From Calliopum simillimum (Eukaryota > Arthropoda > Insecta > Diptera > Lauxaniidae): a stretch of DNA of 64,000 nucleotides. How positions within the stretch are numbered: position 1 is the first letter of the stretch; each line of letters begins with the position of its first letter. The notes beneath the pieces were generated by a model. That model was given only the letters and a program-made list of their open reading frames with translations. It was not told the DNA's origin and did no database searches. A program made the translations under genes and the position numbers. Shown in pieces: positions 1-64,000 of this stretch. The stretch covers positions 119,683,309 to 119,747,308 of the forward strand of contig OX638368.1 of NCBI GenBank assembly GCA_951812925.1. Reading direction: 5' to 3'.

Positions 1-1092
1 CCTAGTTTCGATAACCTCCCAAAGCGTTGTGAATTATGGAACTTTTTTCTTTCTATAATGTTGCGGACAGTCTAAATACTTCTTCCAACGCCGCTTGCAA
101 TCTAATAAAGGGATTTTCCATCCTCACGCTTCCTAATTTTTTTTATTCAAGAGTGGTTTCTTCTGATTTTTTTCCCATCTTACTTTTTCTAAAAAACGAA
201 GTTTTTCGCTTAAAAAAAACTGACAAAACAGAACTGAGCTACCGCAAACTAACTGTAAATTGAATTCTAAGAGTGCCCCAAATACCTTTGGGTTATTCTT
301 TTATTTCGTTTTTAAAATATTGACAAATTTTTTAGAATTCCGAATACTTTTGTGTATTGAATTTAAGTAGGAAAGATTCTTTTAATAAATAAAACTAGAT
401 ATTTACCGCGCTATAATTATTAAGAGTGATTCAAAAAAAATTAATTCGTAATTAAAAAATTTTACGATTTTTTAAAAAATTTTCAAATTCCGAACATTTT
501 TGTGAGCCTCTGTAGGTAAAATTAATCCCACGGCAGTGACACGATTTATAGATAGTCTAGAATTGTTCTGATAGGGAAAGAGGCTGCACAAAAGATTTTT
601 TAGATCGCAGTGCAATCCAGAGCCTTTGAATAATAATATATAATCAATGCATTTTCTAACACATATTTATGACAAAACAAATAAAAATTAATTTTCAAAA
701 TAATAAATATTTTTTTAATGGCCATGAAAATATCCCACTGGGTTGCTAATAATAACCAAAACAAAACAGAAAAAAATCACTGTCAGCATCTCAGCATCTG
801 TCAATAAAAAATTAATTGAAAAAACAAAAATATTCTTTCGTATGATCCTAATTTCTTTCTTTTACAATGGCTACGACCTCCTTTGTGGTGTCCATTACGT
901 TTTATTATAAACTCACAATTAAATCCGGTTAGTGGTGTTGGTGCTACCGGCGGATGCATGTACACAGCGTACTCGGTTAACATACTCTGTTAAATTGTCT
1001 TGGACTGTTAAAACGTTTTACATATCGTTATCACTACCTACAACGAACGTGTTGAAGAGTTAATCACAGCAGTGCATCAAAGCTGCTGTGGC
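1..1092. other. 5' flank of the carbonic anhydrase array, no gene seen
   Basis: AT-rich sequence with no convincing coding region on either strand. The short open frames here lack codon bias and family resemblance. I see no named repeat. It is the upstream flank of the first carbonic anhydrase gene and may hold distal regulatory sites that I cannot identify. Confidence 0.5.
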
Positions 1093-1130
1093 TATAAAAT
1101 ATCTGGCTGTAAAAGAAATCATTTCAGTTG
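1093..1130 (+). promoter_or_regulatory. Core promoter of carbonic anhydrase gene A (TATA + initiator)
   Basis: A TATA box (TATAAAAT, 1093-1100) lies 33 bases upstream of the A in an insect initiator, TCAGTT (1124-1129). This is normal TATA-to-start spacing. The same arrangement, with the block ATCATTTCAGTT and the same 33-base spacing, occurs before gene C at 36797-36833. Transcription would start at about 1126 and leave a leader of about 208 bases before the ATG at 1334. Confidence 0.7.
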
Positions 1131-1333
1131 CTTTTGGCGCGCATACGTTAGTTTTGTTCCAAATATTTGTGACTACGCACATTTTGATTTAACGAATATA
1201 CATAATTATTAAATAACTTTTGCGAAAAATAAAAATAGTGTATTGGATTAATAACAGTCCAAATAAATAAAACAACAATTCAAAAAGAAATAAAATAACA
1301 AAACAAAACCAAAATCAAAAAAAAAAAAAAACA

Positions 1334-4300
1334 ATGCTTACAGGGAATGCCTTTCATAAGTTCTTATTCCTGCTACCATTAGCTTTTCCGAACAAAGGTA
1401 ATTGAACATATGATACATATTGTAATCATTTGTAATTGAAGTTGAAATTGTTAAAGTGAACATTTGAAAGTGAATAAATCTGAGTTATTAAATTAAATCT
1501 AGACCTAACCGCAAAAAAAAACCGTGTGTCGAGAAAATGTTTCAACTGTTCAGGGTATTTCACTGATTATATTAAAAAAAAAAATTAAGAAAATCCGTCG
1601 GGCTTTTTTTATTTTAATCGAATTTTCTGTTTTCAGCTAAATTGAGTTAAGTCAACACTAGCCTACAAAATTAAAATGAATAAAAAGAAACAATTAGTCA
1701 TTTTTAATGAACTTTTTGATGCTGAACTTAAATCCTCTAAATTGCGCTATCGTTTCAGAGTATTATGATATCCTCACCTAAAAGTGCCCTAAATTTAAGG
1801 TTTTCCATTTTGGTACTTTTGAGGTTCTGTAACAAGATAGTGTAATATTTTGCTATAAGTCCTTATGGGGGTTATCGTGAATCAATATTCTCGGGGAATT
1901 TTTCTCAAACTACAATAGGGAATGCACGGCTGTCTGAGAAAAATTCCCCGGGAATATTGATTCATGATAACCCCCTATATGTAAGTTAAAAGCACTTTAT
2001 CTTAGTTGTTGCAGGTAAGTGTTGATTAGTGAAGTACCCTATATAAAAAATTTTAAAATTATGCAACATGAGGGATGAAACATTTTCTCAACACTCGTGT
2101 GAAAGAGATGTAAAAACTTTGGAATATGCTCTTGAAAAATATTGATTTGATTTTGTATCTTGGTTGTTTTAGAAGAAATCTAAGTCATACTTTTTACAAA
2201 TTAATACGAGGGGCCTAACAAAAGTTCGCTTAGTAGAATTGAAAAAACAGGATTAAAGATTTTTTAAATTTATAGCTTTATTCTTCATCTATTTGCATAT
2301 TTTCAACGTAATCGCCATTTATTTTGATACATTTTTGAAGTCGATAAATCCATCTTGAAAAACAGTCTTCAAAATCGGCTTTTTGCAGTTTTACAATTTC
2401 ATCATTAACCGCATTTATTATCTCCTCATTGCGCTAGACCTGGGGAATAAGGTGCTGGACGAATTTCTTCGATGCCTGAAAGCGCAATAAAATCGGTCGA
2501 TTTTTCCGCAGTGTGCGCTGGCGCATTATCGTGATGTAGAAAGTAGCGGCGTAGCTCCTTTTTTGTCGTTTTCCCAATAAATTTTCGAAAACTTCTGGTA
2601 AACAGGTTTCATTATACCATTTAGCAGTAACCGTCTGACCTTTTTCCAAAGTAATAGCAGCTACAACTTTCTCTCTGGTGAAGTAAACTGACATCATTAC
2701 TTTTGTTGCTGACTTTTTTTTGCTTTACTTTAACAGGTGGACTTGCACCTTCTGGGCTCCATACCATGGATTGTTGTTTGGTTTCAGGGTCGTACTTCTA
2801 AAACCATACTTCATCATTTGTTACTATTTTCTTGGAAGTGTTAAACTCTCCATTTTTGGTATTTTTAAAGAAAATACTTAGTAAAACGCACACGTGCGAT
2901 ACAGCCAAGGCATTCAAACACAGTTCGTCAGCAATGATTTCCTGGGTCAATCTTGGATCTTCGTCAATTTTAGACTTCATCAGCGCTACACTTGCATAAT
3001 TAGTCGAAGATTTTGGGCGGCCTTCTCGAAGTTCGTCCTCCACAGAAAAATGACCTGTCTGGAATCTTCGGCACCACTTTGAAGTAGTCACGAGAGATGA
3101 CGCATTAACTTCAAATGCTATTTGGCATTCACTAAATGTTTCCACAGGCTTGAGCTTACGTCGAATTCCAAAAAGAAAAGCAAACCGAATCTCTTGTTGC
3201 GTTGGCACTGAAATATCTGCTGACATTGTTTCACGAATTTTACGTTTTCTTCTCTCTATTTTGACCGATCTTTCTGAGAATTGAAATGATATGTCGTAAG
3301 ACTATAACGAATAGTACGCAATTTTTTGGTTTACTAAAAATTTATAACATGACACCTAATAAGCGAACTTTTGTTAGGCCCTACGTATACACAGAGGTAG
3401 TTAAAGGTTTTAAACACCGTTTTTTTATCCATCATATCAATATAGGTATTAATATTTAAGACAAAATTTTGTCCCATTTTTTTTACTATGTTAGAATTGG
3501 AGTACGATTTTGAATTACACACCATTAGAAAGGCATTTGAGCGTAGATGTGCACAAAGTTTAAATTATTTTAATATGTAGCTTTCAAAACAGGTACAATT
3601 TATGTAGAAACTATGCGGCAATATAGAAAAAGACAAAAAGCAAAGCACTGACTTCATGATTTTGTTTAGTTTAGGTATCTGCAATTTTATAGTTTTTGCT
3701 ATTGAGGTATTTTTTGAATTATAAACAATGGCCCGTACTTATGGAAAAATTTAGACAAATTAAAACCTTAGAGTGCGTTTTTACACACTCTGAGTTCTTA
3801 AAACCTGGTTTTAATTTATCTATAGCTACGGGCCAAAGTTTTATATCAAAGTTGCTTACTGTCGAATTTAGTTCCTTACATTCTTGGTTTTCTTCTGTAC
3901 TAATGACCAGACTTGAGGGCAATGCATTTAATTTTTAGTTCATTCAGCTTTTCACTACCACAAAATAAATGGTTTGATAATGAAAAATATTCCACTACCA
4001 CTAAATTTAATTAGAGATAGTGATAAATTTTCTGCAGTAAATTTAGGGATAGTGCAAATTTTTTCATTTTCAAAAAATTCTTTTAATATCATTTATTTTA
4101 TTTCATTTATTTCATCATTATTATTACTAAGGCTATACATTTAGCATAAAGCTATACATGAATTTATGCTTAACAAAAATAATAATAAAACAAATCTATA
4201 TCCTATAGTATAATTAAATACTAGAAGCGGATGAGATATGTACACATACTTAAATGAGTAAGATTACCATATTATGTGTGGTAAATTTTTTCACTATTAT

Positions 4301-7300
4301 TAAATTGATTTTTTGGATGGGAAAATTTATTTCATTTAATTTAATGAATCTTAATTGAAAATTTTGAATAAAAGTTTCAATACAAATTATCATAAATTCA
4401 ATGGAACAAATTTTCATTTTAAGCAGCTTTTAATTCGAATTTAATAAAATTCAATGAAAGTAAAAATTTGTTTCATTGAATTTAGTGAAACTTTAGTGGA
4501 CATTTTTATTTTGATTTTCATTGAAAGTTTTCACTAAAGTTTCATAAATTCAATGAAATAAATTTTCCCTTTCATTAGCTTGAATGATAAGGGTAAATTT
4601 TTCATAACCACCAAATCAATTTTTTGAAAGTGAAAGAATTTCAATAAAAACTTTTCACTAACACCAAATAACTTCTTGATAGTGAACATTTTTTACTAAC
4701 ACTAATTTTAGTAAAAAATAAAATTGAATGCAATACCCCCAAGTCTGCTAATGATAAAAGTAAGCTGGTCAACTGTGAAATTGGAAATTACTTAAGAGGC
4801 GCTTGATCGACCTTATCGGTTTAGTTAAGCTTCAGCTTAGGTGTCGACTCTGAAATCAGGACTTAATCGCCGCAAAAGATTAAACAAGACTTTGCGGTAT
4901 TAACCGAATATGTGGCGTAGCTAAGGGAGGCCAAAGTGGGCCACCACCCCGTGCCACTTGGACTCGACTTGACTAGTGTCACACACGTTACCAGTATTGT
5001 ACATATATGTTATTATATAAAATATGCCATCACCATGTAAATAACACAGTATATTCTAATCATACGATCATTGTCACAGCTCCTCTTTGACTTTGTTATA
5101 CATTTAGTACACTTTGTGTATTTGATATCAATGTAATGTCATATACATTTTGTGCCAATATAATCTGTTATTTGACCGATATTATTTTTTCAACTTAATG
5201 CCACCAATTTTACACCATCAACTAAACACTCCATGAAAACAGAGCCCAGTTCTATTTATCACTAACAAAATTTCAGCCAATTCACACTATGATATTACCT
5301 TTGTACCCTGAATAGACTTACCCCATTGTCATTCCAAGCCCCTTAAGAATATACAGGGTGTATTGTAAAATGTAACGAAGCTTTTGGGAGGTGATAGAGG
5401 AGGCCTCCACTAACATAAAATTGCACCTTGAAGGGGTGTCTAAAATGTACCCCTGAGGAGTTATAGAGTTAAAACTGATTTTCTGACTTGTTTCAGAAAA
5501 AAATTGTTCTTGGATCACCCTAACGTTTTAGGGAAAACATTTTTCTGGCGAAGTTTTAGCTACTTGTAAGAGCTTTCAGATAACGCATATGGTTTATAGG
5601 GTTTAAAAGGATTTCGAAAAGTTCTAGACTTTTAAAGTTGATATTTTTGTTAGGTTAGGCCTGCTCTATCACTTTCCAGAAGCTTCGTAACTTTATGCAA
5701 CACACCCTGAATACTATAAGAGCTTTGCTATGCAATAAAACTTCATTTTTTAGTCAAGCAATCAAATCAGTCTTTTAATATATAAAATACATGGCGCAGG
5801 TGTGTTTTTAATAAGTTTGACTAAATAAATAAAATAATAATAATAATAAAATAAGCAGAAAAGGTTCATTTCCAAAAATGAAATAAATAGGCAGAGTGAA
5901 GCGTAATACAAGTATAATAGTAACCGCAAAACCACGTGGAAGACCGCCCAAGACTGTGTAATAAGTATATTTATAGAACGGGAAGCATGGATTATTTAAA
6001 AAAAAAAGGATTAATTAAAACTGTGTGGAAAACTGGCTGATAATTGGCGAATGTTTTGGCAAAACTTTGAAATGTTCGCTATAGCAGTCGAATTGGATAA
6101 AAAGCCAGAAGCAGTAAAAGTTGCTGTATTTTTAAATGCTATAGGATCAGATGCTGTGGAGCTATTTCATTCATTCAACCGCACTCAGGAAACTAAAGCA
6201 AATTATGCAGAAGTCACAAAATCATTTGAGGAATTTTGTAAGCCAAAGTGCAATGAAGTTTACGAGAGTTTTATTTTCCACAATCGATACCAAAAAGATG
6301 GTGAGCCATTTGATAATTTTTTAATGGACTTAAAGAAGTTGGTGCGGCGATGCGGTTTTGGTGATGATAATCTTGGAATCACAAAAGGCCGGCCTAAAAA
6401 TCAACGTATCCAAGACTAAAAGCATGAAGTTAAACGCACACAGGAATGACATCACGTTTAGAGCTGGCAGTGATGACATCGAAAACGTCGATAGCTTCAC
6501 GTATTTAGGCAGCATTATCTCCATGGATGGTGGAGCAAAAGAGGATATCAACTCAAGAATAGCAAAAGCAAAAGGCGTGTTTGCTCAACTGAATAAAATA
6601 TGGTCTTTACCCGTTATATCCACTAAAACGAGAGTGCGCATTTTTGATTCGAATGTGAAATCGGTTTTGTTATATGGGTGCGAAACATGGCTTGTTACTG
6701 AACAACTAACGAACAAGCTGCAAGTATTCGTCAACAAATGCTTAAGGCGTATACTAAAGATTTGGTGGCCTCGCACTATGTATATCAAATGCCGAGCTAC
6801 ATCAAAAATGCAATCAGAGGGCTATAGCAAACGAGGTCAAGCTGCGCAAATGGGGATGGATTGGTCGCACTCTCCGGAAACCATACAGCGAAGTTTGTCG
6901 CCAGGCTCTTGAGTGGAATCCACAAGGCAGTAGAGCACATGGTAGACCCAAAACCAACTGGAAAAGGTCGCTGGAAAGGGAAATCCAAGAATCGGGAAAG
7001 TCGTGGCAAGAGATTAAAGTCATCGCAAGGGATCGCGACGAATGGAGATGTTTCATATTGGCTCTATGCTCCTACTAGGAGTTAATGGAGAATACATACA
7101 TACACGTGATAGCATTATATTGGGAACGAATGATAAAAGTTTGTAGAAAAACTTACTGGACACTGAAAACTTAACGATGGAAAAAGCAGTTGATTTAGCA
7201 AGATCAGCAGAAATATGTGACACTCTCCAAATATCCCAGAAAAAAAACTTGGGTAATATTGGTTAGATAATGGTTCAAAAGTTATTAATAATATAGCGTT

Positions 7301-10300
7301 CCGCGCAATTCTTTTTTCAGTAGTAGAGAAAACAAGGCATCTTACGAAAAAAGTGTATATGGCATAAAATTTTTAGAATCGTCTAACTGCCATACCTAAA
7401 TTGGAGCGTTAGCAATTTGTATGGCGCATACCGAAATTGCCAACGCTTAACGCTCAGCTATTCGAATTTCCAATTTTGACAAAGCGTTATGGAGTGAAGT
7501 TAGCTGCAGATAAGTAAACAATGAAACAACAATACGAATTTGACAAACAAATGACTTCGACGCAACGCTCTTTATTTCGGTATGGCGCTTGACGCTTTTG
7601 TTTAACGATAAATAACGCAACGCCTGACGCTCCAATTTAGGTATGGCAGTAAGGAATACGTGTGATTTTTTTGGAATTTTTTGGAAAGTATTTTTTTTTT
7701 TTTTACCAATTTTTTCAAAGTTGTATGTTTCAGAAAATTCTGAAAAAATTCACGCGTATTCGTTAGACAATTCTAAGTTTTTTATGCCATATATGTACAC
7801 ATTATTCGTAAGACTGGAAAATAATTACACGAAACACTTTATTGTTAATAACCCCCAATTTTTTTCTGGGCTATTATTTCAGAAACGGAGAAGTTGATTA
7901 AATTTTTATTTGTTTGAAAAGGGAATTTTCAATAATAAACTAAAAGTTTTGGTCCAAAAAAAAAAACTATTTTATTTCTTGGTCTATGCTAATAGTCCGG
8001 GAGCCGGCAATACTAAAAGTGCCGTCATCGCGGATTCTGAAATTTTTAATGAAAAATGGTAGTTTACACTAAGTGCTGGTTCACACGACAAACTAAATTG
8101 TCGGGCGATAGTACTATTTTTAGGCAAGCGGTGGAAAGCGGTCCCTCCGTTTGCCTACAAAAAGTACTATCGCCCGACAGTTTAGTTTGTCGTGTGAACC
8201 AGCTCTAAGACGAATAAGAAAAGCTTGGTCAGCGTGGTTATAGCCTGGCATAAATATTTTTAAATGATTTTTGAATTATTCAATTTTCGGAATGTTTTGC
8301 CGTCATAGCGGATTTTGATGAATCTTATATTAATCGATGCTAAATTTCATAACCATTCAGAAAGAATCCGGCCGACCAAATTTTTCTTGCCGAAAATGAC
8401 CGGCAGACCTATTTTAATGGTGCTGACCAAGCTTTTCTTATTCGTCTTAGTGTAAACTACCATTTTTCATTAAAAATTCAAGAATCCGCGATGACGGCAC
8501 TTTTAGTATTGCCGGCTCCTCGCCTATAAATATTTTAGAAAAAATGTTTTACAAAATCTTTACTAGTTGCTACAAAAAACATTTTTCTTGAAAGTTTTTT
8601 TTGCGTTTTTAGGTTTAATTTCATAGGTAGCTCACTTGAGAAATTTATGGCCTAGTCAGTAATATATTTGTACTAAACATACTTATAGGTACAAAACAAT
8701 GCTATGCAATAAATCTTAACTTGTTAGTCAAGCACTGATTTAATATACATACCATAATACAAGTATTTAGACCATAAACTTAATGACTTAGACTACTTGA
8801 ATTACACAATCAATACAAAATTCGCATAAACTTATGAATTTTTGACCGCCCCCACGTGTTTTGAAAAAATAGAAAAAAAAGAAAGTATGTAAATTTTTAA
8901 AAGCCGGCAAGCTACTTAGTATTAAGCTGGACACATTAGTGTTGACAACAAATTGGAACAACAAATATGTTTGTTTGTATATAAATGCAAACTTTAAATG
9001 CTATTTATTAGTTGACATTTGTTTTTTGATTTTGAAATGATTTGGATACATCATAGAATCGAAAAAATTTACATTATTCTTTTATTGCCACCGTGATTTT
9101 GAGTTATTTCGCTTTTGATGAAAGTAAATTTAAACTGACGCTAATCTCGTGAAATTAATTTTAATGTATTATTTATTTTTTAAAAATTTAACGCTTTAAA
9201 TTAATCAGCTGCTTTTATGGCCATTTTTTTGTGACACAAAATTTAATGTTACAACATTGGCGCACTCACCGAAAACCTTTTTTTGGTCATATAAAAAGAA
9301 AACACTTTTTGATTAAGTTATTTTTGTTATGAGGTAAACGCACAGCAACGTTTTGTCAGACAAACAGCTATCCAAAAATTTAACCTCAAAGTGTATTGCT
9401 CACCAAAACCATGATTGCGCTTGCAACATTGCACGTATTAAGGACATCAGTGCTTTCTTTATTATCAATTTGAAAAAGGTGGAATGAGAAGAAAATTTAA
9501 AAATATGTAGTTTTTGAATGTATTATAGTAGAAAATATCGAAATTCATATTTTTTTTCTAATTAATCATCATTCATAGATAACAATCCCATGTCAATTTT
9601 CAAAAAAAGTAAGATTTTCTTTCCAAATTTTACCAAAAAGGACGTTTTTTTTTTCAAACGGAGGGTAAAATGAGGATCATTATATTTAAAGAGAAATGTT
9701 TGTAAATTAATTTTTTCATTTTATTATTTTAACTAGATTTAAATTAACTAGATCAAATTAATGAAATTCATTGTCTTTAGATACCTTATTAGTTATTCTA
9801 ATTCCATTTGTCCTTCATCTTCGTCAACTGTTTGATCGCCGCTGGAAACATTACGAGTATATTTTGCTGTTGATAATATTTGGCGAAGCATATCCTGTTG
9901 CGATTTGATAAACGAATAGAATTCCAAGCACGACATATTCCAGTTCACTTTAGAGGTCAGAATGGCACTTAGTTTGCTGATTTGTAGCTGCGTTTTTTGT
10001 GTCGACCACATCTTATTCATTGTAGCAAAAACTTTTTCAGCGGAAGCTGTTGAGCCAGACAGGCATAAAATGTAATTAATTATTCTACCCTTTTCCTCGA
10101 ATACTTTGACCTATCGCTTCACTAAGGGAATCTTGCCATTATTCCACTGTTGAATTTTACTTTGCGTGCAATAGTTTTTGATGAAACCAAACTCCTTGTG
10201 TAATTGCACCGAATTGACAGATTTTTGCTAGTCCAAATGACGCATGGCCACATCGATATCTCTCCACATTGGAGCGGTCCACTTATCGATGAATTCACAA

Positions 10301-13300
10301 GCATCATCTGGACATAAAATCAAATTCGTTAACATACTAAAGAGTACATATTATGTACTACATAAACATAAACAAGTTAAATTACCAAAAAAAATTTGGT
10401 GCATTTTGCTTTAATTTTATTGAAATCGTATCCATCACTGACCAACATATGAGCCGTTCAAAATGACAATGGTGCAACTCCAAAACGATTCAAAAGTAAT
10501 GTCATATAAATTATGTGTCATAATGATCGGTTATTTGGTCGAAATTATTTTTTCAACTTAATCTCAACAACTCCATATCATCAAGTAAGTTTTTCGTTAA
10601 AACAGAAATCAATTTTATTCATCCCTAACAAAATGTCAGCCAATTAATATTAGAGTCTGTCTATACGGGGGGACTCGCGTACGCGAAAACTCAATTAGCG
10701 TACGCGAAAACTCAATTAGCGTACGCGAAATCCAGTGAAGTTTTTTCCCCCGGGACGCAGCTTCGTTACAACAGTAATTTTACATAAAAGTAGGAGTAAG
10801 TGGACGGCCTGCGGCCGCAGCTCAGGATTTAAACCCGTCAGACATCCAACATTGGCTTCGCGGCGGCCTTCGGCCGCGGATCAGTTCATAAATTGATCAA
10901 GTTCCCCGGGGGAAAAAACTTCACTGGATTTCGCGTACGCTAATTGAGTAAATTGAGAGAGAGAGAGAGCTAATTGAGAGTTTTCGCGTACGCGAGTCCC
11001 CCCGTATAGACATTTCCTTAATATTATGCCATTACTTTTGCTTCGTTTTGGAGTTGCACCATTGTCATTTTGAACGGCTGATTTCTTTCTCTTGCTGCCA
11101 TTGGCGATAAATTCACGTCGTCTTCTCAAAGTGTACTTCAGTCCATCGATATGTTGAACGACTGCCACAGCCGTGACCTTTCAATTTTCTTGCACCACAC
11201 ATCACTTTTGGTTTTTGTCATTTCAAGGAACGGATACTTTTTCTTCAGGTTTGAATTTAATATGCACTTATTTTTCGGCATTTTTGTGTTAAAAAAAAAA
11301 CAAAAAAGCAGCTGGGCCAACAATAAGTTTGCTAAGAACAGAATGACACGTTCAGGAAGTGAAAGAGCAAATGTCATTGTGTTCTGCTTTGTTTTGTACA
11401 TTTGTTTTCGCTGAGTGTTGCCAACGCATATGTTGAATTTATTTTTCGTTCAAAAATTCGCGTTCAATAGAATGCACGTGTGCTTATGAAAGTTCCTTAA
11501 ATTAAAATTTGCGAATGTTCCAAATCAGGAGGATTTTAAATAGGAAAGGAGGATGATTAGAGGGTGAAAGAAGGAATTAAGGCGAAACAGGAGGTTCGGA
11601 GGTTTTTGAATTTTTTGGCTTAAAAAGGAGGAAGATCCTCCCAAAAGAAAGATAGATAAGATGGTTATTCATAGAGCATCAGAACCCTGTGTGGGCTGAA
11701 GTATCTTTCACGGATAGACTTTCACTTCATCTAACCTACGATTTTCAGGTTGTACCCTTACTCGGGGTCAATTTTACTGATCATTTTAAATTCTTCATAC
11801 GCAATACTTGATTAATGGTATATTTGATTTATGGCGTACATTTCATTTAAAAGTCTAAATAGGATTCAACTTTAATTTTTGTATTCATACTATATGATAC
11901 ATGGCCGTGGAATGAATCGTTCGAACTAAACATGCATGCTCAGTTGAAATTCTTATAGATAGTTTTTCATGCGTGCTCAGTTGAAATGCTTTAGATAGTT
12001 TTTCTTTGGGGTTTTCTGATTTCTATCTTGTTTTACAAAATTAATTTTCTTCGGTCACCCTTACATTTTAGAGATAACTTTTAGCTAATTGTATGAGCTT
12101 TCTGGGAATGTATTTGGCTTATAAAATTTAAGAGGATTTGGCAAAGTTCTGAACCTTTAAATTTGATATTTTAAACTTTTTCCAACTTCGTGAATCTGAC
12201 GGCTATTTTAGCATAAAGAAGGTTCTATTAACACACCTTCTTATAATTTTTTGGAGCTCTCGCTAAATTTTCTTTTATTCGGTAGTACTTTGAAGGTCCA
12301 GAACTTTGCAAAATCTTCTTAAGCTCTCTAAACCCAATACATTGTTAGAAAGCTCATACAATTAACTAAAAGTTTTCCATAAAAGATTATCTCTAAAACG
12401 TTAAGGTAACCCAAGAAATTGTTTTTTGTAAAAAAAGTCAGAAAATCAGTTTCTTCCCTATAACTTCTCAGAGGTCCATTTAACACTCCCACGGATGCAA
12501 TTTTTTGTTAGTCTAGGCCTTATATATTACCACTCAGAAGCTTCGTTAACTAATCGTTTGCAACCTATAAATTTTCGAAAGAGTTAACGTTCGAAAATTG
12601 CCAAATGAACCACTTGGCTTAAAAAAAATTTAAAAAAAGTTAAATCAATAAGCTCATTAGTTTAATGCAATAAATGTTTTTTTTTAAGCCAATTAATATA
12701 AAAGTGTGAGTGCAATTTTTAATGTAGCACCTAACAGTTCAAACCAACTATATACTTGTACAACGACATGTTGCTTTCATTGCAATTAGCCACGTTTATA
12801 AATTATTGTTAGTGTTTACATAAATTGGCACACAAACACATAAAATATTGAACGAGTGATATTTTCTTTTTAAACTTTTTTGTTCCATATTTCATACATA
12901 TCTTCTATGGTTATTGATCTATGCGTAGTTATTAGTTATTGAACACTGTAAGAAAGTAGTGGTGTTCATAATTAATACACAAGTTAAGCCCCCCACCTAT
13001 GTGGAGTGCATGTACTTCTTAATTGAATGAAAACCCATTAAACAAGTGATTTAAATTTTCTGCACAATAGCACCATTAAAAGACGATGATGGAGAAAGCA
13101 GCAGTGCAACATCATCAACATCAGCAAGTGGCTGGAGCTATGATAATATTGATGAATGGGGTGACATCAGTCCAGCATGTAATGGTATTCGTCAATCACC
13201 GATTCATCTTAAAACCAGCAATGTAAGTTGATGATCAATTATTATTTGCTTGTGCATACGAGTATCTAATAACTATTAGAAGATAAAAAGAAACTTGTGA

Positions 13301-16300
13301 TAAGATCGAATAAAATCATAGTGAAAATAGCAATTTACATAAAATTAACGAGTTGACAAGGAAAATCAAACCAGAACAAACGGTGTACAATGCATAACCT
13401 GAAATTGCTTCAAATACTTAGAGATTGTTGACATGATTTCATGCAATACGAAAAGAGATCGTGTGAGCAATAAGCTTATTTGCTTTCACCATTGCGCAAA
13501 AGAATATTAAGAACGTTATTAGCAAACTAACGCATAACTCAGAACAAGTTCAATTTGATCTACATTATCCTCGTATCTTGACAAAATTTAATACTTAAAT
13601 TTTTTTCCCGATTTTTTGACTTTGGCGGCCATGTAAGTATGAAATAGGTCCTATTAACATACTCTTTTATAATTTTTTTTTTTATTTTGCGTTCCTTGCC
13701 AAATTGCCTTTAATTCGGTGGTACATTTGTCATACCCTACACCCAGGGTATATTCACTTTGTCTTTCCGTTTGTAACGCAGAGAAGGAGGCGTGGCAGGT
13801 ATGGAAAAGTCTATATAATCAGCGTCATCTCTTGAGTGGTGCGTGGAAATACATATTTTGGGAAAACTAAGCAATATAATTCAATGAAATTTGGTACTCT
13901 ACCCCCGTCGTCAAAGTTAGCTCGAGGGATTGAAAATGAACAAAATCGGTCAACGGAGAAGCCTGCCGCCCATACAAATAATATGTTCAAAACGCAACAT
14001 TAGGAGCATTATTTGCAAGCAAAATACACATAATTACTAGGGATAGCAAATACAAGCTCTGAGCAAAAACAAGGCGCATTCGGGATAGAAGGCGTGGCAC
14101 CTCACATATAAGCAAAAGCTGCAAAATGCTCTATTGAAAGCGTTTTTTGAGATAGTCCAACCAAATTTCATGTGGAGTGGAAAACCTGTATGATGTGCCG
14201 GCTGTACAGATTGCTCTTGAAAAGTATTTTTTCTGACCTCAAATTAAAGAATTAGTAAGACAAATGTGACACCAAATTAAAGGAAATTTAACGAGAACTC
14301 CAAAAAAATTTATAAAATGGTACTTTAATACGGCCTTTTTCATACGCAAATGTCCGCCAAAGTCTAGAAACATAAAAAAATTAAAATATCAACTATAAAG
14401 TTCCAAATCTTTGCAAAATCCTTTTAAACTCTAAACACCTCCCTTCTGCTTCGTAACTTTATGCAATACACCCTACATATAATACAAAACCATTTCATTC
14501 TGATGCACCATAAGTACTCGCAAATGGTTTCTATAAGATAACTAGGTCAGTGTTTATTTTGTGCGAAACCTGACCAGCCTTATAAATGTTACATTGTCTG
14601 ATTTTGTGTAATTTGTTAATTTTATGGCAATTTAACACTAAAAAAACCATAATGTAATAATGAAAAATATTCTAATCTAATTTATGAACAAACCATAAAA
14701 CCAAGCAATTAAATCTATTTTAAAACACTTTATTTGCAGTCATTGTTTAGACCATTGCCACCATTACGTTTTGGAAATTATGACATTCCATTTGAGGGAC
14801 CAGCAACTGTGACCAACAATGGTCACTCGAGTAAGTTATTATAAAATAATTAATGCAACAAAACATATACTTATTGAAAAAAACAGTTAGTATGACAATA
14901 CCCCCAACTCGAAGTAGTAGACAACCCTTTGTTACTGGTGGCATGATGCGCAGTATTTATGAAGCGCAAAGTTTGCATTTCCATTGGGGATCAAAAGGCG
15001 TAAAGGGATCAGAACACAAGATAAATGATCGTAAGTTTGATGTCGAAATGCATATTGTACATAAAAACGTGAAATATCCAACACAAGAGGAAGCGGTAGA
15101 GCATAAGGATGGCTTAGCTGTTTTGGGCATAATGTTCAGAATTGTTACGGTAAGTACGTTTCATAATTCCCTTGATTTGTATAACTTATTTTCAGAAAAC
15201 TTTTTTGTATTGAAGTAATGGAGAGTGGGTTTACCCGGAAGAACAAAGTACTTTTGAATGACAACATTTTTTAAGACTATAGATCGCGCATCATTTATTT
15301 TGTTAAAACATCGTTTCTTTTGAAACCCAAACAAAACACAACAAACCGAAAAGATGAGAGAACTTTTTCAATTTCATTCAATAAATCTAAAATGGAGTTG
15401 AGATTTCTCGACCGGTCATCTTTCGCCAGAACTCAAAACTTTTGTAATGAAATAAACTTCCAATAACATAAATTTTTTTTAACTGTTTGTTGGTTCGGAA
15501 AAAATTTGCATGAAATTTGAACTTTGGAACAGTTCTTTCTGAAGGTTAACTTTTTTTAATATGGCAATACTGCGCGAGCGATAAAAGTTGGTTCCGTGAT
15601 TTTCGAAAACCGAAAATTTTTTTAGAGTTCTGGTTCCGTTGGGAATAGTTCTGGAGTTCTTTCACAAAATTTGAAATAGTTCTGCGAAATTGCGCCAAAA
15701 ATCGGGGGTGTACCGTTTTTTGCCCAATGCCATGTTTTTCACTTAGAGGGGTTCTGATAACATTTTTGAGCTCACAAGAAAGAGTTCTGGAGTTCTTTAT
15801 GCTTTTTTTTTTTTGGTGAACAAAATTTTTTAGAAAAAAATGTTTTATAAAAAAGTTTCTTACAACAAAAAAGTTTTGATTACAGTTCTGGATAGTGCTC
15901 GAAGAGTTCTGAAGAAAATTCTAGTGACATTTTTTCGAAATATTTTTACTTTTCATTCAATTGAAAAATCAAAAAAAAAAAAAAAAAAATCGGTTTTTTT
16001 TTAAGTATCCGGAAATGATAATTTTACCGTTAAGGAGCTCTGATTGGAGTTTTAGGTTGCGCTCAAAGAGTTCTACAGAAAATATTAGGTAAAATTCTTG
16101 AACTTTTAATTTTAATCGAAATATTAGAAAAAATTTTCGGTTTTTTAGTAAGTATCCGAAAAGGACTTTTCGTAGAGGATTTCTGATTGGAGTTCCGGAT
16201 AGGGCACAAAGAGTTTTGAAGAAAATCCTATCGACATTTTTCCGAAACATTTGTTCTTTTCATTTTTATCGAAAAATCAAAAAAATTTTCGGTTCCGAAA

Positions 16301-17426
16301 ATGTATCCGTATCGTAGAGAAGTTCTGACTGGAGTTCTAGGTTGCGCTCGAAGAGTTCTAAAGAAAATATTAAGTAAAATTTTTGCAAAATATTTGTCGC
16401 TAGCATTTTCTTTAGAACTCTTCGAGCACTATCCAAATCTGTAATAAAAACTTTTTTTTCGTTAGAAACTTTTTTCTGAAAAATTTTTTCACCAAAAAAA
16501 AAAGTATAAAAGATTCCAGGATTATTTTTTGTGAGCTCAAAAATCTTATCGGAACCTATCCGATTTTTGGTCCAATTTCGCAGAACTACTTATTTCGAAT
16601 TTTGTGAAAGAACTCCAGAACTATTCCCAACGGACTCAGAACTCTAAAAAAATGTTGTGGTTTTCGAAAACCACGGAGCCAACTTCATGAGTCTGTTTTA
16701 GTTCATGAAATTTTTTTGATCTTGTGGCTCACTCAAATTACGATTTAGCAATATGTGTTCTGATAAATGCTTTGCGCGCTCCGGGCATCGGTGATATCCA
16801 GTTGCTTTAATCTCATGCACTTTCTCAATAGTCTCTTTTCTCAGTTTGCACAACATTTTAGTCGTTTTTTTAACTAAAAACTTTATAATAAAAAAAACAA
16901 TTATTTAATCTTCAGAATCCTGATCGCTTTTATCCAGGCTTAAACAAAATCTTCAATGTGCTTCCAATGCTAAGGGAATATCATTCGGAGACAACAATCA
17001 ATGGTCAATTGACTTTAGGACAGTTTTTAGGTGATCTAAATACAAAGAATTTTTTCACCTATAGCGGTAAGTAAAATTATATATTTGTTCTTTTAATTAA
17101 AATGCATGATTCAAAATATATTTTTACATGAAAGGCTCACTAACGACGCCACCTTGCTCTGAAGCGGTAATTTGGAATGTATTTCCGGAGCCACTTCCTG
17201 TTGGATACTCACAAGTAGGAATAATTTTATATAAATAAAAATATGTTAAATAACTTACATTTATTTTTGATTGTCTTTAATGATGTAGATTAAAAAATTC
17301 TGGAATATTTTGGACTCACATGGAGATCTACTTTTGGATAACTTTAGACCATTGCAGGCACGTGAAAATCGTCCAGTATATTATCGGTCTACAGCAATTG
17401 TAAATCCAGTATTTTTCCCACAATAA
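1334..17426 (+). CDS. Secreted alpha-carbonic anhydrase, tandem copy A (7 coding exons)
   Basis: Predicted to hydrate CO2 to bicarbonate outside the cell. Exons: 1334-1397, 13071-13222, 14740-14830, 14887-15149, 16916-17066, 17135-17214, 17289-17426; every junction is GT-AG and the frame is continuous, giving 312 residues. Exon 1 encodes a hydrophobic signal peptide (core FLFLLPLAF). The zinc ligands are H133 and H135 (LHFHWG) and H158 (EMHIVH). The proton-shuttle equivalent is H101 (NNGHS), the gatekeeper pair is E145 and T244 (SLTTPPC), and C58/C248 match the disulfide of extracellular family members. The residue equivalent to Gln92 is Ser131. A Ser/Thr-rich linker follows the signal peptide. 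Intron 1 is 11.7 kb and full of transposons; intron 4 holds a foldback element. An AATAAA lies at 17600-17605. Family assignment is very secure; orthology to a named fly gene was not attempted. Confidence 0.93.
1867..1975. repeat. Small hairpin MITE (109 bp)
   Basis: The left arm starts GGGGGTTATCGTGAATCAAT and returns as its near-perfect reverse complement ending at 1975. The arms are about 41 bases with a loop of about 27, and TAT lies outside both ends. It is non-coding and sits in intron 1 of gene A. Superfamily unknown. Confidence 0.7.
2207..3385 (-). mobile_element. Complete but dead mariner element
   Basis: 26-bp terminal inverted repeats (2207-2232 and 3360-3385, two mismatches, core GGGCCTAACAAAAGTTCGCT) sit directly inside TA dinucleotides, the mariner target duplication. 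The - strand holds a transposase in pieces. The N-terminal helix-turn-helix part (2798-3226) has WCRRFQTGHF and EDELREGRPKS followed by a TNDEVWF-type first catalytic block. Downstream, after a frameshift, comes HHDNAPAHT. The last motif reads YSPGLAQ, so the third catalytic Asp is Gly, and a stop follows at once. Length (1179 bp) is near normal for mariner, but frameshifts and the lost Asp mean it cannot make active enzyme. Confidence 0.9.
3930..4740. repeat. Degenerate AT-rich tandem-like repeat
   Basis: Variants of CACTACCACTAAATTTAAT and TTTCATTGAATTTAATGAAA recur irregularly over about 800 bases in intron 1 of gene A. No clean period can be read by eye and there is no coding potential. 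Confidence 0.4.
5354..5709. repeat. Palindromic CAGGGTG-ended element
   Basis: The left end (CAGGGTGTATTGTAAAATG) and right end (reverse complement CAGGGTGTGTTGCATAAAG) are inverted repeats that continue inwards for at least 45 bases, including AACGAAGCTT. It is non-coding. Related arm sequence recurs at 12030-12550 and 13560-14475, so this is a family with at least three members in intron 1 and intron 2 of gene A. Confidence 0.65.
6028..7235 (+). pseudogene. Gypsy/Ty3-type gag remnant split by a LINE
   Basis: The frame from about 6028 to 6369 reads like the gag domain of Ty3/gypsy (mag-like) LTR retrotransposons: NWRMFWQNFEMF, then VAVFLNAIGSDAVELFHSF and a FEEFCKPKCNEVYESFIF block. After an inserted LINE fragment (6372-7104) the same protein resumes (DSIILGTND, MEKAVDLARSAEIC), with one stop. 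No LTRs, protease or polymerase are visible, so this is an old fragment. It lies on the + strand inside intron 1 of carbonic anhydrase gene A. Confidence 0.75.
6372..7104 (+). mobile_element. 5'-truncated RTE-like LINE fragment
   Basis: Encodes the end of a reverse transcriptase: GLKINVSKTKSMKLNA, FTYLGSIISMDGGAKEDINS, SVLLYGCETWLVTEQL, and, after a frame change, the GRPKTNWK-type basic C-terminus. It ends in AGGAGTTAATGGAGAA and a short CATA run, as do the other copies at 40188-40568, 48976-50276 and (reverse) 55864-56021. It starts just after the YADD motif, so it is a dead 5' truncation. It interrupts the gag remnant. Confidence 0.85.
7387..7649. mobile_element. PIF/Harbinger-type MITE, short copy
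   Basis: Terminal inverted repeats of about 26 bases start CTGCCATACCTAAATTGGAG at both ends, flanked by TAA on each side (7384-7386 and 7650-7652). A 3-bp TWA duplication is the PIF/Harbinger signature. It is 263 bp and non-coding. The interior includes the uninterrupted site GGTATGGCGCTTG (about 7581-7593). In the second family copy (48893-51768) that site carries another element. Confidence 0.8.
8001..8518. repeat. Palindromic element with its own nested MITE
   Basis: Ends are inverted: GAGCCGGCAATACTAAAAGT at left and its reverse complement at right, with arms of at least 75 bases. The arms run GTGCCGTCATCGCGGATTC, then a block including GGTAGTTTACACTAA. The left arm is broken by a 133-bp MITE at 8073-8205 and then resumes as GACGAATAAGAAAAGCTTGG; the right arm carries the unbroken version. 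Non-coding. Confidence 0.75.
8073..8205. mobile_element. 133-bp Harbinger-like MITE
   Basis: Almost a perfect palindrome: GTGCTGGTTCACACGACAAA at the left and GAGCTGGTTCACACGACAAA in reverse at the right, each followed by sequence containing GGGCGATAGTACT. TAA lies on both sides (8070-8072, 8206-8208). The opposite arm of the host palindrome keeps the empty site CACTAAGACG, which proves both the borders and the TAA duplication. Confidence 0.8.
9790..10330 (-). pseudogene. C-terminal part of a hAT-type transposase, broken
   Basis: Reading the - strand, RIINYILCLSGSTASAEKVF leads into MNKMWSTQKTQL and AILTSKVNWNMSCLEFYSFI. This is the pattern of the hAT dimerisation region (CLPGS.ASAERVFS...W...KN.L....AIL..K.N...CxEFY). 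Upstream (10122-10307) a further stretch about aligned with it (MWRDIDVAMRHLD) has stops and frame changes. It lies in intron 1 of gene A. Probably part of the same old element as 11030-11281. Confidence 0.7.
10656..11013. mobile_element. Long-TIR palindromic MITE with GC-rich core
   Basis: The ends TGTCTATACGGGGGGACTCG and their reverse complement are perfect for at least 34 bases, then pair on through repeated CGTACGCGAAAACTC units and GAAATCCAGTGAAG. The core (10740-10890) has CGGCCTGCGGCCGCAG and GGCGGCCTTCGGCCGCGG, strikingly GC-rich in this AT-rich DNA. It is non-coding, with no convincing target duplication. It separates two parts of the hAT remnant. Confidence 0.75.
11030..11281 (-). 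pseudogene. N-terminal fragment of the hAT-like protein (BED-like)
   Basis: From an ATG at 11279-11281 the - strand reads MPKNKCI, then KKKYPFLEMTKTKSDVWCKK and, in another frame, AVVQHIDGLKYT. This resembles the BED-type zinc-finger start of hAT-like proteins, with only part of the Cys/His pattern visible. It then reads QNDNGATPKRSK; the same block appears in inverted orientation at about 10453-10505, so the locus was also rearranged. Broken by the MITE at 10656-11013. Confidence 0.5.
12030..12550. repeat. Palindromic repeat of the CAGGGTG family, worn copy
   Basis: The left half contains TAGCTAATTGTATGAGCTTTC and AAGAGGATTTGGCAAAGTTCT in spirit, mirrored in the right half by AGAACTTTGCAAAATCTTCT and AGAAAGCTCATACAATTAAC. 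The right edge AGAAGCTTCGTTAACT matches the inner arm of the element at 5354-5709. The extreme ends are not preserved. Non-coding, intron 1 of gene A. Confidence 0.6.
13560..14475. repeat. Third CAGGGTG-family palindrome, interrupted
   Basis: The right border reads CGTAACTTTATGCAATACACC, as in the element at 5354-5709. The arms at 13610-13728 and 14228-14460 are inverted copies (CCTTTAATTCGGTGGTAC versus its complement region). They are separated by a copy of the CCCTACACCC repeat at 13729-14227. It fills most of intron 2 of gene A. Confidence 0.55.
13729..14227. repeat. CCCTACACCCAGGG repeat, copy 1
   Basis: Begins ATACCCTACACCCAGGGTAT, itself a small hairpin, then TTCACTTTGTCTTTCCGTTTG, GGAGGCGTGGCAGGTATGG and GAAAGCGTTTTTTGAGATAG. 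The same order is seen at 22838-23878 and, reversed, at 43746-44240. This copy lacks the far end. Non-coding. Confidence 0.65.
15585..16685. repeat. 1.1-kb foldback element in intron 4 of gene A
   Basis: The ends AAGTTGGTTCCGTGATTTTC and the reverse complement of GAAAACCACGGAGCCAACTT mark inverted arms of about 350 bases (with GAACTCCAGAACTATTCCCA and its complement). The middle (about 15890-16400) holds about four diverged, roughly 130-base direct repeats around GAGTTCT.AAGAAAAT. No coding region. It accounts for most of the 1.77-kb intron. Confidence 0.75.
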
Positions 17427-17654
17427 TTGTTAATATATAATGCAAGCAAATGTTTGGAATCCTGAAGGATTAGAGTCATATTTTTGGCTGCATATGTATG
17501 AGTGTGTGCCTTTAAAAATTTATTCGTATGCTATTTATTTATTTATATAATTTATTTTTAAGATAAGTATTATTACAATTATATTATGACTAAAAATATA
17601 ATAAAACTAATTAAAACTAGTAAAATTTATTTCGATACGAAAAAAATAAGAAAA

Positions 17655-19670
17655 ATTTACGTGTCATTGAAAAATCTCTCTTTTACAAAGAATTTACTCT
17701 TGCTACTTTTATTGATATAGAAGGAGCTTTCAACAATATTTTTCCTAGTGCTATTATTACGGCACTAAGACGCATTGGCACAGAAACATGTGTTCTACTT
17801 ATGGTTAAAAACATGCTCCTGAACAGAACGATTTCGTCTGAATTAGGAGGAATATCACTTTCCAGATCAGTATCAATGGGTACACCACAGGGTGGTGTTA
17901 TATTCCCACTGCTTTGGGTTCTTGTTGTAGATGATTTGCTACGAATCATAAGACGACAGGGGGTCAAGGTGGTAGCTTATGCTGATGATATTCTTTTACT
18001 TGTGTCTGGTCGTGACTTAAATATTTTAAGTGACATAATGTCTCAAGCCCTTTAAAACATTACATTGTGGACCACAGAGTGTGGGTTGAGCATTAATGCT
18101 CAAAAAACGGATCTTGTGGTGTTCACGAATAAACATAAAATACCAAATTTTCGGCCTCCAACACTTAATAACGTTCGTTTGCTTCCTAAAGAAAGTGCCA
18201 AATATCTAGGCGTAATCCTCGATAGAAAATTGTCTTGGAAAATGAATATAGAAGAAAGGGCACGAAAAGCATGCATTGCATTTTACACGTGCAAAAGAAT
18301 GTTTAACAAATCTTGGGGCCTTAAGCCAAAAGTAGTTTTGTGGATGTATAAGGCCATCATTAGGCCAATTCTGACCTATGGAATTCTTGTCTGGTGGAAA
18401 GCCTTAAGCAAGCAAACCTTTTTGGCAATTTTATCAAAAGTTCAAAGAATGGCTGGTATAGGAGTTAGCGGAGCTGTTAACACTGTGCCTTCAGATGCTC
18501 TCAACGCTTTGCTTCATTTGGAGCCCCTTGATATTTACGCTAAAGGAGTTGCAGCAAAAGGTGCCATCAGGTTGAAGGATTTGGGCTTCTGGAAGTCGAA
18601 ACCTTATGGCCATGGCAGTATTTTTGCACAATTCCCTGGTTGTGATATTGACAATGGGACTGATTACATCAATCCCACTTTAACGTTCTCAACCAACTTT
18701 CAAGTGAAAATACCTGAAAGAAACGGTTGGACTCCGATTCTGAATTCCAAAGAAATATACACTGACGGCTCGAAAATGGAGTCTGGTGTAGGTGCTGCGG
18801 TCTTTTCCAAAGACTTGAATAGCAGCGAGTCTTTTGCTTTACCCCGTTACTGCAGTGTATTTCAAGCGGAAATTCTGACTGTGTGGAAGACATGCCAAAT
18901 TATTAAACCCAAAATTAATGAATGTTGTGACACATTTGTTATTTACGTTGATAGCCAGGCAGCCATTAGGGCCCTTGGGTCCAATATTACTAAGTCTCGT
19001 TTAGTCCTTAGCTGCAGGAAATCCCTATGTGAAGTAGGGCAGCTATGCAATCTTACAATATGTTGGGTTCCTGGACACAGTAATTTCGTTGGTAATGAAA
19101 ATGCTGATGAACTTGCTAGGAAAGGGTCTTTAACTGACATAATTTCTGAAACCTATATTATGAAACCACTTGCATTGATAAGAGCCAACATTGACTCTAA
19201 ATGTATTTTGTGGGCTAATTTTAGGTGGTCAAACTTAACTACATGTGTTACGTCGAGGGCGATATGGCCACTGTATGACGCTAACAGAACACGTAGAATT
19301 ATTTCATTAGATAGACAAAGTCTCAGAACTTTAATTGGTGTCATTACAGGGCACTATTTTATAGGCAGACACGCTTCTAGACTGGGCCTTACTGACGTAG
19401 GAGATCTTTGTAGAAGTTGTAAAGATTCTGACGTCGAAGAGTCCATTTTTCATTTCCTTTGCGAATGCCCAGCGTTGGCTAACCGACGTTACAAGGTGTT
19501 CGAAAGTCACTTCTTCGACTCTCTTGAAGGTATAGCTCATAAGAGTCCCAAATGGTTCACATAGGTTAACAACGAAGTTATATATCGGGGATACAATGGG
19601 CCTAATCGCGGCCTAAGTTATGATGGCAACAGCCATCTCCCGCGCTAACCTAACCTAACCTAACCTACAT
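17655..19670 (+). mobile_element. 5'-truncated LINE with RT and RNase H (Loa/I-like)
   Basis: One frame runs from about 17660 to the stop at 19562-19564, broken only by TAA at 18053-18055. The 5' part is a reverse transcriptase (FTLATFIDIEGAFNN, SMGTPQGGVIFPLLW, VAYADDILLL). The following 499-residue section has the RT thumb (AKYLGVILDRKLSWK) and then an RNase H domain: YTDGSKMESGVGAAVF, FQAEIL, YVDSQAAIRAL and WVPGHSNFVGNENADELA, giving the full D-E-D-D set. A Cys/His block near the end (CRSCKDSD...HFLCECPAL) is typical of these LINEs. It ends in CTAACCTAACCTAACC. RNase H and GTPQGG point to the Loa/I/R1 group. The endonuclease and ORF1 are missing. It lies about 50 bases past the poly(A) signal of gene A. 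Confidence 0.88.
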
Positions 19671-20483
19671 GTCCACCGTACACTATCTAATCCGAGGCAT
19701 TTTTGCAAAGCTATTAAGAAATATTTTTTAAAATAGTTCAAATGGAATAATCGAAATACTTCCTTAAGAAAAATTTAATGCCTTTTTGCATGCTTTAATA
19801 TTCTGACATTAAGGTGGTGCATTAGGGTGGTAGGAACTGAGATCTGGTGGGTCAGCACTAGAACGGGGCACTTGCTGTTAATGACCTCTGGAGCAACAAA
19901 AAAAAGAGGTCTCTTTAACTATTCTACCGACTTCAGTTAAATCAACTGCGAACTTCTGAAAATATTTTAATTTTTTGACATTGAATGTTAATTTAAAAGG
20001 TTTGAAAATTCACATTTTTTCTTTTCTCCAATTTACGAATCTGTGTTTTTTTATCCCATCAGGATTCTAAGATATCTTTGCTTCAAAGTGCAAAAATCGA
20101 TGTCATAAGTCATATCACACTTATGTACAGTCAATAATCTTAAATTTTTACCAATGACATCGGAAAACCATAATCTTCCTCATTAAACGTTCTCACTTGG
20201 AGACAACGTAGTATAGTTAAAGAATACTATAAAGTTCGCGCCATATCCCTAGTGGAATCTCATTGCTGTTTTCGTTTTACAAATACTAACAAATCAACCA
20301 GCAAGATCGTACAACAAAGTCAAAAAATGGAAAAAATGTAAGTAATTTATTGGCACAAGTTTACTTTAGCTACGCTAGTCAGTTTTCTTTTTTAAAGCTA
20401 GTAGCGTTTTAGGGATAAAAAATAAAAATTTTATCAAAGAGTGTAGTTGAAGTTCGAAAAAGATTTTAGTTTAAAGCTGAATA
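19671..20483. other. Intergenic stretch, nothing recognised
   Basis: AT-rich spacer between carbonic anhydrase genes A and B, with no frame showing coding character and no clear repeat structure. Confidence 0.4.
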
Positions 20484-20721
20484 TATCGATACCTTAGAGC
20501 GCTATAATATTATCTAATTTTTTTTTGTTTCAAACTCAAAAGGAAATTTTGAAACAGTGATTATTTTTAAGCTATTATTTTTACATATAAAGTTCATTTC
20601 TACAGTCTCTAATGTATTTTCTAAAACTCGCATAAGAAGCCCATCACGAACGCATGACTATAAATATCCCACAATTTCCAGCAAGTGGTGGTAGGATTAT
20701 AGCGCTCTAAGGTATCGATAA
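20484..20721. mobile_element. MITE with 25-bp inverted ends
   Basis: Left TATCGATACCTTAGAGCGCT and right AGCGCTCTAAGGTATCGATA are perfect inverted repeats bounding about 238 non-coding bases. The ends carry the ATCGAT palindrome. The target duplication is not clear. Confidence 0.65.
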
Positions 20722-22837
20722 CTTCATTCTATTTCAACTTTTGTATCGTTCCACTTTAACACTTCTTTCATGTCCTCTTCAGTGTACTACCTCTTAGTGG
20801 TGGAAGATCGGTGAACTAAATCATTCTTTATGAACCGAAAGACAATAAAAATTCATCCTGTATTTCGCAAAATTTCCATATGCCCCGCAGGTCTTATGTG
20901 TCCTGTACAGCAACTTGAAATTTAGAGAGCGAAAAAAACGGCGTTTTTCGAGCTTCAACCTCAATTTGAAAATTTTTAGCTTTTTTAAAATTTTAAAAAT
21001 TTTTTTCTTGCTATACGGGCTTATAAGATAGACCTTACGACTTTTGAAACCTGATAAAAATCTGCATATTCAAAAAAATTCTTATAATTGGCCCACAAAA
21101 AGCAAAGTTATGAAAATTTTTTAGAACCCTTCATTTTATTTAAAACTTGAAATCAAATCCCAATATTTTTGTAATATGAAACACAGTTCAAGAAAAACGG
21201 TTTCGGACAAAATAAAAAATACGTGTCCTTTCATCTCGCTTGAAGTATCATGCCAAAAAGTTTCATGGCGATCTGTAATGGCGGGCCTGAAGGTCGATTC
21301 GTACTCACATATGTTGAATCTGTCATATTTGGATTCAGCGATCTCAAAAATCCCCAAAAAATCACATTGCACTTAATGCAATTGCAAATTAATGGTAAAG
21401 AAAAGATAACACCGTTACTAGGCTATTTTTTAATACTTCTATGTAAATTTCTCGATAAAAATAAATTTTGTAATGCAATATTACAAAATGCAATTAGTTG
21501 AAGACAATATTTCTCCAAAGCTAATTTATTTTTTATAACTCCTAAAGGAGCCATCACCAAGTACATTCGTCAAATGGCAAACATTTTTACGATAAGAAAA
21601 AAATATTCTCCGATATAGAACTTTTTCCAAGGTTAAATTTTAGCTGTAAGCACTGGCATTGCAACGGTGGGATTAAGAACACGATTTAAGATATTAAAAC
21701 CAACACAGGGCGAAGAAAAAATGCATAACTTGCGTTGCCAAATGAGTTTCTACCACGTTCGTGAGTATTTTTACTACGTTTCGTTGCTGATTTGAATTTA
21801 ACAATGCTCCAATGTCAGATTTGTATGGTGCGTTGCTAAATCAATCACGAACATGGTTGAAAATTATTTAGCAACGCTGGTTGTCAAGCGTTGTTAAATC
21901 CAAATTGTCTCTTTCAAGAGGATCTGGGAAACAACAGTCCATGAATTATGTATGCACCCTGCCGCGATAAAACGCATTAATCACACGACAAGGACTGGAT
22001 TCATGTTTTGTTTTGGAAAGAGGCTCCACTATAGATCTTTAAGTTCCCGGTGTAACTCATGCACTTAGTTTTAATAATAATACTACATATAAGGTGCAAT
22101 TTGGCATGAGATCCCTGTAACATTTTTAGTTTTATTAGTAGTTGCTGGATCCGATATATCCCTGCGCTTGATTGCAGAAAACGCTTTTTTTTAAGCATAT
22201 GAAACACATCCAGGCAGTAGTGTAGTTCATTTTTGCCAACGGCACCGAAAAGTCCTAATCTTCCTTTTTGTACCTTGTACTACATTTTCACCGGTAATTT
22301 ACGGCTATTTCGAGATTTATTTCTAAATCTCGGCGTAAATCATGTGATTTACCATACAAAAATAGATCAATTTCTGACGAGATTTATTTCAAATCTGCTT
22401 ATAAATTCCAGTAGGTCTACCGATTTTGGCTATTTTTGACCAAATGGCACCCCTTAACTTTTACAGTTGGCATTTAATGTCACTAAAATATAGAATATAA
22501 ATATGAAGAAGTCGGAGTCGGAATGGAATCAAAAATTATGTGGTAACTCGCGTTACTATCAATTTTTAGACCAATACAAGGGGCCTTTTCTAGTTCATAG
22601 GTACAAAAATTAAAATTGGGTCAAAATACAAGAATAATAAAGAACTACTTCAGGCTTTTATGCACAGGAACCAAAACTAAATCAAAATTTAGTAATTGTT
22701 TAACTAGGTCTATTATATCGCGATTGCAATTATTTATGGTTTTAATACAGATTGTATATTATCACCACAACTATTACTGTCACCACCAGATTCATAACTT
22801 TCCTCGCAGAAGTACCGTTTTATTTTTATGCCCGTTT
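20722..22837. other. Intergenic stretch between genes A and B
   Basis: No gene recognised. Around 21720-21910 the word CGTTGCTAAAT and its complement recur several times in both orientations, suggesting a worn palindromic element. Otherwise low-complexity AT-rich DNA. Confidence 0.35.
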
Positions 22838-23878
22838 TTATACCCTACACCCAGGGTATATTCACTTCGTCCTTCCGTTTGAAACGCATAGAAGGAGGCG
22901 TGGCAGGTATGGAAAAGTGTATATATTCTTGATCAGTGTCACCTCCTGAGTCGATATAGTCATGTCCGTCTGTCTGGCTGGCTGGGTGGCTGGGCTTGCG
23001 TGGAAATACACTTTTTGGGAAAACTGAGCAACATAATTCAATGAAATTTGGTGTTCTGACTGCGTTCTAACAGTTAGCTCAGGGGATTGAAAATGAGCGA
23101 AATCGGTCAACGGACACGCCTACCGCCCATGCAAAATATATATTCAAAATACAATAATAAGAGCATTACTTGCAATAACAGAAGCAAAATACACATAAAT
23201 ACTAGGGATAGTAAGTGCAAGCTCTGAGCATAAAGCTAGGCGAATTCGGACTAGAGGGCGTGGCATCTCCCATATAAACAAAAGTTTCATAATGCTATAC
23301 TGAAAGCGTTTTTTGAGATAACCCAACCAAATTGCACTCAAATACTCAAATCAATAAATGCAAGCTCTGAGAAAAAACTAGGCAACTTCAGACAAGAGGG
23401 CGTGGTACCTCCCATATATGCAAAAGTTCAAAATGATATTCTGAAAGTGTTTTTCGAGATAATCCAACAAAATTTCACTCAAATATTAAGAACATTAATT
23501 GCAAACTTTGAGCAAAAGGAGGCGAAGTAGGACTAGGGGGTGTGGCACCTCCCATATAAGCAAAAGTTTAAAAATGCTATATTGAAAGATTTTTTTAAGC
23601 AAACCTAATCGAGTTTTACTCATACACCCAAAGCAGTAAATGGAAGCTCTGCGCAAAATCAAGGTAAGCTCGGACATGAGGGCGTGGCACTTCTCATATA
23701 AGCAATTCGTTCTTATACTCTCCTAGGAGTTACGGAGGAATAAAACAATTTATTTTAATGAAAACTTATATGTACAAGCAATTGCATAGTTTTTATCAAC
23801 TAATTCTGTAATAATATACTTGAAATGCAGTGTAGGGTATTTAGTGTTTGGCCAGGCCAAATATACCACCCTTACTAG
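22838..23878. repeat. CCCTACACCCAGGG repeat, copy 2, with internal tandem array
   Basis: Starts ATACCCTACACCCAGGGTAT and ends GTAGGGTATTTAGTG followed by GGCCAGGCCAAATATACCAC. From about 23140 to 23710 it contains about four diverged copies of a roughly 145-base unit with GGGCGTGGCACCTCCCATATA, GCAAAAGTT, a GTTTTTTGAGATAACCCAAC block and AAGCTCTGAGCAAAAA. Copy 4 (43746-44240, reversed) has one unit. Non-coding; borders lack an obvious target duplication. Confidence 0.7.
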
Positions 23879-24119
23879 TTACTTCTTCTGATGTGTAGAC
23901 ATTAACTAAAAAACGCGATAATAACGAATTGCAATGTCAAAACTTAATTTTGACACTAAATGGTCTTGTTTTTTCAATTAAACATTAGTTTGGATTAAGT
24001 TGAAGGTTGAAAAGAAACGAGGAATTTTTCAACATTTACATGGAAATACTCATATTTACACCGTTATGCACACCAAAAATTTTGTCGTGTACAGTTTGTG
24101 TTCTTTTTCTGCTGATATG

Positions 24120-24338
24120 AATGCAAGCATACAATGAATTTGGTCGTTGCAATAAGTATTTTGACATCAACTTCGCATGATTCAAATTTATTTCTTTAGC
24201 CGAGCACACTCCAAGTAATCAGAATAAATTTGAATCATTTGAATCACAATCTTTGCTGTAAAACAGTGGTTATGCGAAGTTGATGTCAAAATACTTATTG
24301 CAACGACAAAATTCGTTGTTTGCTTGCATAAACGATAA
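24120..24338. mobile_element. Palindromic MITE upstream of gene B
   Basis: The arms run ATGCAAGCATACAATGAATT then GTCGTTGCAATAAGTATTTT, with GACATCAACTTCGCA; the reverse complement is at 24258-24338. Arms of about 80 bases surround a loop with AAATTTGAATCA repeats. It lies about 430 bases upstream of the gene B TATA box. Confidence 0.65.
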
Positions 24339-24762
24339 AATATTTGATCTTTCTTTTGAGCAACATTTCACACCGTTATTGGACAGTTTTATGCAAAGCA
24401 ACGTTCGATTATCTCGAAGCGATTTTCTCAAAATAATTATTCCGACGTTTTAACATCAATAGTCTATGTTATTACTTTGAATTTACTTATTCTTTGAACC
24501 GCCAATATTTTATCAGAAATATTCATATAATTGATCGTCAAAATTTTTTCGTATATGCTGACGATTATAATATATGTATTATATAGAAAAAAAAATTTCC
24601 AAGTTGCAACCAAGTAAACTAATTAGAAAATGCATATACTCGCAAATAGAACTCATTTAAAAAAATAATTAAAGCAACCTTTTTTTTTTCTTTTTTGTAA
24701 AACTTAAACGTTAGAATTAATTGCCGAACTACTACTATTGCAAATCCCATCTGAAATTTTAG

Positions 24763-24797
24763 TATAAAAGAACTAGCAAAGCAAACTGAATTCACCC
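24763..24797 (+). promoter_or_regulatory. Core promoter of carbonic anhydrase gene B
   Basis: TATAAAAG at 24763-24770 is followed 30 bases on by TTCACC, an initiator-like TCA with A at 24793. The start of translation is 75 bases further at 24868. Weaker than the promoters of genes A and C, which share the TCAGTT initiator. Confidence 0.55.
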
Positions 24798-24867
24798 TAA
24801 GTCGCTTAAGACTTAGATCATACACGTGTATCCTTTTTTGAAGAAAGTGTAATTGTTGAATTTTAAA

Positions 24868-27800
24868 ATGAGTTATTCGAAGTTTAAAAGTTTCTGTGCA
24901 ATTTTATTGATTGTGATACCAATTGCATCCGGTGCAGGTGTGTACATATATATTAGAGTGGTCCAGATTTTGTATGGAAAAACCAAGAGTGTTAAAAAGT
25001 CAAGGTGCGCGCGACTTTTCTGAATCCTTGGATCCTGCTGATTACAAAAAGTGCTTTGGAACCAAAAAAAAGTTGCGTTTAGATATTCCGCAACGAGCTT
25101 GAAGGTATTTCTTTAGGAATTTTTGAGTTTTTGAGTTCTTTTTTTAATTTAAACGCTATATCTTTTTAACCAGATAAGGTATTTGCAAAAATTAAATTGC
25201 ATTTTTGTAAGAATATTTTGAGCCCAATTCTGCATCAATAATAATAAATCTAGTCTTTCCCAATTTCTTTTATCGGCACTTTAAACTTCAAAATTTGTTA
25301 ATTTTTTGAGATGTTTGCACATTCAAGAACCGATTTTTTTCTTATTTTGCTCTAGCAAATTTTTTTTTATATTGTTATTTTTTTATGCATTAATTTATAT
25401 ATCAAATGACTTCAACAACTAAGCTATAAGCTTCACTTTACTTACTAAAAACCGTAAAATATAATCAAATTTGGCCAAAAAAAAACTTTGAGTTTAAAAT
25501 TTTCGTGGTGAAACAGAAACAACAATAGTCATTTGCGATGTATGTGTTCATGAAAATTCTAAATCCGGTCTCAGAATTGCTCTATCTTACACGGTTTTAG
25601 AGATATCCTAACCTAAAAATGCAAAAAACACCGTTTTTGCTATTTTTGAAGCTGTTATATCACAACATGGTAACTTTCAGCCTGGTATGGAAGTTAAAAG
25701 TGACAGCCTTTTTCTTCAAAACCCAATTTAAATTATATCGATATTTCTTTGTTCCTCCGAAATATCGTAAGCAGAAATAACAAAAAAACGTGTTTTTTGC
25801 ATTTTTTCAACTTTTTAGGTTAGGATAACTCAGAGGATAAAAAAGATATCGGTATGATTTAAATTGAATTCTAAAGAATAAGACTGGCACTTTTAACGAC
25901 TATACCATTTTTTGTGGTTGGAAGTAACCTTGACTTGTAATATCACTTTAAAAAGAGCAAAAACGGTGTTTCTCATACTTTTATGTAAAAATATCTCCTT
26001 AACCGTACAAGATACAGCAATTTTGAGACTGAATTCGGAATCAGCATCAACAAATACATCCGAAATGGATATTTTAGTTTCTTTTTGATTTATTTATTTT
26101 TTTAGTTTCCTTAGAAAATCTATGAAAACTATCTGTTAACCTATTTTCCCAAAAATAACATGAAGTGCCAAGGTTTCGAAATTGCGAAGAATGTTGTTTT
26201 ACTCAGAAGATTAGGAACTAATGAATTTATAAAAAAAAAGAGGTACCTTACGTCATCCCATTAAGATATCTTATTTCAATGCCTTGAAAACATGAAAATA
26301 AATTTTTTTTTTAAGCCCAATTTAATTATACTTAATTGTTTTTAGTGAGTAAAAGTGTTACTAAAAGCTTAGTTGTTGAAATTATTTTAAAGATAAATTA
26401 ATGTTAAAAAATATAAAAATTTAAAAAAAAAATTGCTAGAGCAAAATAAGAAAAAATTCGGTTCTTGAATGTGCAAGCACCTCAAAAAATTTACAAATTT
26501 TGAAGTTTAAAGTGCTGCTAAAAAAAATTGGGAAACACTAGATTTATTATTATTAATGCAGAATTGGGCTCAAAATATTCTTACAAAAATGCAATTTAAT
26601 TTTTGCACATACCTTATCTGGTTAAAAAGATATAGCGTTTAAATTAAAAAAAGTACTCAAAAACTCAAAAAATCCTAAAAAAGTACCTTCAAGCTCGTTG
26701 CGGAATATCTAAACGCAATTTTTTTTTGGTTCCAAAGCATTTTTTGTAATCAGCAGGATCCAAGGATTCAGAAAAGTCGCGCGCACCTTGACTTTTTAAC
26801 ACTTTCGGATTTTGGACCACTCTAATATATATATAAGTATCTTACTACATATATTTGTGTTGTTATCTTAGGTGTTAATGCCCGCATGTGTTGACATAAA
26901 TTTTCATATTCAAATATTTGTTGATTTTTCGTTACATCTCTCAAACATTGAATGGAAAGAGAAAATATTCTCATACTTAGTAGGTTCTTTTAATTTATCA
27001 GTTCACCTGTTTTGGTGAAAACACATTGAAAGTAAAAATTTGATTGAGCTCTATACAACTCTTTTTGAGTAATTTAATAACACAGATTCCGAATCTCATC
27101 GCACTGTTTAATTTCCACAAAAGGTTACAATACACTAGACAACAGCCAAAATTTTGCAAACTACACCGAAATAAATATGGGTTTAAATTTTCAACTTTTT
27201 ACGGAATTTTAGGATTGAAAATTGAAAACCAACTTTTTTAGTTGAGTTTTTAAACTTTTTGAAGTTGACACCCTTTTGTTGATACAAAATTTTGAGAAGA
27301 ACAAGCAAATTTCTAAGTAATTCAACTTCTTTGTTTATTTTTTCAACTTTGCGCAGTTGATTCCCATGAAATTTTTGCTTTTGCTGTAATTTCATGTCAC
27401 TATGATTCGCAACCAGTCTATGCTTAAGAGTAAATATATATAGTATGCTTGAAAGTTGTTCACAATATTGACAAATGCGTCAATGAGGCGACCTTTGGTT
27501 GGCTCCTAACGCAAACCATTCGTAACTTCTTTTTTTTGTGGATTTATATATTTAATTTTTATATCTGTGATTGGTTCAAAAAGTACGGTTTTTCATCGGT
27601 TTCGATAAAAAAATCTTAGCTCATTAAGTACATTTTTTCATCCTATAGGGTTGACAGTTTTGTAACTTTTTTAATACAAATTTTCAACCTTTTAGTTGAC
27701 TTCTTTCAACATTTTAAGTAAAGAAAATTAACCCACAGAGATGACACAAATTTCAACTCTTAAGTTGAAAAATTAAAATGAAATTTATTACCGTGTATAT

Positions 27801-30800
27801 TTTCCAAACTAATTCTAGGTCGCTGAGTCCGAACAACGCATTTATTTATTTTTTTTTTTTTCGTAGGGGCCGTTCTCGAGATAATCGACAATTTCGATTT
27901 TTGAGATTATACCTCCATTTTCAAGAAAATATTTCGAAAATTATGCTAATGCATACGAATCTATCATTTTTAACAGGGGATATGTGACAAAACTTAAAAT
28001 TGTGGGAAATTAAAACAAAGCTTTATAAGTTTGGTAAGTCTTATTTTATGGCGATTTTGGTGATGAGGGTTAACATAGATTGATATCAAGCAGTAATCTG
28101 CGTATTTACAAAACAGACAGACCAACCAGCGCCAACGCCCTAACGGTTTGAAATTTTGCACATGTCCCCTTTTAAAAAGACTTTGAAATAAAAAGTTTAA
28201 CAAATGTCTTTATTTACTAAAACAGTCCATTAAATTTAAAAAATATTAACTAACGAGATAAAATACACATATGTAGAAGCATCAAAATGGCTATTCATCT
28301 CAGTCGCTTACCCGTTTTGGAGGGCTTTGTTGGCGTAGTATCGACGCTACTTTCGAAGTTTTTTAAAAAAATCATAATCGACCACGTAGTTGTGGAGAGA
28401 TTTCAAATCAAAAAGGTTCTTAGAATTAATAGGTTCCTAACCTACTTCTTAAGATTTTTTGCCCCGAAGAGGTGGAGGTGTAATTGCTTCAAGGGCGAAA
28501 GTAAGAGTTTCAGATCAATCATTTTTATATACAAAATGTTTATAACTTGATATTTTGAACGAAATTTTGTTTTAATTCCTTCTTTTTTTTTTTGGAATGA
28601 CCCATGCAATTTTTTTGCACTTTTTCGGACACCATGTTTTTTTGACTGAGCAAAAAATATAATTTTAAGAAAAAAAATATTCAATAAATTGATTAAAAAG
28701 TTAGCAATTCGAATGTCGATTAATTCATCATGAACTAAAAAATATACTTTTAATGAAAAATCATTGGTTAATCCGAAGTTCCTAAGAGATTCTTTATGAA
28801 AAACACCTCTTTCTAGACGAAATTTCAATTTGAACTTTTTGTATGGGATGATGAACCAATCCAGCAAAACGGTTAACTCCACTGATCTCCCCGTACCCGA
28901 ATCAGGTTAGAATGACCTATCTCCCGCCAGACCAAAAAAAAGGTCTCTAAAATTAGTACAGTGTAATCAATAAAAAAAACCCAATTTTTTTTATTTATTT
29001 TTTTTTTATTAGTGGTAGTAGACTTACAAATATTTATTTTCTACAAAAATATTTTATTTTTTTCCTAAAACTCTACATACATTAAGTTTTGTACTGTTAG
29101 TCTAAGATCCGGCAGTAAAAAAACGTATCGATCGAGTTTTTAGTTAAAACCTAATTTTTACATATATTTAGGAATGGGGGAATATATTTTTGCAGGGTTG
29201 CCTCTCAAAATGTGGCCGCAAGTATTATCAAATTGCGATAACTTATGAATCGTGAGTCTCACGGGGAAAAGTGTCAAAATCTTTTTTATGAAGAGTCATA
29301 TGCTCTATATGTAATTTTTATTATATGTAAAAAAAATTACCGCTTAGGAGTTATTTATTAAAAACCGATTTTTTTTTACGTTTATTTTTTATTGCGTAAA
29401 AAAAATTGGAGCATATGACTCTCCATAAAAAAGATCTGGGCACTTTTTCTCGTGCGACTCACGGTTCGAAAGTTATCGCAATTTGTTAATACTTGCGGCC
29501 ACATTTTGATAGGCAACCTGCCAAAAATATGTTCCCCCATCTATACTATTTATATAAAATTGCTTATATGAAAACTCTATGTAACGATTTGGTGCAAAAT
29601 ATACCGAACCGATTTTAATAATTTTTTTTTTAAAACGTTCTACTGGTAAAAAGGAACGGGAATGTATACTTATTTTTTTGGTTTTTATAATATAAACCTT
29701 TTTTTTTTTTAAGTATGAAGTTGTTGAAAAAAAAAATTCAATGCTTGCATAAAAATGATCGTTTTCATTTCAGTCGCTATAGCTTGCTGCGCCATGAGTT
29801 ATGTGCTGTTGTTGTCTTTTCCGTCTCTTTCATTTATTGTTTTTTTTTTATTCTTGATGTTGTATTGTTGATGAGAGCAAAAATGAGAGTGATTTCGTCA
29901 GTGATGCCATCTCAATATATTCAATATTTTTGGACTTTTAACTATGTTTTACATATTGGATGTTTTGTTTTTAGACTTTCACCGATTTCTTCAATGTGTT
30001 TCAATATTTTTCAAAACTTTTGGGCTTTTACCGATATATAGCATGTTTTTCGATTTCTTTTTTGTAATTTTACCGATATTTTGGATGTTTTTCAATAAAC
30101 TTACACTTTTGCCGATTTCTTCAATGTGTTTCAATATTTTTCAAAACTTTCGAACTTTTACCGATATATAGGATGTTTTTCGACTTTTTTGGAATTTTTT
30201 GCGATATTTTGGGTGTTTTTCTATAAACTTGGACTTTACCAATTTCTTAGTTGTGTTTCAATATTTTCCGAAACTTTTGGACCCTTTTCGATACATTGAA
30301 TATTTTTCGATATACAATATGTATTTGAACTTTCACCGATTTCTTCAATGTTTTCCAATAATTTTGGGCTTTTACCGATATGTAGGATGTTTTTCGACAT
30401 TTTTGAACCTTTACCGATATTTTAAATGTTTTTCAATATTTTTCGAAACTTTTGGACTTTTACCTATATTTTGGATGTTTTCTTTATATTTGGACTTTTA
30501 CCTATACTTTAGATGTTCTTCTATACTTTGTGACTTTTGCCGATATTTTAAATGTTTTTCGATACATTTGGGCTTTTACCGATTTCTTCGGTGTATTTCG
30601 ATACTTTTGGACATTTACCGATATTTTGGACATTTTTCCATAAACTTGGACTCTTACCGATTTCTTCAATGTATATTTTATAATATTTGTAAATCCTTTT
30701 GTTAATTTGGATATTTTATTTTTAACTCTCTCATGTTAATATTAGAAGTAATTAAACCGGCAGACGGCTTTTTATTTAAGCCATGCTTGTAATACTTTAT

Positions 30801-30849
30801 AAGTATAATTTTTGTTAAAACCATATGTATAAACCCGATAAATAAAGAA

Positions 30850-30880
<31 letters not shown>

Positions 30881-33643
30881 TTTGCCACTTTTGGAATTTT
30901 GCCGATAAAATAAATATATCGGAGCATCTGTTTGTGGCACATTGTTTTAAAAAATAAAAAAGTTTTCGTAATTAGCTTTTTAGTGCCTGGCTTTTTATGA
31001 AAACCCGTGCAACGCCGGGTAAAACAGCTAGTTCATAAATATATGTAAAAACTAGATTTTAACTAATAACTCGATCGATACATTTTTTTACTGCCGGATC
31101 TCGTACAATGTTGTTTCGTCTACAAAACCGAACAACCTTCGCCATTTATTTCTGAAATCTTGTAAATTACAGCCCAATATCTCTCAAAAGGTCGAAGCTC
31201 TGGGCAGTTAGGTGGATTCGCATTTTTCGGAACAAAATTTACATTATTGCTATTGTACTATTCTATGGTGGCTCTAGAGTAGTGACAGCTTATTAAATCA
31301 GGCCAGAACATTACAGTTATCCCGTGCCAATGAATAAATGGCAAAAAAAGTTTTTCAAGGCATTCATCAATATAAATTTTCGTGTTACAAAAAAAAAAAA
31401 AATGCTTCGCAGACTGCAGGTGCATATGGCCTACCAAACCATATACTGCTTGGAAAATTTTGTGATTTTCTTCTCTTTAACTTTCGAGCTCGCTTTAGAG
31501 CCTCCAACTGCTTTTCATCGGAAAGTTCTGGTACTTTTTGAACTCAGTAGGTCTTCGACTTACGCCATATCTCGTACTGAAGTGTTGGGGCTCTGCTTAA
31601 AAAAGTGTTTAATTTTTTTCAGCAACTGTGGGTCTATACCGGCTTTTCTTCTGCACCCTTTTTTTCGCGCAATAAACTGACCATTCCTATAATTTAAAAT
31701 AACCCATTGGACAGTGATTTTTGATGCACCGATTTTTTTAGCTATAGTTGAATATTTTAATTCTGTTTTTTTCAGTTAAGTGGTCAAAATGACTATGCGT
31801 CTTTTTTCTTGATTGCTAGACATCTTTATCGTTTAAACTTTAAAGTGTATTAACCAAGTGTTATAGGTTTTTTTTATAAATCATAATGTTATACAGAAAA
31901 AATAACGCTCATATTTCGACCTTTACGATCATCAAGTAAATCATAATCTTAAGAAACAAAAGTATCAAATTTTTCTAGGACCTTAAGTGCCTTGCCTCAA
32001 AAAAAAAAACAGAATTTAAGAAAACAAAACAACCCAAAACCATAAAAGTCATTTTCAATGTAAAGGGCAATAATGAATCCGATTCGGCAATTGTTCTATC
32101 ATGTATAGTTTTTGAGATATCTTAAATTTAAAGTAATAAAACACGATTTTTGAGGTTATATAGAGTGCGTAGAAATTGTTCTGCTCTTTTCTACTCGTAA
32201 CTTTTAAAGGAAAAAATTATACAATACCAATTCATAGCTTATTTTGAAGACGAGGAATAGCACAAAGCAATGCATTTAGTAGAAAAGAGCAAAACAATTT
32301 TGTACCTCTATATAACCTGAAGTATCGTTTTTTTGTACCTTTAGGTTAAGATATCTGAAAAACCCCAGATGATAGAGCTATTAGAAATTCCATTTTTCGA
32401 CCTTTTTTGGGGGGGAAAAGTACTTGAGATTTAAAAATTATTGAATTTTGTTGTTAACACTACAAGGTACTGTATAAAAAAAAAAGAAGAAAATCTGGGT
32501 TTCCACAAACTATCAACTAAACCCCATTCCGGAGAGCCATGATGTACATTAATTTATAATATTTAACATTTCAGAATGGGATTATGATGATCCGAACTCG
32601 TGGTTTCGCCAGTATCGTACTTGCCGGGGTCGCGAACAATCACCAATAGATATAAAAGACGTAAGAAATTCATGATATATAAATTCGATGGATATAAAAA
32701 TTTGTTTTTATAGGCGAAAAAAAGCGCACTTATTCCTAAAATAAATTTTGGTTTCTATGAAGAAGCCTTTGACAAAGATGCGAATATTCAAATTGAGAAC
32801 AACGGACATTCAAGTATGACACAAGGCAACAGCTAAATTGAAACTTAAACGTTATTTTTTGTTTCAGTTCTACTGCAAATACCTTCGACAGTTAAGGGTC
32901 AACCTTACATTGAAGGCGGAAATCTCAAACGAAAATATGAGGCAGTCGGTTTACATTTCCATTGGGGCAGAAGATTTGGTTCTGAACATACGATCGATGG
33001 ACGACCCGCGGACCTAGAAATGCATATTGTACATCAGGATAAAGCTGGCAAACTAGCAGTGTTAGGAATATTATTTGATTTAACCAAGGTTTGTTTGTAC
33101 AAGTAACAGATATCGCACTACTTATGTAAAAAAATTATTTCTAGACACCAAATAATGCAACTGAAAATATATTCAACAAATTTGAAAATGTCCTACAGTA
33201 CAGAACAACGACAAAAATTGAAAATTTCACTACATTAAAATCACTTCTTGGCAATATAAATACAGAAAGATTCTATATTTATCAAGGTCTGTATAAATTG
33301 TACAAATATTCAAAAAGTATTAGGTACATAATTTCAAAGCTAAAAAATTTAAAAAAAAAACCCATTCATTCTTAATAGGTTCCTTAACAGTACCGCCATG
33401 CACAGAAGGTGTTTCATGGTTCGTTTTTGAAGAACATTTGGGTCTTTCTAGTAACGTGGTACGTATATAAAAATAATAAATACACATATTAAAATATAAT
33501 TTTTATTATATATGTTTTTTATTTTTTTATTTTCGTAGCTTCCAATACTTTTGCATATAAGGGATCATCGCAATTATATTCTGGAAAATAATATCCGCCC
33601 CATTCAAGAGCTAAATAAAAGAAAAATTATATATAGAAGTTAA
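24868..33643 (+). CDS. Secreted alpha-carbonic anhydrase, tandem copy B (7 coding exons)
   Basis: Predicted extracellular CO2 hydratase. Exons: 24868-24937, 32575-32660, 32714-32813, 32868-33088, 33145-33286, 33379-33458, 33539-33643; all GT-AG, continuous frame, 267 residues. Exon 1 is a signal peptide (FCAILLIVIPIASGA). Zinc ligands are H115 and H117 (LHFHWG) and H138 (EMHIVH). The proton shuttle is H84 (NNGHS), the gatekeepers are E125 and T210 (SLTVPPC, Val in place of Thr200), and the extracellular cysteine pair is C40/C214. Gln92 is replaced by Gly113. The segment after EMHIVH is about 15 residues shorter than in A and C. Intron 1 is 7.6 kb and holds a 1.87-kb palindrome, a Helitron and a Tc1 remnant; all other introns are 53-92 bases. 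AATAAA at 33722-33727. Intron phases match copies A and C exactly. Confidence 0.93.
24953..26825. mobile_element. 1.87-kb near-complete palindrome, TA-flanked
   Basis: The ends TTAGAGTGGTCCA and TGGACCACTCTAA are inverted and each is bordered by TA. The arms stay complementary almost to the centre near 25890: AGTCAAGGTGCGCGCGACTT, GAATCCTTGGATCCTGCTGA and GCAACGAGCTTGAAGGTA all return reversed. No coding region. It starts 15 bases after the exon 1 donor of gene B. Confidence 0.85.
26990..27790. other. Intronic stretch with repeated AGTTGA/TCAACT words
   Basis: Short words such as CAACTTTTTTAGTTGA and TCAACTCTTAAGTTGA recur in both orientations, so the region is rich in tiny palindromes. No gene and no clear ends. 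It lies in intron 1 of gene B. Confidence 0.35.
27791..29105. other. Intronic stretch, no gene recognised
   Basis: AT-rich sequence in intron 1 of gene B. A 146-codon frame on the - strand (28442-28882) is low-complexity and has no family resemblance, so I do not call it a gene. Confidence 0.4.
29540..31031 (+). mobile_element. Non-autonomous Helitron carrying a 39-bp minisatellite
   Basis: The 5' end is A|TCTATACTATTTATATAAAA with ACCGAACCGATTTTAAT close by, as in many insect Helitrons. The 3' end has a hairpin (ACCCG, loop, CGGGT at 31003-31020) eight bases before CTAG (31028-31031), then T. Insertion is between A and T with no duplication. The other arm of the host palindrome (near 29175) and the solo arm at 33733 carry the unoccupied CCCCCAT, confirming both borders. 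There is no Rep/helicase gene. The interior is mostly the repeat at 29950-30680. Confidence 0.88.
29950..30680 (+). repeat. 39-bp degenerate minisatellite inside the Helitron
   Basis: The unit is approximately CTTTTACCGATATTTTAGAT plus GTTTTTCGATACTTTTGGA, 39 bases, repeated about 18 times with substitutions and small gaps. Because 39 is a multiple of three, long open frames appear that encode Tyr/Phe/Cys-rich repeats. They are not evidence of a protein. A second array of the same unit is at 61540-61920. Confidence 0.85.
31108..31823 (-). pseudogene. Tc1-like transposase remnant, copy 1
   Basis: From an ATG at 31821-31823 the - strand reads MSSNQEKRR, a helix-turn-helix stretch (YSTIAKKIGASKITVQWVI), NYRNGQFIARKKG and QSPNTSVRDMA. 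After a gap it ends with FWPDLISCHYS and NPPNCPELRPFERYW, the last two catalytic blocks of a DDE transposase with Glu in third place. In-frame stops and an internal deletion make it dead. It directly abuts the foldback arm that ends at 31103. Intron 1 of gene B. Confidence 0.8.
32065..32400. repeat. Palindrome of the ATCATGTATGG-type family, copy 2
   Basis: The left half has GGCAATTGTTCTATCATGTA, GAGATATCTTAAATTTAAAG and TGAGGTTATATAGAG. The right half is the mirror (CTCTATATAACCTGAAG, AGGTTAAGATATCTGAAAAA, GATGATAGAGCTATTAG). It resembles the centre of 24953-26825 and the palindrome at 47150-47640. It ends about 175 bases before exon 2 of gene B. Confidence 0.65.
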
Positions 33644-33732
33644 ATATTTTCAATTTATTTAAAACAAAGCATATAAAATGATCCTTTCTTGATCCTGTAA
33701 TATTATATTGTATTATTCTTAAATAAAGTCAT

Positions 33733-33876
33733 AAGTAATCGCAATTTGAAAACACTAGCGGCCACCTTTTGATATGCAATCCGGCAAAAATATATTCCCC
33801 CATTTCCAAATATTTATATGTAAAAATTAGATATTAACTAAAAACTCGCTTGATACGTTTTTTTACTGCCGGATCG
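33733..33876. repeat. Solo arm of the foldback element
   Basis: About 145 bases matching the right arm of the element at 29107-31103: AATCGCAATTTG, GCGGCCACCTTTTGAT, TTCCCCCATTTCC and TTTTTTTACTGCCGGATC. No Helitron is present at the CCCCCAT site. It lies just past the poly(A) signal of gene B. Confidence 0.75.
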
Positions 33877-33959
33877 CAGCAATTTTTTCATTGTAGAAAA
33901 TTTCCTTGTGGAAAATCATTTTTCTGTTAATATATATCAGCGACCTTTGAGCTCGAATA

Positions 33960-34381
33960 ACTTTTTATGCGACAGTAATCTTGAAACTCTGGGCAGTTAG
34001 TGGATTCGCACTTTTTGCAACAGACTGTATATTTTTGGTCTTTTACCACTCTATGGTAGCTCTAGAGGTGTACTCTATAGGTCTTTAGCTTGTTTTTCTT
34101 TCTTAGTCTTTGTATAATAGATATCGAGGAACCTGCCCTTACAGCAATATATCGTACTGAAGTGTCGGAATTTAACTTAAAAAGTTGCTTCATATTTTTC
34201 ACTAACCATGCGTCTAAACCAGGCGTTCTACTCGAGATCTTTTTTCGTACGATAAATAGACCCTTTCTGTAATTCAAAATAACCTTTTGGACAGTGCGGT
34301 TTTTTTGAGCTATAGCTTAGCAATTTACTTCTGTTTTTTCCAGGACAAAATCAGTTTGAGAACTTCTTGATTGCTAGACAT
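33960..34381 (-). pseudogene. Tc1-like transposase remnant, copy 2
   Basis: The ATG at 34379-34381 begins MSSNQEVLKLILSWKKQK and stops. The downstream part reads NYRKGLFIVRKK, GLDAWLVKNMKQLFKLNSDT and RAGSSISIIQRLRKKNKLKT, the paired helix-turn-helix DNA-binding region. After a large internal deletion only a scrap of the C-terminal catalytic part is left near 33990-34060. Same family and same flanking arm as copy 1. Confidence 0.75.
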
Positions 34382-34439
34382 CTTTTGGCGTTTGAAGTGT
34401 TATCACGAAGATTTTTGAAACTTCACGTTATATAGAAAA

Positions 34440-34893
34440 CTAGTTGTCTGGGGGCGACTTCGTTCGCCCGTTCCCAATACCCCTTAAAAAAAGTATGTAC
34501 CCAATCTCATCCATCCCTCTACAAAAGTCTCATAATGTTGTTTTTTATATCGCAGTCTTGAAAATTTTTCCATTGGATGTTATTTGTCCAGGTGCCAAAA
34601 CTTTTTAATATCCGGGGCAAAGCCGAGTTGACTTCAAATGAGAGTTTGCCTTGGAATCTCACCAAATGACATGTCTTTAAAAGTAAAAAAGCATCAAAAT
34701 CGAGTAACTGATTTACGAACTTTGGGACTTTCGAAGAACCTGGACGAAGCCGAGGGTATTTCGAACTTAAACGTATCTTAAAACATTGCCATGCAAAATA
34801 TCTATGAATGAAAGAAAAAATAATGCAAATCGGACAAACGGTTCTCGAGTTATGATGACACAGACAGACAGACAGACGATGTATTTTATATAG
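34440..34893 (-). mobile_element. Helitron remnant, reverse orientation
   Basis: Read on the - strand, the 3' end has a hairpin (GGGCGA...TCGCCC, about 34453-34470) shortly before CTAG (34440-34443) and then T. The 5' end has CTATATAAAATACATCG, repeated CTGT units, and AACTCGAGAACCGTTTGTCC. These are standard insect Helitron termini. The mariner at 34896 is inserted at its 5' tip. No coding region; the long open frame across it is fortuitous. Confidence 0.75.
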
Positions 34894-34895
34894 TA

Positions 34896-35914
34896 CGTAG
34901 GGCACTAAGAAGAAGTCATTGGGTGCCAAATCAGGATTGTACGGAGGATGAGTCATCAATTCGATGTTTTTACTGCTCAAAAATTCACCTGTTTCACGAG
35001 ATGTGTGAGAGCTCTCATTGCCATGATGGAGAATGATTCGTCTTCGGGGGTTGGTTTTACGAATTTCTCCGAAGACTTTCTGTTCCTCAGAATTGACCGT
35101 CCTACGTTGCTGAAGCGGAACAGTGGCATCATGACTCATTCGGAAACAGGCGGCCATTTGCTTCGCTGTGCTTCTACAACGAACAACTTTTGTTGGATTT
35201 AGCTCGTCTTGGAATACCCACACGGTCAATTGCTGTTTTGTTTCCGGCTCATACGCATATATCTATGATTCGTCACCTGTCACAATCTTATACACGTCTT
35301 TTGAAGCACCACGGTGGAAGTTTTTAATCATTTCCTTACACCAAACGATGCGAGCCTTTTTTTGAGCGATTGATAAATTATTGGGTTTCCAACGAGAACA
35401 AACGTTTTTTACAACTAAGTGTTCATGCATAATCGAATGAAGTGGAACTAATGTGCAAGGATGCCTCCATCTCACAATATGCCACATGACGATCTTTCAT
35501 TATCAGTTCATGCACTGCATCGATATTTTGTGGCGCAACAACCTTGACCTTCATGGAATACGTCAGTGACCGAACTCCGACCACAATTGAATTCACTATA
35601 CCAACCATATACTGTGGTTTTTGATTTTGCTTAATCCCCATACAAAGAACTGAGTTCATCGACACATTCTTGTTGAAATAATCCACGTCGAAAGTTGTGA
35701 AAAATAATCCAACGAAAACCTTTTATTGAAATTTCCATTTTTTGGCCAAATTGATTTTCTTAAGCCACTGGAAACAAAACAAATAGCACTTGTACATAAA
35801 AACGTTGTGAGAACGTTTATGCTAAAAAATGTCAAACTTTATTGGTGTTGCCAAATTTAGGCTATTGAGATTAGTGTTGCCAGTTCCCGATATACATATA
35901 AGTAGTGCCCCTCG
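34896..35914 (-). mobile_element. Internally deleted mariner
   Basis: The right end (reverse) CGAGGGGCACTACTTATATG and the left end CGTAGGGCACTAAGAAGAAG form a shortened inverted repeat, each inside TA. The - strand transposase reads FRRGLFQQECVDELSSLYGD, then NLSIAQKKARIVWCKEM, IVTGDESWIYAYEPETKQQ and VWVFQDELNPTKVVRCRSTA. Further on come ILHHGNESSHTS and HPPYNPDLAPNDFF. The second catalytic Asp (HHDN) is Gly, there are several frameshifts and stops, and the C-terminal tail is deleted, so it is dead. Confidence 0.88.
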
Positions 35915-36796
35915 TAGTATGAGTAACACCCATATCTCACCCGACGCCATGATCAGGTAATTCAAAATTTTAAGAAACAAAATTGTAAATTTGTTCTGGG
36001 ACAGTCCTTATATGCATGCATGGGTCTGTTGAACGAAAGCCTGTCTGTTGCACAAATGTCCAAAAAGTATTTAAGAATTTGCTGCTTTTTATCTGTTATC
36101 TGTGTATTAGACGTATTTTCGAAATATTTATTTGCCAAAATAAACTATGGCTAAAATATTTCACAAAACAATGCTCAATTATTTAAATAACTAACTATGG
36201 CAGCTGTGTAGTTTTTCGTAAAGGCCGTCGCATCTTGTTTTGCATTTAATTTGATAAAGAGGCTCATCTCTTTTATAGGTGATATTAGGTTGCTTAATAT
36301 TTTATTGCTTGCGGCATTGCCTGAGAGTTTATTAATTAATGGTAGGTATTTTCGCAATTAAATTCATAATTATGACAAATGCAGTGGGTTACTCGCACAA
36401 AAGTGTGTAAGAAAAGTAAAAGCAAATCGATAATATGCCCCGATGTCTGTAACATCTTGTGCTCTCTGTAAATGCCTAATGGTGCATTGATGCTCTTGCT
36501 CTTGAGCGCTGTCTGGGTCATACTACCAGGTTGATAGTACTACACCACCGTTTTTTATTTACTTATTTACAACTGTTTTTTTCATCTTCTGTTTCTTTTG
36601 TTTACAATTGTTTAGGTATTTTTGAGTAAATTTTTGTTTTTTCTCCAAATGACTTGTTGTCTTTTATTCGATTGCACTTTAGGTTGTTCAGTCAGTCATA
36701 GGGCTTTTTAAGCGGCATTTAAGTACGAACTTCTGTCCGTCTACGTGTACGCAGAATCTCTAAGCTCAACTGTGACCCCCCTTTTAAAGTTTGTGG

Positions 36797-36835
36797 TATA
36801 AAATAAATGGTAACAAAAAAAATCATTTCAGTTTA
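36797..36835 (+). promoter_or_regulatory. Core promoter of carbonic anhydrase gene C
   Basis: TATAAAATA at 36797-36805 is followed by ATCATTTCAGTT (initiator TCAGTT, A at 36830), a spacing of 33 bases that is identical to gene A. Leader of about 158 bases to the ATG at 36988. Confidence 0.7.
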
Positions 36836-36987
36836 AGTTGGATTGTTTTAGCAAGTGTATTTGCCATTAAGTCGGTTATCGTACGGTAGTGAGTAGTGAG
36901 TGCATCATTTGTAAATCGAAACGAAACGTGGTAAACTAAGTGCGTGGTCTTCGTCGTTGTTTTTTAATTGTTGTCTTTTGTTTTAAT

Positions 36988-39900
36988 ATGAAATATCCGG
37001 CGTTTGATGAGTTCTTTCCGAGATTCTTGCTTCTTTTGCCGTTTGCATCGGGTATGTCGAAGTTAAGCAGTTATAATAATTATAGAACAGTGACATAAAA
37101 AAAGAAAAGTTTTTATTTCATGTTCATACTTTGATATGAAATACTTTGAAAAAGCTAAAATTTGTGAAAACATCCATAAACATAAATACATATGCATGTA
37201 TGGACTTGGATACTATACAATTGATTTTGATGAATCAGAACCAGGACAAATATCATCAGTGCCACGCTCTCCAAAAAATACAATATTCGTAATATCTCTA
37301 AAACTATTTGATGCAATTGAATGAGAATACTGCAGTTGAAATGATTTTACTTAAAATGTATTAAAATCATAGATCTAATGAAAACCAGTAAGGGTGTTAC
37401 CTTTGGCCTGGCCAAACATTAAATAACCTACACTGCAGTATTTTAAAAATTTAGTTGTACGAGAGGTACCATGACCTCTTATCCGAATTCACATAACTTT
37501 TGCTCAGAAATTGGTTAGATTATCAGAACTAGACGAAAAAGTTTTTCGGAAAATAACACAGGCACACAAAATAAAAAAAAAAAATTTAATGAAATTTCGG
37601 CCAGACTACTTATGTATCCTTACGTACTTTTCGATGCTCAATCCGAATTCGAGGTGATTCCGAAATATCGTTGCTTCCGAAAAAAGGTGTAATACCATTT
37701 TTTTTAATGCCATCGCATGGGCATAATCTTTCTTATGAAACTATATCTTTAAGTTTTTTCCAATTGGTTTCTTATTTCCCGAGATATTACCCTTTGAAGT
37801 AAACGACTCTCAACCCATTATGTTTGTAGCAAAAGATTCAGACTCAGCGTCGATAAGTACGTAAGGATTAGGGATTCTAATTTTTGGACTTTTTGCGATC
37901 CCGGGATTTCGGGATCAGAAAATTTTGAATCCCGGGATTTTTCGGGATTTGTATGAATTTTTTTTCTTTCTAAATAATGCAGAATTTAGTATTAAAAATT
38001 CCCAATATTTTGTCTTTTATACCCCTACTACACCCCTACAAAGATATTTTATTTAAAAAGTGTAAAAAATATTATAGAACAATTTCTTAAAACAGGTTCA
38101 TTCCATTAAACAATTCACGCCTTTTTTAAAAAACAAAAAATTCAAAAATACTTATTTACTTCAAAAACGAACATAAAGGTACATTGCAGCATTATATGCT
38201 TAGTTAAATGCATACATAAAATATCATACATATTTAATTATATAAAATAGTGAGATCGAAGTTTTAACAAGTGTTGGACTTGAAAGGAATAACTTTTCTT
38301 TTAATCAGTTTTTTTATTATTAAAATATGTTTTTATGAAAATTAAAGCATTTATTGTTTTATCATCCAATTTATATCTTAATTTATTACATATCTGTGGA
38401 CTTTTGACAAAACAACCTAAGTCGAGATATGACAATTCTCCAGGATTTTAGTCCTAAATAAAAAATTTAAATATGCTTCTATTGGTATAATCGCCATGTC
38501 TCTATGATTTCTTGTTCCAGAGATATAAGGGTGTCCCATAGTTCACGCAAGATTTGAAGTGTTATGAACCAAAAAAAAAATAATAATTTGACAGCTGACA
38601 CTTCACGATTAGTAAAAATGTATGGAAAGAGGAGATTCAATGCTGCATCAACGAAATTGAGCCATATTATTGAAAAGTAGTTAATCAGTTTTTAGGCTCT
38701 CCTGAAAAGTTGCCAATTTCGAGTTAGGTTGTTTTGTCAAAAGTCCACAGATATATAACCTCACACCAGGTATTGAAATAAGCTGCAGCAATGCTTTATT
38801 CCTGCAGAAATAACTTCAAATTTGCAGCAATAACCTCAGAATATTGTCAAAAATTGTAAAAAATTGTAATAATAATATTTAGCCAAATTCATATTACTTT
38901 GTTTTTGAGTTAATCGTTGAAACTAAATACTCATTTTATTTTGCATATAACCGTTGTCTTAGGTGTCCAACCTCCCAATCTGGGCTTAAATGTAGTACTC
39001 GGCAACTCTACTTTAAATATATTTTTACAAATGCAAGAAAGAAAAGTTCACTATAAATTTTCAATTTTAAATTAAATCATTGCCATGATATCTGTTATTT
39101 AATATTAATATTTAGTATTCAACAAACACTTGAATAAGGCACTAAAAAAATTTTGAAAAAAATTGCAAATAATCAAAAAAAATTCTGCAGTAATATTTTT
39201 TTTCTTATTTCAATCCCTGCTGCACACGAAAAGCATCTTTCTGATTCAACACTTGTTGGTTGAATTGAAAAAAATTATCGAAAGTTTTCTGCAGGAAATA
39301 ACCCCTATCACCACCATTACAAAATATATCAATTTCTTCCATTAAAACGTTGGATTAATTATAAGATTATCTAGAAAACAAATTTTTTGAATTGTTATTC
39401 AAAACTAGATTTAATTTTTCTTTCAAGTTTTTTGCTGCGTTTACATTAACTGTATGGCTATTGTCCTCAATTTCAGTTTTAAATCTATAGAGAATAAGTT
39501 TTATCTCTACTTTAATGTGATTTTTCTGTTATTTAACAAAAAAAAACTTCCAAAAGAAATCCCGGGATTGGTAGCACTAATCCCGGGATTTTCGGGACTG
39601 CAAAAAGGCTCGAATCCCGGGATCCCGGCACTGAAATCCCTAGTAAGGATACATATGTCTAGTCGAAAGTTCATTACATATTTTTTTTTTTTTTCGTTAT
39701 TTTGTATGCCTGTGTAATCGCACAGACATTGGAGCTTAATGGGATTTTTTTTAATAGCATTATGATGTATAACGAACTAATCGAGTGACCGATTTTCAAC
39801 TGCTTACATCCTTCAAGTTAAGAGATGATTTGAAGTTAAAGCCAACAAACTTTATTCATTGAGCTAAAATGCACGCTTAGGTCATAATAAGTTCTTAATA

Positions 39901-42900
39901 AAAAGTTTTAATCAGTTGATATTAATGAGTGAAAATCAGTCACTTTATTCGTTCGTCATACATGATAAGGCTATTAAAAAAACGTTTAAAGATAATAATC
40001 TCATATGCAAGTTCTCGTTAAATTGCAACCTAAATATTTCCGAATTTACTGTCAGGATTATGTGCAGAAAGCTAAAAGCTTAGATACATTACAATAGTAA
40101 AAGATGGCCAAGCTGAAAAAAAATGTTACGCCCTTAAGAGAATTTCTATTATCGCTATACGAGTATATTATGTGAGGCTTTCCCCACATGCTGCAAGTAT
40201 TCGTCAACAAATGGTTAAGGCGAATACTAAAGGTTTGATGGCCTCGCACTATATCAAATGCCGAGCTACATCAAAAATGCAATCAGAGGGCTATAGCAAT
40301 CGAGGTCAAGCTGCGCAAATGGAGATGGATTGGTTACACTCTCCGGAAATCACACAGCGAAGTTTGTCGCCAGGCTCTTGAGTGGAATCCACAAGGTAGT
40401 AGAGCACGTGGTAGACCCAAAACCAACTGGAAGAGGCCCTGGAAAAGGAAATCCAAGAATCGGGAAAGACATGGCAAGAGATTTAAGTCATCGCAAGGGA
40501 TCGTGACAAATGGAGAGATTTCATATTGGCCCCATGCTCCTCCTAGGAGTTAAAGGAGAATACATACTAGTGATGAGCAAAATTAGTCTTGGTCTTGCGT
40601 CTTGTTCTTGATCTTGCTAATTTTGCGAGACCAAGACCAAGATGCTGATATTTTTGCAAGACCAAGACCAATACTGCTATGGTGCAGGTGTTAGGTGGTG
40701 GCGGGAGTAAATAAATTCAAATGTGTGCATATGAACACTGTATCAAGACTATTAGGCAATCTGTTTGTGAAAATAGCAAATACAAATAGCATTTTTTGGG
40801 GGTTTCGGGGGTGGTAAGAATTTTAAAATTCATGAGCTAAATCCAAAAATGCACTCTAGCAGTATATTAATGCAATAAAAACAAGTCAAAAATATTGCCA
40901 AACTTTAACCTCAATTGTCTCAAAACTATAATTTTTGAACTATAAAATTCAAAACGCCATAACTTCGCCAATTTACGACATTTTTGAGCGATTGTTTCTG
41001 TGTTCTCTTCAGAATTTTATCTTTTATTCAATGGTATATAAAACGCAAGTTTGACCTCTCGCAAGATAAGGTCCCTTTTCTAGCGACGCATTACATATAT
41101 TGTAAAGCGAGTGAGGGATTCCATGAGAATTGAAACAGATTAAATAACGACAAACGTTTGGACCGCTTAGTATTTATGCATTTAATTTAGCTCTGTTGTA
41201 TGCATTTTTAAATTATGCATTTTCCCAGAAGTATTTTAAATTAACCTTTTTTTTTTTGCATACTTCACATTCATTACGAATTTGCGTACCATAGCATTTT
41301 CACATAACTTATAAAACTTTAAGCCAACAATTTAAACTGAGCAAATAGATTAAGTACCCACGTGCGTGTCTCAACTCTTTTAACGTTAAAGTTGGTTATC
41401 TTGCGATCATATCATGAGTAGTACAAAATATATAATTTTTGCAGATGCAAATGTTAGTTTTTTTGGCTAATAAGCAACTTAAAACGAGCGATTTCAATGC
41501 ATTGTGTTGCTGAACGGGCTGTTGTCACCATCTGTTTTTCATCAATCAGACTTCCGACAGGGCTACTTATTCTCACCATTTCACTTCCCTCTACCTAACG
41601 CAGATGGATGAGATTTGGTACACATATAGCATAAAGGGCATCGGAACAAATAACATTCACTGGAAAAATAAACGGGGTATGCTAGGAACAAACATTTTCA
41701 AAAAATTAAAAAATACATAAAAAAGAATAAGCATCGACTTATTTTTATATCTAAAATATTAACGACTTTTACTTTTAACAATAAAAAGAAGTTGTAAAAA
41801 ACGCAACATCAACAATTGATGAATGACATTGAAACACGCAAAGAAAACTGCAAAAAAATATTAGTAAACTTTTAAGTAGTCATCTTTATTAGATTTTACA
41901 ACACTGAAAAACAATTAAAGTTTTTAATTTGGTTTATCAGATGCTGACAAGCAATTCGTATCGCTTATCTCTTATGCTGCAGCATAAAATATAAAACTAT
42001 TTTATTAATTTAAGCTTTTTCTTATATAATAAACAATTGCAAGCACACATTACATTACTTTAATTTTGTAAAGATACAATCTGATATGCATTAATAAGTC
42101 ATATATATTTTTATGTAAATTGGGAAACCACTATGCCAGATGATAACTTCCTTTTCCTTTCTATTTCGCCATAACTTACATATACAATTAGTAAAGCATA
42201 ATCACTATAAGATACATTTTGTATTGAAAAATTTAAAGCTTAAAGATGATAATGTCCAGATTGACAATGGTAAAGTGCAAGCCTATATACATATGTATAT
42301 TGAACCTACCATAGACTGTATAAAAAAAGTTTTTTCTTTATACTTTTTGTCTAATTTGCGATATGTTTTACATGACAAATAGGACTACCCTTGAGGTATA
42401 TGGAAAACAATTCAAAATTTTTACTTAAAAAACGGTACTTCAAATAAAAATATTTCGCTTATTTTTTAAGTACCTTAAAGGTTCTATGTGTCCTATAAAA
42501 CTGAGTTTTTCGAGATAATTAAATGATTATGCAGCCACTTCCAGCTTCTAAACATTTTATACCAGCCAGGCCAGTAGCGGATCCAGCATTGTCAAGAGGG
42601 GGGCCGATTGACTACATTTCTAGATAATAACAGAATGTTTTAAAAATCTTTACATATAATTTAGGTTAGAGAGAGGGAATCCGCCACTGAGCCAGGCTTA
42701 CAACTTCTTTGCGTTAACAACGAGAAGACAAAGTAAATATACTATTGGTGTATTTAATAAAAACTGTCTAGGAGCAAATTTTCCCCATAATGTCGCCGGT
42801 GCTTACGAAGAAAATCTTCCAACCGAAAGTTGCGGCGAAGAAAATCTTTTTTTTTCTGAAATTGCGGCGAAAAAAATCTTTTTTGTAATATGCGGACAAG

Positions 42901-45900
42901 AAAATCACTTTTTATAAAATGCGGCGAAGAAAATCACTTTTTACAAAATGCGGCGAAGAAAATCACTTTTTACAAAATGCGGCGAAGAAAATCACTTTTT
43001 ACAAAATGTGGCGAAGAAAATCTCTTTATTTAGTGAGTACTTTGTAAAAAGTGATTTTCTTCGCCGCATTTTGTAATAAGTTATTTTCTTCTCCGCATTT
43101 TGTAAAAAGTTATTTTCTTGTCGGCATTCGAACAAAAAAGATATTTTTCGCCGCAGTTTGAAAAAAAAGATTTTCTTGTCCGCATTTAAAGAAGAGATAG
43201 TCTTCGTAAGCACCGGCGATGTATTCTCTGGATATTGTTGAGTCAAAAACACATCTAAATACATTTTTATAGAGAAAAAATAAAATGTCTATTTAAATTA
43301 CAGATTCATTTTACTATGATGATCCACGTGAGTGGGCCATTAGCTATCCACAGTGTTTGGGTCCAAGACAATCGCCAATTCCTTTAAAAATCATCAAGGT
43401 AAGTAACTAAAATTTTAAAACAAATATAAGTATTTGCATAAATTTATCAAATTTGAAAGAAAACATATTGAAGCGGTGTTGAAATATAATGTGATTGGGT
43501 ATTTATCGCAGAGCTCCTTACTTCACTTACTAAAATCGCGCAGCGTCTAGACAAAATTGATTTTCTTCACTGAGGGTACTCAAATCGTTAAACCATTCAA
43601 AAACCGTTTTTGACTTGATGTTTTTTGATTGAATAGCCCTTTAGGCCTCTTAACTATCAACGTATATAAAGATATTTTTAACAAAAATGTTCTATGAGTT
43701 GATGTACTTATAAGTCAAAAATTTCTCAAGCAGAAAACGTAAACTAGTAAGGGTGTTACCTTTGGCCTGGTCAAACTTTAAATACCCTACACTGCGGTAT
43801 TTTGAAAATTTTGCTTATATGGGAGGTGCCACGAACTCTTGTCCAAAGTTGCCAAGTTTTCGTACAGAGCTTGCTCTAACCATTCTTAGTATTCATGAGT
43901 GTTTTGGTTGCATTGTCGTGAAAAATACTCCTTAAGTTGCATTTTGAATATATTTTTTGTATGGGCGGTAGGCGTGTCCGTTGACCGTTTTCGCTCATTT
44001 TCAATCCCATGAGCTAACGACTGAGGTAGTATACCAAGTTTCATTGATTATCTTGGTCAGTTTCTCAAAAAATGTATTTCTACGCACACCCAGACAGCCA
44101 GCCTGACAGACGGACATGGCTATATCGACTCAGGAGTTGACGCTGACCAAGAATATAAATTCTTTTCTATATCTACCACGCCTCTTTTGCGTAACAAACG
44201 GAAGGACAAAGTGAATATACCCTGGGTGTAGGGTATAAAAAGGCGTTCAAAAAATAATGCTTTGCAGCAACTAGTAAAGATTTTGTAAAAAAAAATTTCT
44301 AAGATATGTACATATATCAGGGAACGAAATGGCTTTTTTTTTTTTTGACAAAAGATGACTCGTTTTTCTCTACTACAGAAAAAAGACTATAGACTTCACT
44401 ATATTGTACTTTTGAAACAATATCAATTACTCCAATTTTGTATCTGGAATACAGTTCCTAGAAGCTGCGAAGTTGCTTAATCTTTATGTACCTATTTGAA
44501 ATAGGGATTTTCAATAATAAATGAAAGATTTTGGTCCAAAAGAATACCAGTATATTCACTTAGAAAAATATTTACAAAACCTTTACTAGTTGCTACAAAA
44601 TATCATTTTTTTGAACGCCATTTTACGTTTAATTTCTTAGGTGGCTCATTTGAGAAATTTTTGACCTATAGCGTAAATTTTCGCTTGGAAAATTATACAA
44701 TTGGCTCGAAGTTTCAATGAATAGCTTTTATACAAACCTAACATCAACTCCATATTCCATTTTTGAATGATCTGAATAAATTTTTCAAGCCTCCGTCAGA
44801 TCCGCTCATCTTGACTTCCAGATAGTCGGGAAAGAGAGTATTTTGGATATTACCTACAGGCATAACTGTGTCCGAAAGGTTGGAATCTAAGACTCCCTGA
44901 TTTTTGAATCCTTAATTTGAACTTTAAATTCTTAAAAGAAGTTCATGTTTTATTTTTAGTAATCAAATATTTTTTATTTAAATTACACTTTAGTCCCTAA
45001 GAGTTAGCATGCCGCCAATACAGTTTGGTTTTTATTATGTACCATTCAATGAATTTGCTGAAATTCGTAACAACGGACGAACAGGTAAAATTTAATTTGA
45101 TTAAGCGAAAAAAAAAATGAATAAACTATACAATCTATGAACTTTTTCACATTTCAGCTGAGTTTGAAATACCACAAACAGTACACGATGAACGCCCTTT
45201 CATCACAGGTGGTCCGCTTGAGGATGATACCTACGAAGCTGTAGGTGTACATTTTCATTGGGGTTCAAGGCTGGAAAAAGGTTCCGAACATGAAATCAAT
45301 GGCAATAAATATGATCTAGAAATGCATATTGTACATAAGAATTTCAAATATGAAAGTCTTGAGCTTGCACGCGAATTTGAGGATGGTCTTGCCGTATTAG
45401 CTGTATTATTTAAAGTTGTAAAGGTTTGTTAAGTACGAAAAGAAATCTAAAGAACAATAAAAAAAACAAAATTGATAACATTTGTTTTCAACCCACTGTA
45501 GTCTCCTAATGTATATTATCCTGGATTAAATGCAGTATATGACACACTAGAAGACATAATTGAGTATAACTCTACGAGAACAATCAGTAATTTAATAACC
45601 CTAGGTTCGCTTTTGGCCGATATGAATAGAGAGCAGTTCTACACATATAAGGGTAAGTACAAAACAAAACAACTTAAATTGCCTTAAACAGAGTTATGGC
45701 TTATTTTCCACAAATTCTTACAGAAATTCACTAAGAATTACTATTACTATGATATATAAGTATATTTCAACCACAAGTTTTGAAAATCTGAACATAGCTC
45801 TATTTGACCTAAGTCGACTTGAGTTATTTTTTACTTATTTGTATGGCTGTATCGTCACTTCAATACTACATACAACTATGTAACTCCTAAATTATAGTTT

Positions 45901-46486
45901 TTGGGTTAAGTGGCCTACGTTATTCGTCTTCATTTGGTGTAGAATCTGCTCCAACCAGCGTATTCTAAAGTAATATACGAAGTTATAGGAAAAAAAAAAA
46001 CAAAACCAGACAAATTTTAAATCAGTTTTAATTCAAATTTCCAAAAATCTTAACATTGAATTATCTCAAATCGAGAAAATATAAGTTACCTAGTTGAAGT
46101 ATTGAGGGAATGATATGAATTAACAATTCCTGCTGCTTTTTGAACATGAATGTATTCTTTTTAACAAAAACTGAAACTCTTTCAATATAAAAAGGTTCCC
46201 TAACAACACCGCCATGCTCACAGGCTGTTACGTGGATCGTCTTTCCAGATACTTTACCCATTGCACACACAGTGGTATGTATTTACATAATTTGAATAAA
46301 CTTTTTTCCATATTTAGTTTTGAGAAAACTAATTTTTTATTTTTTTTTGTATATATGTAGCTTCGGCGATTTTGGCGATTACTTGATGATCGAGATGAGA
46401 AACTCATCAACAATTTTCGTCCTCTGCAACTAAGAAATTTTCGAGATGTTTATTATGTAAAAACTGAAACAAATTTTATATTTTAG
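36988..46486 (+). CDS. Secreted alpha-carbonic anhydrase, tandem copy C, His64 replaced by Arg (7 coding exons)
   Basis: Exons: 36988-37051, 43304-43398, 44994-45084, 45158-45423, 45502-45652, 46195-46274, 46361-46486; all GT-AG, one frame, 290 residues. Exon 1 gives a signal peptide (FPRFLLLLPFASG). Zinc ligands H115 and H117 (VHFHWG) and H140 (EMHIVH), gatekeepers E127 and T226 (SLTTPPC) and the extracellular pair C39/C230 are all kept, so zinc binding and catalysis are expected. The proton-shuttle position reads NNGRT: R82 (codon 45078-45080) in place of His64. In well-studied family members loss of this His slows proton export and lowers turnover. Gln92 is Gly113. Intron 1 (6.3 kb) contains a hAT element, a LINE fragment and a foldback element. 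Intron phases are as in A and B. Confidence 0.93.
37386..37520. repeat. CCCTACACCC-family repeat, partial copy 3
   Basis: GGGTGTTACCTTTGGCCTGG, CCAAACATTAAATAACCTAC and GAGGTACCATGACCTCTTAT match the far end of the copy at 43746-44240. Only about 135 bases remain. Confidence 0.6.
37869..39642. mobile_element. Non-autonomous hAT element with 8-bp target duplication
   Basis: GTAAGGAT occurs directly outside both ends (37861-37868, 39643-39650), the 8-bp duplication expected for hAT. The termini are inverted: TAGGGATTC... at left and ...GAAATCCCTA at right, with subterminal CCCGGGATTTCGGGAT words. The 1.77-kb interior is AT-rich without transposase and contains a TA-flanked MITE at 38393-38751. 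Intron 1 of gene C. Confidence 0.85.
38393..38751. mobile_element. TA-flanked MITE inside the hAT element
   Basis: TCTGTGGACTTTTGACAAAA then CAACCTAAGTCGA at the left is the reverse complement, with one change, of the right end (38717-38751). TA lies outside both ends. About 359 bases and non-coding, so Tc1/mariner-type by its duplication. Confidence 0.75.
40188..40568 (+). mobile_element. RTE-like LINE, 3' fragment
   Basis: Matches the last 380 bases of the copy at 48976-50276: CTGCAAGTATTCGTCAACAA through GTGGTAGACCCAAAACCAAC to CTCCTCCTAGGAGTTAAAGG. It encodes only the basic C-terminus in shifted frames. Severe 5' truncation, intron 1 of gene C. Confidence 0.85.
41560..41690. repeat. Dispersed repeat unit (GGATGAGATTTGGTAC type)
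   Basis: GGATGAGATTTGGTACACAT, then GGGCATCGGAACAAATAACA and TTCACTGGAAAAATAAACG match the tandem units at 47680-48060. A single unit is present here. Function unknown. Confidence 0.5.
42794..43218. mobile_element. Small foldback element with tandem-repeat arms (FB-like)
   Basis: The termini CGCCGGTGCTTACGAAGA and TCTTCGTAAGCACCGGCG are perfect inverted repeats. ATGT lies outside both ends (42790-42793, 43219-43222). The left arm is about seven direct copies of a 29-base unit (GCGGCGAAGAAAATCACTTT plus TTACAAAAT). The right arm is about six copies in the opposite orientation. Long inverted arms built of short direct repeats recall Drosophila FB elements. No coding region. It ends 85 bases before exon 2 of gene C. 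Confidence 0.85.
43746..44240. repeat. CCCTACACCC repeat, copy 4, complete and reversed
   Basis: Starts TAGTAAGGGTGTTACCTTTG and ends CCCTGGGTGTAGGGTATA, the reverse of the copy at 22838-23878 with only one internal unit. Contains GGCGGTAGGCGTGTCCGTTG and GACGGACATGGCTATATCG. It fills a third of intron 2 of gene C. Confidence 0.7.
44250..44690. repeat. Dispersed repeat, copy 2 of the 7880-8640 family
   Basis: GCAGCAACTAGTAAAGATTT near the left and AACCTTTACTAGTTGCTACA near 44580 are inverted. TTTTCAATAATAAATGAAAG and TAGGTGGCTCATTTGAGAAA match 7930-7950 and 8625-8650. This copy lacks the palindromic insertion found at 8001-8518. Confidence 0.55.
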
Positions 46487-47149
46487 CTTTAAGGACTAGC
46501 TTAAACACATATGTACTATATAAGTTCGTTATAATTTTTTGTAAGCTTTAGGAAACACGTTAGTTCTATATTGATCTAGTTATTTAAAAAAAAGTTCTAT
46601 AGAATTATGTTCAAGCGATGAATTTTTTACATCTAAGCAAACCTGTATAACGGAATGAATATTTCGAGAGATCTGCTTATTTTAGAATGAACGTAATTCT
46701 TTCCAAAACTAGCTTGATGTGAAAAATTTATAATTTATTTTTAAAATGTATTTTTTTAATTTTTAAATTTTTGTTTTTAATTTTTTATTTGTTACATTAT
46801 TAGACTGATTAAAAATAAAATCATTTTTGGAAATTCCACGATAATGCCCAAAAATCTGAAAGAGGGTGTCAAAAAAGAGAGCTGAGATTTTTTTAAATTT
46901 TTTTGAAGGTCTTTCAGAGGTCGCGCAACTTCGATTTATTAAAAATGCTCGGAATGATTTGTATGATATATCAAAATGTTCGACTTAAATCAAGGCATAT
47001 AAATGAAAGTAATAACTGGAACCTAAAATCAACCAAATATTGTTTTTTTTTTGCTAAAATACTCGCAAAAACGTATTTCCGAAATTTCACCGAACTGTAA
47101 ACTCTAAATTTTCATTTTGGATAAAACTTGTAGTTCTAAGGTCAACATT
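46487..47149. other. 3' flank of gene C
   Basis: Holds the 3' UTR of carbonic anhydrase gene C. A candidate poly(A) signal, AAATAAAATC, lies near 46815. No other gene seen. Confidence 0.4.
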
Positions 47150-47640
47150 TCTTAGAACATCATGCACTCATCCTTAATCCGGCCTCAGAATTGCTTTATC
47201 ATGTATGATTTTTGTTATATTCTATTCTAAAAGTTTAAAAACACAATTTTTGAGGTTTTATAGAGGACGCACGCAAGCGTTTTGCTTTTTTCTATTAAAT
47301 GCATCGCTTAGCACTGTTTTCTTGTATGATTTATCCTTAAAAAGTTATGACACCATGGAGTGAAAAATCATATGAGAATACACATACGATTTTTACAATC
47401 ATGAATCATTTTAAAGTGGTCATAACTTTTTAAGAAAGAACCATACAAGACCAATTCATAGCGTATTTTCAAGACGAAGAATACCACCAAGCTATGCATT
47501 TAATGGAAAATAGCAAAACAATTTCGTGCGTTCACTATATAATCACAAAAATCGTGTTTTTGAACTTTAAGGTTAGAATATCTCAAAAACGATACGTGAT
47601 AAAGCAATTTCAAGACTGGATTCGGATTCAGCACCAACCG
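47150..47640. repeat. Palindrome of the ATCATGTATGG-type family, copy 3
   Basis: GGCCTCAGAATTGCTTTATC and TGAGGTTTTATAGAGGACGC at the left are mirrored by GCGTTCACTATATAATCAC and GATAAAGCAATTTCAAGACT at the right, with the centre near 47390. Same word order as the arms of 24953-26825 and 32065-32400. Non-coding. Confidence 0.65.
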
Positions 47641-47679
47641 AAAATTACTATTATGGCTTTGGTTTGCCGTTTCAAATAT

Positions 47680-48075
47680 CGGCATTTCCGCCAAAAAGAC
47701 CACCATGAGCCAAAAAATAAATCATATCTCTGAAACTATTAAACGTACATGGATGAAATTCGGTACATATACAAAAAGCACCAAGCCAAATAATGTGTAC
47801 TGGAAAAAATGGGTTTATCAAGCCCCCACAAAAATCATTTTATCATATCTCCGAAAATATTTATCGCACATGAATGAGATTTGATACATTGTATACAGAG
47901 CGCCAGAACAAATAATGTTCCTTAGAAAAATGGGTGATGCCACGCCCATAAAAAAGAAATTCATAATTTATCAGATGTGATAAACATGTTAAATGGATAG
48001 GGACAAATGACATCCTTTGGAAAAATTGGTGATGCCACGTCAACTTAACAAGATAAGGTGATCCAACATTCACTG
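47680..48075. repeat. Tandem copies of a roughly 120-base repeat
   Basis: About three diverged units with ATCATATCTCCGAAA, ACATGAATGAGATTTGATAC, GAACAAATAATGTTCCTTAG and GGGTGATGCCACGCCCAT. A single related unit is at 41560-41690. Confidence 0.6.
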
Positions 48076-48975
48076 GAAAATCCTGGTTTTTTGAAAGATT
48101 TTCAGTTTAAGATTTGTATGGTGGAAAAAATGTCACTTTCATATTGTCACGTATCGATTCAGATTATGAACAAAACAAAGAAGAAGTACAGAAGATATAT
48201 GAATCAAACAATATATATTATAAAATAACATTATTGCATAAGATTCTAAGATTAATCGCACTTAAAAATTCAGACTTGTTTCGCTGAATTCTGACTTTCT
48301 TTGAATAGGCAAGAAAACTTCTTCTATTTCTGTCACGTTCGTTCTGCGTCTTTGTTTTTGTGTGTATCTTAGAACCAGGACTTCGCCTGCTATTAAAGTT
48401 GGCACTAATTATAAAGCTACCATATAAAGTAAAAACTAAAATAAAAATGTTTTACTTCCACTTTGTTTGTGTACGACGGTCACGTTCGTCACCTGGGAAA
48501 TGCCCATATACAGTTTTTCGGTCTAATTTTGAAAAACAATCAGCTTGTATTTCATTTGGAAGAGACTTCGAAACTATGAAATAGCTGGAATAAGATGCCA
48601 TGAACCGTTTCATTAGGCATTTTCACGAATCTTCTTTTTGATTGAGGATAGGTGTGTAGATATCTCGCCGGAATCGTGGAATTTTCAAAAATGTTTTTTT
48701 TTTTTCTTTTTAATCAGTCTAATCTTCATATTTATTGATAGATATATGCAAAATAAAAACTGATATCCACTGCCGTCATCTCTCTTGTCCATTATATTTA
48801 CTCAGAACGTGTTCCAACTATTTCTAGTATTTGTTTGAAATTCGGTTTAATTACACTGTTCGACAATTTCGAACATTTTTTAAAACACATTACTGCCATA
48901 CCTAAATTGGAGCGTCAGCGTTATTTTACTGTCAAAAATTTCTCATGCACACACAATTTGTATGGCGCATACCAA

Positions 48976-50276
48976 TAGAGGCATCACCTTGCTCTCAGTA
49001 CCATCAAAAGTACTGACGAAAGTGCTTCTGAGCAGGATAAGCGAAAAACTTGATTCGGCCATTCGAAAACAGCAAGCAGGATTCCGGCGAAACTGATCAT
49101 GCGTGGATCAAATCAACACGCTCAGAATAATTGTCGAACAATCATGCGAGTGGCGTGCTGCACTTCAACTTGTCTTCGTTGACTATGGCACTGCCTTCGA
49201 CAGTGTCTCCCGAGAAAACATCTGGGCGTCACTGCAACGAAGAGGTATTGCCGCAAAGGCCATAAACTTAGTACGTGCACAATATGAAGGCTTTAAATGC
49301 AGTGTGTTACACAACGGGTTGTTGTCACCGACATTCACCACTAATTCAGGCGTACGGCAGGGGTGTTTACTATCACCATCTCTCTTCCTTATCGTTCTTG
49401 ACGATATTCTAGATAAAGCTCTTAATAAGGCCAAAAGGGGTATCCAATGGAACTTTACTGAACATCTAGAAGACCTCGACTACGCCGACGACATCTGCCT
49501 CTTATCGTCCAAACATTCAGATATGCAAAACAAAATTGAAGACCTTGTCTTGGAATCACAAAAGGCCGGCCTGAAAATCAACGTATCCAAGACTAAAAGC
49601 ATGAAGCTAAACGCAAGCAATGACAGCACGTTTAGAGCTGGCAGTCATGACATCGAAAACGTCGATAGCTTCACGTATTTAGGCAGCATTATCTCCATGG
49701 ATGGTGGAGCAAAAGAGGATATCAACTCAAGAATAGCAAAAGCAAAAGGCGCGTTTGCTCAACTGAACAAAATATGGTCTTCATCCGTTATATCCACCAA
49801 AACGAGAGTGCGCATTTTTGATTCGAATGTGAAATCGGTTTTGTTATATGGGTGCGAAACGTGGCTTGTTACTGAACAACTAACGAACAAGCTGCAAGTA
49901 TTCGTCAACAAATGCTTAAGGCGAATACTAAAGGTTTGGTGGCCTCGCACTATATCAAATGCCGAGCTACATCAAAAATGCAAACAGAAGGCTATAGCAA
50001 ACGAGATCAAGCTGCGCAAATGGGGATGGATTGGTCACACTCTCCGGAAACCACACAGCGAAGTTTGTCGTCAGGCTCTTGAGTGGAATCCACAAGGCAG
50101 TAGAGGACGTGGTAGACCCAAAACCAACTGGAAAAGGTCGTTGGAAAAGGAAATCCAAGAATCGGGAAAATCGTGGCAAGAGATCAAAGTCATCGCAAGG
50201 GATCGTGACAAATGGAGGGATTTCATATTGGCCCTTTGCTCCTCCTAGGAGTTAAAGGAGAATACATACATACATA
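48976..50276 (+). mobile_element. RTE-like LINE with reverse transcriptase domain, one stop
   Basis: The 5' end is truncated inside the polymerase. The frame reads RGITLLSVPSKVLTKVL, KQQAGFRRN, then TGA (49097-49099, where related elements keep a sense codon), then 381 residues. These include VFVDYGTAFDSVSRENIW, SGVRQGCLLSP and the catalytic DYADDICLLS, ending in the basic [17 protein letters not shown] and LALCSS. The 3' end is AGGAGTTAAAGGAGAA and CATA repeats. CATACCAA flanks both sides (48968-48975, 50277-50284). Best-preserved copy of the family in this window; the endonuclease is missing. Confidence 0.9.
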
Positions 50277-50428
50277 CATACCAACACTCAACGCTGAGCT
50301 ATTCGAATTTCCAATTTTAACAAAGCGTTATGGACTGAAGTTAGCTGCAGAAAAGTAAAAAAAGAAACAACAATATGATTTTGACAAACAAATGACTTCA
50401 ACGCAACGCTCTTTATTTCGGTATGGCG

Positions 50429-51701
50429 CACGGTGCTGTCACTCCATACAACGGAACGGCATTTCCACAGTTTTGGTTCGATTTCAATAAGATTTACCAT
50501 ACGGATATATTTTTTTATGTTGTTTTCAGAAATGCAACTATTTTTCAAATGCAATGTATAGAAAAAGAGATATTCGAATAAATAAAACCACGAAAGTTAA
50601 CTGGAAAAAATGTTTGTGAGTGCTTTTAGGCTGTAAAAAACCATATTAAAAATTTAATAGTTCAAAGTGTTTTTGACATATAAAAGTATGCTGTAAAAAA
50701 AATCAAATTTAAAAAAATTCAAAAGCATTTGAAAAAATTTTTGTGGTGTAAATTTTATAAAATCATTAGAGTTATTCACGATCTAGAGTAACGAGCTGAG
50801 TAACAGGGTAAAAGTGCACTCAGTTACTCTGAATAGTGAGCATACTCAATACTTTGCACGTATATTTGCTTTTTGTTTCTCAAAATAATCTTAGCTGACA
50901 ACAAAAAAAAAAATTTTTAAATGAATATTTTTCTCCCATTCAAATTTTTATTTTTGATGAACGAAAATTGCCTCTCAATCATAAACAAGTTCAAACGTTT
51001 CTATAAAAATAGAAATAGTAAAAAAAAGGCAAAAGTGTAAGATTATTTTACACTAGAAAATAGCTTGACTAAAAGGGTAAAAGAGTAACAGAGTAACTTA
51101 CGTATATTTTGTTGTTGTGGTTGTGCACAGTTACCCTGTTACTCTGTTACTCAGGACGTTACTCTAGATCGTGAATACCTCTATTGATTTTTACGTAAAT
51201 ACGGGATCTTCAGATAAATATTTAAAGTAAACGGGGTTGAGAATTTTTCCTATGTTAAAATATGGAATTTGTACTATCTGTACGTTTTAGAACAATGCCC
51301 GCAAGTCCCGTCTTTTTTTTTCCTGCTCTAAAGAAAATTAGCATTTTCCGGTTTTTAATATTTGAAAATTTTTTTTATATCTTTTAAAATAACTTTAATT
51401 TGGCTGAAAAAATTTGCATACAAAAAATACTAAAAATAAATGGGTATGTAGGCTTTTGTATGCATTTTATTTTATAACAATTGCTTTTGAGGTTTAGGTG
51501 CAGCAATTATTTTTAAAAAGCTCTGCGATTAGAAAATTCGAAAAAAAGTTAGACTTTAACAAGCTGTAACACTTACAAATCACATTAGTTTTCAATAATT
51601 TTCAGGGGATTTCTTAATTGGACTATTTGCTGTAGAATGGCATAAAATTTTAAATTTGAACAAAAATTTTTTACGCAAATGCCTTCTATCGCAGCACTGT
51701 G
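50429..51701. mobile_element. Transib-like non-autonomous element with RSS-like ends
   Basis: The termini are CACGGTGCTG (left) and CACAGTGCTG (right, reversed). TGGCG lies outside both ends (50424-50428, 51702-51706), and the sister MITE at 7387-7649 has one TGGCG at this place with no insert. CACWRTG-like heptamers with a 5-bp GC-rich duplication are the hallmarks of Transib, the family related to RAG1. On the left, 12 bases after the heptamer, comes ACAACGGAA; on the right, 23 bases after, comes AAAAATTTT. The 1273-bp interior is AT-rich without transposase and contains a MITE at 50769-51181. Confidence 0.65.
50769..51181. mobile_element. TA-flanked MITE, innermost level of the nest
   Basis: The ends GAGTTATTCACGATCTAGAG (left) and GAGGTATTCACGATCTAGAG (right, reversed) continue as TAACG and GAGTAACAG words. 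TA lies outside both ends. 413 bases, non-coding; Tc1/mariner type by its duplication. Confidence 0.8.
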
Positions 51702-52995
51702 TGGCGCTTGGCGCTTTTGTGTAACGTTAAATAACGCAACGCCTGACGCTCCAATTTAGGTATGGCAGTTAGAAAATTCAAAAAATTCTTAAAGTAGACG
51801 TTAAAAAAAAAATACCCATTTCTCGTGGTTTTTCTCCAGCACGTCACATTTTTTTTTAATCGATTTTTGAAGTTCACTGTATATGAAAAAACCAAAAATA
51901 CCGCATTCTTGTGTTAAATCGATGAATTTAACTATATGATCCTTACATCTGAGGTGTATCATATGTTGAGCAAACTTATGCAGGATATTGCGGGGAATAT
52001 TTTTGTATAAAATTTTAACCCTGTTTAACCACCTTATATGGGTAATTTTTGCCCTTTTCTTAAAAAGGTACAAAAATTACACCCAAAACAGAGAAATATT
52101 GAGTCATCAGTATGTACTAAGAATCTTTAAGAATTTTTCGTCTCTGGTAACTCTTAGTGAAATTTTTTGTAGGATATTTTTGCAAAATTCTTTAACCCAT
52201 TGTGGCTCAATTTTAAAAAAAGGGGTCAAAAAGACCCATAAAAACAGGATATAATAGGTTAATGTGTTCTGGGAAAATGATCCTTGTGTGATTTCGTTAT
52301 GATCTTGTGAGTACGAGTTTTGTCCAAAATGTAGTTTTAGAGTTTTACAGTGGGGTGAAATTTGGAAAATATTTATTGTTAGACCTGCTAACTGATTTTA
52401 ACGATATTTTTGATTTCGGGATAAAGTTGCTTTTTTTTTGCTCAGCATTTAGTAGTGAAATTGTATAGCAAATATTTCTGTAGTACATACTGACTCAATA
52501 TTCTCCTGTTTTAGGTGTCATTTTTGTACCTTTTTAAGAAAAGGACAAAAATTACCCACATGTGGGGGTTGTACAGGGTTAAAATTTTCTACACAAATAT
52601 TCCCCGCAATATCCTGCATTAGTTTGCTGAACACATAATACACCTCAAACGTAAGGATCATATAGTTAAATTCATCGATTTAACACAAGAATGCGGTATT
52701 TTTGTTTTTTTCATGTACAGTGGATAAAAAAGCTTCAAAAATCGATTAAAAAAAATGTGACGTGCTGGGGTATCTTTTTTTAACGTCTACTTTCAGAACT
52801 TTTGGATTTTCTCATGTGTTTTTTTTGTGTCGAACAGTGTTATCTCTCAGTACAGCGCTTTAACGATTTGAGATGTCACGCTCTTTCTTATTGTATTGTG
52901 TGGGCAGTGGGTGTTTCCTTTAACCGATTTAGCTCATTTTCAATCCATCTAGCTAGCTTTGACGATATAGCGAGAGTACAAAATTTTATCAAATT

Positions 52996-53224
52996 ATCCC
53001 AGTGTGCCAGACGGTTCATATCTCCGCTTTTTTACCCGTTATGGATCCGTTACTGATCCGTTTGCGGGAGAAATTCCAAAAAAAAAACGAATCGCTTTTT
53101 GCGGGAGAAATTCCAAAAAAAAAACGATTCGCTTTTTTTTTGGGAATCTCTCCCGCCAACGGATCAGTAACGGATCCGTAACGGGTAAAAAAGCGGAGAT
53201 ATGAACCGTCTGACACACTGGGAT
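52996..53224. mobile_element. 229-bp palindromic MITE
   Basis: The left arm ATCCCAGTGTGCCAGACGGT, then CATATCTCCGCTTTTTTACC and GGATCCGTTACTGATCCGTT, returns reversed at the right with few changes. A block of about 50 bases with GCGGGAGAAATTCC is duplicated in the centre. It produces open frames on both strands that are not genes. Confidence 0.75.
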
Positions 53225-55152
53225 CTTGCATCTTTTTGCATGAATCGTGATTTCCACGGAGAGGCATGGCTGTATCGACACCGAAGGTGATGCTGCTCAA
53301 GAATATATCGTTGGATTGCAAATGAAAAACACTTGGTCATGATATGCTAGTGAAATAAAACACGTTAAGGCAAAATTATTTTGTAAAATGACTACCTATT
53401 AAGCTGGTTAAAAAAATTAAGTCTGTGGATGTTTAATGACTCAAACTTTGTGTTTAAATCTTTATGGTTAGATCTATTAAATCAAAACTTTTGATTCAAA
53501 AGCATTATCACAGTAACATGTTGGTTAACATTTGATATTAAGTACCTACCTTTTTTTCTATTGTTACTATTTTATATTTAAAAATGTTTGTTTTTGTTTT
53601 CGTTTTTGTTTTAAGTTTTATTCTAATGGTTGCAAATTTAAATTCTACTGTTTTTATCTATACAAGTATGTATAATAAAATAAAATGTTGCTTCCTTAAG
53701 ACTATAATTAAGGTACATTTAAATAGTGGTCTTTTCACACACAATTGTAATTAATAATCTTTAAACCGATTGAACATTGGGCAGTTTTATTGAACTTCAT
53801 CATCATGTTTAAGCGTTAAGGAGGTGTTTTTTTTTAGCGAACAAGGTGGTTTTCATCTTAATGTTTATAATCAAAAATTAAATATTTTAGACCTTTTATA
53901 CAATGTACGTTATATGAGGATAACAAAATTACAACCTATTTTCTTGGGCGCACAAAACAAATCACAGTTTTATAAATTTATTTTTTTTTTTTTTTTGGGA
54001 TTAAAACTTGTCATTTTATTAAAGTTATAGTTTTGTTAAAATTTTTAAAAAGTTTTTAAGTTTAATTTAATAAAATTTGTTTTACAATTGTTGCCTGTGA
54101 AATAGAAAAATAATTAATTAATTTTATTAATATCAATAACTAATATTATTTTTTTTTAACAATGCATTCTGATTCAAAAGAAATTAGTTATACATACACA
54201 AAATTCCAATTGGTGAATTTAGTTCTAAAATGTTTCGTCTTATTAAAAAAAAAAAACATAGCTTTTGATTGTTAGTTAAAAGAAAAAATTTAAATTAAAA
54301 AAATATAAACCGAAAAAATTTGGAAAAATTAATAACAATTTTGAAATTAAAAACCATAACGTTAAAAAATTTTAGAAAAAAATTACAAAATTAAAAAAAA
54401 AAATATGTTCAAAAATAAACTCTTTTGATTTTATATCTCTATTTTCAATTCAAAAGTATTTAACTCTTTATTATCAAGTCCTAAAAGTTAAACTTTTTAA
54501 CGCAAAATCCTTGAGAATACAAAACCGAGAGTCTAACAAAAGCTTCACCATAGAAACCTAACTTTTTGTCCTATAACAATAGAAACAAGTCTATTTGATC
54601 TTTGATTTTTTCTTAATAATTTATTAACGAACTTCGAAGAAAAAAAATCTTTAACACATATTTACGAAAATATTTACAAAACATGATATGATAGATAGGT
54701 TTTAAAATGTTAAACATTAAAATTACAAAAATAACTATGCTGTTTCAACAACATGATGGAAGAGTGTTTATGGTCAATAAAAAAAAATATATAACAGATT
54801 TGATTTCAATGGCGCATATTAATAGGCATTTTTAGTAAACCCGAATTTAAAGTTAGCAACAGTTTTCAACTGTGTAAAGCATATGTATGGATGTCGAAAT
54901 GTTATTGCTGTATTTATTTGAAAACTGTTGCCAACTTCAATGTCAGGAGCACCAGGAATGATATTTTAAAAAGCTCTTGTCAACTTTATACCTGAAATGT
55001 TACGAATATGCGCCTACATGTTTTCTTTGAATACGAAAAGTGTTTTATGTTAACAATGAATGCAACTTAATAGGGATGTTTCTGTTTTTGTTTCTTTTTT
55101 TTTTAAATTGAAGGTAAAGGATTTTTTTTTTTTTTTTTTTTTGTGTAACATA
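53225..55152 (-). other. Probable long 3' UTR / convergent intergenic region of Gpdh
   Basis: Very AT-rich, with no coding frame or recognisable element. It lies downstream of the alternative last exon of Gpdh and would hold its 3' UTR. Several TTTATT words (AATAAA on the - strand) occur, so the poly(A) site cannot be fixed. Poly(T) runs at 53980-53997 and 55120-55142. Confidence 0.4.
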
Positions 55153-58100
55153 TTAAAGTTTTGGTGTCGGCAGAATTGTTGTGTCCCTAAAAAGAAAGTA
55201 AACATGATAAATATGATTTAAAGCCTATAAACTACTGAAAGCTTAACCAAGAAATGAATTGATAAAATGATATATGAAAGAGGACAGCATGCAGGAAATT
55301 CGAAGTTAAAGTGGAAATGTATTGGTAGGATGATAGCTGAAATAGAATAAAATGCATATAAAATGATAACATAATATAAATAAACCGAAACCATGATAAC
55401 AATAATGAAATAAACTACTTTTAAAGCGATAATCATAAAGTCTAATATATATTACACAGACAGATTTGATTTCTAAGGTAGACCTTTAATAACTACACGG
55501 AGGGCTTTAACCCCTTGAGACCGAAGCCTAGACCCTTGTAGATATCGAAAAATTAACTTCAGATTCAGTTTTCTTGTGCTTAAATTAAGAAAAAAAGGTA
55601 GGTCCGGAAAATCCTCGTATAGCTAGAAAGGGTGGATTCATATAACACAGTGCAACAAAAAAAATCCAAACAACTTTTTGAATGCTGTTCCTGAAAGCAC
55701 ATAATGTTACTAGTAAGACCCTATCTGTGTTTCGCTTGGTTGGCTCCAGGTCGAATTTTATAGTACTACAAAAATTGCTTCAAAACTGCTTTTTCAAAGT
55801 TGTCACGGCTCTAAGTCATAAACCGTTTGAGATTTTGTTTTCATATATTCAACGAAGTAGTAGATATGTATGTATGTATGTATTCTCCTTTAACTCCTAG
55901 GAGGAGCATAGGGCCAATATGAAATCTCTCCATTTGTCACGTTCCTTTGCGATGACTTTGATCTCTTGCCACGATTTTCCCGATTCTTGAATTTCCTTTT
56001 CCAACGACCTTTTCCAGTTGGATATAGGCTAAAGAAAAGAAAATGTTTCAAGAACTAACCCGAAAAAATTGGGTTTTTGGCCTCAAAATCACAATAATGC
56101 CGAAAAATTGTGCCATTTTTGGTCATAGCTTAAAAACCGTTCCGTATTTTGCCAAAAAGTTAAAACAGAATTGTAGCCAAGACTATACTGAACAACTCTC
56201 TAGAGCATGTCAATAGCATTCGAGTAATCCTTGATACTAATTTTAGTTAAAATAGTGATGTATCAAAAAATGCTTGGGGTCCTATATGACCCCATCGGTC
56301 TCAAGGGGTTAAACAAGGAGCAGCAGTGGGAGCTGGAGTTTTTATTCTCATCTATAATATAAGACTAAAGTTTAAGGGTTTCAGCGTTTCAAAATCTTTG
56401 AACCTAGCGCAGTCAGCGTAGAGTTTTAGCTCTTCTACGACAACCACAATATTTCAATATATTGCAGATTTCTCAGAACTACAACAATCACAAAAAATGT
56501 TTTTTTTTTGGCTAATCTTCAGTAAAAAAAAAAACAACAAAAACAATTTTTTGTGATTGTTGTAGTTCCGTCCTTTTCGAGCGAGCGTCCTTTTCGAATG
56601 TGAACCGTTAAACGTATCACTTTTGATACAGCTCTATAATGTAACATTTCAGAAAGCACTTTACTATAAGGCTAACTTAAAATGGACTAATTCAAATACT
56701 GGTAAAATAATAATAAGTGTTGATTTTTTTAAGTCCAATTATTAACAAAATGCGCCAGGTCGGCTCAAAATCGGGGACTGACTTTATGAGAAGGTAGTTA
56801 TCTCGCAAAACTGTTTTAGGAACCATCACTGTCTTATAGATTACCATGCTCACAACAAATGTCGCTGGTGTGATGACGACGCAGAGTAGAACTTGGAACA
56901 TCTGCTGTGTCATTGTCTGGCGCATGGTAGATTTAGATTTAGAACTCTTGGACAAATGTTTTTTAATAATCTGAGGTTGGTCTTAGGCCACTCAAAGATT
57001 TTGCAATGGCTTCTAAAGACTTTACTCTCAAGTCTGGTATGGGCTAAAAACCATAAAACTATTTACAAATACGTGACTTAACGTTTGGGATAATGTGGTA
57101 TTACTATGGACCTTTTTGGTCTATGAGTGGCTATTAAGCCGTTACTTAAACCTAACATAATCCTGACCACATGTAGGTTTCAAAGACTAAGTCAAAAATG
57201 TTTGTAATTTAACGTACAAACAATGAATTTTGTTTTGATGGCCAAATATAAACAAAAGATTAATTGAAAATCTTTCATACATATACGAGTAAATGGAGGG
57301 AATATCACGGTGATTTTCACGGCCTATTTGTTTTTAAATTTTTTGTTCGTTTCTTTTTAGTAGGAAGTTTTTATTTTAGAAACTCTTTTTACAATTCGTC
57401 TGTTGTTTTCGGCTTAAATATAACAAGCATATTTCATAATTAATGTAATATTAATATAAGAGCGACTACAGCAATTATTTATCTAGCTATTCAGCTAAAT
57501 AAGGATTTTTTTTTTTTTTTTTTTTTTTTTTTGTTGTAGCATGTTTTAATTTAATTTGAAAGAAAGGAATTAATGAGGAGAAAAATAATATAATATTGTT
57601 TAGTGAGTGAAAATAAATCTAAATTTAACTAAACAAATTATTCATATATGATACGATTTAATAATAAAACTATAATATGAAAATGAATGAAAATTAAATA
57701 AATAAAGAATTAAAAAAGAATATATAACATAATTGTGAAGGTTAAAGAACTCAGTAAAATTATTTTCATCTAAAAAAAATCTCAAGGTTCAAGCTACCTA
57801 GCTAACAAAATCGAAGAAATTTTTACAAAATTTGAGTCAATTTTCCATTTTTCAAAGACAAATGCTTTAATTTTTATTAATGCAACGTAATGTGGAAATC
57901 GCAATATAAAGAAAAACACAACATAATGAAAATATAACAAAATCCCTACATAAAACCAATCCCAACTAATCTGTAAAACGTATTATGTATGATTTTAGCA
58001 CAAGGTAGAAAGATCTATTTTATGTACTTCTGCAGATATTGGCTGCAAAAACAAAAACCTTAGAAATAAATAACATCCAAAATTCAAAACAATGAGTAAC

Positions 58101-59580
58101 CTCTTGCTTTGTGTAAATGAGAATTTTTACCAATCATGTTTATTTATTATTTTCTTTAAATGTTTAATCATTTTGAGTATATCTATAAACTTTTTAACTT
58201 TAGTCTATCATTTGTAAAAATAGTTAGTAAAACAAATTAAGTAACAAAATAAATTGAATGTTCAAAACTATTAAATAAAATTATAAAATAAAAATACAAA
58301 ACGTGCAAATTATTCAAAGTAAAATGTTATTCAAGACATATTTTACTAAAAAATAGCCAATTTTTAAAAAAAATTACAAACTTTTGTATTACTTTAGCAA
58401 ACTACTACGTAATTTTGAGGTAAAGCAGATTTTTTAATGAACACTAAACGAACAACTTACATGTGTTCTGGATGATAACGTATGCATTCAACTAACTCTT
58501 GAGGTTTAATTTGATTTGTGCAGATTTTGTGTATAGCTGTAAAGAGTGGGAACCTAAAAAACAAATAGTATTAACATAAATCATTATTTTTTTTATATAT
58601 ATATAATTTTGAAATTACTTTTCTTCCAAACCCTTATTCTTCAACATATAGTTAACTTCTTCAGCGGTCGGTGGGCCTTGTAGTTTTTGTCCATTTAACA
58701 TTTCAGCCTCGAGTTGTTCAATTGTTTTACCAGTCTTGACAAAAGCTTCTGAAACTTTACGATTACGTCCACCTAATTTATAAAAAAAAAAAAAACAGTA
58801 ATTTGTTATAAAAAAAGCAGCAAGTCATATTAATATAATTGGATTATTGACTACTGACCATAGCAGGTAGTAATTAAATCAGCTACACCGCAGCTTTCAA
58901 AGAATGTTGCTAGTTTACCACCTGGATAGAAGACATCAACAAACCGAATCATTTCCATAAGACCCAAACGAATAACGGCCGCTTTAGTGTTGTCGCCCAA
59001 GCCAAGACCATCGACAAAACCTGCACCACAGGCTACAATATTCTGTCAAAACCATACATAAATGTTTAAGATTTGCTAAAACATTTCGCAACATTTTTAT
59101 TTTATTTATACCTTCAATGCACCACACACTTCTACAGCATCGGCATCATCAACAACGACTACTCTGAAATTCTTGGCTTGGAAGATATCACGTAATACCT
59201 TTGCGTATTTGATTTCACGACAACCGATGGTGGTTTCGCAGAAATGTTCTTCAGCTACTTCATTAGCCAAATTAGCACCCATAAGTACAGAGCATGGAAT
59301 CTGCACAGTAAAGTAATATAATCGAAATCATTAAAAATTTGTTATTGTAAAATAAAAATCATTTATTGCATACCTTCAAATGGCGGGTAATGATGTGCGA
59401 GATTAAATCAATGCCACCACCTTCGGCTTTATCGAAACCTTTAATAAGCGAAATTGCAATTGCATTTGGCTTGATTTTTCCCAACAAAGTTTTGCAGAAA
59501 TTTGGAATGAACTGATGTGGCACCACAAAGATCAAAATATCGGCATTCTTTGCAGCTTCAACGAGATCAGGTACAGCAAC
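55153..59580 (-). CDS. Gpdh: Cytosolic NAD-dependent glycerol-3-phosphate dehydrogenase, C-terminal exons (partial)
   Basis: Converts dihydroxyacetone phosphate and NADH to glycerol-3-phosphate, one arm of the glycerophosphate shuttle that serves flight muscle. Coding exons, in - strand order: 59374-59580, 59112-59300, 58859-59042, 58619-58772, 58461-58553 and the alternative last exon 55153-55186. All junctions are GT-AG. Visible blocks match Drosophila Gpdh: [52 protein letters not shown] and [16 protein letters not shown] (catalytic Lys). Also seen are [20 protein letters not shown] and CYGGRNRK (phosphate-binding Arg). The N-terminal NAD-binding exons are not in the window; the gene enters from the right. 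At HPEHM two ends are possible: TAA at 58457-58459 without splicing, or splicing at the GT within ATGTAAGT to 55186, adding [10 protein letters not shown]. Confidence 0.93.
55511..56308. mobile_element. piggyBac-type non-autonomous element (TTAA-flanked)
   Basis: TTAA lies outside both ends (55507-55510, 56309-56312). The inverted ends are CCCCTTGAGACCGA and TCGGTCTCAAGGGG. TTAA duplication plus CCC ends point to piggyBac. The right end also carries GGGGTCCTATATGACCCC, a small hairpin. No transposase is visible. A LINE fragment sits inside (55864-56021). The whole lies in the long last intron of Gpdh. Confidence 0.75.
55864..56021 (-). mobile_element. RTE-like LINE, 3' tip, reverse orientation
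   Basis: Begins with ATGTATGTATGTATG (the CATA tail reversed) and CTCCTTTAACTCCTAGGAGG. It continues to CCAACGACCTTTTCCAGTTG, the reverse of the last 150 bases of the copy at 48976-50276. Confidence 0.85.
56840..57170 (+). pseudogene. LINE ORF2 C-terminal remnant (Cys/His block)
   Basis: Reads [15 protein letters not shown], a stop, then [20 protein letters not shown]. This is the CxxC...HxxCxC pattern at the end of LINE ORF2, comparable with CRSCKDSD...FHFLCECPAL in the element at 17655-19670. No polymerase part remains. It lies in the last intron of Gpdh, on the opposite strand. Confidence 0.65.
57171..58456. other. Last intron of Gpdh, remaining part
   Basis: AT-rich intron with a poly(T) run near 57505-57532 and no coding frame. 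I looked on the - strand for a second short terminal exon (one that would add Gln-Asn-Leu after HPEHM, as in one Drosophila isozyme) and did not find a convincing one. Confidence 0.4.
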
Positions 59581-59802
59581 CTGTAAATAGTACGCACAAA
59601 TTAATTAAACATAAAAATTAAAAAATATATATGTAAGTGGAGTCGTTAAAATGATATAATTAAATTTAATACTCAATAAATAAATTAATTACTCAAACAT
59701 TAAAAATCTAGATGTGCAGTTGTAGTATTAACCCTACGAGATCCTGTACATTTTCAAATTCGAAAAAAAAATATGGATGGTGACACATTTCCAACATAAA
59801 AC

Positions 59803-59960
59803 TAGTAAGTGTGTTATACCTGGCGTGGCCAAACATGAAACACTCTGCACCGGAGCATTTTTAAAACTAACATGTATGGGAGGTTCCACGCTCTTTTGTC
59901 CGAGTTCACCTAGTTTTCACTCTGAGCTTGGTTCGACAATTTCTAGTAACTGTGCGAAAT
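59803..59960. repeat. CCCTACACCC-family repeat, partial copy 5
   Basis: GTGTGTTATACCTGGCGTGG, CCAAACATGAAACACTCTGC and GGGAGGTTCCACGCTCTTTT follow the order of 43750-43860. Truncated. Confidence 0.55.
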
Positions 59961-61539
59961 TTGGTCGACTTTATCGAATATTTCCGAAAGGGTTACTTTT
60001 TCGTAAATACAAATGAATATAATTTGTAGAACCTGTAATTCTACACAAAAAAGATTCTAATACTTTTTATCGTGTGACATTTCATTTTCATAAAAAAGCC
60101 TTTTCAATGAAAAGTAAAAGGCATGTTAGTTTCAGAGGTAAAAAAAGCGATTCTACGCCCACCATACATGAAATTGTCATAACAATCTTAAACTTTATAA
60201 CTTTGAAAGGAAAAATCGTTGGAATTGATTGGACATTAAGTGTTTTTCAAATCTATTAATATAAATATTTATGAGGTATTTCAAAGTTGAAAGTTTTTTC
60301 AAAAAAAGGCCTCTACAGTTGGCGCTTAGAACATGCAGAATGAAGACAATATAAAAATAAAGTAATGTTAGTAAAGCTACTTTTTGGTACTTCTGTGTCG
60401 CGTTAAATTTTTTATCTTAAAAAAAAAAACCAAGCCTGCTTTCCATTTAAATTTTAGTAAATATTGAAAAGAGATAAAACTTTATCTTTTAAGTATGTGA
60501 GTCCCTTGAATTGATTATGAAAGTACGATTCTAAGGAATTACAACAGATAAATAAAACAAACACTTTGCGTTAATGTCCCATTTTAATTATTAAATGGAA
60601 CAATAAGCAAATGATAAGTTTATTACAGCTTTTCGATCATAAACCCGCATGTACGTACATACATATACATATGTGCAACATGAATATATACAAATGTTCA
60701 CAGTAGCCCCGCAATTATCTTAATTAAATTAGGATTTCCTGGCGATATCAGCAAAGTCATAACATTCGAAAGAGATAGGATTAAATTTTATTGCAAGTCA
60801 GCGCATAAAAATAGAAATATTTCAAGAAGAACTTAGATCTGTTGCCAGCAGAGGTTTCAATGACTTATGCTTGTCTTTTGCCGCTTATCAACATCTATCA
60901 CCAATAGCGCGAATTTAACAAAAATAAAAAAAAGTCTTTCAATAATTTGTACTTGTTTGTACTTTATACATTATTTTTTTGCTGATGTTTATTCAAAGTA
61001 AGCCGCCAAAAATGGCATGTTATAAATATTTATAGTGTTAAATGAATTAATGTTGACAAAGCTGTACAAAATTTAACTTCTAAAATGTAAAATTAATATG
61101 AAATAAAAAATATTGAAAAATAAAAAAACTTCGCTTTGGAACAAACGCAATAATTTGCAGAGAGACAAAAAAACAAAGAAAATAATCCTATAGACAAAAT
61201 ACCGTGTAACGCATAGTATAAATTTAATTTTAGAATTTAATAAATTTATTTTACCGACGCGTATGCATTTTTTATACGGCTTTATAATAAACAAATTAAT
61301 AAAAAACAAATACGAGAATTTGAATGTTTGCCAGATGATACTAGGTATGCCACTTTTGTTTACTGCGTACAAATGTATCAGATAGCTTATACAATTAACA
61401 CTAGACGTACAAGGTATCGTTTTTAAGTTTGCAAAATTAAAAACACAAAGTTATTATTTTTCTTCCATTTATTTTCTTATTCTTATGAAAGTGATTTTAT
61501 CAGTGCTTTTCACACAAAATTTTGGCCTTTTGACTTTTA

Positions 61540-61920
61540 CTTATAATTTAGATGTTCTTCGATACTTTTGCACTTCTACCGATATTTTATATTTTGTTCG
61601 ATATCTTCAGGTTCTTACCGATTTCTTCGATGTTCTTCAATACTTTTGGACTTTTACCGATATTTTAGATGTTTTTCGATACTTTTGGACTTTTACCGAT
61701 ATTTATTTTTGAACTTTTACCGATTTCTTCGATGTTTTCTAATACTTTTGGACTTTTCCGATACATAATGATTTCGATATTTTGGACTTTTACCGATATT
61801 TTAGATGTTTTCAATACTTTTGAACTTTTACCGATATTTTAAATGTTTTTCGATACTTTTGGACTCAAACCGATACTCTAGATGTTTTTCGATACTTTTG
61901 AGCTTTTACCGATACTAGAA
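61540..61920 (+). repeat. 39-bp minisatellite, second array
   Basis: About nine copies of CTTTTACCGATATTTTAGAT plus GTTTTTCGATACTTTTGGA, the unit found within the Helitron at 29540-31031. The tail at 62350-62480 (GGACTTTTACAGATG, ATTGGGGCATCTGTTTTTGA) also matches 30880-30960. The CTAG hairpin end is not preserved, so this is a worn relative. Confidence 0.8.
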
Positions 61921-62767
61921 TCGCCCAATGGTTAAAATTTGACCACAAATGTATTAAATAATTTTGGTGCTATGTAGACAGTTTTAGTACTTTTTTGCTA
62001 TTCGGTACAAAATAGAAAACCTCATTTATCATCCCTGGTACACTGACAAATGTGAAACGAAAAGAAAACAAAAAACATGAAACCAGTGTCAGTCAGCTTT
62101 CTGTGTCTCTCTTTGTGCTGTATCCTCTTTTCAGCTCTGTGTGACCGCGAATTTTGTCGTTCTTAATATTGAAAAATTTGTATTTAATTTTACCTGGCTT
62201 AATGGCAAAATATTAAAATAATTTTAACTTTGTGCACATTAACACACAAATATCTTTCTAATGGTGTATAATTCAAAGTCGTGCTTTATTTCTAACAAAG
62301 TAAAAAAGGTAGGACAACTTTTTGTCTTGCGTATTAATATATAGATTTAAGATAATTGTCTATACTTTTGGACTTTTACAGATGTTTTAAATATGAATTT
62401 TATAAATTAAATAAAATAAATATTGGGGCATCTGTTTTTGAACATTATTTTAGAAAAATAGTTTCCCGTATTAGCATTTTTTAGAGCTTTCTTGCTTAAA
62501 AAACGTATTTTTAGTATTCATTTTAGTGGAAAATTAAATCAAGCAATTTGTTGCTTTTTGTTTCTGCAAACAACCCGCCGTGAAAAATTAAACAAAACAT
62601 AAATTCAAAAAACTGGAAAATTAATAGCTAAAGGTCAAGCTCAACAAATTTTATCGAAAATTTCCAACGTAGCCGCATTGTTTGCTGGATTACTGAGCAA
62701 AAACCAGCAAACGCAAGCTATTTATTTCAAGTGATACTTAAAATAAAACATATTTATTAATAATATA

Positions 62768-63487
62768 CAGTGACTCACGAAATTGATCACGCTTTGGCTA
62801 TGAATGCAAACAACCAATAAGAAGTCTGAAATGGTTTTGTATTTTTAATGTGTCTTTATTTTGGGAAAACTGCATTAAGTAGAGGAAAATAAACAAGGGA
62901 CAAATTCCATGAAAACTCTTTCTTAAATAAAAAATAATAAAACAAAATCAAAAATACTCAGCGTGATCAATTTTGTGACTTCACATAATGAACCTCGGAA
63001 ACTAATGTAAATATTTTGTATAGCCTCCTAGTGCATCAATAACTGCTTTTATTCTTCTGGGCATACTATCTAGAAGAGTTTCACAAATTTCTTGAGCAAT
63101 AGCATCTTAAGCATTTTGAGCCTTAGGCCAAAATTCATTAAGAGTACCAATTTAACCTTCCATCCATTTTCTCAATATGCCCCATAAGTGCTCGATAGGA
63201 TTGAGGTCTGGAGATCACGAGGGCCTTTTTATTGTTGTTATTCCATTATCTCCAAGCTATTTTTGTGTCCTCTTTGCAGTGTGTTTTGGATTATTGTCCT
63301 GCTAAAAAACAATAATCGAAGCATTTACTCTCAATTTTTGTAAAATACCAAGCAAATGACTTCGTAGAATTTCCCTGTAAGACTCTGCTGTTATTCGACC
63401 TTAAATTTTGGTAACTCTACCAACACCTCCAGTGGTCAAACATACCCACATCATTAGTGAGCCTCCTCTAAACTCAAACTTTGTTGA
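62768..63487 (-). pseudogene. Tc1-like element, C-terminal half, reverse
   Basis: The left end is TA then CAGTGACTCACGAAATTGAT, a Tc1-type terminus, with an inverted partner near 62960-62982. The - strand encodes the C-terminal catalytic half: GGSLMMWVC, QDNNPKHTAKRTQK, a stop, and SPDLNPIEHLWG, the DDE-type end of Tc1 transposases. Stops and the missing N-terminus make it dead. It meets an inverted relative at about 63487. Confidence 0.8.
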
Positions 63488-63489
63488 CT

Positions 63490-64000
63490 CAAAGGGCGTG
63501 CAAAAGTTAAAAGCCATTGAGGCACAGAAAGTTGCGTTGGGAGCTTGTCAAATGTTATAAAGACTGGAGCACTTACGATTGCGAGAAAGTTATATGGTCA
63601 AATAATACCAAAATAAACCACTTAGGATCGGAAATCAGTGAGTGGGCTTGGAGGAGTAAGGGTTCGAGACTTCAGCCATACTACGTTAAGCCCACACTTC
63701 AGTTTGGAGAAGGCTCAATAATGGTGTGGGTATGTATGACCACTAGAGGTGTTGGTAGAGTAACCAAAATTGAAGGTCGAATAACAGTAGAGTCTAACAG
63801 TGAAATTCTACGAAGTCATTTGCTTGGTACTTTACAAGATTTGAAAGTAAATGCTTCGATTATTGTCTTTTAGCAGGACAATAGTCCAAAACACACTGCA
63901 AAGAGGACACAAAAATGGCTTTCAGATAATGGAATTACAACAATAAAATGTCCCTCGTAATCTCCAGACCTCAACCCTTTTGAGTACCTATGGGGCATAT
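63490..64000 (+). pseudogene. Tc1-like transposase, head-to-head copy, cut by the window edge
   Basis: The frame reads HRKLRWELVKCYKDWS, VIWSNNTKINHLGS, LQFGEGSIMVWVC, GVGRVTKIEGRITVESNSEI, then a stop, QDNSPKHTAKRTQKW and SPDLNPFEYLWG. The first catalytic block is WSNN where active relatives have WSDE, so the first Asp is lost. It is about 70-80% identical by eye to the - strand copy just left of it. Confidence 0.85.

What the first reader, a model, noticed from the sequence alone, without database searches (positions are those of the whole stretch)
50429..51701. Transib-like element with RAG-RSS-like ends and an exact empty site in the same window
The termini carry CACGGTG and CACAGTG heptamers; the second is the V(D)J RSS consensus heptamer. 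A 5-bp TGGCG duplication flanks the element. The related MITE at 7387-7649 has a single TGGCG at the same position, so the borders are not guesswork. The left heptamer is followed after 12 bases by ACAACGGAA and the right one after 23 bases by AAAAATTTT, an asymmetric 12/23-like layout. Transib transposons are the accepted relatives of RAG1, and heptamers plus 5-bp duplications are their signature. The nonamer resemblance is my inference and could be chance in A-rich DNA.
Basis: partly seen in the sequence, partly recalled or inferred. Interest (0 to 1): 0.75.

Follow-up and report, generated by a model that had tools for sequence, protein, structure and literature searches.

The report
Defective Transib-type jumping gene
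A 1.3-kb piece of mobile DNA with no recognisable gene jumped into another transposon; its ends best fit the Transib family, the accepted relatives of the antibody-gene shuffling enzyme RAG1, but its resemblance to antibody-gene signals stops at the outermost bases, so it looks ordinary.

Summary
A 1,273-bp insert (50429-51701) interrupts a small MITE with TWA duplications; the MITE copy at 7387-7649 gives the exact empty site, with one TGGCG (7583-7587) against two around the insert. The ends are CACGGTGCTG and CACAGTGCTG, an inverted repeat of 10 bp with one mismatch. Of 26 border readings that fit the filled-minus-empty length, only the 5-bp TGGCG reading gives a 9/10 inverted repeat. CACNRTG ends, a 5-bp duplication and a G/C-rich target best fit a non-autonomous Transib-superfamily element. 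This rests on one insertion: no transposase was found, no second copy was seen, and the search of the window's own genome did not complete (16 tries).

The RAG 12/23 part does not hold. Both nonamers match the consensus at 4 of 9 bases; random window positions do as well or better 22% of the time, positions near the element's ends 31%. Against Transib: the target does not fit the Drosophila motif CCANTGG, and the inverted repeat is short. The insert contains a palindromic repeat (about 50759-51191), so this is a layered transposon nest. Verdict: a probable new member of a known kind, of low interest.

The parts
50424..50428 (.). left target-site duplication TGGCG
   Evidence: direct reading and alignment to the empty site
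50429..51701 (.). non-autonomous Transib-type insert, 1,273 bp, 28.5% G+C, no recognisable coding sequence
50429..50438 (+). left terminal inverted repeat CACGGTGCTG (heptamer CACGGTG)
51692..51701 (-). right terminal inverted repeat CACAGTGCTG read inward (heptamer CACAGTG)
51702..51706 (.). right target-site duplication TGGCG
50759..51191 (.). palindromic repeat inside the insert, probably a nested element; 56-nt arms 89% complementary; exact borders unresolved (no clear duplication; AT, ATT or TA readings possible)
48893..51768 (+). interrupted host MITE copy (CTGCC...GGCAG) with TTA at 48890-48892 and 51769-51771; holds a non-LTR insert (about 48974-50280) and the Transib-type insert
   Evidence: borders read directly from the sequence
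7387..7649 (+). related MITE copy with TAA at 7384-7386 and 7650-7652; carries the empty site, TGGCG at 7583-7587

Best explanation
A non-autonomous DNA transposon of the Transib superfamily. A Transib transposase made elsewhere in the genome bound the CACRGTGCTG ends, cut the element out, and joined it to a staggered 5-bp cut at TGGCG in a pre-existing MITE; gap repair made the 5-bp duplication. A palindromic repeat probably inserted into it. Shown: the insertion, the 5-bp duplication, the empty site, the ends, the lack of a long reading frame. Inferred: the superfamily, the acting transposase, cut-and-paste with flank hairpins, and that the inner palindrome is a separate, nested element.
For: Exact empty site and 5-bp TGGCG duplication. 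CAC-first ends of the CACNRTG type, 1 case in the window and 0 of 50 shuffles. In Drosophila melanogaster, Transib hopper has 5-bp duplications at 532 of 533 sites and transib2 at 7 of 7, while the other TIR families of that table have 8 (hobo, P-element), 7 (1360) or 2 (pogo, S-element) (PMC3276498, passages); Hztransib has 5 bp, GCTCG (PMC1852546, passages). Duplications of ProtoRAG, Transib and RAG are said to be biased to G/C (PMC8289069, passages); TGGCG has 4 of 5 G/C, as do 5.2% of window 5-mers (4 or more G/C) and 21 of 258 5-mers in the MITE.
Against: One insertion only. The inverted repeat is just 10 bp and beyond it the ends are unlike, whereas Hztransib has long inverted repeats (PMC1852546) and the Transib MITEs of one survey have 13-27 bp (PMC7764229, passages). 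The target ATGGCGC does not fit the Drosophila Transib motif CCANTGG, nor does TGGCG fit the CNNNG rule of that survey, though Hztransib's own GCTCG does not fit it either. No Pfam match in 10 of the 26 ORFs of 30 aa or more that overlap the insert, and no RAG1/Transib-type match in the 20 ORFs of 106 aa or more of the window; I did not check which Pfam model, if any, detects Transib, so these blanks are weak. No clear other copy in the window. No collection known to hold insect genomes could be searched.
Confidence: 0.68

Rival explanations
1. A non-autonomous element of another cut-and-paste superfamily (CACTA/Chapaev-type, P, hAT or an unnamed one) whose true duplication is not 5 bp, with TGGCG partly a chance repeat, or of an unnamed 5-bp family.
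For: A 3-bp GGC reading on the same axis gives an 8/10 inverted repeat; the direct repeat is 6 bp, so the border does not follow from repeat length alone. The inverted repeat is shorter than the published Transib ones. Ends beginning with CA are common among superfamilies (recalled).
Against: The 3-bp reading puts unlike bases (G and A) at the very tips, while the 5-bp reading starts both ends with CAC. Duplications of 7 or 8 bp are excluded: the perfect repeat is 6 bp and the empty site fixes the total length. The 6-bp reading has a 0/10 inverted repeat.
Confidence: 0.21
2. A non-autonomous derivative of a RAG-like (RAG1L-RAG2L) transposon rather than Transib.
For: CAC-first ends and 5-bp duplications; non-autonomous RAGL elements, often with duplications, are reported in an oyster and several deuterostomes (PMC7204232, passages).
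Against: Protostome RAGL ends follow CACTWMCAAACKTYKBB with AAA at positions 8-10; here positions 8-10 are CTG at both ends. Outside deuterostomes the passages seen name molluscs, Nemertea and Cnidaria; the host here looks like an insect (inference, not tested).
Confidence: 0.04
3. A 12/23 asymmetric element: its ends work as a 12-RSS and a 23-RSS with nonamers.
Against: Nonamers 4/9 on each side; 22% of random pairs and 31% of pairs near the element's ends score as well; better matches lie at other spacers. Most Transib families are said to have symmetric ends with little or no nonamer similarity (PMC8289069, passages).
Confidence: 0.04
4. No insertion: the 7387-7649 copy lost DNA by a deletion between two TGGCG repeats.
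For: Deletion between short direct repeats would also leave a single TGGCG.
Against: It would need the ancestral MITE to have held a CAC-ended inverted-repeat element exactly between 5-bp repeats, which is the insertion itself.
Confidence: 0.03

Closest known systems
Transib superfamily (Drosophila hopper/transib2; Helicoverpa Hztransib)
   Same: 5-bp duplications, CAC-first heptamer-like ends and little or no nonamer, G/C-biased duplication
   Different: no transposase here; target does not fit CCANTGG; inverted repeat only 10 bp against long ones in Hztransib
Transib-type MITEs of insects (iMITEdb; Helicoverpa armigera survey)
   Same: non-autonomous, inverted repeats; known in insects and the smallest superfamily by bases covered (0.19 Mb in 98 genomes) in PMC5199201 (passages), which elsewhere calls Academ the least abundant
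   Different: 1,273 bp, about 840 bp without the inner palindrome, against a ~482-bp mean and an 800-bp upper limit in iMITEdb and 83-386 bp with 13-27-bp inverted repeats in Helicoverpa (PMC7764229, passages)
V(D)J recombination signal sequences
   Same: heptamers CACAGTG (consensus) and CACGGTG; the first nine bases of both ends, CACAGTGCT and CACGGTGCT, rank 1st and 4th (1.150 and 0.499) of the ten CT-spacer heptamers tabulated from a 12-RSS recombination assay (PMC9723617, section 17 read)
   Different: no nonamer above chance, so no 12/23 signal
ProtoRAG / RAG-like transposons
   Same: CAC-first ends, 5-bp duplications
   Different: no A-rich block at positions 8-10; no RAG1L/RAG2L genes recognised

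Membership tests
Transib superfamily | 5-bp target-site duplication | tested here: met
   TGGCG, with empty site; one insertion only
Transib superfamily | ends beginning with CAC, RSS-heptamer-like | tested here: met
   CACGGTG and CACAGTG
Transib superfamily | RAG1-core-like DDE transposase, in the element or in an autonomous partner with the same ends | tested here: inconclusive
   none recognised in the ORFs scanned, with Pfam's coverage of Transib not checked; the own-genome search did not complete (16 calls)
Transib superfamily | G/C-biased target duplication | tested here: met
   TGGCG, 4 of 5 G/C; 5.2% of window 5-mers are as G/C-rich; weak, one site
Transib (Drosophila hopper/transib2) | target motif CCANTGG | tested here: not met
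   target ATGGCGC matches 1 of 6 specified bases on either strand (compared by hand with the motif); known from one species, not a feature of the whole superfamily
Transib-type MITEs (Helicoverpa survey) | CNNNG duplication and 13-27-bp inverted repeats | tested here: not met
   TGGCG and 10 bp against PMC7764229 Table 2; Hztransib's GCTCG does not fit CNNNG either
12/23 RSS pair | nonamer ACAAAAACC at 12 and 23 bases | tested here: not met
   4/9 at both; 22% of random pairs score as well
RAG-like transposon | AAA at positions 8-10 of the ends | tested here: not met
   CTG at both ends against the consensus in PMC7204232
hAT / P | 7- to 8-bp duplication | tested here: not met
   perfect repeat 6 bp at most; length fixed by the empty site; lengths of hobo, P-element and 1360

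The most novel reading that the evidence does not exclude
The element belongs to a Transib family whose two ends are asymmetric in the 12/23 manner, a living analogue of the split-receptor transposon proposed as the origin of V(D)J recombination.
Probability: 0.03. Interest if true: 0.6.

Novelty: new member of a known kind. Interest (0 to 1): 0.2.

Why it matters
It would add one well-bordered non-autonomous member to a sparsely represented group of insect transposons, with heptamers close to the RSS consensus and a neat empty site. It does not bear on the origin of the 12/23 rule, since the nonamer resemblance is at chance level. Its practical use is as a clean pair of ends for finding the autonomous partner in the host genome. 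Whether this very family is already in a repeat library was not tested; none was on hand.

Tried and rejected
Other copies: none with the ends in the window. The 10-mer scan found three sites within one mismatch of CACRGTGCTG: the two ends themselves and one at 62141 on the minus strand, which has no partner in that list. A permissive BLAST of the insert gave weak matches (about 60-77% identity, apart from two 22-base matches at 91%, one of them within the inner palindrome) in the 30 best rows shown; the best outside the insert is at 30036-30179 (E 6e-7, within the inner palindrome's part of the insert). None of those rows reaches either end, and I take them as AT-rich background. The nhmmer step printed nothing and is not used. 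End patterns in viral contigs: 0 and 0 stretches. End pattern in genome contigs: 23 bacterial stretches; in 23 of 23 the match at the left end covers only 18-19 bases, and the 4 further matches to other parts of the element are 13-20 bases long, so all are taken as chance.

Coding: 10 of the 26 ORFs of 30 aa or more that overlap the insert gave no Pfam match at E 1. The 20 window ORFs of 106 aa or more (of 54 of 90 aa or more) gave matches to reverse transcriptase, RNase H, carbonic anhydrase and DUF6451, sub-cut-off DDE_3 and HTH_32 (E up to 0.001), and two sub-cut-off hits taken as chance (E up to 0.1). Shorter ORFs outside the insert were not scanned, so a decayed transposase fragment could be missed. 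Rfam: 0 matches at gathering score in the window.

Considered and rejected: 12/23 layout; RAG-like transposon (consensus); 7- or 8-bp duplication families. The Kapitonov and Jurka 2005 paper is not held, so its end alignments and target motif could not be checked. A remembered Transib target motif, CGNCG, was among the terms of one search (at least two of six terms asked for); it occurs in none of the 10 papers listed and is not used as evidence.

Full report
What is there. The stretch 50429-51701 is 1,273 bp, 28.5% G+C, flanked by TGGCG on both sides. It lies inside a MITE copy that begins CTGCC at 48893 and ends GGCAG at 51768, with TTA on both sides; the related copy at 7387-7649 has TAA on both sides (read directly). 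TWA is the duplication given for PIF/Harbinger MITEs in PMC7764229 (passages). The filled MITE without the insert aligns to the second copy without a gap at the junction, TGGCG being present once; identity is 137 of 148 bases on the left and 65 of 68 on the right.

Borders. The perfect direct repeat is 6 bp, TGGCGC, so repeat length alone does not settle the border. One search listed the 26 readings compatible with a filled-minus-empty length of 1,278 bp: only the 5-bp reading gives a 9/10 inverted repeat, CACGGTGCTG against CACAGTGCTG. Two others on the same axis give 8/10 (duplications GGC and G) with unlike tip bases in the GGC reading; the 6-bp reading gives 0/10. Beyond 10 bp the two ends are not alike.

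Chance. Loose criteria mean little here: a 5-bp repeat with an inverted 10-mer at 9/10 or better occurs 101 times in the window against a mean of 53 in 20 shuffles, and those 20 shuffles held 4 CAC-ended cases. With CACNRTG-type ends at both sides the window has 1 case and 50 shuffles have 0. The empty site is the strong evidence.

The RSS claim. The heptamers are real, and both begin with CAC. The first nine bases of each end, CACAGTGCT and CACGGTGCT, are 1st and 4th of the ten CT-spacer heptamers tabulated from a 12-RSS recombination assay, at 1.150 and 0.499 (PMC9723617, section 17 read). This says that RAG can use such heptamers in that assay, not that they are used so here. The nonamers fail: 4 of 9 on each side; 24% of all window 9-mers score 4 or more; for the pair, allowing both orientations, 22% of random pairs of window positions and 31% of pairs within 300 bases of the two ends score as well. 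The right A-run fits better at spacers 20-22 and the left end at 8. PMC8289069 (passages) says that most Transib families have symmetric ends, such as those of Hztransib, with heptamer similarity but little or none to the nonamer, which is what is seen here.

Which superfamily. Transib is the best fit by elimination and by positive features: 5-bp duplications at 532 of 533 hopper and 7 of 7 transib2 sites in Drosophila, against 8 for hobo and P-element, 7 for 1360 and 2 for pogo and S-element (PMC3276498, passages); 5 bp for Hztransib (PMC1852546, passages); CAC-first ends; a G/C-rich duplication. Some LTR families in the same Drosophila tables also have 5 bp (Idefix, at one site; 3S18), but the insert begins CA and ends TG, not the TG...CA of LTR elements (recalled). 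Against Transib: the target does not fit the Drosophila motif CCANTGG nor the CNNNG rule of one MITE survey, whose inverted repeats are 13-27 bp; Hztransib's are called long; there is one insertion only, and no transposase was seen. A RAG-like transposon is less likely because its protostome ends carry AAA at positions 8-10 (PMC7204232, passages), where this element has CTG.

Mechanism. A Transib transposase supplied in trans binds the two ends, cuts at CAC (leaving hairpins on the flanks, as reported for Hztransib in PMC6941560, passages), and joins the 3' ends to target strands 5 bp apart; repair duplicates TGGCG. Shown: the product. Inferred: the enzyme and the steps. The insert is unlikely to move by itself: its longest stop-to-stop frame lying wholly inside is 42 aa, and the 10 frames scanned of 26 gave no Pfam match.

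Nest. The MITE holds a non-LTR retrotransposon (about 48974-50280; reverse transcriptase ORF 49097-50248) and the Transib-type insert, which contains a palindromic repeat (about 50759-51191). About 840 bp of the insert lie outside that repeat. The repeat shows no clear duplication of its own, so that it is a separate, later insertion is inference. The host is probably an insect; that too is my inference from the kinds of repeats and was not tested.

Limits. The collections that did answer hold viral and prokaryote contigs and gave nothing relevant. The superfamily therefore remains an inference from one insertion.

Noticed in passing
window 7387-7649 and 48893-51768: MITE family with CTGCCATACCTAAATTGGAGCG ends and TAA/TTA duplications, PIF/Harbinger-like; the second copy is broken by two inserts
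   Followed up: partly
window 7428-7583: Inside the MITE a perfect 10-bp inverted repeat (ATACCGAAAT) is flanked by GGCGC on both sides, as if a 156-bp element with a 5-bp duplication were nested there; a 3-bp GCG reading with CATACC ends is equally possible
   Followed up: no
window 50759-51191: Palindromic repeat inside the insert, with GTTACTCTGTTACTC-type inner inverted motifs and no clear duplication
   Followed up: partly
window 48974-50280, also 6831-7104, 40301-40567, 55865-56021: Non-LTR retrotransposon with a CATA microsatellite tail and further partial copies
   Followed up: no
window 51836-52123 and 52476-52768: Inverted repeat of about 290 bp, 88.6% identical, just right of the MITE
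   Followed up: no
window 14850-15215: Carbonic anhydrase coding piece, probably an exon of a host gene (PF00194)
   Followed up: no
window 17624-19564: Reverse transcriptase and RNase H reading frames, probably of a second non-LTR element
   Followed up: no
window 34522-35262 and 2801-3301, minus strand: Weak DDE_3 and HTH_32 matches below Pfam cut-offs, probably decayed mariner-type transposases (my reading)
   Followed up: no
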